Of a stretch of 64,000 bases of DNA, positions 1-64,000 are shown in pieces. The DNA lies in contig OX365948.1 of assembly GCA_947247005.1 (NCBI GenBank), forward strand, positions 7,626,001-7,690,000, in the 5' to 3' direction. This DNA is from Spisula solida. Taxonomy: Eukaryota; Mollusca; Bivalvia; Venerida; Mactridae. The translations under genes were made by a program, and so were the position numbers. Position 1 is the first letter of the stretch, and every line of letters begins with the position of its first letter. Below the pieces are notes generated by a model that did no database searches, was not told the DNA's origin, and was given only the letters and a program-made list of their open reading frames with translations.

Positions 1-200
1 TGACTGACCGTCGTCAGATTAAATAAAAATTCTGCAAAATCACACAAATTTGTAACAATTCTCTTGGGAGATCCCCGTACTGTGACCTAGCAAGCAAGAT
101 GGTCTTTCCTCTTTCATTATCCATTTTTAAAAAAGTGGATACAAGTATTCTCCGCCGTTGCTAATGGAAGATAGGCCCGTTGCTAATGGAAGATAACTCT

Positions 201-675
201 ATCTTACATTAGCAACATCTTTCTTACATGAGCGACCAGCGCGTGATTTATTTCCGACCTTAGTTTTGGGATATACGTGTTCATTGCGATATAAAGCTAA
301 TGAAGACGAACACAAATATGCTCTATACCATTTAAAAAGCATATTCTTGAGCGTACCACAACAGCGTACGCTTTATTAACGTTATTATTAATGATTGTTT
401 TGAATGAGAACGTACGGCAAACAGCACGTTATGATGACGTTATGATGACGTCATGTTGACGCCATGAAAGCTAATTTGTGTTATAAAATCCCATTTTCTC
501 AAATTACGTCGGAGAAAAATAATCCATCATGAGACGGTCGATATAGGATAAGGATATCTCACCCTCGGGGTCGGAATTTTAACCAGGAACTCGGCAAGCC
601 TCGTCCCTGGTTAAAATCCGACCCCTCGGGTGAGATATCCTTATCCTACATAGAAGCTCATGATGGATTCTTATA
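201..675. repeat. Interspersed repeat with terminal hairpin, copy 1
   Basis: This stretch of about 475 bp is closely matched by 20003-20457 in the same orientation, including the segments starting 'agcaacatct' and 'gacgccatgaaagctaa'. Its right end (544-648) is a long near-perfect inverted repeat: 'taggataaggatatctcacc' is answered by its reverse complement around a short loop containing 'actcggcaagcctcgt'. An outer arm 'atccatcatgag' / 'ctcatgatggat' extends the stem. There is no coding potential. It looks like a non-autonomous mobile element; the family is not identified. Confidence 0.75.
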
Positions 676-2989
676 TTGTTAACTAGTCTTATCCAGCTAC
701 ACCGCCTCTCAGTCCTGAACTGAAAGGAGACTGGGGCAAAGTGTTACCCTGGTGTTACACGGGAATTTGAGTGCTACATACATGTTGTAATTATATAAAG
801 CCCCATCAAATTACTCAAAAATCGGGCTTAAAGTCACTGAGGTACTTGCGGAAGATGAATCCAAATACTATAATTGGCTTCTTTTGGTAATCAAACATGT
901 TCCTTTTTAATGCCAAATAAGACGTACCATCACAGAATGCCCAAATGCATCACACTTTCACATCGTCTGCATCAGATGGTAGGGGTGTTAGTAGATCTAT
1001 GTTATATAATCCTCCCTGCAGGGCTTTTTCTGTTCATTTTGGGAAAGGGCCTTGGCCTCTAAATTTTGGGGGAAAAAATCCGTGTGTTTGCTGCTTTGGG
1101 AAACAAAAAAGTATGTATAACTTTGGGTTTTAAGGAAAACTGCACGATTTTAAAGAATTTTTCAGTTGGTAAGGGGCCTCTGTTATATTAGGAGAAAACA
1201 CACCTGCCCTGATTAAGTATGTTTTTATATTGTATCAATAACCCATCACAAACAAGTAGATCTACATCAGTTATAAGTATACATACACTAACGATTATTC
1301 ATGTTTGGTGTGACCTATTTATTACAAGCACGTGCGTAAGTAAGACTGCGCTAATGTGATAAAATTGTCCTTTTTAAATAAAAAATACCCACTGGCATGG
1401 TCAGTGTAACTGATTTCTAAATACATATCCTTATTATGGCTGATTTCGCATATAAAAATGTATGTATATATAAAATTAATATGTTTAATAACTGCATTAA
1501 ATTAGATGTCACCCCTGGGCGAACCTCACTAAAGTAAAACCAAATAGTCCAGATATCCAATCGGATGCAAGGTTACAAACGTGAAAACCAATGAAAATAC
1601 GTTATTGTTAAACGGTGTTTATTTACATTTTATACATTTCACTCCTCGAGACGTCGAGTTTTTAGAAATTTTATCAACTTTATCTCAGGAAAACTGAAGA
1701 TTGGCATTAAAGGTATCATATGCAGGTGTGATCTCCAATCTACAACTGTATGATATGTGATATTTTTATGAGTTGTCATGTGTGCATTCTTGCTAAAAGT
1801 TAAGCAAAATTATGCGTCAATTCCGTGTGATTTGTGCATGTGTCTCCTGTCAAATGTGACAAAACAGTGATAATACATTATGATTGTGCGAAATGGATAA
1901 TAGTATCTATTTGTTCTGTTGACCATGTCATTTTAGTGGCAAATGGTTACATAATCCAATTATTTCAATTGAATAACTTTGACATGTATTGAACTTCCCA
2001 ACAAATGAATTTTTTGTCCAGGGGCGGTTCCTGGATAAATTTCAGTTTGGGTGAGGTAAAATTTTGGTAAATGTTCGGGTTTGTTCATAGCATATGCCGT
2101 AGTGCGCTAGTAGGGTAAAATTATTCTGAGGATTATGTTTAATTGTTTATGCTGAAGCTATTCGTGAACAACTAGAATAGACCAAAGCCACTATATTTTA
2201 TATAGAGTGCCTGTTGATATTATATCTACAGTAACATGCATGTATATGCATGGGAGAGCCTCATAGGTTTCAGGCACATGCTTGATATTTTCAGCTCCTG
2301 CCATATCTGGCATGTCTGGATGTATTATTGAGAGTGGAGACTCTGCTCTTGGGACTGGTGAATTATTTCAACTTGTTTTTAAAGGGACTGCCTCACGTAT
2401 TGGTGTATTGCAAAAATTAAATTAAATTGTCAAATATTCATGTAATTCTGGTATAGATGCCTGTATATGCCATAAACAACCACATCGACATAAAACATAA
2501 CTTGGGAAACATTGGCATTTTGTATTAATTAAGCATTTTTACAGCCAGAATTCTATAGGGTATTAATACCCTATAAAATTAGCACTACTATCACTTAAAT
2601 TGCCTGAATTTTGTTTCCAATCAATGAAATCGAATTGTGAAACAAACCGAATACCTCACAGGTGTTTCGGCTTTAGTTTGTTGAAGTTACAGTTTGATCA
2701 TGTGTGAATTACATAATTCACAAAGCATTTTGGAAGGAAACTCTGCGATATTTTCAAAAGGAAAAATACCAAGTGCCGAATATCAAGAGTGATTTAAATT
2801 ACTTATATGCCATAAATCTTTCATAAAGCAACCACCAGTGGCTTTCTATTACATAAATACTTGGTAAGGTAGGAAAATTACGTCATATAAAAAATTTAGC
2901 CCAATATGTGAGGCAGCACCTTTAAATTTAACCTTTTACTTTCGCCGAGTTCATGGATTTCGTATTTCCATCATTACAGGCATTAAGAA
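676..2989. other. Upstream flank and 5' UTR side of FGGY
   Basis: No convincing coding sequence, RNA gene or repeat array was seen here. A pyrimidine-rich tract ending in 'ccatcattacag' at 2979 is a good splice acceptor ten bases upstream of the FGGY start codon. The start codon is therefore probably in the second exon, with a non-coding first exon and the promoter somewhere upstream that could not be located. Confidence 0.4.
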
Positions 2990-5900
2990 ATGAAATACTT
3001 GATTGGTGTAGATGTTGGTACAGGTTCAGTCAGAGCCGCACTGGTTCGTGAGGATGGTAAAATGATTGCTTCAGAGTCTAAATCCATTCAAATATGGAAT
3101 CCAAAGCCAGATTTCTACCAACAGTCTTCAGAAGATATATGGTCAGCTGTTGTGCACACAGTAAAGGTGGCATGTCGTTCCTTTAACTTAATCATGTTTA
3201 CACATATTTTGTACATCCGTCTTGCCAGGTGCATACAGCATGTATACCTGTCAATCCTTAAATGCAAAGTATGCTTTCTGCTGCATTAGCATTTCTATGC
3301 CATTTAATTTTACTTTTAATTGGGTTTTATGCTGTTATTCTTTAGATACAGTACAACATCTCCAGAGTGGCTCTCTGTAGAGCAACATCTTCAATATTCC
3401 CTCAACCGATATTTACTATAAATTTAACCCTGTAGAGCAACAACCTCTAAACAAGTGCCAATATTTGCATCTCCCAAAGGGTGCTGCTATACAGTATCTG
3501 AGAGGTTGTACTGTAAACTCGGCCACATGTTGACCTAACCAGTTCTGCTGTCAAGGATCAATCTGTATTGTGAAAACTAGTTCTAGTTTACTTTTCCACT
3601 AATAACTGACTACGTTTCAACTTGTATAGGATAATATTATATAAGGTAATGTTACAAAAGAACATAACTTGCCCTTTGCCCAACCTGGGAACTGAACCCA
3701 AATCTGATCAGTAATGGTTGACTTTCATGCACTCAACCAACTGTGCTATTCTCATAGCATTAAATTTTGTTTTCTCTCGCCATGTGAGGGATTGTAACTG
3801 TACTAGCTAGACAGGCCTTTAGTAGATGGATAATTTTTGATGTTCCAATATTTCAGACTGTTTGTCATGCTGGTTTTGTGAGTGTTTTATGTTCCAATAT
3901 TTCAGACTGTTTGTCGTGCTGGTTCTGTGAGTGTTTTATGTTCCAATATTTCAGACTGTTTGTCGTGCTGGTTCTGTGCGTGTTGAAGATGTTGGAGGTA
4001 TTGGTTTTGATGCTACATGTTCTCTAGTTATCAGAGATAAGGAGAAAAAAACACTTTCTGTATGTCCAACTGGTTAGTAATACATTCTTCTCTTACTTTT
4101 ATTGTAAAATAGATACATCAAGGGCTTATTCTTAAAAAATGTCTTCTTCCATACAATACTCATAACTGTAAAAAAAATTCACGAGGTCAAGTTTTCTTTA
4201 ATTTGTTGTTTGAAAATAGTTCCCCAGGTTAAATGATCCCAAATTTTAAACTAAAGAGAATAACTATGTTCTCCAAATGTGCAGAAATGCCAGTTCCTTG
4301 AGGAAGGTAAGTTAGTACTGATCAGGATACTGGTAAGATGAATAGGCTGCCTTAAATAACTGAAAAAATTCTTGAGAAAACGACATTTAACCCATTTAAA
4401 CAAACAACTCCTGTTAGTATTATCTATTGTATATCAAAGTATAATGAATGTTACTACAGGAAATCCAGAGTGTGATATAATTATGTGGATGGACCATAGA
4501 GCTACAGAAGAGACAGACCTTATAAATGCCACTAAACATGATGTTCTTAAATATACTGGTGGTACTATATCACTGGAAATGGAACCTCCAAAATTGCTGT
4601 GGTTGAAAAAGGTGAGTAACATCATATTCGCAGAATACTTCTACAAGTTTTTTTCTATACATTCCCAAAGCAAAAGGACCCATTCCAAATAGAGTGAATC
4701 ATCTATTTTTCCCATATGTATGAATATTCATGTTATAAATGCTGTTTGATATGATCATACTTGAAGCTCAACTATCTGTCATTTAATTGTTTATCAACTT
4801 CACATGGGTATTACCGCACTTTACAGACCATACCATGGCTTGGGATACAATATAATAATAAGGTTTAAACATATTTTATTACCCAAACAATGTCATACAA
4901 ATATATCAATAAATACATTTATATACAAGGGTAAAAGGGTCGAGCCACAAGTTCCAAAACTTAGTTACGGCTCTCCCCTTATTGATAATAAAGGATGATT
5001 AAACTTCTTGTCATTAAAAGTTTCCCAATTCACGAGTTGGTCCTTTTCCCAAAATATTCTGGAAACCCCTGTATTATAACAACACAAAAGCACTTACAAA
5101 TATTAGTATTTGCAGGAATGAAAATCTGTAGACATCCATGGTTTTGGGGTCTGACTGGTCATAGTTTATACCAATGGAATTATAAGTTAAAAGTAATCCA
5201 CATTCTTATTCACCAGCATATTCTTTAACTGTGTTATTGGATTGACTTACCTGCACAATTCAGTGCAGGGGAGGTAAATGTATTATGATTGTACTTCTAC
5301 CAATACAAATTACCTCTTACACAAGCTACTGACGACTAATCCACAGGTGGAAGACAGGACACTAGCCATGGAAGAACATTACCTACCCTAGCAGGGAATC
5401 GAGCAATCAATGTTCCAAGTGGGCTACAAAATTAATGTCTTAAAACCTGATTGCATTTCAGAACTTGAAGAATCAGTGTTGGGATAATGCTGGTTATATG
5501 TTTGATCTTTGTGATTTCCTCACCTGGAGAGCTACTGGATCCATGACAAGGTAAATCTACTATAGTATAACTTCAATAATGTGACCACCCTTTGGATCCT
5601 TGATTACAAAGAAAACATTGAAAATGGACATAAAATAGTAATTTTAGCTTACAAAAATTGATTTTAGGTCGATTTTGAAATAAGTTCTTGCAAGTTATGT
5701 TGATTAGTCTCAACATTCCATTCCCTAGGTTATGAGATGTTAACATTAGTTTTATCTGGATATTATTTGTTGCTCAATTGTTTATATCAGGTGTCCTACT
5801 GAGGCATACTGCTCAATCCTGAAAAGGACTCTATTCTACTTCGGATGCCATTAGCACTTCACAAAAACTAGGTTTCAAATGTCATTCTATTGTCAAAATT

Positions 5901-8900
5901 TAGCAAGTTTCAAATGACTATAACTCGGTCATATAACTTTTAATTTCTGCGGAAAAGTTAATTTCCAGATTATGCAATAATTGTTGTATATTTGTCGTCA
6001 CATTTTCAGGTCTTTATGTTCAGTGATTGCCAAATGGACATATACTAAAGATAAACAGTTTGATCCAGAATTTTATAAACTGATTGGTCTTGAAGATTTG
6101 TGCGAAAATAACTTTGAAAAAATCGGTAAGATTTGATATTTCATTTCGGAACTGAAATGATATTGTAATATCCCCGCCTCCTTGATAGCCTAGTGGTTGA
6201 GCGTCCGCTTTGAGTGCGGGAGGTCTCGGGTTGGATCCCTGGCCGCGTCATACCAAAGACAAAATAAAAATGGTACCGGTAATTCCCTTGCTAGAAGCTC
6301 AGCAAGAAAAGGGAATCTGGCTTCTCTTCTCTCATACCCTCTTGGCTATGGATAATATCAGGAATATAACCTAAACTAATATCACCTGCTTGTGGTTGAA
6401 CCATCTCAAAATGTTTCAGTTATGGGAGTTTATCATTAATTGTGTGCAGTAAGGTATCATAACCTCTAATATAACTCTCAAACTACTTCATACGCACCAA
6501 GGTATAGATTTTCAAAAAATATTAACTTTTCATTAGAATTTAGATATTATTGTTAGCTTATTTGATCTGCCCCATCTAATTTGCATTTGATTCGCATCAC
6601 TATAGCCTAGTGGTAGAGCATCTGCTTCGAGTGGGAGAGGTTTTGAGTTTGATCCCAGACTGCAACATTTCAAAGTTGTTAAGAGTTGTAGAGGTATATC
6701 TCTCTTGCTTGGCACTGAAGTGACTTCCTGGTAACTACTGGTTTACCTGGTGTCAGGATAATGATACTGAAGTGACTTCCTGGTAACTTCTGGTTTACTG
6801 AAGTGACTTCCTGGTAACTACTGGTTTACATGGTGTCAGGATAATGACACTGAAGTGATTTCCTGGTAACTTCTGGTTTACATGGTGTCAGGATAATGAC
6901 ACTGAAGTGACTTCCTGGTAACTACTGGTTTACATGGTGTCAGGATAATGATACTGAAGTGATTTCCTGGTAACTTCTGGTTTACCTGGTGTCAGGATAA
7001 TGACACTGAAGTGACTTCCTGGTAACTACTGGTTTACATGGTGTCAGGATAATGATACTGAAGTGACTTCCTGGTAACTACTGGTTTACCTGGTGTCAGG
7101 ATAATGATATTTTGCAGGAAGTGATATTCAACCACAAGGTCAGCAATGTGGAAAGGGACTGACTGATCTAGCTGCTACTGAACTTGGTCTCAAGCCTGGC
7201 ACCCCAGTCTCTGTTGGTATGATTGATGCTCACTGTGCTACTATAGGTTTGTTACCTTCTTCTTCTAGTTGCAGTATTTATTATATACCTAACAATGTAT
7301 TGTAATGAATACAGGCCAAATCACACAGTGCAATACAACGTGACAGATTGCATTTTCTGTATCATGCATGTCTGATGTGTTATATGTCGAACATATGCCA
7401 ACGTGAATGATGTCATGATGTAAATATTTACTTTTTTATAATGGACGTCGCGTTATATGCCGAAAAGATGCTGACGTTTATGACATCAATGTATACACAT
7501 TAAACGAATTCTTGCGCGTAAAAGCGTTGTTTCATTTTTGTACGTATATAAGATAAGGAATATAACTGCAGTTGTATTGATCCGTTAAGCTGTATTACCT
7601 CGTGAGATACGGCATTACACAATCAACTCCAAGGTTATATGGCCCAACAGATCAACACACTGAAGTGGTATTCCCTATATATGGCTCAATATATCAATCT
7701 TTTATTACAAATGCTTTACAAAAGCAAATAGTCATGAAAACAGGTTAAATGTAATATTATGCACCCATCCCAAATTAATTAAAGCAGTAATAATTAAAGA
7801 TCCATGCTTTTAAGCTCGGATTTTCAAAGAAAACATCTACTGACGAGAGGACACAAATCTATCTAGCATTTTATAAGAGTTATTCCCCTTTTCTGACTGA
7901 TTATTTACACAAAAATGTCAATTTCTCAATGACCGTCAATGGTATCCACTTGAAACTCAACATAGTTATTCACCATTACAAGGGAGTCCATTCTGACTAG
8001 GCTGGTAACTGTGACTTATATTTATGAGTTATCTGCCCTTGTTGCTCTTAGAATATTCACTTACAGACGAGCAAGGGTACTATCAAGCACGAGAAAGTTG
8101 AGAGTCCAGCACTCGTAGGCGGTGCTCTTGTTTAGCAGTAGGTTTTTCGCATATTTATATACCCCTGCCATGGAAATAGCTGAGTCATATCATGTTACCC
8201 ATTTCAGTCCTGTCATCATTCAGTTTCCATCAGTAACTGAGAAAGCTTTGGCCAAAGGTCTTCAAATATTATGTGTGGATTTGTCTTGATGTGTAGATGA
8301 CCCATATTGATTTTGAGGCCACTAAGTTCAAGGTCACAGTTACTTCCTTGCCAGGGAGCATTCATATCTATCGGAAATATCTAGTACATTCTCAAGTATA
8401 TTCTGTAAATCACTTAATATTTATTTTTATGATTTTTCCGAAAATTTCAAGATTATTTTTGTCACAAGAATGTCGAATTCGTGACATTGACAATGTTCAA
8501 TTCCCAACATTGTATTGCTAAATTTTCACGAGAATAATGATTTCGCATGTCAACATCCGTGGGAATCTCAGTTTTGTTAAAATGTTGCTACATCCTCTTA
8601 TTCAAGTTGTATGAATTGTGTCCCTTTAACAGAACCAACTTTATAAGAAAAGTAGTCATAAAATTAATTTCACATGTTTTGGAATCATATATTGCAGACA
8701 AATACTTATAATGCTTGTGCATGAATATTTGTTTATCACATTTACAGGTTGTGTTGGGTGTATACCGAAAGATAAAACAGTGAAAGTTCCTCCATTAAAT
8801 CACCGTGTAGCTATGATCAGTGGAACATCAACATGTCATATGCAAGTAAGATATGTAATAGTCACATGTATATCATTGATAATATTGTACATTCTTTTAT

Positions 8901-11900
8901 TGGTATTGTCTGGGGCCTATTTTATTGACAAATACTAGCTAAGATCAGACTGTTCGGTATATTATTCAAATATTGAGAGCATCAAAAGTGAACCCATTCA
9001 TTTTGAATGAGTTAGAAAAGTTCTTTATGATAATTCTAGTTCACTTACTTTGCTTGAATGTACTAGATATCTTAGGTAGTACCAACTATAGTATGAAAAA
9101 GTCAAATCTTAGCTGAGATATGTCTATGAAACAGGCCCCAGATATTTACATATGTAAATTGAGTTTACCAATGAAAGGCAAGAGTCATAGCCAGGCTTGA
9201 ATTGATGCTACATGAACAAGACTTTAAGTTGGTGGTAGATATGGGGGTGCTTCATGATGGTTGAGATTATGAATAACAGAGAAAATACAATAAAATTGTA
9301 GCACTCTGCATCTGATGTTTTGAAGAATATATTATAACAGGGTGATATATGATATTGTAGTGGTGTGTGCTGGGAGGAGTGGGTTTCAAGTTTTCAATGA
9401 AAATGGTGCAATTTCATGCAAAGAAAATTGCATTTTTGAATAAAAAGAACATTATCCAAGCATTTGCCTTTAATTTAATTTTTAACAATATTTACGTTTT
9501 TAGTCCCCTACTGGTTTTTGACTATGGTGACAGAAACATTGAAACTGGCTTAAAACTGGTTGGGACTTCTGTAAATAAATTTATTTTGGCTGTAAAAACA
9601 TCGGAAATATTGCACATGTTTGCATAATCCAATGGATTCACATGGATTCAACAAACAATCAGGCGGAGTGTTCACTACTCTGGTGTTGCATCAATTGTAA
9701 TGACTGCTAATGTGTATAACTATACTGGAAATAACTTTTTAATACTTTCACTTTTACATGTGTGTTGTTAAATGGTTGACAAGTTTTGTTCAATTATTTG
9801 AACGCTTGTTATATTTTCAGATAAGTAATGATGCAATATTTGTACCTGGTGTTTGGGGACCAAACTGGTCAGCCATCGTGCCTGGATACTGGTCAGCTGA
9901 AGGTGGTCAAAGTGCTGCTGGAAAACTGGTGAGATTTCGCAGAGTTCACGAATGGTAGAATGTCGCGAAATTAAGTCACTGCGAAAGTGCTAAAATCATT
10001 AATATGGACATTGCGGGAATCTTAAAAACGTGAACATTTGTAGTCGTGAATATGCCGACTATCAGCAAAATGTGAAAGTTAGTAATCGCAACAGTAAATT
10101 GGTTTACAGCATATGGTAAATTTATTAGTTGACACATGTTATCTTTTTTGTGACAACATTTTACAGCTGATATAGTTGATATGTCAACATTCAATATTGT
10201 ACACATATATATTTTAGATGGATTATGTCGTGGAAACACATGCGGCATATGAGGATGCTGTGACTCAAGCAAAGAAAAGGTTTGTATTTTTCCACATAAT
10301 ATGTTTAATTGTTTGACGATTTAATGTAGTGATAGTTTCATAAATAAGAATCTGGCAATCCTGTCATACTCACACAGTCCAGCTTCGAATCCCTGCAAAA
10401 TATCTTACCTGTTTGAGGCATCTATGTTATGCGCAAGTTTGAACTGTCAGATAATTGATTTCGTCATAATGGGATACTGTATGTATTTGTATTGGGCATC
10501 TAGGAGAAATATTTTGTTATAAAATATTTATTTTTTGAGGAGTTGAATTTTTTTTTCATGGTTGAACCAAATATGAAACAAGTGGTTTTTCCCCAACCAT
10601 GTTTTGTAATTTATGAACCAACAAAATATCATTTTCCCTAACTTTACAAAAGTTTATATCCACCAAAATCAATGATGAATTTACTGTAAATTACTGTAAA
10701 ATCATTCATTATCAATAAATATGACAAGTTTTCAGTGGCTGCAATATTATTTGCTGTCAATTTCAGTTTTTGGGTTTCGGGAAGTTTACTTGTATAATAC
10801 CAACATGTAATGAATCAATTATTATATCTGTTTGATTTTTGAATGATTTCTGATATTTTTTGTGAATTTTGATTTTGCCTTGCGAAATATTCTTTTCTAC
10901 CAAAACCATGAAATTGTGTCCCATTGAAATTAAATGATTTTACAGTATGTTTTATTTCAGAGATATACATGTCACAGATTACCTGTATGAAGTATTACTG
11001 AATGAAACATCTGGTCAAGGTTTGTCCAGTATGGCTGAACTGACGAGAGAGTTCCATTTATGGCCAGATTTCCATGGCAACCGATCACCTCTGGCAGATC
11101 ATACACTGAAGGGCATGGTAATATAGTAAAATAGTAATCACCCAATTGTGGGTATTGTCAAGACTTTTGACCGCAAGGGTGTTTAGAAAGTTGAATCATG
11201 AAATTTAAATAGATACAAAATGTTATTTTAGATCCATACTCAGTATAGAGTCCTGGGTTGGTATTCACAAAGCATCTTAAGGGAAATCTTAGAATTTTCT
11301 TAAAATCTTAAAATTTCCTTAAGTGTCTCAGATGAACAGGAAAATCAAGATTATCAATTTTTTACAAAGTTAGGAAGCATTATGTAAAGAGCTACAATGA
11401 TCACAAAGAAAACATAGGTTATTCTTCGTTTCTTTGGAAATATGTGCAGCTAAATATTTTAACTTAAGTAAAAATATTTAAGATTTCCCTTAAGATGCTT
11501 TGTGAATACCACCCCTGGTGTAACATAAATTATTGGTAGCTTCATTTAATACCAGAAATATGACACAATGGAGGACTCAAAACCTTGAGTTGATATATAC
11601 TGTCAAGAATGAGGTGTATAATAATAAATTATAAAAATATATTATCTAAGTGTTAAGTTATTTTCAGATTAGTGGTCTAACATTGAGATCAGATGTGGTT
11701 GGACTTTCTATTCTCTACCTAGCAACCGTACAAGCATTGGCTGTAAGTTTTGTCCTCGCTTATTCCACTAACCCCTTTCTATTCCTATTAAAGATGAGAT
11801 TTGCAGCTTTTTATGCCAAATATCAAGAGTGATCACCCTTGATGAAGTGTCCACCACTTTGATTACTAATAATTGGATGATCTCCCCCGGTACTCTAATT

Positions 11901-14900
11901 ATTGGAAAACACAGCAGACAGTTCAAATTAGGGCTTGAATTGAGACCTGATGCTTAATCTGTAGAATAATGTGTTATACTAGTAGAAAGTTTTCTGTCAG
12001 TATATATGATGGCCTAACTTGACCTAACCTAACCAGTATGACTATCATTTTGGAAATATCATATAACATAATTATATTACCATGCAGTATTTTAACTTAT
12101 GGAAACTTTGATCGGATTATTTGTTGCCATATGACAAGCTTTAAACGAAGCATGTGTGAATTATGAATTGTCTTATTGTATATATGCATTATTCAGTGAA
12201 TTAATGAAAAAGAATTTTGTTGAATATTTTAAAAATGTAGGTAACCTCTCTAGAGCAGCCCTCCCTTGAGCAACAAGTTACAACCTTTCCTTAGCAGTGT
12301 TACCTTTTTGCACCAGAAGTAACCACTTATTTATTTACCTCCCCATAGCAACAACCGCTGTACAACAACCAAACTTTGTGTTTCCCTAATAGTGTTGCTC
12401 TAGACATGTTGTACTGTACATAGTTGTCACGCTATACATAAAGATATATATACATGTTACAGTACAGTACCCATCATATCCTCAGTGAGATGAGACGATG
12501 TGGACATTTCCCAGATATATTGTATATTTGTGGAGGATTAAGGAAGAATCAACTATACATACAGACTCATGCTGATGCTACAGGTATGAATGTTTTAGAC
12601 CCACCCTGTATCATGGTTGAGTAGTAATTGTTCGACACTTTTGAAATCTTCAAATGAACGTACGTAGTAAAAAATAAAGTCCCATAAAGCAATGAATATT
12701 ACCATAGGTATGTACATTCAATTCTATAGAGTAAATACTTTTCTTTAAATTACAGACATTAGTGAATAATCTTCCCCAAGTACTCTCTAAAATACAGACA
12801 TTAGTGAGTTATCTACCCTAAGTACTCTCTAAAATTACAGACATTAGTGAGTTATCTTCCCTAAGTACTCTCTAAAATTACAGACATTAGTGAGTTATCT
12901 TCCCTAAGTACTCTCTAAAATTACAGAAATTAGTGAGTTATCTTCCCTAAGTACTCTCTAAAATTACAGACATTAGTGAGTTATCTTCCCTAAGTACTCT
13001 CTAAAATTACAGACATTTGTGAGTTATCTTCCCTTAGTACTCTTAGTCACTCTAAAACTACATTGGTCATATTGTGCAAAGTACTCTTACATCTTAAAAC
13101 AGGGATATCTCTGTGAGAAATAACGATAAATTCAGAGGATCTCAACTAGTTAGGACCGATGTACAAATTAAGTCTACTACAGGCTGTATCTTACAAGGGA
13201 GGCACATTGAATAAAATGAAAACAAATAGCGAAAAAGTTTGTAGACTTGTTGTACTAATATGTTCAACATTTTATGCTTTAGGTCTTCCCGTGGTAGTGC
13301 CTGATGAGAAGGAATCCGTGTTGTTAGGGGCCGCAATATTAGGGGCCGCTGCTGCTGGCTTACATCCTTCTATACAGGTATATGAACAACTTTCTATTTA
13401 TACATACATGTCTACTTCATTTACTTATTATAAGATTTCTGCCAAAAACTATTTTGAAATAAATATAGATTTCTACCAAAATTTTGTTCATATTTATGGG
13501 TGATTATATACATCACAGTATGTTGACTCACTGAACCCCCAAACCGGAAGTCGCTGATAACTAGGCGTTCAGTTTCATTTTGGAAAGCTGTCAACAGTAA
13601 GTATTTAATGTTTTATCAGACTTTTTGAATTGAATATACTTGTTATATATATATTTTTAGCGTGAAATAAAAGTATCTTCATTAGAATGTCCCATACTAG
13701 GTATTAGCATTTAAAATGAAAACGTATTTTCTCAAAATAGACAGCTGCTTAAAGCGAAAGATGATTCAATCACGATAAAATGTCCGTTATTTTAGAAATG
13801 CTAAGGGAATTCGAGTACTAATCTCTTCTAGGTGTTTCATTATCAATCTATACGTATGAGTTTATACGTGCATTGATGCATTTCTCCCCTGAATCGTTTC
13901 AGTAGTGTCTAATCCAGTATGCATTCGAATCATGCACTGGACGCCTATTCGGAAAACGCGAAAATCCGTCTGTCCCACTAGTCGCAGTACCACTGTATGC
14001 CTATTCAATAAATAGTGAAATATCCAATTACGAAATGCTCGAGTAATAATCTCTTCTAGGTGTTTCAATATCAATCTATACGTATGAGTGTATATGTGCA
14101 ATGATGCATTTCTGTCCTGAATCGTTGCAATAGTGTTTAATCCAGTGTGCATTCGAATCATGCCTATTCGAAAAACGCGAAAATCCATCTGTCCCACTAG
14201 TCGCAGTACCACTGTATGCCTATTCAATAAGATATGCAAATATCCAACAAGTCAAATAGTTTTCCTCGGCCAGACCAGTATTTACAACAGTCGTGTAGTG
14301 ATAAAATTCAATATTTTCAAGAGCGCGTAGCGCGAGTGAAAATATTAAAATTTTATCACTACAAGATGAGATATTTAAACCATATTCAATCAAAACAAAC
14401 AAATATTCTATTTATTTAATGCTTTTATGGTGTCAAAACTGGTACTATTTATGTCAAATTACCACTGTGGTTAGGCTACGTATGAATATGTTATTCCATT
14501 CATATTTTTCACTTCAAAATCCGCCATCTTGGATTATGGTGAATAGGTGAAAACGACTTTTTTGAGAATTTTGCATTAAATCATACACCAACTTGTAGGA
14601 AATGGTCTAACTAAGAATAAAAACCCCCACATGACATGTTTCCTTTCAGTAATAAAAACGTTACAGACATTTTAGTGTTGAGATTTTGGTAAATTAAAGT
14701 AGTCCCTGTGAGGGGGCGGAGCTTATATCAGTCACATTGTAGGTGATAACCAGTGACTGATATAGGTTTTATTTCACTGATAGAACTCCATATCTCATCA
14801 GTTAGCATTAAATAAATATCAGTTATGCATTGTATCTTTATTTTCGACAAGAAAACAGTAAGTTTTTGGTCATTTTCCTCACCAATGACCCTGGCATATC

Positions 14901-17900
14901 CGTTTTGCACCTATCCATATTTTGTTCCAGGGGGCGGCGGGCATCAACAATAGATGACCTATATGGATTGTGCGGTTGGTAGGTCAAGGGACAGTATCAA
15001 TGTGACCTTTAACATGAATGAATAGGTCCAATGGTTTCCGTTCAATAACTTAACAAGGTCATTTAGTCAAAGTCGTCATTCAACCTTAAACATTCCTGAC
15101 TATCGGGATGTCACGGGGACTTACGTGTACAATGTATTACAATTTTATAAACATCTCTTTATTCTATTAAGTCTTTATATTTTACTGGACTGTCACATAA
15201 TTACATGCAGTTAACAAACACAGTTTTTACAGGGACCGTGTCTATACGTATATTATACTAAACTTTAATGTCAAAGTTATCCAAGGTCATTACTCAATGC
15301 ATATGTCCCCGATTCTTCGGGTCTTTTACTCCAGAAAACATTTTCTTTGAATAAAATTGCCGCGGTAGCATTGATACTGTTCCATGACTACTTTCTACGG
15401 TTAACACATAACAAGGTCAGAGCATTAAATGCAAGGTTGAAAATACGTTTGCATAGGCGTACAGTTTTTTTTTGCGACTAAGCGTACAGTCCAGATTTTA
15501 CAAAATGCGACTAGTGGGTCAGTCATGTTTCGACTAGTCGTACAGTGTAATCGGCATACATGTCCCAGAAAACACATTTTCTTCAAAACGTATCCGTTAA
15601 GATAGAGCAATGTTTGTGTGTATCGATGTGTTATACATTCATTTACAATGCAGAAAAGGTTGCAAGAATTTGGAAACGCTAAATATACTATTTTTCAAAG
15701 AATTTGTAGGTTCATTACACGCTCAAACAAATATCTAATCGTTATTTAACTTGAAAATAAAGTTTATAAGGGCTTTTATCAGGAATGTTTGGTATCTACG
15801 TAAACAGTATGCTATGGACTACATTTTAACTAAAACAGTGCACTTACTTTATGCGATACTAAGGAATAAACTAATAAAATCCAAACTATCCGAGACGGTA
15901 AACACGATCATTTTATTTTCTGAACGCCTAGTTATCAGCGACTTCCGGTTTGGGGGTACAGTGAGTCAACATACTGTGTACATGGGGAATTGAATACTGT
16001 AGTTATTGAATTTAATTGACACCTAGAATATGTAACAATGCATTTTCTATATTTTCTGTAACCCACCTGTTCATGACACTACATAATTGCATACATGTTA
16101 CCAAAATTCCAAAACTGAATGTCTGCTAAAATCTATGAGTTTACAGTTTTACATTCTGTGTTTGACTTGAATGTTTATAGGCATGTATGGAGCACATGTG
16201 TGGAAAAGGGGAAGTAACTTTGCCAAGCCGTGATGACAAATTGTAAGTTTCCATATTTTAGTGTGTCATCGTCCCTCAGTATCATATCCCGTTTCTACTA
16301 CTATTGATTTTCAGCGTAGCCTGAGCAAATGTGGGGTCCAACGATAACATATAAATGATTTGTTAAAAATTTATCTATTTATAGTGTTTCACTTAAATTT
16401 TCCACTTGTAAAAAAGTATCATGCTGGTATGTTATATACTACAGGTATGTTATATACTACAGGTTATATACTACAGGTATCATGCTGGTATGTTATATAC
16501 TACAGGTATGTTATATACTACAGGTATATTATATACTACAGGTATGTTATATACTACAGGTATCATGCTAGTATGTTATATACTACAGGTATGTTATACA
16601 CTACAGGTATCATGCTGGTATGTTATTAACTACAGGTATCATGCTAGTATGTTATATACTACAGGTATGTTATATACTACAGGTATCATGCTGGTATGTC
16701 ATATACTACAGATATCATGCTGGTATGTTATATACTACAGGTATCATGCTGGTATGTCATATACTACAGGTATCATGCTGGTATGTTATATACTACAGGT
16801 ATCATGCTGGTATGTCATATACTACAGGTATCATGCTGGTATGTTATATACTACAGGTATCATGCTGGTATGTCATATACTACAGGTATCATGCTGGTAT
16901 GTTATATACTACAGGTATCATGCTGGTATGTTATATACTACAGGTATCATGCTGGTATGTCATATACTACAGGTATCATGCTGGTATGTCATATACTACA
17001 GGTATCATGCTGGTATGTTATATACTACAGGTATCATGCTGGTATGTTATATACTACAGGTATCATGCTGGTATGTTACATACTACAGGTATCATGCTGG
17101 TATGTTATATACTACAGGTAGCATGCTGGTATGTTATATACTACAGGTATCATGCTGGTATGTTACATACTACAGGTATGTTATATACTACAGGTATGTT
17201 ATATACTACAGGTATCATGCTGGTATGTTATATACTACAGATATCATGCTGGTATGTTATATACTACAGATATCATGCTAGTATGTCATATACTACAGGT
17301 ATCATGCTGGTATGTCATATACTACAGGTATCATGCTGGTATGTTATATACTACAGGTATCATGCTGGTATGTTATAAACTACAGGTATCATGCTGGTAT
17401 GTTACATACTACAGGTATCATGCTGGTATGTTATATACTACAGGTATCATGCTGGTATGTTATACACTACAGGTATCATGCTGGTATGTTATACACTACA
17501 GATATCATGCTGGTATGTTATATACTACAGGTATCATGCTGGTATGTTATACACTACAGGTAGCATGCTGGTATGTTATACACTACAGATATCATGCTGG
17601 TATGTTATACACTACAGGTATCATGCTGGTATGTTATACACTACAGGTATCATGCTGGTATGTTATATACTACAGGTATGTTATATACTACATGTATGTT
17701 ATATACTACAGGTATGTTATACACTACAGGTATCATGCTGGTATGTTATACACTACAGGTATGATGCTGGTATGTTATATACTACAGGTATGTTATATAC
17801 TACATGTATGTTATATACTACAGGTATGTTATACACTACAGGTATCATGCTAGTATGTTATACACTACAGGTATCATGCTGGTATGTTATATACTACAGG

Positions 17901-19163
17901 TGTCATGCTGGTATGTTATATACTACAGGTATCATGCTGGTATATTATACACTACATGTATCATGCTGGTATGTTATATACTACAGGTATCATGCTGGTA
18001 TGTTATATTCTACAGGTATCATGCTGGTATGTTATACACTACAGGTATCATGCTGGTATGTTATAAACTACAGGTATCATGCTGGTATGTTATATACTAC
18101 AGGTATGTTATATACTACAGGTATGTTATATACTACAGGTATCATGCTGGTATGTTATATACTACAGGTATCATGCTGGTATGTTATATACTACAGATAT
18201 CATGCTGGTATGTTATATACTACAGGTATCATGCTGGTATGTTATATACTACAGGTATCATGCTGGTATATTATACACTACATGTATCATGCTGGTATGT
18301 TATATACTACAGGTATCATGCTGGTATGTTATATACTACAGGTATCATGCTGGTATGTTATACACTACAGGTATCATGCTGGTATGTTATATACTACAGG
18401 TATCATGCTGGTATGTTATATAATACAGGTATGTTATATACTACATGTATCATGCTGGTATGTTATATACTACAGATATCATGCTGGTATGTCATATACT
18501 ACAGGTATCATGCTGGTATGTTATATACTACAGGTATCATGCTGGTATGTCATATACTACAGGTAGCATGCTGGTATGTTATACACTACAGGTATCATGC
18601 TGGTATGTTATATACTACAGGTATCATGCTGGTATGTTACATACTACAGGTATCATGCTGGTATGTCATATACTACAGGTAGCATGCTGGTATGTTACAT
18701 ACTACAGGTATCATGCTGGTATGTCATATACTACAGGTATCATGCTGGTATGTTATATACTACAGGTATCATGCTGGTATGTTATATACTACAGGTATCA
18801 TGCTGGTATGTCATATACTACAGGTATCATGCTGGTATGTTATATACTACAGGTATCATGCTGGTATATTATACACTACAGATATCATGCTGGTATGTTA
18901 TATACTACAGGTATCTTGCTGGTATGTTATACACTACAGGTAGCATGCTGGTATGTTATATACTACAGGTATCATGCTGGTATGTTATATACTACAGGTA
19001 TCATGCTGGTATGTTATATACTACAGGTACCATGCTGGTATGTTATATACTACAGGTACCATGCTGGTATGTTATATACTACAGGTATCATGGGAAGAAA
19101 TATGAAGTGTTTCTGGAGATGTACAAGGACCAGAGGAAATATAAACAGATGATGAATAGTTAA
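2990..19163 (+). CDS. FGGY: FGGY carbohydrate kinase (D-ribulose kinase family), 15 coding exons
   Basis: Family role: ATP-dependent phosphorylation of a sugar such as D-ribulose in the cytosol. Coding exons: 2990-3166, 3955-4072, 4460-4611, 5462-5550, 6010-6125, 7118-7246, 8748-8845, 9821-9928, 10218-10279, 10961-11117, 11668-11742, 12463-12583, 13283-13377, 16181-16242, 19085-19163. They total 1638 nt, with every junction GT-AG and in phase, giving 545 residues; the human protein is about 550. Visible family motifs: GVDVGTGS (6-13, N-terminal ATPase-fold loop), WMDHRA (108-113), GMIDAH (251-256; D254 is the likely catalytic base by analogy), FVPGVWGP in exon 8, FHGNRSP (387-393) and CGGL (450-453). 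The ATG is chosen because it sits just before the conserved N-terminal strand and follows an acceptor at 2979. Exon 1 could instead end at 3160 (donor GTAAAG), dropping two residues in frame. The acceptors of exons 2 and 15 lie in tandem repeats. The ortholog call is strong; exact splice choices are inference. Confidence 0.92.
3650..3775 (-). repeat. tRNA-derived SINE-like unit in FGGY intron 1
   Basis: On the minus strand the sequence reads 'tagcacagttggttgagtgc' (box A-like), then 'gggttcagttccc' (box B-like) about 50 bases later. This is the layout of a tRNA-derived SINE head. The match is approximate, and no clear tail or target duplication was established. Confidence 0.45.
3841..3978 (+). 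repeat. Three tandem copies of the FGGY exon 2 acceptor and exon start
   Basis: Three 49-bp units carry 'ttccaatatttcag' followed by 'actgtttgtc.tgctggtt'. Acceptors fall at 3856, 3905 and 3954. Only the third runs on into the conserved exon 2 reading frame (..[10 protein letters not shown]). Units 1 and 2 have a strong donor-like GTGAGT 21 nt after the acceptor; in unit 3 this is GTGCGT and is read through as coding. Each of the first two units therefore outlines a 21-nt in-frame pseudo-exon. Confidence 0.85.
6178..6370 (+). repeat. tRNA-derived SINE-like unit in FGGY intron 5
   Basis: The head 'gatagcctagtggttgagcg' resembles tRNA box A with its D-arm, and 'ctcgggttggatccctgg' resembles box B. 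A non-tRNA body follows ('ggtaattcccttgctagaag'). A related head lies at 6600. It sits between FGGY exons 5 and 6 and has no coding content. Confidence 0.55.
6595..6715 (+). repeat. tRNA-derived SINE-like unit, second copy in FGGY intron 5
   Basis: The head 'tatagcctagtggtagagca' and 'ttttgagtttgatccc' repeat the tRNA-like arrangement of the copy at 6178. The downstream part differs. The right edge touches the tandem array that starts at 6716. Confidence 0.5.
6716..7108. repeat. 52-bp minisatellite upstream of FGGY exon 6
   Basis: About 7-8 units of 52 bp, each containing 'gaagtgacttcctggtaact' and 'ggtgtcaggataatga'. There is one shorter unit near 6780. The array ends 9 bp before the exon 6 acceptor at 7117, so it fills the position where the branch point and polypyrimidine tract of that intron should be. 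Confidence 0.9.
11252..11518. mobile_element. Foldback/MITE-like inverted-repeat element in FGGY intron 10
   Basis: The left arm 'ggtattcacaaagcatctta' recurs as its reverse complement 'taagatgctttgtgaatacc' at the right end, with further matching 'agggaaatctta' sequence inside. The element is about 267 bp, AT-rich and non-coding. Related palindromic sequence (hairpin with 'ggatcacgaaa') occurs at 63391-63512. Confidence 0.75.
12748..13045. repeat. 43-bp tandem repeat in FGGY intron 12
   Basis: Six to seven units with the core 'attacagacattagtgagtt' and 'cttccctaagtactctctaa'. The array lies between exon 12 (ends 12583) and exon 13 (starts 13283). Each unit contains 'attacag', but no FGGY exon uses it. 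Confidence 0.9.
13805..14245. repeat. Internal direct duplication within the 2.47-kb transposon
   Basis: Two adjacent copies of about 210-225 bp share 'aatctcttctaggtgtttca', 'tcaatctatacgtatgagt' and 'gtcccactagtcgcagtacc'. They differ by small indels (for example the extra 'actgga' stretch in copy 1). They are not coding; the short minus-strand ORF here only follows the repeat. Confidence 0.8.
14295..14362. repeat. Palindrome inside the 2.47-kb transposon
   Basis: The arms 'gtagtgataaaatt' and 'aattttatcactac' flank an inner stem ('aatatttt' / 'aaaatatt') and the core 'gcgcgtagcgcg'. It would fold into a long hairpin. It could be a nested MITE or a structural end of an older element. Confidence 0.8.
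16416..19084 (+). repeat. 29/18-bp minisatellite that multiplies the FGGY exon 15 splice acceptor
   Basis: A 2669-bp array of close to a hundred units, in two length classes. The 29-bp unit is GTATCATGCTG followed by GTATGTTATATACTACAG. The 18-bp unit is the second part alone. The array ends exactly at the acceptor of the last FGGY exon (..tactacag | GTATCATGGG). The first 8 nt of that exon are the first 8 nt of the unit, so each 29-bp unit holds an acceptor (tactacag|G) and, 11 nt later, a donor-like CTG|GTATGT. Because 29 is not a multiple of 3 and the unit has no stops, all three plus frames stay open and create long spurious ORFs. Variants (ttacatac, gtcatata, gtagcatg) are scattered throughout. 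Confidence 0.95.
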
Positions 19164-19284
19164 CATGGAATGTTCTGTCGATTTGTTGTTTATTGGACCA
19201 TATAAGCGGATAAACATATCTAGTCACCCTAACAAGTAATATGCCCTTGTGTCGAGTTTGTATATAATCCAACCTACCTTAAGA

Positions 19285-19505
19285 ATCAAGTGGTTTGTGC
19301 GCTAGATTTGTAACCCAGCTATCAAGGTTCGATTCCAGGTTGTGGCCGCTAAAAGTATACCCTTCCATGAATATTTGACAATGATGTTGGGTTTCTTCTG
19401 CACATTGAGAAGCTTGCTGGTTCCTTGTGGAAGGGCAAGTTAATATACATTGCTGATTAGAATACTGATAAGGTGAATCAGATGCTATATGAAAGCGAAA
19501 AATTG
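19285..19505 (+). repeat. SINE-like unit in the FGGY 3' region
   Basis: A tRNA-like segment ('aaggttcgattccaggttg') is followed by a body 'ggttccttgtggaagggcaagtt..gataaggtgaat'. Related body sequence lies at 4290-4350 in FGGY intron 2 ('agttccttgaggaaggtaag'). It overlaps the likely 3' UTR of FGGY. Confidence 0.5.
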
Positions 19506-19526
19506 GAAAAACAGGGTTGAACCCTA

Positions 19527-19532
19527 ATAAAT
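19527..19532 (+). terminator. Candidate FGGY polyadenylation signal
   Basis: The first canonical AATAAA on the plus strand that I noticed after the FGGY stop codon, about 365 nt downstream. It is a positional guess only; no transcript data are available. Confidence 0.35.
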
Positions 19533-20002
19533 AACAACCTAGTTGGAGAATACATAAGATAGGTCTGCTTGAAGCAAGTAGTTATTTACATAATGTATTT
19601 ATATACATATGTTTGATATGAGATTTAATAGTATTGGTTGTTGATTTAATAGTATTGGCTGTTTAAAACACGTCGCTTAATTTAGGTTTGAAAGTACAAT
19701 GTAATTGTATGTTTTGCCAAAATCTGCATTTTGGAATTTTTCAAATCACGTTGTTATTGAACTCCCTAACCAGTATAAAGGCCTATTAAAGGGTTTTTTC
19801 AATAATTACATTGCACATAGATTTGTGGCGAGCTAGGGTAATATTTAATATATTTTACATTATAAATGTAATTTTAGATAATTTTATGTATTATACAATT
19901 GAATGTTATAGATGAATCTGTGATTCAAATTATCTTGTATGTGCTACATGTTACTGATGAATCTGTGATTCAAATTTTCTCCCTCTTTAACTGGTGTAAG
20001 AT

Positions 20003-20457
20003 ATCTTATATTAGCAACATCTATCTTACATGAGCGACGGTCGCGTGATTTCATTCCGACCTTAGTTTCGGGATTTACGTGTTAATGGCGATATAAAGCT
20101 AATGAAGATGAACGCCAATAGGCTATATACCACTTAAAAACATATTCTTGAGCAAAACATAACAGCGTACGCTTTATTTACGTTATTATTAATGATTGTT
20201 TTGAATGAACACGTACGGCAAACAGCACGTTATGATGATGCCATGTTGACGCCATGAAAGCTAAATAATGTCCTGTTTTCTCAAATTACGTCAGAGAAAA
20301 ATAATCCATCATGAGACAGTCGATGTAGGATAAGGATATCTCACCCTCGGGGTCGGAATTTTAACCAGGAACTCGGCAAGCCTCGTCCCTGGTTAAAATC
20401 CGACCCCTCAGGTGAGATATCCTTATCCTACATAGAAGCTCATGATGGATTCTTATA
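20003..20457. repeat. Interspersed repeat with terminal hairpin, copy 2
   Basis: Direct-orientation copy of 201-675, with scattered substitutions and small deletions in the middle. The hairpin at 20326-20430 has the same 105-bp length as copy 1 and keeps 'taggataaggatatctcacc' with its complement. The two copies bracket the FGGY gene about 19.8 kb apart. Confidence 0.75.
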
Positions 20458-20682
20458 ATCTTGTATTTGCTACAGGTTACTAAGATAATGTTAGCAATAA
20501 TTTTAATCTTTTAATAATGAAAGCTTGTTTGCAATTGACTTATACCATCATAAGTGCATAGTCATCCAGTTATTTGCCGATGACCTCCAACTTCGAGGGA
20601 AATGTCATTGGTGTAATACAAGGAATTCTGGTGCACTACCTGAGCTCTCTGAACAAACTCCTCAATTCTTTAATATACCCAA

Positions 20683-21257
20683 TACACGAAGACTACCTCT
20701 AGGTTAGAGATCGGTTCATCAGTCTGTAAAGACTACCTCTTGGTTAGAGATCAGTTCATCAGTCTGTAAAGACTACCTCTAGGTTAGAGATTGGTTCATC
20801 AGTCTGTAAAGACTACCTCTAGGTTAGAGATCGGTTCATCAGTCTGTAAAGACTACCTCTTGGTTAGAGATCAGTTCATCAGTCTGTAAAGACTACCTCT
20901 AGGTTAGAGATCGGTTCATCAGTCTGTAAAGACTACCTCTTGGTTAGAGATCAGTTCATCAGTCTGTAAAGACCACCTCTAGGTTAGAGATTGGTTCATC
21001 AGTCTGTAAAGACTACCTCTAGGTTAGAGATTGGTTCATCAGTCTGTAAAGACTACCTCTAGGTTAGAGATTGGTTCATCAGTCTGTAAAGACCACCTCT
21101 AGGTTAGAGATTGGTTCATCAGTCTGTAAAGACCACCTCTAGGTTAGAGATTGGTTCATCAGTCTGTAAAGACTACCTCTAGGTTAGAGATCGGTTCATC
21201 AGTCTGTAAAGACTACCTCTTGGTTAGAGATCGGTTCATCAGTCTGTAAAGACCACC
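20683..21257. repeat. 40-bp tandem repeat downstream of FGGY
   Basis: About 14 units of 40 bp with the core 'gttcatcagtctgtaaagac' and 'tacctctaggttagagat'. Diagnostic variants (aggtt/tggtt, tcgg/tcag/ttgg, gacta/gacca) recur in patterns suggesting duplication of multi-unit blocks. The array is intergenic and not coding. Confidence 0.92.
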
Positions 21258-21917
21258 TATTGGAACAGTATGGTCTTAGTTGACAGTTGCTCTCTCATAA
21301 CAGGAAGTCATTGAAATTATTCTGATGGGAGAGAAAATTAGTGGTTTTTACAGACTGGTTTTGTAATAGTGGTACAGCTTTATGACAGGTTTGACTATAT
21401 ATGCTTACCTCACATTTGTCGAAAAGGATATGCTCAATGGCTTACACATTTTACTTTTGTTTTAAAATTATTATAGATTTATTGATTGATTTATATTGAT
21501 TATGTTAAAGTGACTATAAATTGAATTGTAATAAAAAACTATTACATACAAAATGTGTCTCGTATTTTATAGGCAGATCCAGTATACGGCATTTTTTTAT
21601 GAGAGATTTTAACTGAAGCCTTTACATACTGATATGGTATCGCATCAGGTAATGCTCTGCCCTAGTTGTGTGAGGAGCATGTATTACAATTCTTCAGTAT
21701 ATTAACCAGATCTTCTTACTATCTTTCAGCATACTTTAACAACTGATTTCTTGTCTTCAAACACAAACCTTCAAAAGTGATAATGCATGATTTAATTGTA
21801 GACATTGATATATTCCGCTCACTAATCTTGCAATATCAGGGCAGCCACAGGGAAAATTACTCCCTGCAGGGAAAAATCAGGGAATTTCTAAATTGGGCAA
21901 AAATCAGGAAATTTTAC

Positions 21918-22577
21918 AAGAGGGCCCTGTCGTAATAGTTCATGATGACTTACATGGTGACGTAAGAAATCATTTACAACTTCACAGAATCAAGTTAATG
22001 CGGCCTCAGTTGCATGTACAAGGTTATCATATAGTCCTAACCAGTGACCTTATTATTTACATCAGATAACCTATATTGACAGACAAGACCATAATTGTGA
22101 TCTCTAGTGCCTATATTATTATATAGTGCGTTTTGTTTTGACCTATTTTTGACCTGCACTTGACCTAGATTTCATAGAGACAACCATTCTGACCAAGTTT
22201 CATGAAGATTGGGCCATAACTGTGTTCACAGGCTCTTTCTAAGATTTGACCTAGTTTTTACCCCACATGACTTAAGTTTCTACTTCGACCTAGATTTCAT
22301 AAAGACAAGCATTCTGACCAAGTTCCATGAAAATTGGGCCAAAATTGTATCCTCTACTGTGTTTACAAGCTTTTTCTAATATTTGACCTAGTGACCTCGT
22401 TTTTGACCCCACATGATCCAGTTTGAACTAGGCCTAGATTTCATAGAGACAAACATTCTGACCAAGTTTAATGAAGATTGGGTCATAACTGTGACCTCTA
22501 GTGTGTTCACAAGCAATTGTGGATGGAAGAGTGATCACAACAGCTCACCCAGTCGCTATGTGGCAGGTGAGCTAAAA
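21918..22577 (+). repeat. 'Gaccaagtttcat' family repeat, partial copy
   Basis: Begins near 'aagagggccctgtcg' and ends 'tggcaggtgagctaaaaa'. Inside are about three degenerate units of roughly 150 bp with 'catagagacaaacattctga', 'ccaagtttcatgaagattgg' and 'gacctagttttt'. It is related to the arrays at 39276, 42222 and 56118. This architecture, core tandem units between fixed ends, suggests a non-autonomous element. Confidence 0.7.
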
Positions 22578-23879
22578 ATTGGGAGGGAAAAATGCGTCTA
22601 TTGGCAACTTCTCATGACTTTAATAAATAGATGTATTTCTTCAAACAGACTGTTAGTAACATGTATTATTATAAGATAGGTATAAATACTAATTAATAGT
22701 GAGTTTGGTCGTAAAGATATGGATATAAGCGAAGGTTAGAGGCCATAATTATGTTCAGCTGTATCTCATCTGAGTTGTGAACAATCATGGAAAGTCACCT
22801 TTGAGTCAGGGAAAAATCAGGGAATTTCATTCTCTATTTTTTGTGGCCACACTGATAATACATTCATGTGATGCACAATGGTCAGGAAAAGGTAAATATT
22901 TCTACACCTTATATTCATCAGAAGTAACACATGCATTTACATACTCATCAAACAAGACATTCCATGTTTCATTATTTATTAGATTCACTTACAAGTACCA
23001 TTTGACACAAGTTCAGACACTACAGCTTGTGTATATGAGACAATATAAATCAGTATCATTTTAAGACAGGAACCCAGACTAAACCATAAGTTTTGAAAAA
23101 AACTTAAAAGTACTTACATTTCTCTTCCATTGAACCAAAACCAATGTAATTTTGTCTGAATAATTGTTGTAACCCACTGTACATGTATGCCAACTTATAT
23201 TGAATTCAATACAATTATATTGAACTATAAGTCTGATTTTCTGTCTTAAGATGTTTGTAAATAAGGCTCCAAACATGTCCTTACAACATATGAGAGCCAT
23301 ACTCAGTGTGGACTTACCGCATGGTATGTGATATAATTGAGAACAAGTACTATCCACACCTGATATCTTGGAAGTTGAGTCAGTTTTGGTAAAAATCCTA
23401 AACTTTAGTTGACAAATATCATGTTGAGTGGCTAGTACTCGCTCTTGGTTGAGAAACTTAAAATCAGTCTTAAGAATAAAATTAGTTTCTTAACTTTGTG
23501 TTGACAGATTTTCACATGTGTTTTTAGCCAAAATTTACGTCATATACCACACGGTATGCCCACACTCATACTTATAGTATTATTAGTAACAATATATATT
23601 ATACAGTTAATCAAAACTATTTATTTTCAAGAACTAAGATTTGTGGATTTTTACAAGGACGACTTCTGTTAACAAAATCATTAATACCACAGTTTTGTCT
23701 GTATACTACAATAGTTAACACTATAACATCACCAGAATTTCATATTTGATAAGATGTGTAAATTCCATGACAACACAGGGTTCCAAACGGGGGCTGTTAA
23801 CTCTGCTCAAACATAGCATGACAAAAACCTCAGCTGCAACATTTACTTTTTTTGTCTTAAAATCTTTGAAACAGAAGGA
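22578..23879. other. Intergenic sequence, nothing recognised
   Basis: AT-rich sequence with short ORFs of no recognisable family. A short phrase 'agtcagggaaaaatcaggga' at 22800 resembles 'cagggaaaaatcagggaatt' at 21866, hinting at fragments of one degenerate repeat around the partial copy at 21918. Confidence 0.3.
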
Positions 23880-24330
23880 TTCAGTATGATGTTTGTATGC
23901 TCGCTGATATTTTGTTCGGTGAGCATCATTCTAGTCGCCGCTTTGTCAATCCTACTGTTCGACTTATTTTTGTCTGTATGATAACTGAAAAGCTGTTACA
24001 CCTATTAATTTGAAACTTTGCATGTGCATAGATCTCATCCAGGAGATGTGCAGTGCACAAGAACCATAACTCTTCATTGCGTAATTTTGGAGTTATGTCT
24101 TTCGTAATTGTTCATACTTAATTCTTGTCTGGGCCATAATTCATTCAGTATTAGAGATATCAATTTGAAACGTCATAGGTGAATAGATCTGATTAAGGGG
24201 ATGTGCAGTGTGGAAGAACCTTAACTCTTTATTGTGTTAATTATTCCCCATTGTAATTTTTCATACTTAATTATTGTTTTTTCAAGGGAGCGAGGGAGGA
24301 GTAGGGTATTTCTAACATTTTGCTCTAAGA
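23880..24330. repeat. Degenerate two-unit repeat
   Basis: Two units of about 150 bp share 'caatttgaaac', 'atagatct', 'ggatgtgcagtg' and 'agaaccataactcttcattg' with divergence. It resembles the other tandem-core elements of this window but has its own sequence. Not coding. Confidence 0.5.
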
Positions 24331-26159
24331 GCAATCAAAGACCAGATTTCAGCAAAGTTTCATGACTTAAATACATACCGGATATGCGTAATATAAATTA
24401 TGAATAAGTGGGGGTGCACAAAAACAATCGACACCTGCTTGCAGAGCTCCCAAATCTTATGACCAGAGTTTCCATTAGAAACGGTTTAGAAAACGGTTTG
24501 TGTCGGAAATCTGGTTATAAAGCAGAGATAATACTCCCATACTATTAGAGGTAAAGTCATTGTCAGATGATATAATATACATATGAATATGTTTGAACAT
24601 GAACACATGATGTGACAAAAACTTTTGATCATTTGTTGTGGAAGTTAGGGTAATCAGGGGAGACAACAGTGATAGATGGAGTGAAATTTAACAAATATTC
24701 TCACACTCTATTAATGATTTTACAGTTTATATATAAATTTAATCATATATACTTTCCCATTCACATTATATCTTAGTGTTCACACATATTTTAAATACAA
24801 ATCAATTCTGGTAGCATACATCATCACTGTAGCAAGACGCCACACTCTCCACAAAGTCAGATATTATACAAAACTTGAAATGTTACATGGAGAAATATTC
24901 ATATGAGAGCGATTTGTCACTGTTAATATCAATTTACATCCATTCAAAATTATCACACAAAATAAAAAAACACATTTAAATATTATGCAAGGGGCTTTTA
25001 TTAAGTTCCAGGAAGTTTCATAGAATTGTCGACCTGAGCTAAAACTTAATTACTTTTTTGCACAGAGTTAAAGGACTATATTCTCGATACATTCTTAGAT
25101 AATCTACAGCAAGGGTACATTTTAAGGTATCATTGTGTCTATGGCAATATCGGGAAGAGCTTCCCAGCACAAGTTTGATGTCACGTCTCAGAAATTGTCA
25201 AACTAAGCAAAAAAATTGCCCCTAATAACCACTATCGATTCAACAACTCATTCAAATGACAGCATGGAAGTCCATACTGTGTAGCATGTCCTTTCAGCCA
25301 ATATTAATGTTCCTGCAATTGTGTGGTCGTCAAGTTGTAAGCACTAGTAAAATGACAGAAGTATGTTTGTTTTTATGTATGATGAATTAAGTACCGGGTA
25401 ATGACAAATGTAATGTAATTCTAACACGAAAGTAACATAGCTTTTTTCTGGAACTTAAAAAATGCCTCTCATGCTTTAAAAATACCATTTATTGTACTCA
25501 AGTTTACGCAAGGATCAGTTATAGTAAATAACACAAGACTGAGTTCAGTAATGGTACTTTATGCAAGATGGTTTATGCAACACTGGGTCAGAGATAGTAT
25601 CTTTATTCATACTGGGTCAGTAACTGTTTGCATGAAATTGGCCATTGACAAGAAGTTAGAACGTTATACAATGTGTCCGTTAAAGAGGACTTCATGCATG
25701 ACTGGCTCTATTGACAATAAAGACAATACACAATACAAAATAGGTGGTAAAATGGGATAACAAGGGACAGTTTGATTTCCTCTTCAAACACAGCAAGTTC
25801 AAATCAACAAACAATATATAGCACTTATGAACTGTTAACAAACTTTGAAAACAATACTCGCATATACAATTGTTATGTACATGTTTCCATGTGACATATT
25901 ATATATATCAATTTCTAACATAAAATAAGTAAATATCTAAATTACACATCCCATCTTAACTTAATGTAAATACATATACACTTGTTCATTCTGGAAGGTC
26001 ACATGATACTGTTAATAACAAAATATTTGTAATTTTCTACCAGTTGAAGTATTTTCAATCTACAAATTACAATGTGCTTAAAGTTTGTCAAATTATCAAA
26101 ACTATAATGGATTATTGACACACAAATGGCCATTGTATTGTAATTTTCCTGATAATAAG
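24331..26159. other. Intergenic sequence, nothing recognised
   Basis: Low-GC sequence with scattered short ORFs lacking any recognisable domain. Both flanking genes end outside it. No RNA gene, array or clear inverted repeat was seen. Confidence 0.3.
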
Positions 26160-27062
26160 CATAACAAGTCATTAAGAATTGCAAGCAATACAGAAGTCCC
26201 CTACCTGTTTAAAGCCATTTTAAATGCTTCTGTTGCCATAGCAACACACACGCCAAGTTTCATAAACCTAGCTTGGAAAGTGTTTGAGTTATGTAAGGAT
26301 CCAGATTTGAGCATATTTTCACTCTCTCTGTCGCCAAAGCAACCACAATTTTTGTCAGAATCAAAATATTTTTAGACATGCATAATCCCCTTATTGCCCC
26401 CTATCCACATATGAAGTTTCATAAACCTAGCTTTGAAACTGATGGGAGTTATGTCAGGATCCAGACTGTTTGACGGACGGACGGAAGTCCAGACGGCAAA
26501 CCTATAGTCCCCTCCGGTCAAAACTGGTAGGGGACAAAAAATTGACCATAATGGAGCATTGTTACCTATTTGTGATGAAATCCAGTTTGTACTTTCAGAT
26601 AAAACAAGTAATTAAGAATTGCAAGCAATACAGAAGTCCCCTACCGGTTTGAAGCCATTTTCAATGTTTCTGTTGCCATAGCAACCTCAATTTTTGTCAG
26701 AATCAAAATATCTTTAGACGTGCATAATCCCCTTATTGGCCCTTATCCACATACATTGTACCAAGTTTGATAAACCTGGCTTGGAAACTGTTTGAGTTAT
26801 GGCAGGATCAAGATTTGGGCATATTTTCACTCTTTCTGTCGCCATAGCAACCACAATATTTGTCAAAATCAAAATATTTTTAGACGTGCATTATCCTCTT
26901 ATTGTCCCCTATCCACATACCAAGTTTCATAAACCTAGCTTGGAAACTGTTTGAGTTATGTCAGGATCCAGAGTTTTTGACGGACGGACGGACGGACTGA
27001 CTGACAGACGGACTGAGGGCAAACCTATAGTCCCCTCCGGTCAAAAACCGGTAGGGGACTAA
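26160..27062 (+). repeat. 'Cctaccggttt' family repeat with tandem core
   Basis: Three degenerate units contain 'agaattgcaagcaatacaga', 'tctgttgccatagcaac' and 'aagtttcataaacctagctt'. Right ends carry 'ggacggacgga' and 'tagtcccctccggtcaaa'. The reverse complement of the same left end appears at 53276-53440, where it cuts a gypsy integrase, so the family is interspersed. Confidence 0.7.
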
Positions 27063-27342
27063 CTAGGCCAGATACCAAGTAATTATGTGAAGTTTCAATG
27101 AACTCGGACCAAAAGTTGGGGAGAACTAACAATCAAACATTGTGTGACATCCATCCAGACAGATGCCTTCACTGAAAACAATATGTCAGCCACACTTTAT
27201 GTGATAGACTTAACTAGTACCAGTATGTAATCACACTGTACTTATATATACTTGGTTATTGCTGATATCTAGCTTAATGAACTGGAACGAGGCCTGACTG
27301 GTACTGTGGGTACAAATGCATGTTATTTTACATTAATATAGT

Positions 27343-27501
27343 ACAGCAATGAATCATGTCACCCAGACATAACTGGCTTGTCTTGAGCAGTAAATACAGC
27401 AAGGAACCATGTCACCCAGACATAACTGGCTTGTCTTGAGCAGTAAATACAGCAAGGAACCATGTCACCCAGACATAACTGGCTTGTCTTGAGCAGTAAA
27501 T
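27343..27501. repeat. 53-bp tandem repeat, three copies
   Basis: Three units of 53 bp containing 'catgtcacccagacataact' and 'ggcttgtcttgagcagtaaa', almost identical to one another. Intergenic. Confidence 0.92.
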
Positions 27502-28441
27502 ATTGTAATGTGCCTCATCCCTATCATATTACTGTCAAGAATAAAGTATGTTTACATTTAAAATACAAAACTAAAAACTTCTTTACTGTAGGCACGTCCT
27601 TGTTTATACTTATATAATAAAGCTTTTAAACTAGGGACCTTTTAGACAGAATCCCAAAGGGTCAAAATGTGCCTTTTTCTAGAAATTTCAGGGGTCAAAT
27701 GAAGGGGCCTGAATGCATACTAAGATAGTTATATTGTATGAAATGGATTGTATGTGTCATAAGGTAATGAAATGAACCAAAACATGAGTGAAGTACTACA
27801 TGTATATTTATAACCAGTAAATGAAATGTCACAATTAGTAGCCAACTGAAAGCTTGTAGCGGTATAACAAGACCACACTAAAGGCATGGATCTAGAACCA
27901 TATGACTTAAATTGTCAGCAAATATTCAATTCACATTGAATTTGCAAATGAAGACTTCCATTACTGCGTCTGCAGCAAATAATAGCGAAGCAACATTTGG
28001 TCTAGATGCCAAAGAAATGTTCTAGAAATGTTCGTATAAGTTATCAAATCTATAGTTATAAATTCTACAGCATTGTTTGAGATCCTATACACTTGAAATG
28101 CTCCTATAGTCTGAATTGTTCACAAAAGGTAACACTATGAATTTCTAAGGCAGAAACTAACTCGTCTTTGTGAAATTCATAATTCAGAAACATAAAGTGA
28201 TTCCTCTTCAGAACCACCCAACCAGTCTTCAGTAATGTTCCCTGGTCATATAATCTTAGTATCGGTATACTAAATTCTTGTAGCTTGTCACTAGTGTAGA
28301 GATTGGGTCAAATTATGACTCAAATAGCTTCATTATGTAATATTCTGATAGTCGTTGGCTATTTTAATTGTCTAATTTAGTTCAATAAATACTGCTACAC
28401 TGTCTCTGCACATATTTCCTGCTTCTATCTGTGATCTTACA

Positions 28442-28494
28442 TCAATCAGAGTCTGTCCTCAGTGTGAAGGAAGAGGCATGACTTTCTGAAGAGA
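28442..28494 (-). CDS. RANBP3: Candidate alternative last coding exon of RANBP3
   Basis: On the minus strand a good acceptor (pyrimidine-rich tract ending 'tgtatattacag') precedes 51 nt in the phase required by the donor at 30044 (GAAG|gttagt). This would add the residues VSSESHASSFTLRTDSD and a TGA stop, giving a 502-residue protein in place of 486. The acidic, Ser-rich composition suits a RANBP3 C-terminus, but the region is poorly conserved, so homology cannot decide. If it is unused, RANBP3 ends at the TAG at 30040-30042. Confidence 0.45.
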
Positions 28495-28796
28495 CTGTAA
28501 TATACAAATAGAAACAATAGTTAAAAGTCTGTCTAAATCACACCCATAAACAGAGCAACATTTTGCTTATTGCCAACATTAACTCTTGGTACATGTATTT
28601 GGTTAACGTTGATTGTGTAATGAATATTGAATAGACATTTGTCTAAAAGACACACACTAGTAGAGTTGTACTTTGTTGTCATCATAAAATCACAGCGATT
28701 GGTTAACAATTGTGTAATGAACAGACATCCATCCCTCATAGTGACAGATTCCTAGAGAACTACTCAGTATTGATGCCTGACTGACAGATGCCTAGA

Positions 28797-29150
28797 CAAG
28801 AGTGCCCTTTCAAGAGGGCCCAAAGGGCCCTAGGTCTCTCACCTGTCGTAGTAGCGCATGCAAGCTCTGTGATATGACCGGATAAAATCCAGTAAAAAAC
28901 AACAAAGTCACAGAGCGGACGACTTGGATGCCTATATAACCTTTGACCTCTAAGTTTGACCTTTGAGCTAGGGACATGGATCTTGTGCATGACACACTGT
29001 CTTGATGTGGTGTACATTTGTACCAAGCGATTTTAAATCCAGTAAGAAACGACAAAGTTACAGAGCTGACACCATTTTGCTAACAGACAAACAGACGACC
29101 GACACGGTGACTCCAGTATACCCCCTTCAAACTTTTGTTTGCGGGGGTAT
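28797..29150. repeat. Interspersed repeat fragment with 'agggcccaaagggccct' end
   Basis: Starts with 'caagagggcccaaagggccc' and 'taggtctctcacctgtcgta', as in the element at 39276. It ends in an inverted pair 'tatacccccttcaaac' / 'gtttgcgggggtata'. Two internal phrases 'aaatccagtaagaaacgaca' and 'aaaatccagtaaaaaacaac' show degenerate duplication. Confidence 0.6.
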
Positions 29151-29823
29151 AATTATACTAAGAATCACTGATAAATCGAGCACACTTGATCTTACTTGCC
29201 CAATACAAATTTTATTTTATTATGAAACATGTTTTGTGACAACCCAAATCAACAATGTGTGTCAATTTCTCCTCACTATGCTAGTTGCTATCCTACAGTC
29301 ACATTCACTATGTTTGGAATTATGCCAAAACTTACAACAGAATATGAGAAACAATATCTTAGTGAAACACATTTGCACAAATATTATCTACTTACGCAAT
29401 ATTTACAGAAAACTTTATTTAATTTAATACGCTAGTGTAAATGCTTTGATGAAACAGCAGACAGATGCTTACATATGTAAAATGAAAATTCTGTTAACCA
29501 ATGAAATTATTTATTAGGTTTTAAAAACAAGGAAATATTTCACATGTATGCATGATCAATGGTTTCCCTTGATAACAAAAGCATTTGACAAACAAATCAG
29601 TGGAACATTTTCTACACTGGCGTCTGGCCAGTTCCTTGACAACCAGGTTTTTTAATACAAAGTCGTACTAATTTTATGTCAAAGTTCCATAATGAAAATT
29701 GGTCAGCCAATTATGCCATCCACAGAAAATAAGTTGTTATAATTATTATTAAAGTGTGCACATTTCTTAACGAAATATTGTTTCTGTTTGAAGAACTGGT
29801 AAAGAATGATTTTATGACTAGAC

Positions 29824-30088
29824 TGATTCACGAACCTTCTGTTTCTGGATCTACTACACTACAATGATTCACTAACCTTCTGTTTCTGGATCTACTACAC
29901 TACTATCTGATTCACTAACCTTCTGTTTCTGGATCTACTACACTACTATCTGATTCACTAACCTTCTGTTTCTGGATCTACTACACTACTATGATTCACT
30001 AACCTTCTGTTTCTGGATCTACTACACTACTATGATTCACTAACCTTCTGTTTCTGGATCTACTACACTACTGTCTGATTCCTCACGT
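29824..30088 (-). repeat. 40-43-bp tandem repeat carrying the RANBP3 last-exon donor/stop
   Basis: Six units, each reading on the minus strand 'gtagtagatccagaaacaga' then 'aggttagtgaatca'. The unit nearest the gene is coding (..SSVVDPETEG, TAG). In the other copies the same sequence lies downstream. Each unit has a GAAG|GTTAGT donor-like site; some also have 'gaatcag' acceptors. Confidence 0.9.
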
Positions 30089-33000
30089 TTATAGCTAGCT
30101 TGAGCTTCATCATCTGATTTCCTGTAATATACATTAGAAAAATTGTTTAACACTTGACTTGAGTATCAACGCTTTCTGAATGATTTCCTGTAATATACAT
30201 TAGAATCTTTTTTATTCAACACTGGAAGGAGTGTCAATGTTTTCTGAATGATTTCGTGGTTGAACAACATACGTCAAATAGGGCTTACACAACATAATGA
30301 TACAGTTAAGTTATCCTAGATTTCATGGACTTAATGTTAATCGGTGGTAATTATATAAATGGTTTGGCAGACAAGTCATTTAAAGTTGTCTAAACAGAAT
30401 GTTGAAGCAAAGTTAATTTTGTAAATACTAAATGAATACAAGGATTCTTACTTTGTTTTTTTTACCACAAATTCCTCTGTGGGAGATTCCGGTTCAGCTT
30501 TACGTTTCTCTGCCACTTTTACACCACTATCCTTCAATTTCTCCTCTTGGACACGCTGTTGTTGTACCCGCCAATCTAACGCCCGTAACAAATTTTCTGA
30601 ATCTTTTGGATTTGTCTAAAAGAAAACATAGTATGCTTTCAAATTCACTTTTTTTGTTCACTATTATACGCAGGAGTTTCTCGCTAATTCATAAATCCAC
30701 TTTTTATGACTATGATGAAGAATAACGTCCATTTATGAAATTGGATTACTTCCCCCCGATACTCATTATTGGAAAGTAATTTGTGATGAATGGCTTGAAA
30801 TGACATACCTATGGAGTAAAGGGTAGTCCATTAAAATTGCTAGAATGTTTTTAAAACCCCAATCTCAATTTGACTCATATTTATTATAAATATATTTCTG
30901 TCACTTACTATAATAAGAAAGACTTTGATATGGTCACCATCTGTACCAGTTATTCTCACACTTTTTTGACTTGCACGTTCTACTGTCATACCAGGCCAGA
31001 TCTTTGTATTCAATATTAGTCGTAAACAACCTTGCGTCCTCATTACTGAAATAGAAGCAATCAATCTGTCAGATATGTATGTGATTGTTCCAGCATTTCA
31101 GCTACTGAAAAGGGCCATAACTCTGGCAAAAATCATCCAACCTAGAATTCCAAACGACATGTACAACTAGGCTTGGTACTTAGTATTCATGTTCAAGTTT
31201 CATTGAAATCTGACCTATGGTAAAGGAGAACAAGCGCAGACAAACTGTTTTGTGACATCTATCCATCCAGCACAAAATCAAAACGTCTCGCCCACTCTAT
31301 GTGGGAGACCTAATAACACTAGAATTCCTGCAAGAACATCATCAAGCATAATTTGAACTAAACAGCTGTTTGAAAGATTCGAAAGTTCAATGGTTGAAAT
31401 AACCTGTAAGTGGGAAAAATAATATGCACCTGCTAAGACAAATATCTCTATTATATCATATCAAGTTAACATACCTAATCTTGACTGGAACGTCTGAGAT
31501 GACTCGCATCTCATATCATTTAATCTCAATAAACCTCGACCACGTTCCACCCAATTCTGTGTATCACCATCAAACACAAATAATTTACCATTTGCCTAAA
31601 AAACAACACAAACATTATGCATGGAAAAATGGGAAACAAGTTTTTAATACATGTATCAAACAATTTATCATAAAAGGTCATTCCTACAACTATCCATTTA
31701 ACAAAAATACCATAAAGTTCCTACAACTATCCATTTAACAAAAATACCATAAAGTTCCTACAACTATCCATTTAACAAAAATACCATAAAGTTCCTACAA
31801 CTATCCATTTAACAAAAATACCATAAAGCTGTCATTTAAGCACAACTACTGCTCAAGGTTATTCCCAGATAACTGTCTTGCCTTTCTCTCAAACGGATTT
31901 TTTTAAAATATCCCTTATTGTTCAAGGGCTTAATGGGTGCTTGTATTATTTTGGTCATGTACTTCTGTCAACAAGGGACTTAAGCAGGCCGACATCAGGA
32001 TAATTTAAACGTTGCCCCATTCGGAAACTCAGACTCTAAAATTCACCTCCCAATTTGCTTCAACATTTGAGGACAAGAACTTCACCTCACCTGTAAAACA
32101 TTTGATTCATTTTCCTCGCCTGTAACCACTTCTACTTCTTGTAGTTCTGTCTTTTTCCCGTGAGCAGCCTGGTACTCACGCGCTGACTCTTCTAACGTTT
32201 TACCTGCTTCTGTAACCACAAATACAAATGTTTGTTTATCCTATCCTACTACAGCCCATATCATTTATGGTTGGGTATGAAAGTAGGATTTTTTTAAAAA
32301 GTTTTTTTACAAGCTACAGAATCAAAATACTAATTGACTTTCCCTAATTTTGTCCCCCACCTCAATTCCCTAATTTTGTCCCCCCCCCCCCATAAAAAGA
32401 TTTCAGGACTGAAAACCCTTCGGTCTATTCATTCATGTTAATGATCACAGTGACCTGCTGACTTCGAATCAATAGGGTCATCAAAGGTTGCTGACTAACA
32501 TCCATGCAAAGTTTGAGGATCCTAAGGCGGGCCAAGTACTCTGGACAGAAACTGTTTGGTCTACTGACAGGCAGACACAGGCCGATATGTGGAAAGCAAT
32601 TTACCCCTCATCAAAGATTGGGGGCATAATTAATTTATAATCACTTTATAGAACTGTCCAATACCTGCATTGTTTGCAGCCTGATCAAATTGATCTGTTG
32701 AATCAGGGGAGGCTACTCCATTATCCTCAGATTCTTTGTTTTCTTCATCTTTATTGAATTGCACACGTTCAGCCAGATTTTCTCCGAAGACAAAACCTGG
32801 TTTACTTACTACACCCTTAGGTGAATTGTGAACACCCTGAAAATCCAAAAGAACTCTGTGAAAAAGTAATACAATAAAACCTTACAATTTATAAACAACC
32901 TAATATTGGACATAAGCAAAGACCTGTCTATCTGGTGCAGTTAATCTCTAGCAAGTGACTATCAATGAGATCTAGATTTAATTCTACTGTGACATTGACT

Positions 33001-36000
33001 ATGGTCAGACATGTGACCCTCATGTTGAGAAGTTGACAGTACTGATCAATTGTTCCAGTGTTTGTATCACAATAGAGAACAAGAGCTTAATGCAAATTAT
33101 TGTTTGTTTTTTCCATAACTACACAAAGTTCCAGGGGTTCCATTTGACTCGGGAGTTGGGATTTGACGCTTGAAATTTCCACACAAAAAACATTTTGACC
33201 TTCAAGATTTTGGTTTGAAGGGTTCTCTTAAAATCATGGGTATTTTGCCAACAACTTTATAAAATTGTAAAATTTAATAAACAATCAAAATGACCCTTCA
33301 GATTTAGAAGCTAGTAGAAACCTGCAAACACTACTTTAAACTTAAAACCCATCAAATCATGGTAGGAGAAATGATATTACACAAAGAAGAATATGAGAGA
33401 AGTATCTTATATACTATAAACATGCCTAGAACATTAGATTAACTTACTGTAACTTTTTCTGTCAGATTTTGACCAAGTATATTATCACCATCAGCTGAGG
33501 TGGAACTGTTTGTTTTACTGGGACTACTACTGCTGTCTGGTAACCTTGATACAGACATAAATACATATAAATACAATACAATCATTTGTAAAACATATAA
33601 TATCATCTCCCAATAATCTTGAATATCCAAATTCACAGTGACCTTTTACCTCCAATGCAACAGGGTTTATCACTATCATGATGTCATAACAAACATTCCA
33701 ATAATTTCTACTCATTTGAAAGGGGCATAACACAACATACTGGAATATTATAATGAACCATTTGTAACTACTCGGGTCTTTCCATCATGAATCCGTAAGC
33801 TCCCTCAGGATGTATAAAGCGGTTGAGCGAGAAGCATATTGCCCATGATTGGCTTTCGGCAAGTTACCACCACGGCCTAATGCATGATAAGTTTAGGGTA
33901 TATCTATGTCCAAGATGTTTAATCAGTGTTGTAAATTGCATTATTTATCCTGTTTACAAAACCGTGAAAATAGTTTGGATTACACTAATAACCTTTAAGT
34001 ACCGTTCAAATAATGACAACTCTCTATTTACACCCGAGAGATATTACATCAGTAATGTCCAAGGGGTCCCGATGAACTAGATACCAATCATCTCCCATTC
34101 CAGATAAAGCCCAAATTAGTCTAATTACCACGTTACTTTATCGTCGGGTGTCAATGAAATATCTCTGTTTATCAGATGTGAAATTTCTCACTCCTGTGTC
34201 TCATAAAATGTTTGGGCTGCCATTACGTACATATATTGGTGTGCAAAGAACATGCAGCAAAACTTATTACAACTATATTATGCATGAGAAACAAGAACAG
34301 GATGTTTAAGATAGCAAAATGTAGCATACTTTTTATCACTATTATGTTCAAGTAAAGCTGTTTGGAAGAGGTTTTCACCAGCACTACTGTCAGGAGGTTC
34401 TGTGTCTTTAAAAGATGAGGCCGGATTCACTGTAGATGAGGCCGGATTCACTGTAGAGGATTCTTTGTTCTCTTTCTCTGTAACTTCATTATCTGTCAAT
34501 GACAAACCAGAAACCTCTATATACAGTACTAAAGTCCGCTCAATATGTCTATAAAATCACTTTTAAATATTCATCCAAGTCCCACTGGTCAATAGTGTTT
34601 CAGTCATATGTAGACTACCCAGTCACATTATCTTGACACCAGGTTAATTAACAGTTACCTGGAACTAACTATGCTGAGTACCAGGCATGGGAGGTTTACC
34701 AGTACTACAGTACTATTTTAGCGACTGTGGTATGTCAAGCCAGATATTGAACCCGAGACCTGTCACACATAAAACAGACATTCTATCACTAGGCTGGATG
34801 CTTCGACCATTGAATTAAATATGTAACAGAAAACAAGCTATAGACAAGAAAATGAAGTTCATGAAAACCAGGCATTTAAGTATAGTAACTGTTGAAACTT
34901 GGTACCAGCAATACCAAAACACTGAGGTGCACAATTCAACAAACTGATGAACACCTCAGCAAAGTTTCGTAACAATATAGGCAAAAACTCTGAGACATAA
35001 GCGAAACAACACAAAGTTGGCGCCTGAATGTCGGATAAATATGTCAATTTTATCACTTCTTTCCCTGTTGAAAAAGAGACACTAATTGTCTAATTATGTG
35101 AATACATACTTATTGGATAGTCATTTAATTGATAGATACATTTACAAACACATGCGGGGAGTTTTTCATTACCTGTTGTAAAAGGGCCTTTAGTAGGGTC
35201 AGGTAGTTTGGCTGGTTTCAATAAAGAAGGGACCGGGCCACTGTCTTCACCAGATTCTGTAAAAACATGCCATCAAATGTAGATTATTCTGATTGTAGTT
35301 TATAAATGTATCATCATCAATCTAACATAAAACCTCACATAACCATCACCACAATAAGGTCACCTCAATAATAAGACCACCTCATTAATAAGACCACCTC
35401 AAAATCATCATAATTTACTTAGTTTGGCACATTATTCGACCTCGATATTAACACCAACTTTTATAAACAATTTTAAAGCGTCTTAGGGTGATCACATTAT
35501 TGAGGTTCTATTGCTATGGGATTATATAATTCAACAGTACATTATGCACAGTAGTTATCCTGATACACGGAGTCTGAAGTAACGCTCAAATAGAACTCAG
35601 ATGTTGTACATCCGAAGTTCAGTCTGAGCGTTACATTTGTTATGTGTATATTTACTGTCAGTTCTATCATAGCAATATGAAATCAGCACAATTCTCCGAG
35701 TGAACTGAGCTGTGTATCGGAGTAACAATTCTCCGAGAGAACTGAGCTGTGTATCGGAGTAATAATTCTCTGAGAGAACTGAGCTGTGTATCGGAGTAAT
35801 AATTCTCTGAGAGAACTGAGCTGTGTATCGGAGTAATAATTCTCTGAGAGAACTGAGCTGTGTATCGGAGTAATAATTCTCTGAGAGAACTGAGCTGTGT
35901 ATCGGAGTAACAATTCTCTGAGAGAACTGAGCTGTGTATCGGAGTAATAATTCTCTGAGAGAACTGAGCTGTGTATTGGAGTAACAATTCTCTGAGAGAA

Positions 36001-39000
36001 CTGAGCTGTGTATCGGAGTAACAATTCTCCGACAGAACTTAGTAGCTGTGTATCGGGGTTACAATTCTCCGAGAGAACTGAGAAGCTGTGTATCAGGGTT
36101 ACTACCGTGCTAATACAGTCAGTGAAAAGCAGACAGAAAACTAGTACTACTGTAACATCTTTCCCACCAGTTAACCCTTAACTCCATAATATAATAATAA
36201 CAAGAGCCACGTTCACATGGCCATCCCCCGCTGTAAATGTGTGTGACTAACCGGCGTTTAATCAAAGGGAGATAATTTCAAAACTGGGTCATATAGAGTA
36301 ATGGTTCTTGGTCACTGCACTTCTCTTAGTTGCCATCTATATTATACATATCAAGTTTCCAATCAATACCTCAAATAGTTTTAAAGTTATGCTCTGGACA
36401 ACAAACTATGATAAAATTAAACAAGGGGAGAAAATTTCAAAACTGGGTCATATAGAGTTATGGTTCTTCTTCACTGCACTTCTCCTAGTTGCCATCTATT
36501 CATATATCAAGTTTCCAATCAATAACTTGAATAGTTTCAAGTTATGCTCACAGGTAACTGTATCATTGATAAAGAGTAAAAAAAAATTCTTATACAAAAT
36601 TTATGTTATCTTAGATATTATAAATTTAAAAAAAAAAAATAACAAAAATTTTGTTTACTCTTTATAAATGATACAGTTACCTGTGGTTATGCTCTGGACA
36701 AAATATCAGACAGAAGGACGGAAGCATACTATTACTATTATCCCTTCGCCTTCGGCGGGGGATAATAACTTTATTTACTGATGATACACCCATTAATCCT
36801 AGGGCTTATCTCCCTTGGGGTCATCTAACAAAACATGCATAAATATATACAAACGTACAAAAGCATCAATAAAATGGCAGACAATACAAAAAAGTAAATA
36901 CTGACATTTTAAATAGTATTAGTGTAGAAATTTGTCTGATATAACAGGTAAACATAAAAGATATGTCAATTAACATCCCGGCTACTAGTATCCCATGTCA
37001 ATCAACTGATTATTTTACAATATTGAGTATAGATGGGAAACAATCCAATTATAGAAATTGACTTAACAGGAAACTTATACAGGGGAGATCATTCTTAATA
37101 TTTGTCACAAAAAGCTGCACATCCTCCCATCAGAATACAAGAGGTTGTATGGAGAAACACAACCACAAACCAAATCTTTAGCATCAGTTTTTCTTTTGAA
37201 ATTCCAGAATATGTGACTCACAATTATTTTAAACCAAATCCATTTTATTTACACAAATATAAATAATTTTTCCGTATTCTAAACAAAGAAATAAGACAAA
37301 CATGTGGTCAAGATAACCCGACCTGCCCTAGATTTTCAAACCAACCCTTATGTTTTCAATATTTCTTATGACAGTGGTTCTACTGAGGCATAATGCCCCA
37401 TCCTGAAAATAAGGTTTAAGCCTGTTTTAGTTGGCATTACCCCACCACCCTGTACGTCAAAAGTCTGTTTCAAACATTGTTCTATTGGTAAAATCCAGCT
37501 TATGAAACTTCAAATGACCATAACTTAGTCACTTCTTTGTTTTTTTCATCAAATAATTGTTATTTCATGCAGAAAAGCTTGTTTGTTCCATTATACATTA
37601 CAGCTAATTCGGCATCGGAATTATTAAATAGAAGGAAGTTTAAGTGAGGGGTTGAAAGTCATGATAGACAAAGAGCAGGACTTTAGTTTGATTCATGAAA
37701 CTGCATTTTGAATTCAAATTTGAATAAAGTGCCAGCTTTTACTCTGGAAAGTTTAAGCTCAAGTGTCCAACTAGCTATATTAATGATCGATCTTCCTGAT
37801 AGCCAAACCCCTGCTGGGGACTTAGGCTTGACACGCGTCAAACTGACATAGATGCAAGTATTCTTGCAATATTTTGCCAACTCTTAAATAATAGGAGTCA
37901 TTTTGACTCTTCACCTTTGGAGCCTAGTGAAAGTCGTGGTTAGACCTGAATTACCTTCATTTCTGTTGTTAGGAGGATGAGCAGAGAGTGCTGAGGGTCT
38001 GAGGATGAATTTAGCAGGACTAGGTACACCAACCATACCAGATGTAGATACAACATCTGACTTCAAGGCTGGTCGAGCAGCAAATGGATTCATGCTAGGA
38101 GCTGAAATAAAATGAAAATATATATATAATTCTTTTCACAAAAGGAAGATTTCAATCATGTGCAATAACTGCTGAAGCTATGCACAGGTATATAACTTCA
38201 CGAGTATCATTATGCAGAAAAGTTCCATGATCATATGCTTATAAAGACATGTGCAACACAAAACAAGTTCAAGACAGTGTGTTCAGTAAACTTGTATGCC
38301 CCGTTGAAAGCCTTGTTCATCAGGGGCCATAATTCTGTTAAAATGTTGGATAGCATTTCATGGCTTTGACAATGTAAGGTGTTTATGATGGTAAACAAGT
38401 ATGTCAAGTTTGATAGCAATGCTATTATGGACTTTGAAAATATTTGACTTCAAGAACTTGAAAGCCTTGGTTAACATTTCCACTCAGGGGCCACAATTAG
38501 GTTACCGGTAAATATTTGATAGTGTTACATGGCTTTGACAATGAAAAATGTTTATGATGGTAAACAGGTATGCCAAGATTGAAAACAATACCTTGAGGGA
38601 CTTTAAAAATATTTGAGTTTCAAGAACATGAAAGTTTTAACATTTTCAATATAATGGACGAACGGACAGGACAATCACTATATGCATCCCGCATCAGTAG
38701 ATGGCAGGGCATACAAAATAATACAACTAAACAAAAATGCTTTGCTTTTTAGGTATGTCAACATCCATGTTAGGCTAGTTGCTAAATCAGTTATTAATGG
38801 AAGATGTATGGGTTGAATTACAGCACAATATGAGACCAGATTGACTCACCAAAACAGCCAACACAGTAATTTGATGGTAAATGACAGTTATTACAGTTGG
38901 TAAGGAACAGAACATAGCAAAGACGCATTAATACAGAATAGTGAGTTGATACACAAACACATGTTTTCTGGTTGAATTATTCCAAACTGACCATCATCCT

Positions 39001-42000
39001 GACCTTGTGCAAACCAGCAGTTACCTGCAACTAATTATGCTGAGCGTCAATCATGGGTGACATACACATACGATTTTTAATGACTTTGATGTGTCGCAGC
39101 CTGGGATCAGACCCGATACCTGGAAGCGGACGATCTACTATTTGGCAATTAACGAGGACAGCGATTTTTTTTGCCTCTTTGGGAAAGGGTCCGGGTCCGT
39201 TCAGATTGGGTATGTTCGCGTCGTGACAACTTGAAATTGGGAAAGTCCATGAAGCAGAAAGGCCAAATAAAACAGAACAAGAGGGCCCAAAGGGCCCTAG
39301 GTCGCTCACCTGTCGTACTAGTGCATGCACACACCTATGGTGACCCTACACATTTTCTGAATAAGATTTAAGGAAATTCAGCCTCTATTGCAAGTTTATG
39401 ATTTGACCATGTTACCTAGCTTTTGACCCCAGATGACTTAATTAATATCAAACTTATACTAGATTGGGTTGAGATGATCATTAGGACCAAATTTCATAAA
39501 GATTAAGTCGAAATTGTGACCTCTGGTGACTACACAGTTTTTCTATGATCTGACCTATAATTTAAACAAAATATATTGGAAAAAATTATTTTCCTCCATA
39601 TAACTGTACAAATAAATGGTATAAAGACAAAACAATACCTAAATACTTAAAAAAATAAAAATAAAAATTATGGTTCCAGTGGGGTTTGAACCCACGACCC
39701 TCAGGAAAATGTCAATTGACATTGTGACCTTGTTTTTGACCCCAGATGACCCAAAATCGAACTTGGCCTAGATTTTGTTGACATAATCATTGTGACAAAG
39801 TTTCGTTAAGATTAAAATGAAATTGTAACCTCTGGTGACTACACAAGGTTTTTCTATGATTTGACCTATAATTTAAACAAAATATTTTGGAAAAAATATT
39901 TTTTTCCATATTACTGTACAAATACATGCTATAAAGACAAAACAATACCTAAACAGTTAAAAAAAAAAATTATGGTTCCAGTGGGGGTTGAACCCACGGC
40001 CCTCAGGAAAATGTCGGTTGAAATTGTGATTTTTATAGTTGACATTGTGACCTTGTTTTTGATCCCAGATGACCCAAAATCGCACTGGACTTAGATTTTG
40101 TTGACATGATCATTGTGACAAAGTTTCATTAAAATTAAGTTGAAATTGTAACCTCTGGTGACTACACAAGGTTTTTCTATATTTTGACCTAGTGACCTAG
40201 TTTTTGACCTCAGATGACCCAATATCGAACTTGACCTTGATTTTGTTGAGATGATCATTGTGACCAAGTTTCATAAAGATTAGGCCAAAATTGTGACCTC
40301 TAGAGAGGACACAACCCAATTGTTGACGGACGGACAGACGGACGGACGGACGACGGACGAAGAGTGATCACAAAAGCTCACTCTGTCACTTTGTGACAGG
40401 TGAGCTAAAAAGAGATTACATGTGAATGTTTACTGGTTTCGTTGAACTTGTATGCTTGACCTCTTGTCAAAAATGTTCATAACTTTATCATTTTAAGTCC
40501 GATTTTGAAAATATTTTTTTTAAATTGTTTAGCGGACCCTAATAAAGAAGGGAAAAAATCACAGGAGGATCGTTCAATAACTTGAACTTACCACCAACTG
40601 TAGGCACAAACTTGGCAGGTTTCACAGCTTGAAAAGGATTAGATTTAGTAGATGCAGAGCCGCTACCATTAGTTCCCTCACCTGCAATTCAAATATGCAA
40701 TAAAATGCAATCAAACTATAATAAATACATGTGCTGAGCTTATCGTAACAGATAAAGAGTTTACATGATTAATTTCCCATTGATGAACCTTTCAATAAGC
40801 ATTTTATTAAATTCATTTGTACGTCAAATGATAAGTTTGTACATGGTGCAAATGTTCCAACTAAACCCCTTTGTTGTTATTATATTCTGTTGAAAGTATA
40901 CAAAACTGACAAGTATAAGTAAATAAAGCAAAACTGATTTGTCAAAGTAAAGAATGAAATCTTCCTGTATGTAACTTGATTACTAATATTAAGGTCAGTC
41001 ATTCATTTACACAACATTGCAAATTCTCTCATTAATTTCTTAGTTTAACAGATAATATGCATAATGAGTATGTAGCTTAGTGAATAAGTTATAGGTTCTC
41101 AGTGTCATTTTATCGAATTAAAATGTTTAAAACAATAAAAATATGATATTACTTTGCATAGAAGTGACAGACCTAAATAAACTTGACTGTACTGCACATA
41201 AATAAATAAACACATAAGCAGACTGTACGGTACATACATAAACTGACTGTACTGTACATACATAAACACATAAACAGATTGTATGGTACATACATAAACT
41301 GACTGTACGATACATACATCAACAGACTGTACAGTACATACATAAACACATAAACAGACTACGATATACATAAACACATAAACAGACTGTACGATACATA
41401 CATATACACATAAACAGACTGAACGGTACATACATAAACACATAACAGACTACGATATATACATAAACACATAAACAGACTGTACGATATATACATAAAC
41501 ACATAAACAGACTGAACGGTACATACATAAACAGACTACGATATATACATAAACACATAAACAGACTGTATGTTACATACATAAACACATAAACAGACTG
41601 TACGGTACATACATAAACACATAAACAGACTACGATATATACATATACACATAAACAGACTGTACGATACATATATAAACACATAAACAGACTGAACGGT
41701 ACATACATAAACACATAAACAGGCTGTACGATACATACATAAACACATAAACAGACTGAACGGTACATACATAAACACATAAACAGACTGAACGGTACAT
41801 ACATAAACACATAAACAGACTGTACGGTACATACATAAACACATAAGCAGACTGTACGGTACATACATAAACACATAAACCGACTGTACGGTACATACAT
41901 AAACAGACTGTATGGTACATACATAAACAGACTGTACGGTACATACATAAACACATAAACAGGCTGTACAGAACATACATAAACAGACTGTACGGTTCAT

Positions 42001-45000
42001 ACATAACCACATAAGCAGACTGTACGGTACATACCTGATGCTGATGATACTTCCGTCTCCTACAATATCAAAGTAAGAATGAAACTAGAAATGTGCCCAT
42101 GAAACATGGGTGCCCCCATTATACCGCATATCATTTCAAATAGGGAAGGTGTCAGAGAGGAAAAGCAGGTTGAGGTAACATCATTATTCAATTTCTCAAG
42201 CCTCATGGACTAAAATTATATTAACAAGAGGGCCCTTGGCCCTAGGTCGCTCACCAGTTTTAGCAGTACAAAAGACCTGTGATTTGACCTAGTTCTTGGC
42301 CTCATATGACGCAATTTCGCACTTGACCTAGATTTTGTTGAGATGATCACTCTAACCAAGTTTTCATAAGGATTAGGCTAAAATTGTGACCTGTAGTGAC
42401 TATGCAAGGTTTTTCTATGATTTGACCTTGTGACCTAGTTTTTGACCCCGGATGACCCAATATCGAACTTGACCTAGATTTTGTTGTGATGATCATTGTG
42501 ACCAAGTTTCGTAAAAATTGGGTCAAAATTGTGACCTGTAGTGACTACACTAGATTTTTCTATGATTTGACCTTGTGACCTAGTTTTTGACCCCAGATGA
42601 CCCAATATCGAACTTGACCTAGATTCTGTTGAAATGATCATTGTGACCATGTTTCATAAAGATTAGGCCAAAATTGTAACCTCCAATGACTAAACAAAGT
42701 TTTTCTATGATTTGACCTTGTGACCTAGTTTTTGACCCCGGATGACCCGATATCGAACTTGACATAGATTTCGTTGTGATGATCATTGTGACCAAGTTTC
42801 ATAAAGATTAGTTAAAATTGTGACCTGTAGTGACTACACAAGGTTTTTCTATGATTTGACCTTGTGACCAGTTTTTGACCTGAGATGGCCCAATATTGAA
42901 CTTGACCTAGATTTTGTTGAAATGATCATTGTGAACAAGTTCCATAAAGATTAGTTAAAATTGTGACCTCTAGTGACTACACAAGGTTTTTCTATGATTT
43001 GACCTTGTGATCTAGTTTTTGACCACAGATGACCCAATATCGAGCTTAACCTAGATTTTGTTGAGATGATCATTTTGACCAAGCTTCATAAAGATTAGAC
43101 TAAAATTGTGACCTAGTGACTACACAAGGTTTTTTTTATAATTTGACCTTGTGACCTAGTTTTTGACCCCGGATGACCCAATATCTAACTTGACCTTGAT
43201 TTTATTGACTTGATCATTGTGACAAAGTTTCATAAAGATTAGGTCATAATTGTGACCTCTAGTGACTACACAAGGTTTTTCTATGATTTGACCTTGTGAC
43301 CTAGTGTTTGACCCCGTATGACCCAATATCGAACTTGACCTAGATTTTGTTGAGATGATTATTGTGACCAAGTTTCACAATGATTAGGCTAAAACTGTGA
43401 CCTCTAGTGTCTACACAAGTAAATTGTGGCCGGACAACGGACGAAGAGTGATCACAAAAGCTCACCCTGTCACAAAGTGACAGGTGCGCTAAAAAGTGTG
43501 GGGGTATGAACCAACTCCACAAAAACAAAAATAAAGTTTAATATAGCATGGGTATAATACTGCTAACCATGTATACAAAGTTAAAGTGAACAAAGATTAA
43601 AAATATAATTCTAACACGATCCGCGGATTAATCCATATAAACATAGAGAAATCCAGAGCATGTATTATTACCGCAATAAAACATGGTACATCAAATTGGC
43701 TGTTACTATTTACACCCCGTATCATGTGACATATTTATGAATGAACGAACGTAAACTTTATAGTAAAAACTTCAACGGATCGCGAGTTGCACGAGTATCC
43801 AGTGTTACAGCTATGATGCATCCATTTTTAGAAACTCCAATATCCTCTCGAAATTAAGATTCATGGAAACTTCTGATAATCAATTCATTTATATTTTTCA
43901 TTTCATGAAATAGATACACTATACTCGTGTTATTAAAATTGCTTCAATCTTTAAAATGTGTTATTTCCTTCAGAAAATTACGAAGGTCGTTTTCATTAAC
44001 GAGGGAGGTAATTGTACCAGCTAATAAGCCACTCAATTTCAGCATGGAATTATGTTCAATGTGAAATGGGTGAAAATTTCTTAAACATGACACAGTTGAG
44101 TGGCCACTGATTACAAGTGTAGTGTGAATTCTTGTGACTAAATTAACTTATCTTTGCAGGTCTGATTAAAGGCCATTTTATAATTAAAATATTATAATTA
44201 GAAATAACTGTTAAACACAAATATGGTCCCTAGTCCCAACTCAAAGACCGTTAGTGGTTCAAAGGACTGATTGATCCAAGATTTAGGAGCAGTATCAATG
44301 CTTATGAATATGACAACTTTGATAAATCATTTAATGTTTAAAGAATCAGAAACTTACATCAGAAGAATCGACAGTTTGTCCCGTGTCTGGACATGCTCTT
44401 ATACCACTGTGCGTCTCTGAAATGATAAATATTACGGCAATATGATAATATTGTTCATAAACATATGCTAGTGAAATCTTTCTAAATACCTGCTGTACAC
44501 AAAATAAAGAAATCAGTTAAACTTAGGTACAAACTTGTAACATGTCAACAATAAGAGGTGGCTGGCTCAATTCCAGTCAAGGTATGAGGATAGAGATAAC
44601 CCAGTCACATCACTGGATCGTTCACATCCCTGGGTCCTTGCACCATCCTTAATGACCTTATACTCCCAGCAAGAAAGCTAAACCTGACCATCCCAACAAT
44701 TTAGGTAAACAAAGGATTTGGATAAAAACGTAAATGGATGACACTTAAGGTGAAGTTTGTTTCATCTATACGGAACTCTGCATGTAGCCTAGTTGTTTTC
44801 AAACTACAGGAACAGCTCTACAAATGACAATGTTATTGATTATATAGGATGGCGTTCACTGTTATATCGCAGTATCAACAAGGTGGCAAATCATTCGACT
44901 TGTGCAAAACAATGTCGCTCTCACAACAGGCCTAAAAGGTAAACAAACGGTGGTTTTCGAAGATAAAATATTTGAATTCTTTATTTTTGTTTAATGGGAC

Positions 45001-47607
45001 ATAGCCGAGTCTTTATGTCAGCATGCACCTCCGGTGATATAACATGTGTGCGAATCTGCTGATTACCTGGCCAAACTGTAATGATTTCACAACTTGCATA
45101 TTTCAAAAGTGCCTGAAATCCCACCCAAGACGTTGGGTCCTTGATAAATGACCAACTGGGCATAGTTAGTTTGGTTGTTTCTAAGCATATACAGTAGAGG
45201 TAATATAGCGAAAACTGATGTTTTTCATCAACCTGTCAAAATGAGTATCATTTCACTTACCGAGTGTTCTTGTAATTTGTTTATTTTTAAGAAGGTTTGC
45301 ATTGAAGTTTTAAAATTAATTCACTGGTTGTTGCTACTGGACAATGCTTATTGAATAACAACAGAAACTTTTTAAAAAGAGGGCCCATTTCTAGAATATC
45401 ATTGACTTTTGACAAGTGTCGATAATTGGTTCCGAACATGTTCCTTATTGTGCAACCAAATTGACCCTAAAAACCATGACGTCGGCTGTTTATATCATCG
45501 TACTACAAAATGTAAACAGTCCAAAATAAAAGAGGAAAATTGGGTTTGTTATCATAAAAACATCAATTTATTTCACATATTTGTGAAGAAAAAATATCAC
45601 TGATTATGTCCAAAAAACTGTCAATAATTGGTTCCACGAGACTAGCTCTTTAGTTCAGAGACGAACCTAGCTTCAATAAGGTGAAATTTTAATGACTTGA
45701 TTTACACATTTCTCAAGTTATCGTGAAAAATATGCCAAAAGTATCCGGTTGTAAGACGCCAGCCAGTAAGGCAAACACACACATAGAAATAATATGTGTC
45801 AATATCTGGGCATTTTTAATGATCATTTGCGGATGACACAAAGATATTCACAGAGGTCAAGACAGAGGAAGACAGACATAAGCTACAAACTGATCTAGAT
45901 GCACTACAAAGATGGTCTGACGTCTGGCTGCTAAAATACCATCCAAACAAATGCAAAGTATTAAGAATAGTGAATAAAAAACAACCACAAGATGAGAACT
46001 CATTTGACGATTACATGACTGCCACAGATGGGGGTAAAACTACATTAGAAATCCCAAATAGTGATAAGGACATTGGCGTAGAAGCAGACAGTCTCTTGAA
46101 CTTTGAACACCACATGCAGCAAAAAGTCAACAAGGCAAATGGAATAATGGGCTTGATTAGAAGAACATACACATATTTGGATGAACACAGTTTTAAATAC
46201 TTGTTCCAGGCATAAGTAAGACCAAACCTTGAATACGCACAAGCAGTGTGGTCACCATACAAAGAAAAGGACATTGACATCATCGAAAACGTTCAAAGAG
46301 CCTCAAAATCCATACCGAGTTTACATAACCTTGAATACACAGAAAGATGGAAGAAACTGAAGATGCCAACTTTGAATTATAGAAGACTGAGGGGAGATAT
46401 GATAGGTGTTTAAAATAGTGAAAGGGATTTACAATATTAACGTCACTGAAGGATTTTTATAAACAAGCCATACACACAAGCACGGATATACACAGAATGT
46501 ATTTCCGTGACACAAGAGGACATAATCTGAAACTTAAGAAGAAACAATTTAAAACCAATAAGAGAAAATTCTACTTCTCCAACAGAATCGTAGATGCATG
46601 GAATAGCCTACCACAAACTGTAGTATCTGCTGATAAAGTGAAACAATTTGAAATTAGATTAGATAAACATTTGGGGGACCAAGAACTGAAATTCACCTAT
46701 AAAGTAGATCTTACATTCACAAGTGCAAGATGCGACAAGTTGATTGTAATTTGAGGAGAAAAAGTATCTACCCAGTGCAGGACTCGAACCCAAGACCCCT
46801 GCTTGCAAGTCAGGTGCTCTACCAACTGAGCTAACCGGGCTACTGGCTCATAAATCACAACACTCCTCCTCACTTTAACCTTGAAGGCTTGAACTGTCAG
46901 TGGAATCTAATCTTGAGCAGGGCATCAACTGTTCAGATTCCAACAGAGTATAGCCCTTGCAGCCGCATGCTCTTTCACCTTGTTCCACAGACATAGCCCG
47001 CAACTGTCCAAGTTTACCTCGTCGCCATTATTGTAATTTGAGGAGAAAAATTATCTACCCAATGCAGGACTCGAACCCACGACCCCCTGCTTGCAAGTCA
47101 GGCGCTCTACCAACTGAGCTAACCGGGCTACTGGCTCATAAATCACAACAAGATAAATACACAAGAAGAAGAGGTGGATATAGAGGTTTTACAACCTGCG
47201 TCCACGGAAGATCCTAAGGTATCATTTTATAAAGATAAAAACATATGAACCAATAGATTTGTACAAAAAACACCAACAAACGCTGAGCATAACTTCGTAG
47301 TGTGAGTATAAATTACATTTATGGCGAAGTGTAAACTGGAAACTCGATTAGCACAGTACTATATGCATTGAACTAATTGTTTCTTCTTATAAAAAATACC
47401 CCACCCACCAAAATCAGCATTGAAAATATATTGGACGGAACTAATGACATTAAAGTTACCACATGGTACATGAATTAAGATTATTTTGTCAGTAGATTCT
47501 TGTATATTTTATATTTCTTAAGTTTGGCTTGTCATGAAGGCAACACATGAGTAGAAAGACGAGAAAACTCGTGTTTATTTGGCGCTAATCTTACCAGAAT
47601 CGGCCAT
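30040..47607 (-). CDS. RANBP3: Ran-binding protein 3 (RanBD protein), 14 coding exons
   Basis: Family role: nuclear RanGTP-binding cofactor of CRM1/exportin-1 export. Minus-strand exons in order: 47607-47595, 44416-44358, 42059-42035, 40681-40592, 38101-37955, 35256-35173, 34492-34330, 33532-33448, 32836-32665, 32209-32091, 31595-31475, 31045-30909, 30615-30452, 30121-30040. All junctions are GT-AG and in phase, giving 486 residues. The start ATGGCCGATTCTG encodes MADS, like the MAD.. start of vertebrate RANBP3. Residues 237-242 are FVFGEN, with related motifs at ILGQNLTEKV and GENLFQT. The RanBD (about 300-418) includes VEVVTGEENESNVLQ, WVERGRGLLRLND and VMRTQGCLRLILNTKIWPGM. The C-terminal tail is basic then acidic (KRKAEPESP, KKTKKSDDE). 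The 163-nt exon has an in-frame tandem duplication (STVNPAS twice). The 25-nt third exon has its donor at the edge of a large minisatellite. Splicing beyond 30045 to 28494 is possible. Confidence 0.92.
30111..30206 (-). repeat. Duplicated acceptor of the RANBP3 last coding exon
   Basis: The acceptor 'ttctaatgtatattacag|GAAATCA' used at 30121 is repeated 66 bp upstream with its acceptor at 30187, and a partial third copy (ttctgaatgatttc) lies near 30250. Use of the 30187 copy would read GAAATCATTCAGAAAGCGTTGA and stop within a few codons, so the inner copy is the coherent one. Confidence 0.8.
31085..31312. repeat. Interspersed repeat fragment in RANBP3 intron 11
   Basis: Contains 'gggccataactctggcaaaa', 'tcaagtttcattgaaatctg' and the end 'ctcgcccactctatgtggga'. 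This is the style of the other short molluscan-type repeats here. Related phrases occur near 27100-27190 ('tgtgacatccatccagacag'). Not coding. Confidence 0.5.
31681..31828. repeat. 37-bp tandem repeat, four copies, RANBP3 intron 10
   Basis: Exactly four near-identical units beginning 'ttcctacaactatccattta' and ending 'aaataccataaag'. On the minus strand the array lies 85 bp upstream of the exon at 31595-31475, close to where its branch point would be. Confidence 0.93.
32395..32632. repeat. Interspersed repeat fragment in RANBP3 intron 9
   Basis: Contains 'acccttcggtctattcattc', 'gcaaagtttgaggatcctaa' and 'catcaaagattgggggcata'. It has a run of about ten C just before it. Similar in style to other non-coding elements of this window; the family is not identified. 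Confidence 0.4.
34690..34805 (-). repeat. tRNA-derived SINE-like unit in RANBP3 intron 6
   Basis: On the minus strand 'ccagcctagtgatagaatgt' and 'gacaggtctcgggttcaata' reproduce the box A/box B spacing seen at 6178 and 6595. A relative lies at about 39000-39135 ('cctgggatcagacccgatac'). Confidence 0.5.
35691..36098. repeat. 37-bp tandem repeat in RANBP3 intron 5
   Basis: About eleven units with 'gaactgagctgtgtatcgga' and 'gtaataattctctgagaga'. Each unit contains a small palindrome 'ttctctgagagaa' / 'ttctccgagagaa'. The 37-bp period and absence of stops create two artefactual minus-strand ORFs. Confidence 0.92.
36190..36770. repeat. Interspersed repeat with 'cccccgc' / 'gcggggg' ends, split by a MITE
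   Basis: Left end 'acatggccatcccccgct', right end 'cttcggcgggggataataa'. Two internal units share 'aaaactgggtcatatagagt' and 'cttctc.tagttgccatctat'. The MITE at 36549-36685 lies in the second unit. Confidence 0.65.
36549..36685. mobile_element. 137-bp palindromic MITE, hAT-like
   Basis: The ends CACAGGTAACTGTATCAT and ATGATACAGTTACCTGTG are perfect inverted repeats. An extended inner arm reads 'gataaagagtaaa' against 'tttactctttata', with an AT-only centre. Flanks are an exact 8-bp direct repeat GTTATGCT (36541-36548 and 36686-36693), a target duplication length typical of hAT. A right-end relative appears at about 54256-54273 ('aatgatacagttacctgtgg'). Confidence 0.88.
38240..38720. repeat. 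Interspersed repeat with 'ttgtatgccc' inverted ends
   Basis: The left end 'cttgtatgccccgtt' and right end 'ggcagggcatacaaaa' form short inverted repeats. Two internal units of about 165 bp share 'catggctttgacaatg', 'gtttatgatggtaaacaagt' and 'actttgaaaatatttga'. It lies in RANBP3 intron 4. Confidence 0.7.
39276..40411 (+). repeat. 'Gaccaagtttcat' family repeat, about 1.1 kb
   Basis: Starts 'acaagagggcccaaagggcc', 'ctaggtcgctcacctgtcgt' and ends 'ctttgtgacaggtgagctaa', giving inverted ends ctcacctgtc/gacaggtgag. The core has several units of 150-300 bp with 'gacctagtttttgacc', 'cagatgacccaaaatcgaac' and 'gtttcataaagatta'. The tRNA T-arm-like phrase 'ggttccagtgggg.ttgaacc' occurs twice (39672, 39974). 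A 'gacggacggacgg' run lies near the right end. Confidence 0.8.
41176..42034 (-). repeat. 32-bp minisatellite starting at the RANBP3 exon 3 donor
   Basis: About 25 units; on the minus strand each reads 'gtatgtaccgtacagtctgt' then 'ttatgtgttt'. The array abuts exon 42059-42035 so that the donor GTATGT of that exon is the first six bases of the first unit. Every unit thus repeats a donor-like GTATGT and an acceptor-like 'cgtacag'. Stop-free frames give long spurious minus-strand ORFs rich in Cys, Val and Tyr. Confidence 0.93.
42222..43496 (+). repeat. 'Gaccaagtttcat' family repeat, about 1.27 kb
   Basis: Begins 'caagagggcccttggcccta', 'ggtcgctcacc' and ends 'aaagtgacaggtgcgctaaa'. It contains about eight head-to-tail units near 150 bp with 'gtgactacacaaggtttttc', 'tatgatttgaccttgtgacc' and 'gatgatcattgtgaccaagt'. 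The units are more similar to each other than to those at 39276, suggesting local homogenisation. Confidence 0.82.
46769..46840 (-). tRNA. tRNA-like sequence (anticodon position UGC) in a retroelement terminal repeat
   Basis: On the minus strand it starts GCCCGGTTAGCTCAGTTGGT and has a seven-base loop CTTGCAA (U33, then TGC), a T-loop TTCGAGT and a pairing acceptor end. There is an A-G mismatch at the base of the anticodon stem and a mismatch in the T stem. The body resembles tRNA-Lys more than tRNA-Ala. It is most likely a mobile tRNA-derived sequence rather than a working tRNA gene. Confidence 0.5.
47056..47128 (-). tRNA. tRNA-like sequence, second terminal repeat copy
   Basis: Second copy of the tRNA-like sequence, one base longer in the variable region, with a T stem that pairs fully if wobble pairs are allowed. 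Same TGC at the anticodon position and the same anticodon-stem mismatch. The box A (TAGCTCAGTTGGTAGAGC) and box B (GGGTTCGAGTCC) sequences are intact, so RNA polymerase III transcription is possible. Confidence 0.5.
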
Positions 47608-48330
47608 CTTTGAAGCCAAACCAAGTCACGTGACTGGTCCAAAAATATCTTTGTAAATAAATAAATACACGTGGTTTGAGATTCACATTTCGCGCGCGTT
47701 TTGTTAATTGACAAGAGTTGAAGAAGTAAAATGTTTGATACGCAGTGATATTTTATAAAGATTTAGATCTACTGCATATTTGAAAAAATAACAATAATAT
47801 AGCACGAATCAAAGGGCTAAAAAATCACCTAATGAGTTAAAAAGGTTCATTCTAAGAGACGAAAATGTGTATTTTTCTTCTGTGAATTAAATACCTTTTT
47901 TGCAGAATAACCCATAAGTTTCAGATATCATTTTATTGCTAAAAGTTCAAATAATCTAAATCCACCAGTGTTTTTGCTATATTCACTTGTCATAAAAAAT
48001 ATTTATAAAAAGGTAAAATAATTACATATATGTGGCAGGAATGGTTTTATTCCTATGTAAACTTTAGTATTAAATTTTACAATGTACAGTATTTACCATG
48101 TTTACAATTATGAGCAGGGTGGGGTTTATAGTTGTTTAAATACATACTGCGCAATTAGTGACGTCATATAACAGGGTTATTAGTAAATATTCTTAATTAA
48201 TTGGCGAACTTCACTGCTGTAACAATTGGTAAACTGGAAATATTTTAGGGTTAAACTGTCATAGAATAAATAATGGATAAATCCCAAGCTTGGTGGGTAC
48301 CTTTAAAAGAAGAACCTAAATTGAAATAAA
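47608..48330 (-). promoter_or_regulatory. Upstream flank of RANBP3
   Basis: Immediately upstream of the ATG at 47607 the sequence contains 'agtcacgtgact' (a CACGTG E-box palindrome) and, about 85 bp upstream, a CpG-rich patch 'cgcgcgcg' at 47692-47699. No TATA box at a standard distance was recognised. The transcription start is not visible; the assignment is by position only. Beyond 47800 the sequence is AT-rich with nothing recognised. Confidence 0.35.
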
Positions 48331-48519
48331 CCTCAGTTAAGCAATCTTATAATAAGGGATTTAGTTCCGACATAAAATATGACCATGATCCTCATGCCAG
48401 CTTTCCTAACACACCAGGGATTAGGGATCAACCTTATGGGGCACCACAACCGACTGAAGGTGACTTTAACATTCCAATACTGTCCCCAAGATACCATTAA
48501 TATAATTCCCCTCATGTTG

Positions 48520-48900
48520 AACCGAGGCTGACCTCGATGCCTATGTATGAACCTCAACCAATTAATAATCATGGTTTTCAAAGAGAGACAACCATGTCCA
48601 TCCACCTCAACCAATTAATAATCCTGGTTTTCAAAGGGAGACAACCATGCCTATGTATCAGCCCAAACCAACTAATATCCATGGTCCTGGGAATTATAGT
48701 TATTTACAGACAACCATGCCTATAGACCATTCGCATAATTCCAGACACAGGTTGCATAAGGTTAAAGAACCCCTGAAAGGTTTGATCGGGTGTCTACGGA
48801 TTGGCGGGATTACATAGTTCACTTTGAGCGGCCAAGATATGATGGCACAATATCATTGTGTAAACGTCATGGGTTGGAAACGCGGGTTAGTTAATAAATC
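48520..48900 (+). pseudogene. Degraded Ty3/gypsy gag-like fragment
   Basis: In shifting plus frames it reads a Pro/Gln/Met-rich stretch with a duplicated unit ('caaccaattaataatc.tggttttcaaag'), then STDWRDYIVHF, a phrase typical of gypsy Gag N-terminal regions. Several stops and frameshifts are present. It lies 2.6 kb upstream of a gypsy pol relic of the same orientation, with a minus-strand LINE between them, so both may belong to one element. Confidence 0.45.
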
Positions 48901-49850
48901 ATCATGATCATCTAAGGGCGACTACTAAAAGGTGGTACCGGTATTCTCCGGTACCGGGGTTCTCCGGTATCATATTGTATATTGTATTGTATATTGTACG
49001 GGGTACTCTAATGTAATCATGACTGACACCTTTTTGAATGGCTAGTTATAATCCAATTAAAGGATTAGTGAAGAAGTGTGACGGGTTATGATAGGTTAAG
49101 TGTACAGTTTGAACATAGACAGAATTAAAATTATTTTTTTATTATTTTTTTAAGAAGTTATCATAGATCTACAAGAATTTTGTAAAAATGTTTTTTTAAG
49201 AAGTTATCATACAAGACTTTTGTAAAAAGTTTTTTTGGGGGTTTAATTCTGCCTATATGCTTTGAAACATGCATTGATTAAGCCATGGCTTTCACAGTTT
49301 TTTAACTCATGAAAAATAATAATATATCGAGTGACCAATTAAGTTCACAGATATCGCAATTGATGTAAATGATTTTACTAAAGTGCTATTTTTCCTGAGT
49401 TAAAACACATACTGCGATAATAAGGACCAACGCAAACAGGTACTTTTTAAATAATTTTAATCATAGCATTATCAACACAGTAAACTAAAACAATAATGGT
49501 TATAAATTTAACAAGCAACATTACGACATCAACTCAACAAGTATATACTCTTTATTTCCACCGTTAAGTGATTTGCATATAATATATGAACATTTATACA
49601 GTTACAAGTAATATAAACAATGTCAAACAAGTAATATAAACAATTTTCAAACAAGTAGTATAAGCAATGTCAATAACAATCAATAAGTAGTACAGGAGTT
49701 ATTAGTTAGACGGTATAAAGTGGGATAGATTTTGCAGTTAACAATGTAAATAATTCCAAGAGTTTATGATCATGTCAGGAGACATTCAATACATGCACAG
49801 TAACAGTTCAGTTACACATTATCAATGCAACAACAGTGAAATACAATACA

Positions 49851-51350
49851 TTAGGCATTATATGTAAATTTACGTGGCAGTGATAAATGTATAAAATTGC
49901 ACACATCTTGCATGTATTCTTGGCACATTTTCAGATTAAACTGTACTATGGTGTCCATGCTAAATAAGCTCAGGAGAAAATCCTCTCCGTATAATTGCGA
50001 TAGGTGGATACTGAATGCACGAGAGTACTTCTGTTCTACATTTTTAATAAAGTTTATACGTGTTTGTTTCGGTACAGGGTGTTGACACTCAGCGATCACA
50101 TGTCTATATAGATCTAAAGTTTGAGTTGAACATAATTTACAACATTGGTCAACTGTTCTGTTGTAGGCACATGTTAACACCCGCGCTGTCGTCGTTGCGT
50201 GTATAATTTGGTTTCGGTTGGTTGCTGATTTCCAGATCGGAGATGGAGTTATTTCGCTTTGAGAAGCTAGAAGTCTAGTGAAGTCTGGATCGTATAATGT
50301 TCTTTCAGTCAAAGCATTATCGTGGTAATTGTTGATTTGTGTATGAATAGTTCGAGCCCACATAGATTTTGCTGGGAATTCACAATTTTCCAGGTATTTA
50401 TGCAAGTGATGAGTGAGTGAATACTTCTGCAGTATTCTGTAGATATCCGGATTGAATCCAGTTTGGTTTCTGTATCCCCGTATGGCGAATAGTTGTAGGC
50501 GATAATCAAATATCTTTCTCGAAAGAAGATGTGTTGGCATTGTACACAGTTTGTAAAGAAATGTTAATTTCCTTAGGTCAATTTGGGCGATAATGGGTCT
50601 CCATCCGAGAATACTTAGTGCATTGTCAGTTCTAGTTCGTGTGGGAAGGTGTTGTATACTTTTTGCACAAAGACGGATAAATCGTTCTGCGTGTTGTATA
50701 TCTGATATTGTCATGGTGTTCCAGAGTTCAGCACCGTATAGTGCGATTGGCACTGACACCCTTTTGACGATTGTGCCTAAGGTTAGAGGGTGGATATCAC
50801 CTAGATTGTTTTCGATTGTAAGTAATGAAAATAGAGACGCTCTTGCTTTTTTAATTCTTGCAGTGATGGCATGAGTGCATTTCATTGAGTGGTGAAGTTC
50901 GATACCAACATGAGTTGCTGATTCACTACATGTCAGTTGTTTGTCGCCAATACGCACAGATGGTGTATGGGATATGTTTCCACCGAATACAACCAATTTA
51001 CATTTACTAGCATTTAGTTCATATTCCCATTGGTTAGCATAGTTGGTAACTATATCTATTTGATGTTGTAGCGAGGTCAAATTTGGTGACATCAATGTTA
51101 AGTCATCAGCAAGAGTAGGGTTGCCAGAACGTATAGATCCTATATGCGCACCGTGTTGTGACTCTTCCAGATCACATAACAGTTTATCTATGAAGAGAAG
51201 ATAGAGCCAGGTTGAAAGTACGCCACCTTGACGTACACCTTGAAGAACAGGAAAACTTGTTGACGTCACTCCGTTAACAAGGACAGCACTTTTGATGTCA
51301 CTGTAGCAATTTATTAAAGTTCTTAGTATTTTGCCTTTTATTCCAGAGTG
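49851..51350 (-). pseudogene. 5'-truncated LINE reverse transcriptase
   Basis: An uninterrupted 472-codon minus-strand frame (51269-49851) covers the RT palm and C-terminal part of a non-LTR retrotransposon. GVRQGGVLSTWLYLLFIDKL and LADDLTLM (in place of the usual YADD/FADD) are followed by KLVVFGGN and a C-terminal zinc-binding-like CKLC..HVIAEC motif. Homologous coding sequence continues upstream to about 51350 and then stops (TAA), so fingers and endonuclease are missing. 3' sequence extends to about 49400. The open frame suggests a young insertion, apparently into the gypsy element that surrounds it. Confidence 0.85.
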
Positions 51351-51489
51351 TACTATTTAATAATCAGAACTTATAGACACTATAAGCATCAGGGCAGACT
51401 TCCTACGACACCCGAATGTTTTAACTGCATGTATGTGACATACTGTAAATAATCTTTGTATGGCAAATTGTAACTCCAGTTCTAAGTCT

Positions 51490-53270
51490 TTATCTGGGGT
51501 TTAAAGAATTAATGTGCCGAGTGCTGCCATACGGATTATGTAATGCCCCAGCAACTTTTGAACGCTTGATTTAACTTGTGATGCGTGACATGCAATGGAA
51601 ACAATGTCTTTGTTACCTTGACGACATCATTATCTTTTGCAATTCTTTTGAAGGCACTCTTGTAAATTTGCGTGAGGTTTTGCACGAATAAGAGCAGCCA
51701 ATCTTACTTTGAAACCTAAGAAATGTCATTTGTTCAAAAAACAAGTTGAATATCTGGGTCACGTTGTTTCTGAAGAAGGCATAGCATGCAATCCAAGTAA
51801 AGTTATAGCTGTACAATCATGGCCAATTCCACAAAATAAAACAGATATAAAAAGCTTTTTATGTCTACTCAGTTATTACAGGAAATTTATTCCTAACCTT
51901 TCTCAGTTGGCTTTCCCATTGAATGAGTTAACTCAGAAACGTAGACATTTTACATTTTGTATGGACAGATGCATGTCAAATAGTTTTGAGATAATGAAAC
52001 AGAAATTAGTTTCTCCACCTATTCTAGCCTTTCCTACTAGAACTGGTAGATTCATATTAGATACTGATGGTTCTCAGACAGGGGTGGGTGCAGTAAATAA
52101 GTCCCAACAAAAATAGTGTACAACCATGATAAGGTTATTGGCCGTAGTCACCTTTGTTAAACAATTCAAACACTTTTTATGGGGGTAGAAACTTTCTTGT
52201 TAGAACTGACCATGCTTCATTGACCTGGTTACAGAACTTCAAAGAGCCAGAAGGCATGTTGGCAAGATGGTTGACAGTGTTAGATACATATGATTTTTCC
52301 ATAAAATACAGGAAGGGGTCTTTGCACACCAATGCTGATACCATGTCTAGAATGCCAGTTAGATCTCATTTTCCTAGTACACATTCTGTTTTCAACACTA
52401 TCACTCACTCAAATTCTGATGCATGTCTTGCTAGGAACAATCAGACAACCAATGTCAATTCTGAATCAACCAATCATCCCTCTATCCTACAATCCAATTG
52501 GGTTGAAAATTGGTCCAATAATGAATTGAGGGAAATGCAAGAAAGAGATTCTGAGATTGGGATTATTTTAGATTTGAAGACACAGTCAGATGAAAAGCCT
52601 TCCAAATCTAAAATTAATACTTATCCTCAAAATGTTAGGACTTTGTGGAGTCTTTGGGTATCATTAGAATTCAAAAACAATCTTCTATGGCGTCAAGATA
52701 AATCTGGGCCAAGGTTGATTCTTCCAACAGAATTAAAAACAGAAGTCTTTGATCAGTTACATAAAAGTAGGTTAGTAGGACACTTAGGTCGTGATAAAAC
52801 CATTTCTTCTGTCAAACGACGATTTTATTGGCCAAATTTGACAAGTGACCTCAAACGCTGGGTCAATTCATGTGATGTCTGTGCCCGACGAAAGCCTGGT
52901 CCGGGTAAAGGAAAGCCTGAGCTACAACAAGATATATGTGTGCAACCTCTAGATCGCATTGCTCTTGATATACTAGTTCCCCTGCCATTGACTCAGGATT
53001 TAAATCAGTATATATGGTCATTTCTGATTACTATACTAAGTTTACAGAAACTTTTGCCATAAAGGATCACACTGCACTAACAGTCGCAGACAAGCTTGTA
53101 ACTGAATTTATATGCCGCTATGGGGTACCCTCAATGCTACATTCGGACCAGGGTCCAGAGTTCGAGTCTATATTATTTCAGCATATGTGTAAATTGTTGG
53201 GAATAGCTAAGACTAGAACTGTACCTTACAATCCTAAATCAGATGGATGTAGTGTTCTGTCCCCTGAGGT
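51490..53270 (+). pseudogene. Ty3/gypsy pol relic: RT, RNase H, integrase
   Basis: Domains in order: RT (PYGLCNAPATFERL near 51530, catalytic YLDD near 51615, then VEYLGHVVSEEGI), RNase H-like region (ILDTDGSQTGVGAV at about 52055, then FLVRTDHASLTWLQNF), integrase zinc-binding domain (LVGHLGRDKTISSVKRRFYW .. CDVCARRK) and integrase core with the first two catalytic Asp (VISDYYTKF; LHSDQGPEF). Stops in the RT and at 52116 and a frameshift near 53010 break it. It ends at NPKSDG, just before the third catalytic acid, where another repeat begins. No LTR was recognised with confidence. Retrotransposon relic, not functional as read. Confidence 0.9.
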
Positions 53271-53275
53271 CATTT

Positions 53276-53440
53276 AATGTAGTTTTAAGTCCCCTACCGG
53301 TTTTTGAGCGGAGGAGACTATTGGTTTGTCATCTGTCCGTCAGTTTTGGTTCTGACAGAAATTGGGGTTGTTATGGCAACAGACACATTGAAAATAGCTT
53401 TAAACCGGTAGGGGGCTTCTGTATTGCTTGCAATTCTTAA
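53276..53440 (-). repeat. 'Cctaccggttt' family repeat fragment abutting gypsy integrase
   Basis: Reverse-oriented relative of 26160-27062: 'agtcccctaccggtttttga' and 'tctgtattgcttgcaattct' match that element's ends on the opposite strand. Its left edge truncates the integrase reading frame, so it arrived after the gypsy copy or joined it by deletion. Confidence 0.65.
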
Positions 53441-54949
53441 TGACTTGTTCATTACGTCATATCTCGATTTGTTCAATTACGTCATTTTACTTATTGAAAC
53501 TGGGTCACTCGTTTTAAGGTTTTCAGACTTTTTGTTGCTGAAATCGGGCCTTTCTACGTTTTAATACTGTTACTTAACTTTTGAGACTAAAGGCTGCTAA
53601 AACTATGTAGTTCAGCAGTTTTACTGTTGTAACTAGGTCATTCAGCGTGGGCATTCTGCCTTTTGTTTGCTAAATCTTTTCTATTCAGTTTTTAAACTGT
53701 GAGACAAGGGGCGTTTAATTTTCTTGGTCGGTAGTGTGTTGGGCACTCCTTCGTTTTAAGATTTCTTACAGCTAAAGCTTACAACTAGGTCATTCAGCGT
53801 AGGCATTCCGCATTTTGGTTGCTGTATCTTTTCTACTGGGTCATTCAGCTAGTTATAATTTATTATACTTTTCGACAGCTTGGACTTAGGCGGAACTGCG
53901 CTTGTTTAGTTGGACATTGTGCTTTGTGTGTTTTTAATGTTTCTACACAACGGTAAATTCGACATATGTTGGTGATTTCCTCAATATTTCCGTGTTTTTG
54001 TTTTTATTGAGTCCACCCCAGTGACCGGTTGGTCACTGTGAAAAGTATTTATGGTATAACTGTTTAACTACTTGACCAATTTCGATGGGATTTCGCATGA
54101 AAGTAGTTATAGTCATGTGTTTTACGAATATAATTACTTTATGAAGATATCGAAAGCCAATTCTTGTTTTTGATACCTGGTCAATTCATGGAAATACACC
54201 TTGTATAAGAATTCCAAATTTAACAAAAAAAATTTTTTTAGGTACTGTTTATTAATGATACAGTTACCTGTGGGTATAAAAGGCTGAGACAAAAATCTTT
54301 CTGTCTCAGTTCACGGACATTCACACGGTAGCTTTTACCCTTGTCACGAGCTGAGCTCTCCTTTAGGAATTAATTAATGGGGGCATTTTATTAACTTTTT
54401 GCTGGATATTCTAAATTAGTAAACTCCAAATTACTATAAAATAAAGAGTAAAGTATGGCTTATATTTATCTTACTTAAATTAGACTGTTTTGGGATTTAT
54501 TATATGTATCAAATATTTATAAACATTAAAATCATTGAATCCTCACATGGATTGGTTATCTTTGCTTTATTTGTTGTAAAAAATAACTATGATATGTAAT
54601 TAAAACCTGGGAAACAGATACTCACAGGCCAAGTGCCTAACAAGGGCCAGTGAGCCTGTTACATATATGTAATAGCAAAAACCTAAATATACATAATAAA
54701 AATATGTGAGCCAGTCTCCAGGAAAACCTGCTACAATGCATATTTAGATCTTTGATATTAGGTAGGCTATACACTTTTCAAAATGTCAGTCTCATTTATT
54801 TGATAACAAAATGATAGAAAAATTAGAAATTTTAGTTGTCAAGTATTTTATCAAGGTCATGTCTGCCCCTTTATTTAGATAAAAGCAGTCAAAATGCATT
54901 TATTTTGAACAATAAAATACATCAACATGAACAAGGCAGTCCAAAAGAC
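53441..54949. other. Non-coding stretch with a TATA-like site, otherwise unrecognised
   Basis: No ORF of note. Phrases such as 'actaggtcattcagcgt.ggcattc' recur twice (53631, 53785). A TATAAAA at 54275-54281 is followed by a short inverted repeat 'ctgagac' / 'gtctcag', an arrangement seen in retroelement LTR promoters, but no matching second LTR was found. A right-end relative of the 36549 MITE lies at about 54256-54273. Confidence 0.3.
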
Positions 54950-55897
54950 GGCTATAATCCCCCGCCGCATTAATGAACAGTGAAATTGTCCAATAAGTTA
55001 CACATACTTGCTATGAGTTCTTGCAATTTGACGCAGACGTTAAAAATTAAGGAGCGGATAGGAAATGTTAGGTTCAAACCTTTGACCTTTTAACTGTGAC
55101 CTTGCTCTTGAACTGGCATGGTTGGAATGTGGGTTCTGTATATCATCTTGATAAGTTACACATTAGGTATCAGTTTCATGCAATTCGGCCCAGGCTTTAA
55201 AACGTTATGGAGTAAGATTTAAACCTTTGACCTTGAACTGTGACCTTGACCCCAAATGGTTGAAACGTTGGTTCTGCATGTCGGCTTTTTAGGTATACAT
55301 TTGGTATGAGTTTCATGCAATGCGGCCCAGCTATTAAAAAGTTAAAGAGCGGACATAAAATGTAAGATTTAAACTTTTGACCTTAAACTGTGACCTTGAC
55401 CTTGAACCGACATGGTTGGGATATGGGTTCTGCACGTTGTCTTTATTAGTTACACATTTGGTATGAGTTTCATGCAATTCGGCCCAGGCATTAAAAAGTT
55501 ATGGAACGGACAAGAATGTAAGATTCAAATCTTTGACCTTGAATTGTGAAATTGGCCTTGAACCGGCATGGTTAAGATATGGGTTCTGCACGTCGTTTTT
55601 ATTAGTTACACATTTCGTACGAGTTTCATGCAATTCATCCCAGGCATAAAAAGTTATGGAACATACATGAAATGTAAGATTCAAACCTTTGACCTTGAAT
55701 TGTTACCTTGACCTTGAACCAGCTAGGTTGAATTGTGGGTTCTGCACGTCGATTTTATTAGTTACACATTTGGTATGAGTTTCATGCAATTCGTTAAAAC
55801 GTTAGAGACCGATCACAATTTTGTTACGGACGACTGGTTGGACGGAGGGAGACCATTCCTATAATCCCCTCCCACTTTGTGGCGGGGGGATTAATTA
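54950..55897. repeat. Repeat with 140-bp tandem core and 'taatcccc' inverted ends
   Basis: Left end 'tataatcccccgccgc', right end 'gtggcggggggattaa'. Six degenerate units carry 'tttgaccttgaactgtgacc', 'gttggg.tatgggttctgca' and 'gagtttcatgcaattcggcc'. A 'ggacggaggga' phrase precedes the right end. Same architecture as the 39276/42222 elements but a different sequence. Confidence 0.75.
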
Positions 55898-56117
55898 AAA
55901 TCAATCACATTTGTTTTTATGTGTAAATGACTACTTTTGATAAATCCTAAATAGTTTAGGGTATCAGGGGTGGATCCAGGATTTGGTGTTAGGGGGAGGG
56001 GGGCATAAACATTTATTGATCTCTACCCACTCCCCATCTCAGAAAATGTGCAAGCGAGTTAGAAAAAATTGTATCTCTGAGGAGATAAGGTCAATGGTCG
56101 CGATGCGGCACATTTTT

Positions 56118-56992
56118 CATAGTGACAGGACGAGCTTTTGTAATCACTCTTCGTCCGTCATCCTTCCGTCCACAATTGCTTGTGAACACATGAGAGGACA
56201 CCATTATGGTCCAATCTTCATGAAACTTGGTAAAAAAGTTTGTCTTTATGAAATCTTGGTCAAGTTCGAAACTTGGTCATGTGCGGTCAAAAACAAGGTC
56301 ACAAGCTCAAATCTTAGAAAAAGCTTGTGAACACATTAGAGGCCACACTTATGGTCCAATCTTCAAAAAATTTCAGAATGTTTGTCTCTATAAAATCTAG
56401 GTCAAGTTCGAAACTTGGTCATGTGGGGTCATAAACTAGCTCACTGGGTCAAATCTTAGAAAAAACTTGTGAACGCATTAGTGGGCACATTTATGACCCG
56501 ATGAATTTACTTGAAACTTGGTCAGAATGTTTGTCTCTATGAACTCTAGGACAAGTGCGAAACTGGGTCATGCGGGGTCATAAGCTAGGTCATTAGGTCA
56601 AATCTTAGAAAGAGATTGTGAACATACTAGATGCAACAGTTGTGGCCCTATCTTCATGAAACTTGGTCAGAATGTTTGTCTCTATGAAATCTAGGTCATA
56701 TGCGATATTGGGTCAACTGGGTCAAAAATAGGTCACTAGGTCAAATCAAAGAAAAACTTTGTATAGGCACTAGATGTCACAATTTTAGTCTAATCTACCA
56801 ATATGGGTTATCTGATGTTAATAACAAGGTCGCTGGTAAGGACTACATGATAACCTTGCACATGTTAATGTAACTAAGGCTGCATTAACTTGTTTCTTTG
56901 AAGTTGTTAATGATTTCGTACGTTGCCATGTAGGCGTTCATGAACTTTAACGACAGGTGGGCGACCTAGGGCCCTTTGGGACCTCTTGTTAC
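56118..56992 (-). repeat. 'Gaccaagtttcat' family repeat, inverted copy
   Basis: Reverse orientation: starts 'agtgacaggacgagcttttg', 'taatcactcttcgtccgtc' and ends 'gacctagggccctttgggac'. Core units carry 'atcttcatgaaacttggt', 'gaatgtttgtctctatgaaa' and 'tctaggtcaagttcgaaact'. It is closest in wording to the copy at 21918-22577. Confidence 0.78.
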
Positions 56993-57239
56993 TAGGCTTA
57001 GCAAAAATCTCTTTCTTCATGTAGTAGACGCTTCGAACAACAGATTCAACGATTGATTCATCAAATACAAGTATCCTGCACCCGACAGATACAGTTGTGG
57101 TATAGAAAGACCCACCTTTGATGCTTTTAAGAACATTTTCCTGTTTGTAAACATAAACATACCAACTTCAGGTCTACAACTTTCATGATTTCGGACATTC
57201 TAAATTTCGGATATCGAGTATAAACAGCTCTCCCCCCTC

Positions 57240-58202
57240 ATCTCCTGAAAAGAGTCATGTTGTCATCTTTGCTTGTCATATTTGGCTTATCAGCTACCAT
57301 TCACTGCCAGACCTGAACGAATTTTCCTGGAATTCCCCATACCAGAAGATTTGGTATCAGGTAACTGCCACCCAACTCCTGGTCCAACTTACAAATTTCC
57401 TTGTGGTATATGTGCTAACCAAGCAAATCTAATAAGCGAGCCGTTGCTTGTGACTCATGTGATACCTGGTTTCATGTCATTTGTCTAGCTATGCCATTAT
57501 CTATTTACACCTGCATCACCCCCTATACCAGTTGGAATTGCTGCACCTGTGGTCTGCCAAACTTCTCCTCAACACTGTTTGACTCAGTTTCATCAGAAAG
57601 TGTCAACACGTTAATTGCAACAGAGAACACGTACAGCATTCTAGCTGATCTTCCAACCACCCCGGACATTACTAACTCCTCTACCAGCTTCCTCACAGAG
57701 AGCAGTGTATTTGGGTCACCCCAGCACACGTCTTCGCCAAAAGTACAGCCCAAGCTGGAATCAAGGTAACAACAGAGAACTTAACTTAATTCGCATACTC
57801 GAGTCTGAGAGCCAAGAGGACATCACTCTCGAAGAACTAAAACCAGACATAATAATTGGCAATATGGTTGTACGACGGGATTTTCGAACGAGAGGTCATT
57901 CCGGCTGGGTACCATATCATCACCAGAAGAGACCGAGTTCAGGACCGACACGGTGGAGTCATCATCATTGCCAGAGGAGACATAACAGGCACCGTTATTG
58001 ACCTCCAAACTGAAGCAGAATTTACAGCTACCGTTATCCTGTGTAATAGAGATGCTCCACTTGTTATCGTCTCATTGTACCGACCACCTAGCAGTGACAC
58101 ACTATGTTGAAGAGCTCTGCAGAAGCATGAAATATCTGCATAACACCTACCCTGACTCAACAGTCTGAATACCAGGTGATGCCGATCTGCCAGATATCAA
58201 CT
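57240..58202 (+). pseudogene. LINE 5' part: zinc finger and endonuclease relic
   Basis: Broken plus frames show a PHD-like Cys-rich region (NCHPTPGPTYKFPCGICAN, then WNCCTCGLPNFSSTLF) and downstream an endonuclease-like segment (GYHIITRRDRVQDRHGGVII .. VIVSLYRPPSSD). A frameshift lies near 57490 and another near 57780, with further stops near 58100. The element continues at 62474 after a 4.27-kb DNA transposon insertion. Confidence 0.75.
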
Positions 58203-59843
58203 TGCCTGATGCACAGTATTTGGGCAAATTACAGAAAAACAGGTGTACAAGGCCATAATTTTTTTCCCTTTTAGTTTTTTTTCAAACTTTTTTCTGTATT
58301 TATTGCATCAAAGGGTATTACAGATGTTTCTATGGTTTTCGTTCAATGTCACATCTTCAGAATTTATTATCAGGCCTTAGAACATGCGAAAAATGGCCAT
58401 TTTTGCATGTAATGCGTTAGCATCACATTTTTACCCTTTAAACAACATGAACTGTGTTTTGAATATTACTAAATGTACACTTTATATTAACTTCCCTGCA
58501 CAGACAAATTCATTCTCTTTCCAATGAGGTATAAACCATAGATTTTGGTAAATTTATTATTGTTCTACATCATTTTAAGCAAAAAGGTACTCGTGTACAC
58601 AGGTCCATTTTGAGAGAGTACTTCATTTAATAAAATGTTGGGGAAAAAATAATTAAAGAGTTTATAGCAAGATTTGTTTCATATTTTTATCTGGAAATAA
58701 TCATTGATTTGAATAAAAAAAACTTCTGGTAAATCAAAAGAACAGTAATTTTGAAATTACAAATTTTGTGGTTCAAAATTTGTTTGTCACAGGAAATCTG
58801 TAACGTCCGTCCCCCCTCTGTATTTACTAAAAAACAACAAATAAATATCTTTAACTGGCATTAATTTATGCATATAATCAGTCTTATTGTAGAAACAGCA
58901 AAAAAATATTGATATTATTAAATCAAATGACATTTTTTTAGTGATGAAAAAAAAATGATGTAACGTCCGTCCCCGTAACGTCCGTCCCCTATTAGACATG
59001 GTTACTTAAAATCACTGTATTATGATTAATTTTGATTTTAAATGAAAGTTTATGTCAAAATCATGCATAGAATTAGTTTCTTTTAAAATTTAGTGATAGT
59101 AAGAATTATTTTTCACAAATGTAATGGTTATTTATACAGGTTTTAGATTTTTTCAATTTTTATTTCACTTTTTTTCTCATTTAATTATAAAAAATAGTTG
59201 CTATAAATCAAGTTACAAATTTTTTAATTCTCTTATATTATACTACCTTATTAGAAAAATGGAACTGCAAACTTCCAAATGGGAATTTATATTAGAAAGA
59301 TTAAAATAACATTAATATTCTGAGGGGACGGACGTTACAATTTAAGGGGATGGACGTTACAAACTTTGAAAGCTAATAGTAATGTATTGTCAGATACTCA
59401 CCAGTTTGATTTCAATCATTATTTCAGATAGATGCATACAATATATCAATTTCAGTAATATTTCAACACTTTTAAGAAGTTTAATACAAAAACATGATTT
59501 CACACCACACCCTAAATATCAAGCAGAACTTTATTTCTTTATTTTAGTCTCATTCACATATATTCAAATACAATTGCATTATATATCACATAAACATTAT
59601 TATGTGACCATTCTAATACAGAATTATAAGAGACTTATAAATATTCACCGCAATAGTACACAATTTATTAAAATGCAACCATATGACTTGTATACACATA
59701 TTACTGATATAATATTTTATAAATAATGGTTTTATTAAAATGATATTATATACATAAATATTTTTAGCATTATTTACTAACATGAAAACTAAGGGATAGT
59801 TTTAAATGTTTGTTAGAAATTCATTTAAATAAGACACTGAATG

Positions 59844-60830
59844 TACGAGGGATGATCCATATATAACGAGAAAATGCTTATAACTTTGCTATTACATGTT
59901 ATTGTCTAAATGTATTTTATGTGGTGGTTAATACATATATAAGGAGAAAACGTACGAAATAGTTTTTAAATATATAGAAAAATAAAATGTTTGGAACATT
60001 TCTGCCGACCTATGAAACCGTTAGGCGGGGCAACGTCATTTTTGCACCTTTTAACGTTATTCATAATTTAACTATGATCAATTTGACGATCACATTCATT
60101 AGGCCCTACTGGATTATTTAAAAAAAACTTTTGATATCATCATCCTTTAATATTAACACGGCTGCGCCAATGCCATACCAAGTTGAAAAAGACTTACGAT
60201 AGTTATCCTAATGAATTTCATTCAAAACATCAACTATTTTCGTGCGTAGTTATGACGTCGACGTCACGTTACGCAAACTCTGCGTTAGAATACTACTCTT
60301 TTTCCAACTCTTTTTAATATGTTAGTATGTTCACAAATCGGAGCTTTTGACATGGCATGATCACAAAATGATTACTTAATATCGTGCACAATTTTATTAT
60401 AACTTGTTTTCTTCAAAACTAAATAGTTTATTGAAAACCTTTTGTCGTGTGCAATTTTTGCTATCACGGAACCATAACACGTGCGTGACGTAACGAATGA
60501 CAACGAAACCCGTGTATGACGTCATCATCAGTAAGACGAATCTAAGGTGACCCCAATTACCAATTTTCATCACATTGCTATTGCTCACATGAAAAATGTT
60601 AGGATTTTGAATTTGCGAAACAATGGTAAAAAAACGAAAAATGCCCCGCCTCGGCCTATTGAGGGTTACCTTAGCAACCACATATTTTAGCATGATGGCG
60701 CTGTAATCATGAATATTCAGGGAAACATTGCTAATGTATGTTATTACTACCAACTGAAGTTTGAGTAAAATCTAACGGATCATACCAAAATTATAAGCAA
60801 TTTCTCGTTATATATGGATCATCCCTCGTA
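59844..60830. mobile_element. Mariner-like MITE nested in the 4.27-kb transposon
   Basis: The ends ACGAGGGATGATCCATATAT and its complement form a perfect 29-bp inverted repeat, flanked by TA on both sides as expected for Tc1/mariner insertion. No transposase frame lies between them. The interior includes a weaker inverted pair 'gaggcggggc'-like sequence around 60020 and 60650 ('ttaggcggggca' / 'tgccccgcct'). Confidence 0.85.
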
Positions 60831-60904
60831 TAATATAAGTATGTTGTTTAGTTGACTTCCAATTAAAAGCATAATTTTTTAGTTGATGCAAGATTTTAAT
60901 TTCA

Positions 60905-61245
60905 CTAAATGACCCCTAATTATGCAGCTACTGTCTCTAAAACCAGTAATTAGCAATAAACTAATATACAACCCTTTTCAAGTCTAAGGAGTTTTATGAT
61001 CTATTTCCTGCCCCCTGCAGCTTCAGTTAGTTCATAATATAATTCCTTGTAAAAACATAGACAGCTGTCACCAAGTTACATGACCCCTAATTGTGCAGCT
61101 ACTGTCCCCAAAACCAGTAATTAACAATATACCAATATACAACCCTTTCAAGTCTTAGGAGTTTTATGGTCTATTTCCTGCCTCCTGCAGCTTCAATAAT
61201 TGATAATCAATGTCTTGTAAAAACATAGATCCCTGTAAGGATTTG
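60905..61245. repeat. Tandem duplication of about 170 bp in the 4.27-kb transposon
   Basis: Two adjacent copies share 'gacccctaatt.tgcagctac', 'aaaaccagtaatta', 'ggagttttatg.tctatttc' and 'cttgtaaaaacataga', at roughly 90% identity by eye. Non-coding. Confidence 0.85.
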
Positions 61246-62473
61246 AGCAAGGATTATGCAATATTACCTAATTGGGAGGAGTTATTTTAAAACTGTAAAG
61301 ATAATTTCACACTGTAGTTAAACTGTGGGTGGGGCTATTAGTCTCTTAGACAGTATTGCTCTGTGCATTATGGGAGGAGCTCAATATTGTTTGATTGAAA
61401 ATATTTAAGTATTGTATACTATAGACATACTGATCACATAATAAGCTATTAAGTTGCTTTTAAATATGGTATTGCAACCATGAATGCTCTAGAAATACAC
61501 TGTGTTTATCGGGAAATGTTTCACTAATACTAAATAAGAATGATCAATCTTAAGTGAAATAATTTCTTCAACTTTTATTTAATATCTGAGTCTGATGTTC
61601 CTCTCACTATTTCAAATAAATTAGTTATAAATATTTAATCATTGATCTTATAAGTGGAACATTCCTGTATCACTCACAATATTATATTAAATGCCTTTTA
61701 CATAAAATTTCTTTTTATAATAATTGGTTATTGCACATTTATATGAGTTGAACTAACTCCGGAATCTAAAATCATAAATAGCATGTTTTGCATAAAAAAT
61801 GTTTTTGACATATTTATTTTATCTAAACAATGTGTATCAATTATATAATCTGTTATTATGAGCTGAAAAAAGAAGAGAACAAGACATTATGTTTGTGCGT
61901 AACGTCCGTCCCCTTTAAATGTAACGTCCGTCCCCTATTTTCAGGATCATATTTATAGATCATACTTTGTTTCAATAGGCAAATTATTGAGTAAACATGT
62001 ATAACTTTATTACTATGTATTCAACTATTTATCATATTTGTGTTTATGTTTCCTAGAATTTGTGCACAAGTTAACAACAGACAAATATTTTAAAAAAATA
62101 TAAAAAAACATAACTCAAAATGGATTGACATGATGATAAAACTCATAAAAATCTAAATCTGCAGGAATTTTTTTGTACTTGCTTAAAAGTTGGTGTCCAC
62201 AAAATAGATAATATGGTTAATTATGAAACAAACATGTTTATTAAAAAAATATTTGCAGATTTGTATTTCTATGTAACGTCCGTCCCCTAAGCTGATCAGC
62301 CGTATAAAATGCTAAATTTCACAAAAACTATTAACGGGAATGACTTTTTTTAAATTAACCAATAAAATAGATACATGTACTCATATAAAACACTTGATTT
62401 GACATAAAAATATTAAACTTTATTTTTTGACCTTGATGCTAACACAATTTGCCCAAATACTGTGCACCAGGCA

Positions 62474-63175
62474 AACTAGAAAACAAACACAGTCAACCGA
62501 AACAACTACGTTTTCAACATGCACTACTAGTAACTGTTCCTTGACACAGTATTTGACATCTCTTCGGAACAGATTGTTCAATTCCCAACTAGAAACGATA
62601 ACACCCTCGATCTATTCATCACTAACCGACCACCCCTGATAGAAAGATGTAAAGCCTTAACGGGTGTCAGTGACCACGATGGAGTCTTCATCCAGACCAA
62701 GATAAAGGCCTCCAGATCTAAACCTCCTAGAAGGAAAATACTGCTGTGGAAAAATGCAGACACCGACAAGATCAAATCAGCAACCAAAACCACTCCAGAT
62801 TCAAAACTCTGAAAAACAGAAACACAAAGAATGTAGAACAGTCTACCATAGCTTCGTCAAAGACTTGGTCAGTGGGGACAAGGACCCAAAGAAACTGTAC
62901 ACATACGTCAAAGGCAAGAGATGTGACAGCAGTGGTATTGCACCTTTGAAATCGGAGGGGATGACCCACAGTGACACAATGTCTAAGGCTACCATTCTGA
63001 ACAAGCAGTTCTCAAGTGTCTTCACAACAGAAGACAAAACAACAATGCCACCAATGCAAGTCACACCTAGTCCAGACATGCACCAGTTCACAGTAGGAAC
63101 TAATGGGATCAGAACACTTCTATTGGGCTTGAACATTCACAAGGCAGCCGGCCCAGACAACATCCCACAAGGTAC
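62474..63175 (+). pseudogene. LINE continuation: endonuclease end, linker and start of RT
   Basis: Resumes the LINE interrupted at 58202. Broken frames read EQIVQFPTRNDNTLDLFITN, GVSDHDGVF and RRKILLWKNAD (end of endonuclease and linker), then LLGLNIHKAAGPDNIPQGT, the first RT motif. A frameshift near 62810 and stops are present. Coding homology ends at about 63172; the rest of the RT is absent, so the copy is 3'-truncated or rearranged. Confidence 0.82.
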
Positions 63176-63390
63176 TTAAACGGGACTCGATGATATATAT
63201 TTACCTCAAAATATATGTTTATCCGACGCCGATTGGCAGCCATTTTTTAGTGCGTCCTATCATTCAAACCACGTGATTCCCCACCGTGCAATTGCAATTT
63301 CTGTCACTATTTGGCATAATGATGTGGTATTGAATGAACAGCGTATTACACAATCATTGTATAAAGGATTAATAACTATTTCAACAACTA

Positions 63391-63512
63391 CATGCCACAG
63401 GATCACGAAAGAACTTAAGTTCGTTCTCAATTCAAAACTCAAGCCAACAGTTTAGTCAGATATTTGAGTTTGAACTTGAGTTTGGACTTAAGTCATTTCG
63501 TGATCCTGGGGC
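63391..63512. repeat. Foldback repeat
   Basis: 'ggatcacgaaa..acttaagt' at the left is answered by 'acttaagt..tttcgtgatcc' at the right, with further 'aactcaag'/'cttgagttt' pairing inside. About 120 bp, a small foldback/MITE-like element resembling the style of the one at 11252. Confidence 0.7.
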
Positions 63513-63675
63513 CATAACTGGATTTCATTGCTTGCAAGTATTGTAAACAAGTCACGAAGTCGTCAATACTCAATACCACGTCTTTGTTGTTATAAACTCA
63601 TATGAAAAACCAATAGGGGGATCATGCACTTGTGAAGCTTGGTAAGGGGAGGCATGTACTCACATCGCGAGACTC

Positions 63676-63858
63676 TTGTTTGAAATCGAGGACTTTGTTT
63701 CAAGGGAACTAAAGGAACTTGAAGACAAAGAAGCCTGTACAGATAAATTATGCAAGTGGATTGTACCTAGAGGACCAAAAGTGGAGCCGAAAGTTTTGAA
63801 AAATGTGTCAGTTAGAAAATCTGTGCCAGGTAAAGTTAAAAGGGAAAAAAGTTACTAA
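63676..63858 (+). other. Open frame of unknown nature at the window edge
   Basis: A 60-codon plus-strand frame, Lys/Glu-rich (SRELKELEDKEACTDKLCKW, then RGPKVEPKVLKNVSVRK). The composition is more protein-like than neighbouring frames, and it could be an exon or a retroelement gag piece continuing beyond 64000. No family recognised. Confidence 0.3.
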
Positions 63859-64000
63859 CTATGTCCCTCTACCTCCAGAGCACAAAAATGTAAATTATGA
63901 TGATGTGACACTTCTTCACCATACGCTCAGTCCAATAAGTCCAAATATACCCTGGGTCAAAGTTGTCGCCCCTCTATAGTAGCTAAACACAAGAAATGTA

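Follow-up and report, generated by a model that had tools for sequence, protein, structure and literature searches.

Analysis of a 64,000-nt window (the whole stretch of DNA that was analysed) on contig OX365948.1 of Spisula solida suggests with fair confidence that a carbohydrate kinase gene of this mollusc harbors a very long mirage minisatellite, which probably originated through slippage or unequal exchange, is most likely neutral, and is expected to leave the transcript in one piece with its intron. The gene, an FGGY carbohydrate kinase gene on the plus strand (2990 to 19163), consists of 15 predicted exons specifying 545 amino acids with every join in frame. Exon 14 (16181 to 16242, plus strand) ends in AAATT|gtaagt in phase 2, and the predicted last exon, exon 15 (19085 to 19163, plus strand), was placed by homology and reading frame; it begins with GTATCATGGGAAGAAA and encodes (L) plus 25 residues. 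The intron between them has a length of 2,842 bp, 94% of which is taken up by a tandem array at 16416 to 19084 on the plus strand.

This array had been described in an earlier note, and all of its 2,669 bases could be parsed into two modules if mismatches and small indels were allowed. Module A (GTATCATGCTG, 11 bp) is present 81 times and module B (GTATGTTATATACTACAG, 18 bp) 99 times, 98 copies of B being 18 bp long and one being shortened to 14 bp. The order is that of 81 AB pairs and 18 extra B, and AA never occurs. The array is thus composed of 81 units of 29 bp, 17 of 18 bp and one of 14 bp; the second class, said to lack exactly the 11 nt between acceptor and donor, indeed comprises the 18 units without module A. 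All 99 B modules start with GT, 94 of them with GTATGT, and 94 end with CAG. The CAG of the last B (19082 to 19084) is the predicted true acceptor of exon 15, so that 93 of the 94 intact acceptors are located upstream of it, in agreement with the close to a hundred acceptors claimed before. When the entire window was searched with the 18-mer, allowing up to three mismatches, 100 matches were obtained versus 0.15 expected: the 98 full copies, an overlapping reading of the 14-bp copy, and a site at 33402 with three mismatches. Directly before the array, a non-repeat intron stretch with a pyrimidine patch, TTTTCC, is found (16385 to 16415, plus strand), a possible candidate for the ancestral branch-point region.

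The start of exon 15, GTATCATGGG, has its first 8 nt in common with module A, whose 81 copies include some substitutions. Since it adjoins the array, the 29-bp unit can be read as an acceptor plus the first eight exon bases, followed by a donor-like site; each unit holds 8 exon nt, CTG and 18 intron nt, that is, an intron end together with part of an exon. Many units, not all, have kept the AG and GT. At the 18 B-B junctions, CAG|GTATGT was detected 14 times, CAG|GTATAT and CAG|GTTATA once each, and two junctions are without AG. Among 13 aligned relatives, the residues at the start of exon 15 are Tyr or Phe in all 13, followed by His in nine and Tyr in four. This conservation gives a direction, from exon to array and not the reverse, and supports the view that the array copies the exon start.

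The reading of the array as an amplified intron/exon boundary was borne out, and the copied sites score like real ones. The mean acceptor score in the array is 9.3 (n = 94, the true one included) versus 9.9 for the true acceptor. The 99 donor copies have a mean score of 9.6, with 11.2 for the 14 CAG|GTATGT sites, while the best of 26 true donors reaches 10.5. With intact cut sites in 94 of 99 copies, the splicing machinery would have to pick the right one among look-alikes, and since array and true acceptors score alike, site strength fails to explain the choice. In the proposed mechanism, the 93 upstream acceptors would serve as decoys, and the final acceptor would prevail as the only one with a purine-rich exon start, GGGAAGAAA, and no donor after it. 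Every internal acceptor has a GT site 0 or 11 nt downstream (GTATGT in 94 of 99 copies), and its use could therefore produce only an exon of 0 or 11 nt, or else leave a long stretch of the array in the transcript. The composition of GGGAAGAAA is presumably that of a typical splicing enhancer, and such a role in exon 15 is putative. Nine purine-rich hexamers, picked post hoc with exon 15 already known, were looked for: seven turned up a single time in exon 15 but nowhere in the array, and the remaining two were absent from both. In the 60 nt that follow an acceptor, the share of purines is 0.68 at the true acceptor versus 0.50 or less at 91 of the 93 decoys; for the two nearest decoys, where the 60 nt reach into exon 15, it is 0.48 and 0.55. 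Some leaky use of near-copy acceptors is possible.

Could the upstream acceptors be used on purpose? Real alternative isoforms, in which these acceptors add multiples of 29 Tyr/Cys-rich residues or replace the native C-terminus, appear unlikely. All 93 sites have consensus-level scores, and exon starts at 18650, 18737, 18824, 18911, and 18998 would lead to the native end with 145, 116, 87, 58, and 29 additional amino acids, respectively. These five, however, are the only ones to retain the native C-terminus; 79 of the 93 run into a stop inside the array and nine enter exon 15 out of frame, giving a shifted C-terminus. The statement that all three frames are open holds for the consensus unit, which is stop-free in every frame, but not for the actual array with its 3, 6, and 5 stops, 14 in total. 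An open frame running into the true exon does exist, starting at 18567 instead of 18576 as noted earlier. Among the FGGY protein matches listed, none of them labelled as coming from this species, 118 of 120 have no insert near the exon 14/15 junction and two have one or two residues. The array peptide words tried are absent from all 240 proteins compared, and when 198 codons of the open frame served as a protein query, nothing in the size range covered, about 109 to 346 amino acids, matched at E 0.001. The Tyr/Cys-rich segment envisaged in the earlier note thus found little backing as a useful product of the upstream acceptors, and the isoform idea has a low probability. Removal of intron 14 in hops, by recursive splicing through AG|GT zero-length exons and 11-nt microexons, is the least probable of the readings considered, even though AG|GT is present at most of the 18 B-B junctions examined and the donor scores of the 99 array copies fall towards the top of those of the 26 true donors. 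Recursive splicing is expected in long introns and this one has only 2.8 kb, marked pyrimidine tracts do not precede the junctions, and neighbouring sites are just 18 to 29 nt apart, a spacing too short for an intron.

Folding of the array RNA might hide the decoys and place the true acceptor next to the upstream branch-point region, and 300 nt of the array are indeed predicted to fold at -112.7 kcal/mol versus -93.0 (sd 4.6) for dinucleotide shuffles. When repeated shuffled units served as control, however, 72 of 200 folded equally well or better. The true CAG was unpaired with a value of 0.15 at a pairing span of 200 and 0.03 at a span of 600, 53 and 69 of the 93 decoys, respectively, being more open. 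Selective hiding of the decoys is not supported by these openness values or by the shuffled-unit control, and the folding model as a whole is held to be highly improbable. Only marginally more credence is given to an assembly artefact as the source of the copy number. Assembly of long tandem arrays is error-prone, but the window is without N, the 99 units comprise 28 distinct variants in irregular order with a longest exact repeat of 161 bp, and the other boundary duplications in the window are short, with two to six copies. It is also rather improbable, if somewhat less so, that the array is a hypervariable splice-site array in which allele length shifts the use of acceptors, microexons or ratchet points, resulting in a fast-evolving FGGY C-terminus that varies between individuals, and that mirages are a general source of exon and intron gain in bivalves.

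For the preferred reading, a mostly neutral mirage, the form of the array is indicative of its origin. It can be written as h(Yh)n with h = GTATCATG, and a donor array in the RANBP3 gene of the same window has the same form with h = GAATCA. Such a form would be the residue of duplication at short direct repeats, from which slippage or unequal exchange between these repeats is the likely source. Module A itself sits between two GGTAT direct repeats, and the 18-bp class was likely generated by slippage deletion of the 11 bp between them. These 11 bp would be exactly what slippage deletes, and a splicing explanation of the 18-bp class is therefore not needed. Nor was this class counted in favor of a splicing-driven origin: the GGTAT repeats account for the missing A, and no unit has lost B, the GT..AG piece. 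The column pattern of mutations in the array was not taken for selection, since unit variants are inherited through duplication.

Further boundary duplications are present in the window. At the acceptor of FGGY exon 2 (3836 to 3984, plus strand), a 49-bp unit containing the acceptor and about 30 nt of the exon occurs three times, with copies of the exon start at 3857 and 3906 and the true one at 3955. The copies contain donor-like GTGAGTG (3878 and 3927), which the true exon lacks, having GTGCGTG instead. Copy 1 might thus give rise to an in-frame microexon of 21 nt (3857 to 3877), separated from 3955 by an intron of 77 nt. In a scan of the 28 FGGY boundaries, a stretch of 23 nt spanning the start of exon 15 and one of 35 nt spanning that of exon 2 recur upstream, each exceeding all 100 resampled introns; the remaining 26 showed no duplication. 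A 52-bp array at 6714 to 7107 has GAAGTGA in common with the start of FGGY exon 6, but as a boundary duplication this is a weak case, the exon 6 acceptor probe reaching 9, below the chance maximum of 11.

The other two cases belong to RANBP3 (28442 to 44416, minus strand), for which exons 2 to 13 as placed can be joined into a single reading frame that is open up to its stop codon. Exon 1 (44416 to 44358) joins out of frame, so that one or more exons preceding exon 2 are missing from the model; the exon 6 acceptor as placed (CAAG) has a score of -8.35, far under the others, with its join in frame. On the donor side of exon 12 (29822 to 30081, minus strand), six copies of 41 to 43 bp comprise the 3' end of the exon and the donor, with the true exon end at 30045 and copies at 30004, 29963, 29920, 29877, and 29836, the last carrying GTTCGTG. 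If the downstream donors were used, the protein would lose its conserved last 17 residues owing to an in-frame TAG. At the acceptor of the same exon (30108 to 30204, minus strand), a fourth, short duplication covers the acceptor and the first 7 nt of the exon: TAATGTATATTACAG|GAAATCA, true start at 30121, recurs upstream in one clear extra copy starting at 30187. When 24 RANBP3 boundaries were scanned, exon 12 yielded 22 for the acceptor and 35 for the donor versus null maxima of 10.5 and 11.5, respectively. Donor duplications at exons 4 and 5 were dropped as marginal (12.5 each versus null maxima of 12.0 and 11.0, 24 boundaries tested). Mactra has exactly the same RANBP3 sequence, ESDSSVVDPETE, and continues it with VSSESHASSFTLRTDSD, which is encoded by the last exon here, the join being in frame; these exon residues are old, like the Tyr/Phe-His/Tyr of FGGY. 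A rough estimate based on 16 hand-listed repeat units predicted 1.4 boundary-spanning ones versus three (P 0.17) or four (P 0.06) found, no clear excess, the fourth duplication having been noticed on visual inspection rather than by the repeat finder.

Mirage minisatellites are known from amphioxus, where two reports describe them in the globin genes BflGb6 and BflGb9, in Adh3 and in troponin C, liken the repeats of PGBD5 to them, and mention RT-PCR suggesting undisturbed splicing (PMC3087553, PMC3902484). Unit lengths given there are 10 to 72 bp for Adh3 and about 150 to 160 bp for the globins (PMC3087553). As far as these descriptions go, the clam repeats are alike in being tandem repeats across an intron-exon boundary that include an exonic part and AG/GT in many units. 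They affect both acceptor boundaries (FGGY exons 2 and 15, RANBP3 exon 12) and a donor boundary (RANBP3 exon 12), and their units of 29, 49, 41 to 43, and 66 bp are within the reported range of 10 to 160 bp. They differ in their bivalve host, in the 99 copies at one acceptor as opposed to six and three units in two globin haplotypes, and in the two-module unit (11 + 18) of the main array. Among the matches listed for mirages and minisatellites, boundary repeats were found only for amphioxus, and those listed for bivalves and molluscs or clams and oysters revealed none by title or start of the abstract.

Some other systems share single features. In the Rogers model, named in PMC3087553, introns are gained by tandem duplication of an AGGT proto-splice site, a route also treated in PMC4974935 and PMC2891723. 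The clam units carry AG|GT as well, so that a copy could turn into a new exon or intron, but the copies are predicted to remain within an existing intron. In C. elegans, the intronic minisatellite CeRep25B is linked to multiple alternative splicing (PMC4039745); it too consists of short tandem repeats near splicing decisions, but is defined by regulatory motifs and not by boundary copying. Recursive splice sites, or ratchet points (PMC8605326), resemble the B-B junctions in that an acceptor adjoins a donor, whereas the clam sites are packed 18 to 29 nt apart in a short intron. An intronic VNTR changing splicing is described for human ABCA7 (PMC5954066). Like the clam array, it is an intronic tandem repeat tied to splicing. 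Its units, unlike those of the clam, reportedly do not duplicate an acceptor together with the beginning of an exon.

By analogy, the clam array matches the known mirages and would be a further case of this kind outside the lancelets. Since neither consensus strength nor predicted folding marks out the true site, it provides a natural setting in which to study how a single acceptor is chosen by the spliceosome from 94 that look alike. Boundary-copying minisatellites are present beyond lancelets, at four boundaries in two genes within one bivalve window, and a contribution of such duplications to the gain of introns and exons becomes testable in a second animal group.

Protein-to-DNA alignment placed 15 exons of an FGGY carbohydrate kinase gene at 2980-19163 on the plus strand. 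Joined at GT/AG sites, they specify 545 residues without internal stop. The best named matches of a fragment protein from this gene are from Mercenaria (73%), Ruditapes (72%), and Mactra (71%); together with the RANBP3 match given below, they make the window read as bivalve DNA. Intron 14 comprises 2,842 nt (16243-19084), and 94% of its length is a minisatellite array (16416-19084, plus strand) adjoining the predicted last exon, exon 15 (19085-19163). The earlier note's observation of this array was confirmed. A two-module parse accounts for the entire stretch: module A, GTATCATGCTG, is present 81 times and module B, GTATGTTATATACTACAG, 99 times, once shortened to 14 bp. Eighteen B modules lack a preceding A, and the order AA is never seen. 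The 28 distinct unit variants follow each other irregularly, the longest exact repeat within the array measures 161 bp, and the only match to the array 18-mer elsewhere in the window has three mismatches. Judged from its sequence, the array is an unusually long mirage, a known kind of minisatellite that copies an intron-exon boundary.

Exon 15 starts with GTATCATGGG. In the 13 relatives aligned at this position, out of 120 listed matches and with three from one species, Mya, the residues are Tyr or Phe followed by His (nine) or Tyr (four). Since relatives encode these residues there, TATCAT is an old coding sequence of which the array contains copies, and the comparison supports exon 15 as the source of the amplified boundary. 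Near the exon 14/15 junction, 118 of the 120 listed matches have no insert and two have one or two residues.

Of the 99 B modules, 94 start with GTATGT and 94 end with CAG. With weight matrices built from the FGGY and RANBP3 genes' own sites, the exon 15 acceptor ranks sixth of 28 (leave-one-out), and nine of 563 other AG sites in FGGY introns 1-13 score at least as high. Array acceptors average 9.3 (n = 94, true site included) versus 9.9 for the true acceptor, and array donors 9.6 (n = 99), within the upper range of 26 true donors. By this resemblance to true sites, the decoys, the 93 array acceptors upstream of the true one, are good by consensus. When exon 14 was joined to each of the 94 acceptors, a stop followed within the array for 79, exon 15 was entered out of frame for nine, and the native end was reached for six, the true site among these. 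Because most decoy joins stop inside the array, which contains 14 stops over three frames, it is unlike a maintained coding repeat. The earlier proposal of an amplified boundary is borne out; the suggestion that upstream acceptors could add a Tyr/Cys-rich segment before the conserved C-terminus, which would make the array a reservoir of coding repeats, is not supported.

Neither site strength (weight-matrix scores) nor predicted RNA structure sets the true acceptor apart from the decoys; the array's strong predicted fold was equalled or exceeded in 72 of 200 control arrays built from shuffled units. What sets the true acceptor apart is the sequence that follows it, which includes the purine-rich stretch GGGAAGAAA. 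Purine content in the next 60 nt is 68%, a figure to compare with decoy values that do not exceed 50% in 91 of 93 cases; the remaining two decoys, which lie closest and whose 60 nt extend into exon 15, have 48% and 55%; the purine-rich hexamers counted were selected after exon 15 had been inspected. No GTRAGT donor occurs within 616 nt after the true acceptor, and each decoy has a GT site 0 or 11 nt downstream. The context observed here agrees with acceptor choice through exon definition, in which the last acceptor would win by being followed by purine-rich sequence without a nearby donor.

The main array is one of four boundary duplications in the window. For their detection, 35 nt around each boundary were sought in the adjoining intron and compared with 100 resampled introns. 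Two of 28 FGGY boundaries exceeded all of these, the acceptors of exon 15 (23 versus 15.5) and exon 2 (35 versus 12). At exon 2, a 49-bp unit is present three times on the plus strand, with exon starts at 3857, 3906, and, the true one, 3955. The first copy (3857-3877) could serve as an in-frame 21-nt microexon; its donor would be GTGAGTG, and 77 nt of intron would separate it from the true acceptor. Among 24 boundaries of RANBP3 (minus strand; best match Mactra, 84%), exon 12 gave high values at its donor (35 versus 11.5) and acceptor (22 versus 10.5). The donor array contains the last 28 exon bases plus the donor in six copies, including the true one. The predicted RANBP3 exons 2-13 have an open frame across the join of exon 12 to the last exon, and relatives join these exons as well. 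The exon 4 and exon 5 donors were dropped, their scan scores being marginal. Exon 5 also has an in-frame 21-bp duplication (34413-34457, minus strand) encoding STVNPAS twice, where aligned Mactra and Mercenaria proteins show a gap. By a rough estimate 1.4 boundary-spanning arrays were expected versus three or four seen, which does not show boundaries to be favoured targets.

Further repeats were noted. In FGGY intron 5, a 52-bp minisatellite (6714-7107, plus strand) ends 10 nt before the intron end, and its unit contains GAAGTGAcTTC, resembling the exon 6 start GAAGTGAtaTTC. A 43-bp minisatellite in FGGY intron 12 (12747-13043, plus strand), with no predicted exon next to it, has a unit composed of acceptor-like TTACAG, ACATTA, and donor-like GTGAGT in this order. 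Downstream of FGGY, 14 copies of a 40-bp minisatellite occupy 20689-21258. A related core TGACCTAG..TTTGACCCC recurs in repeats whose length is about 125-145 bp or a multiple of this, at four places in the window: 22158-22514, 39459-40314, 42285-43419, and 56178-56756. Retroelement remains encode a reverse transcriptase domain (PF00078) at 49854-51356 (minus strand) and RNase H-like and integrase zinc-binding domains at 51676-53059 (plus strand). The frames 62706-63176 and 46422-46751 had no Pfam match.

The boundary arrays share the form h(Yh)n, h being GTATCATG at exon 15 and GAATCA in the RANBP3 donor array. Such a form is left behind when short direct repeats undergo slippage or unequal exchange, which is the probable origin of these arrays. 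The 18-bp unit class would derive from a deletion between two GGTAT repeats. The arrays share the structural features of amphioxus mirages. For the latter, PMC3087553 reports that Adh3 data and RT-PCR suggest regular splicing without interference and notes cryptic use of mirage sites as possible; according to PMC3902484, Adh and troponin C mirages generate no aberrant mRNAs, and PGBD5 repeats are likened to mirages. Mirages have also been proposed as a source of new introns (PMC3087553). As far as the literature searched here shows, bivalves are a new animal group for them.
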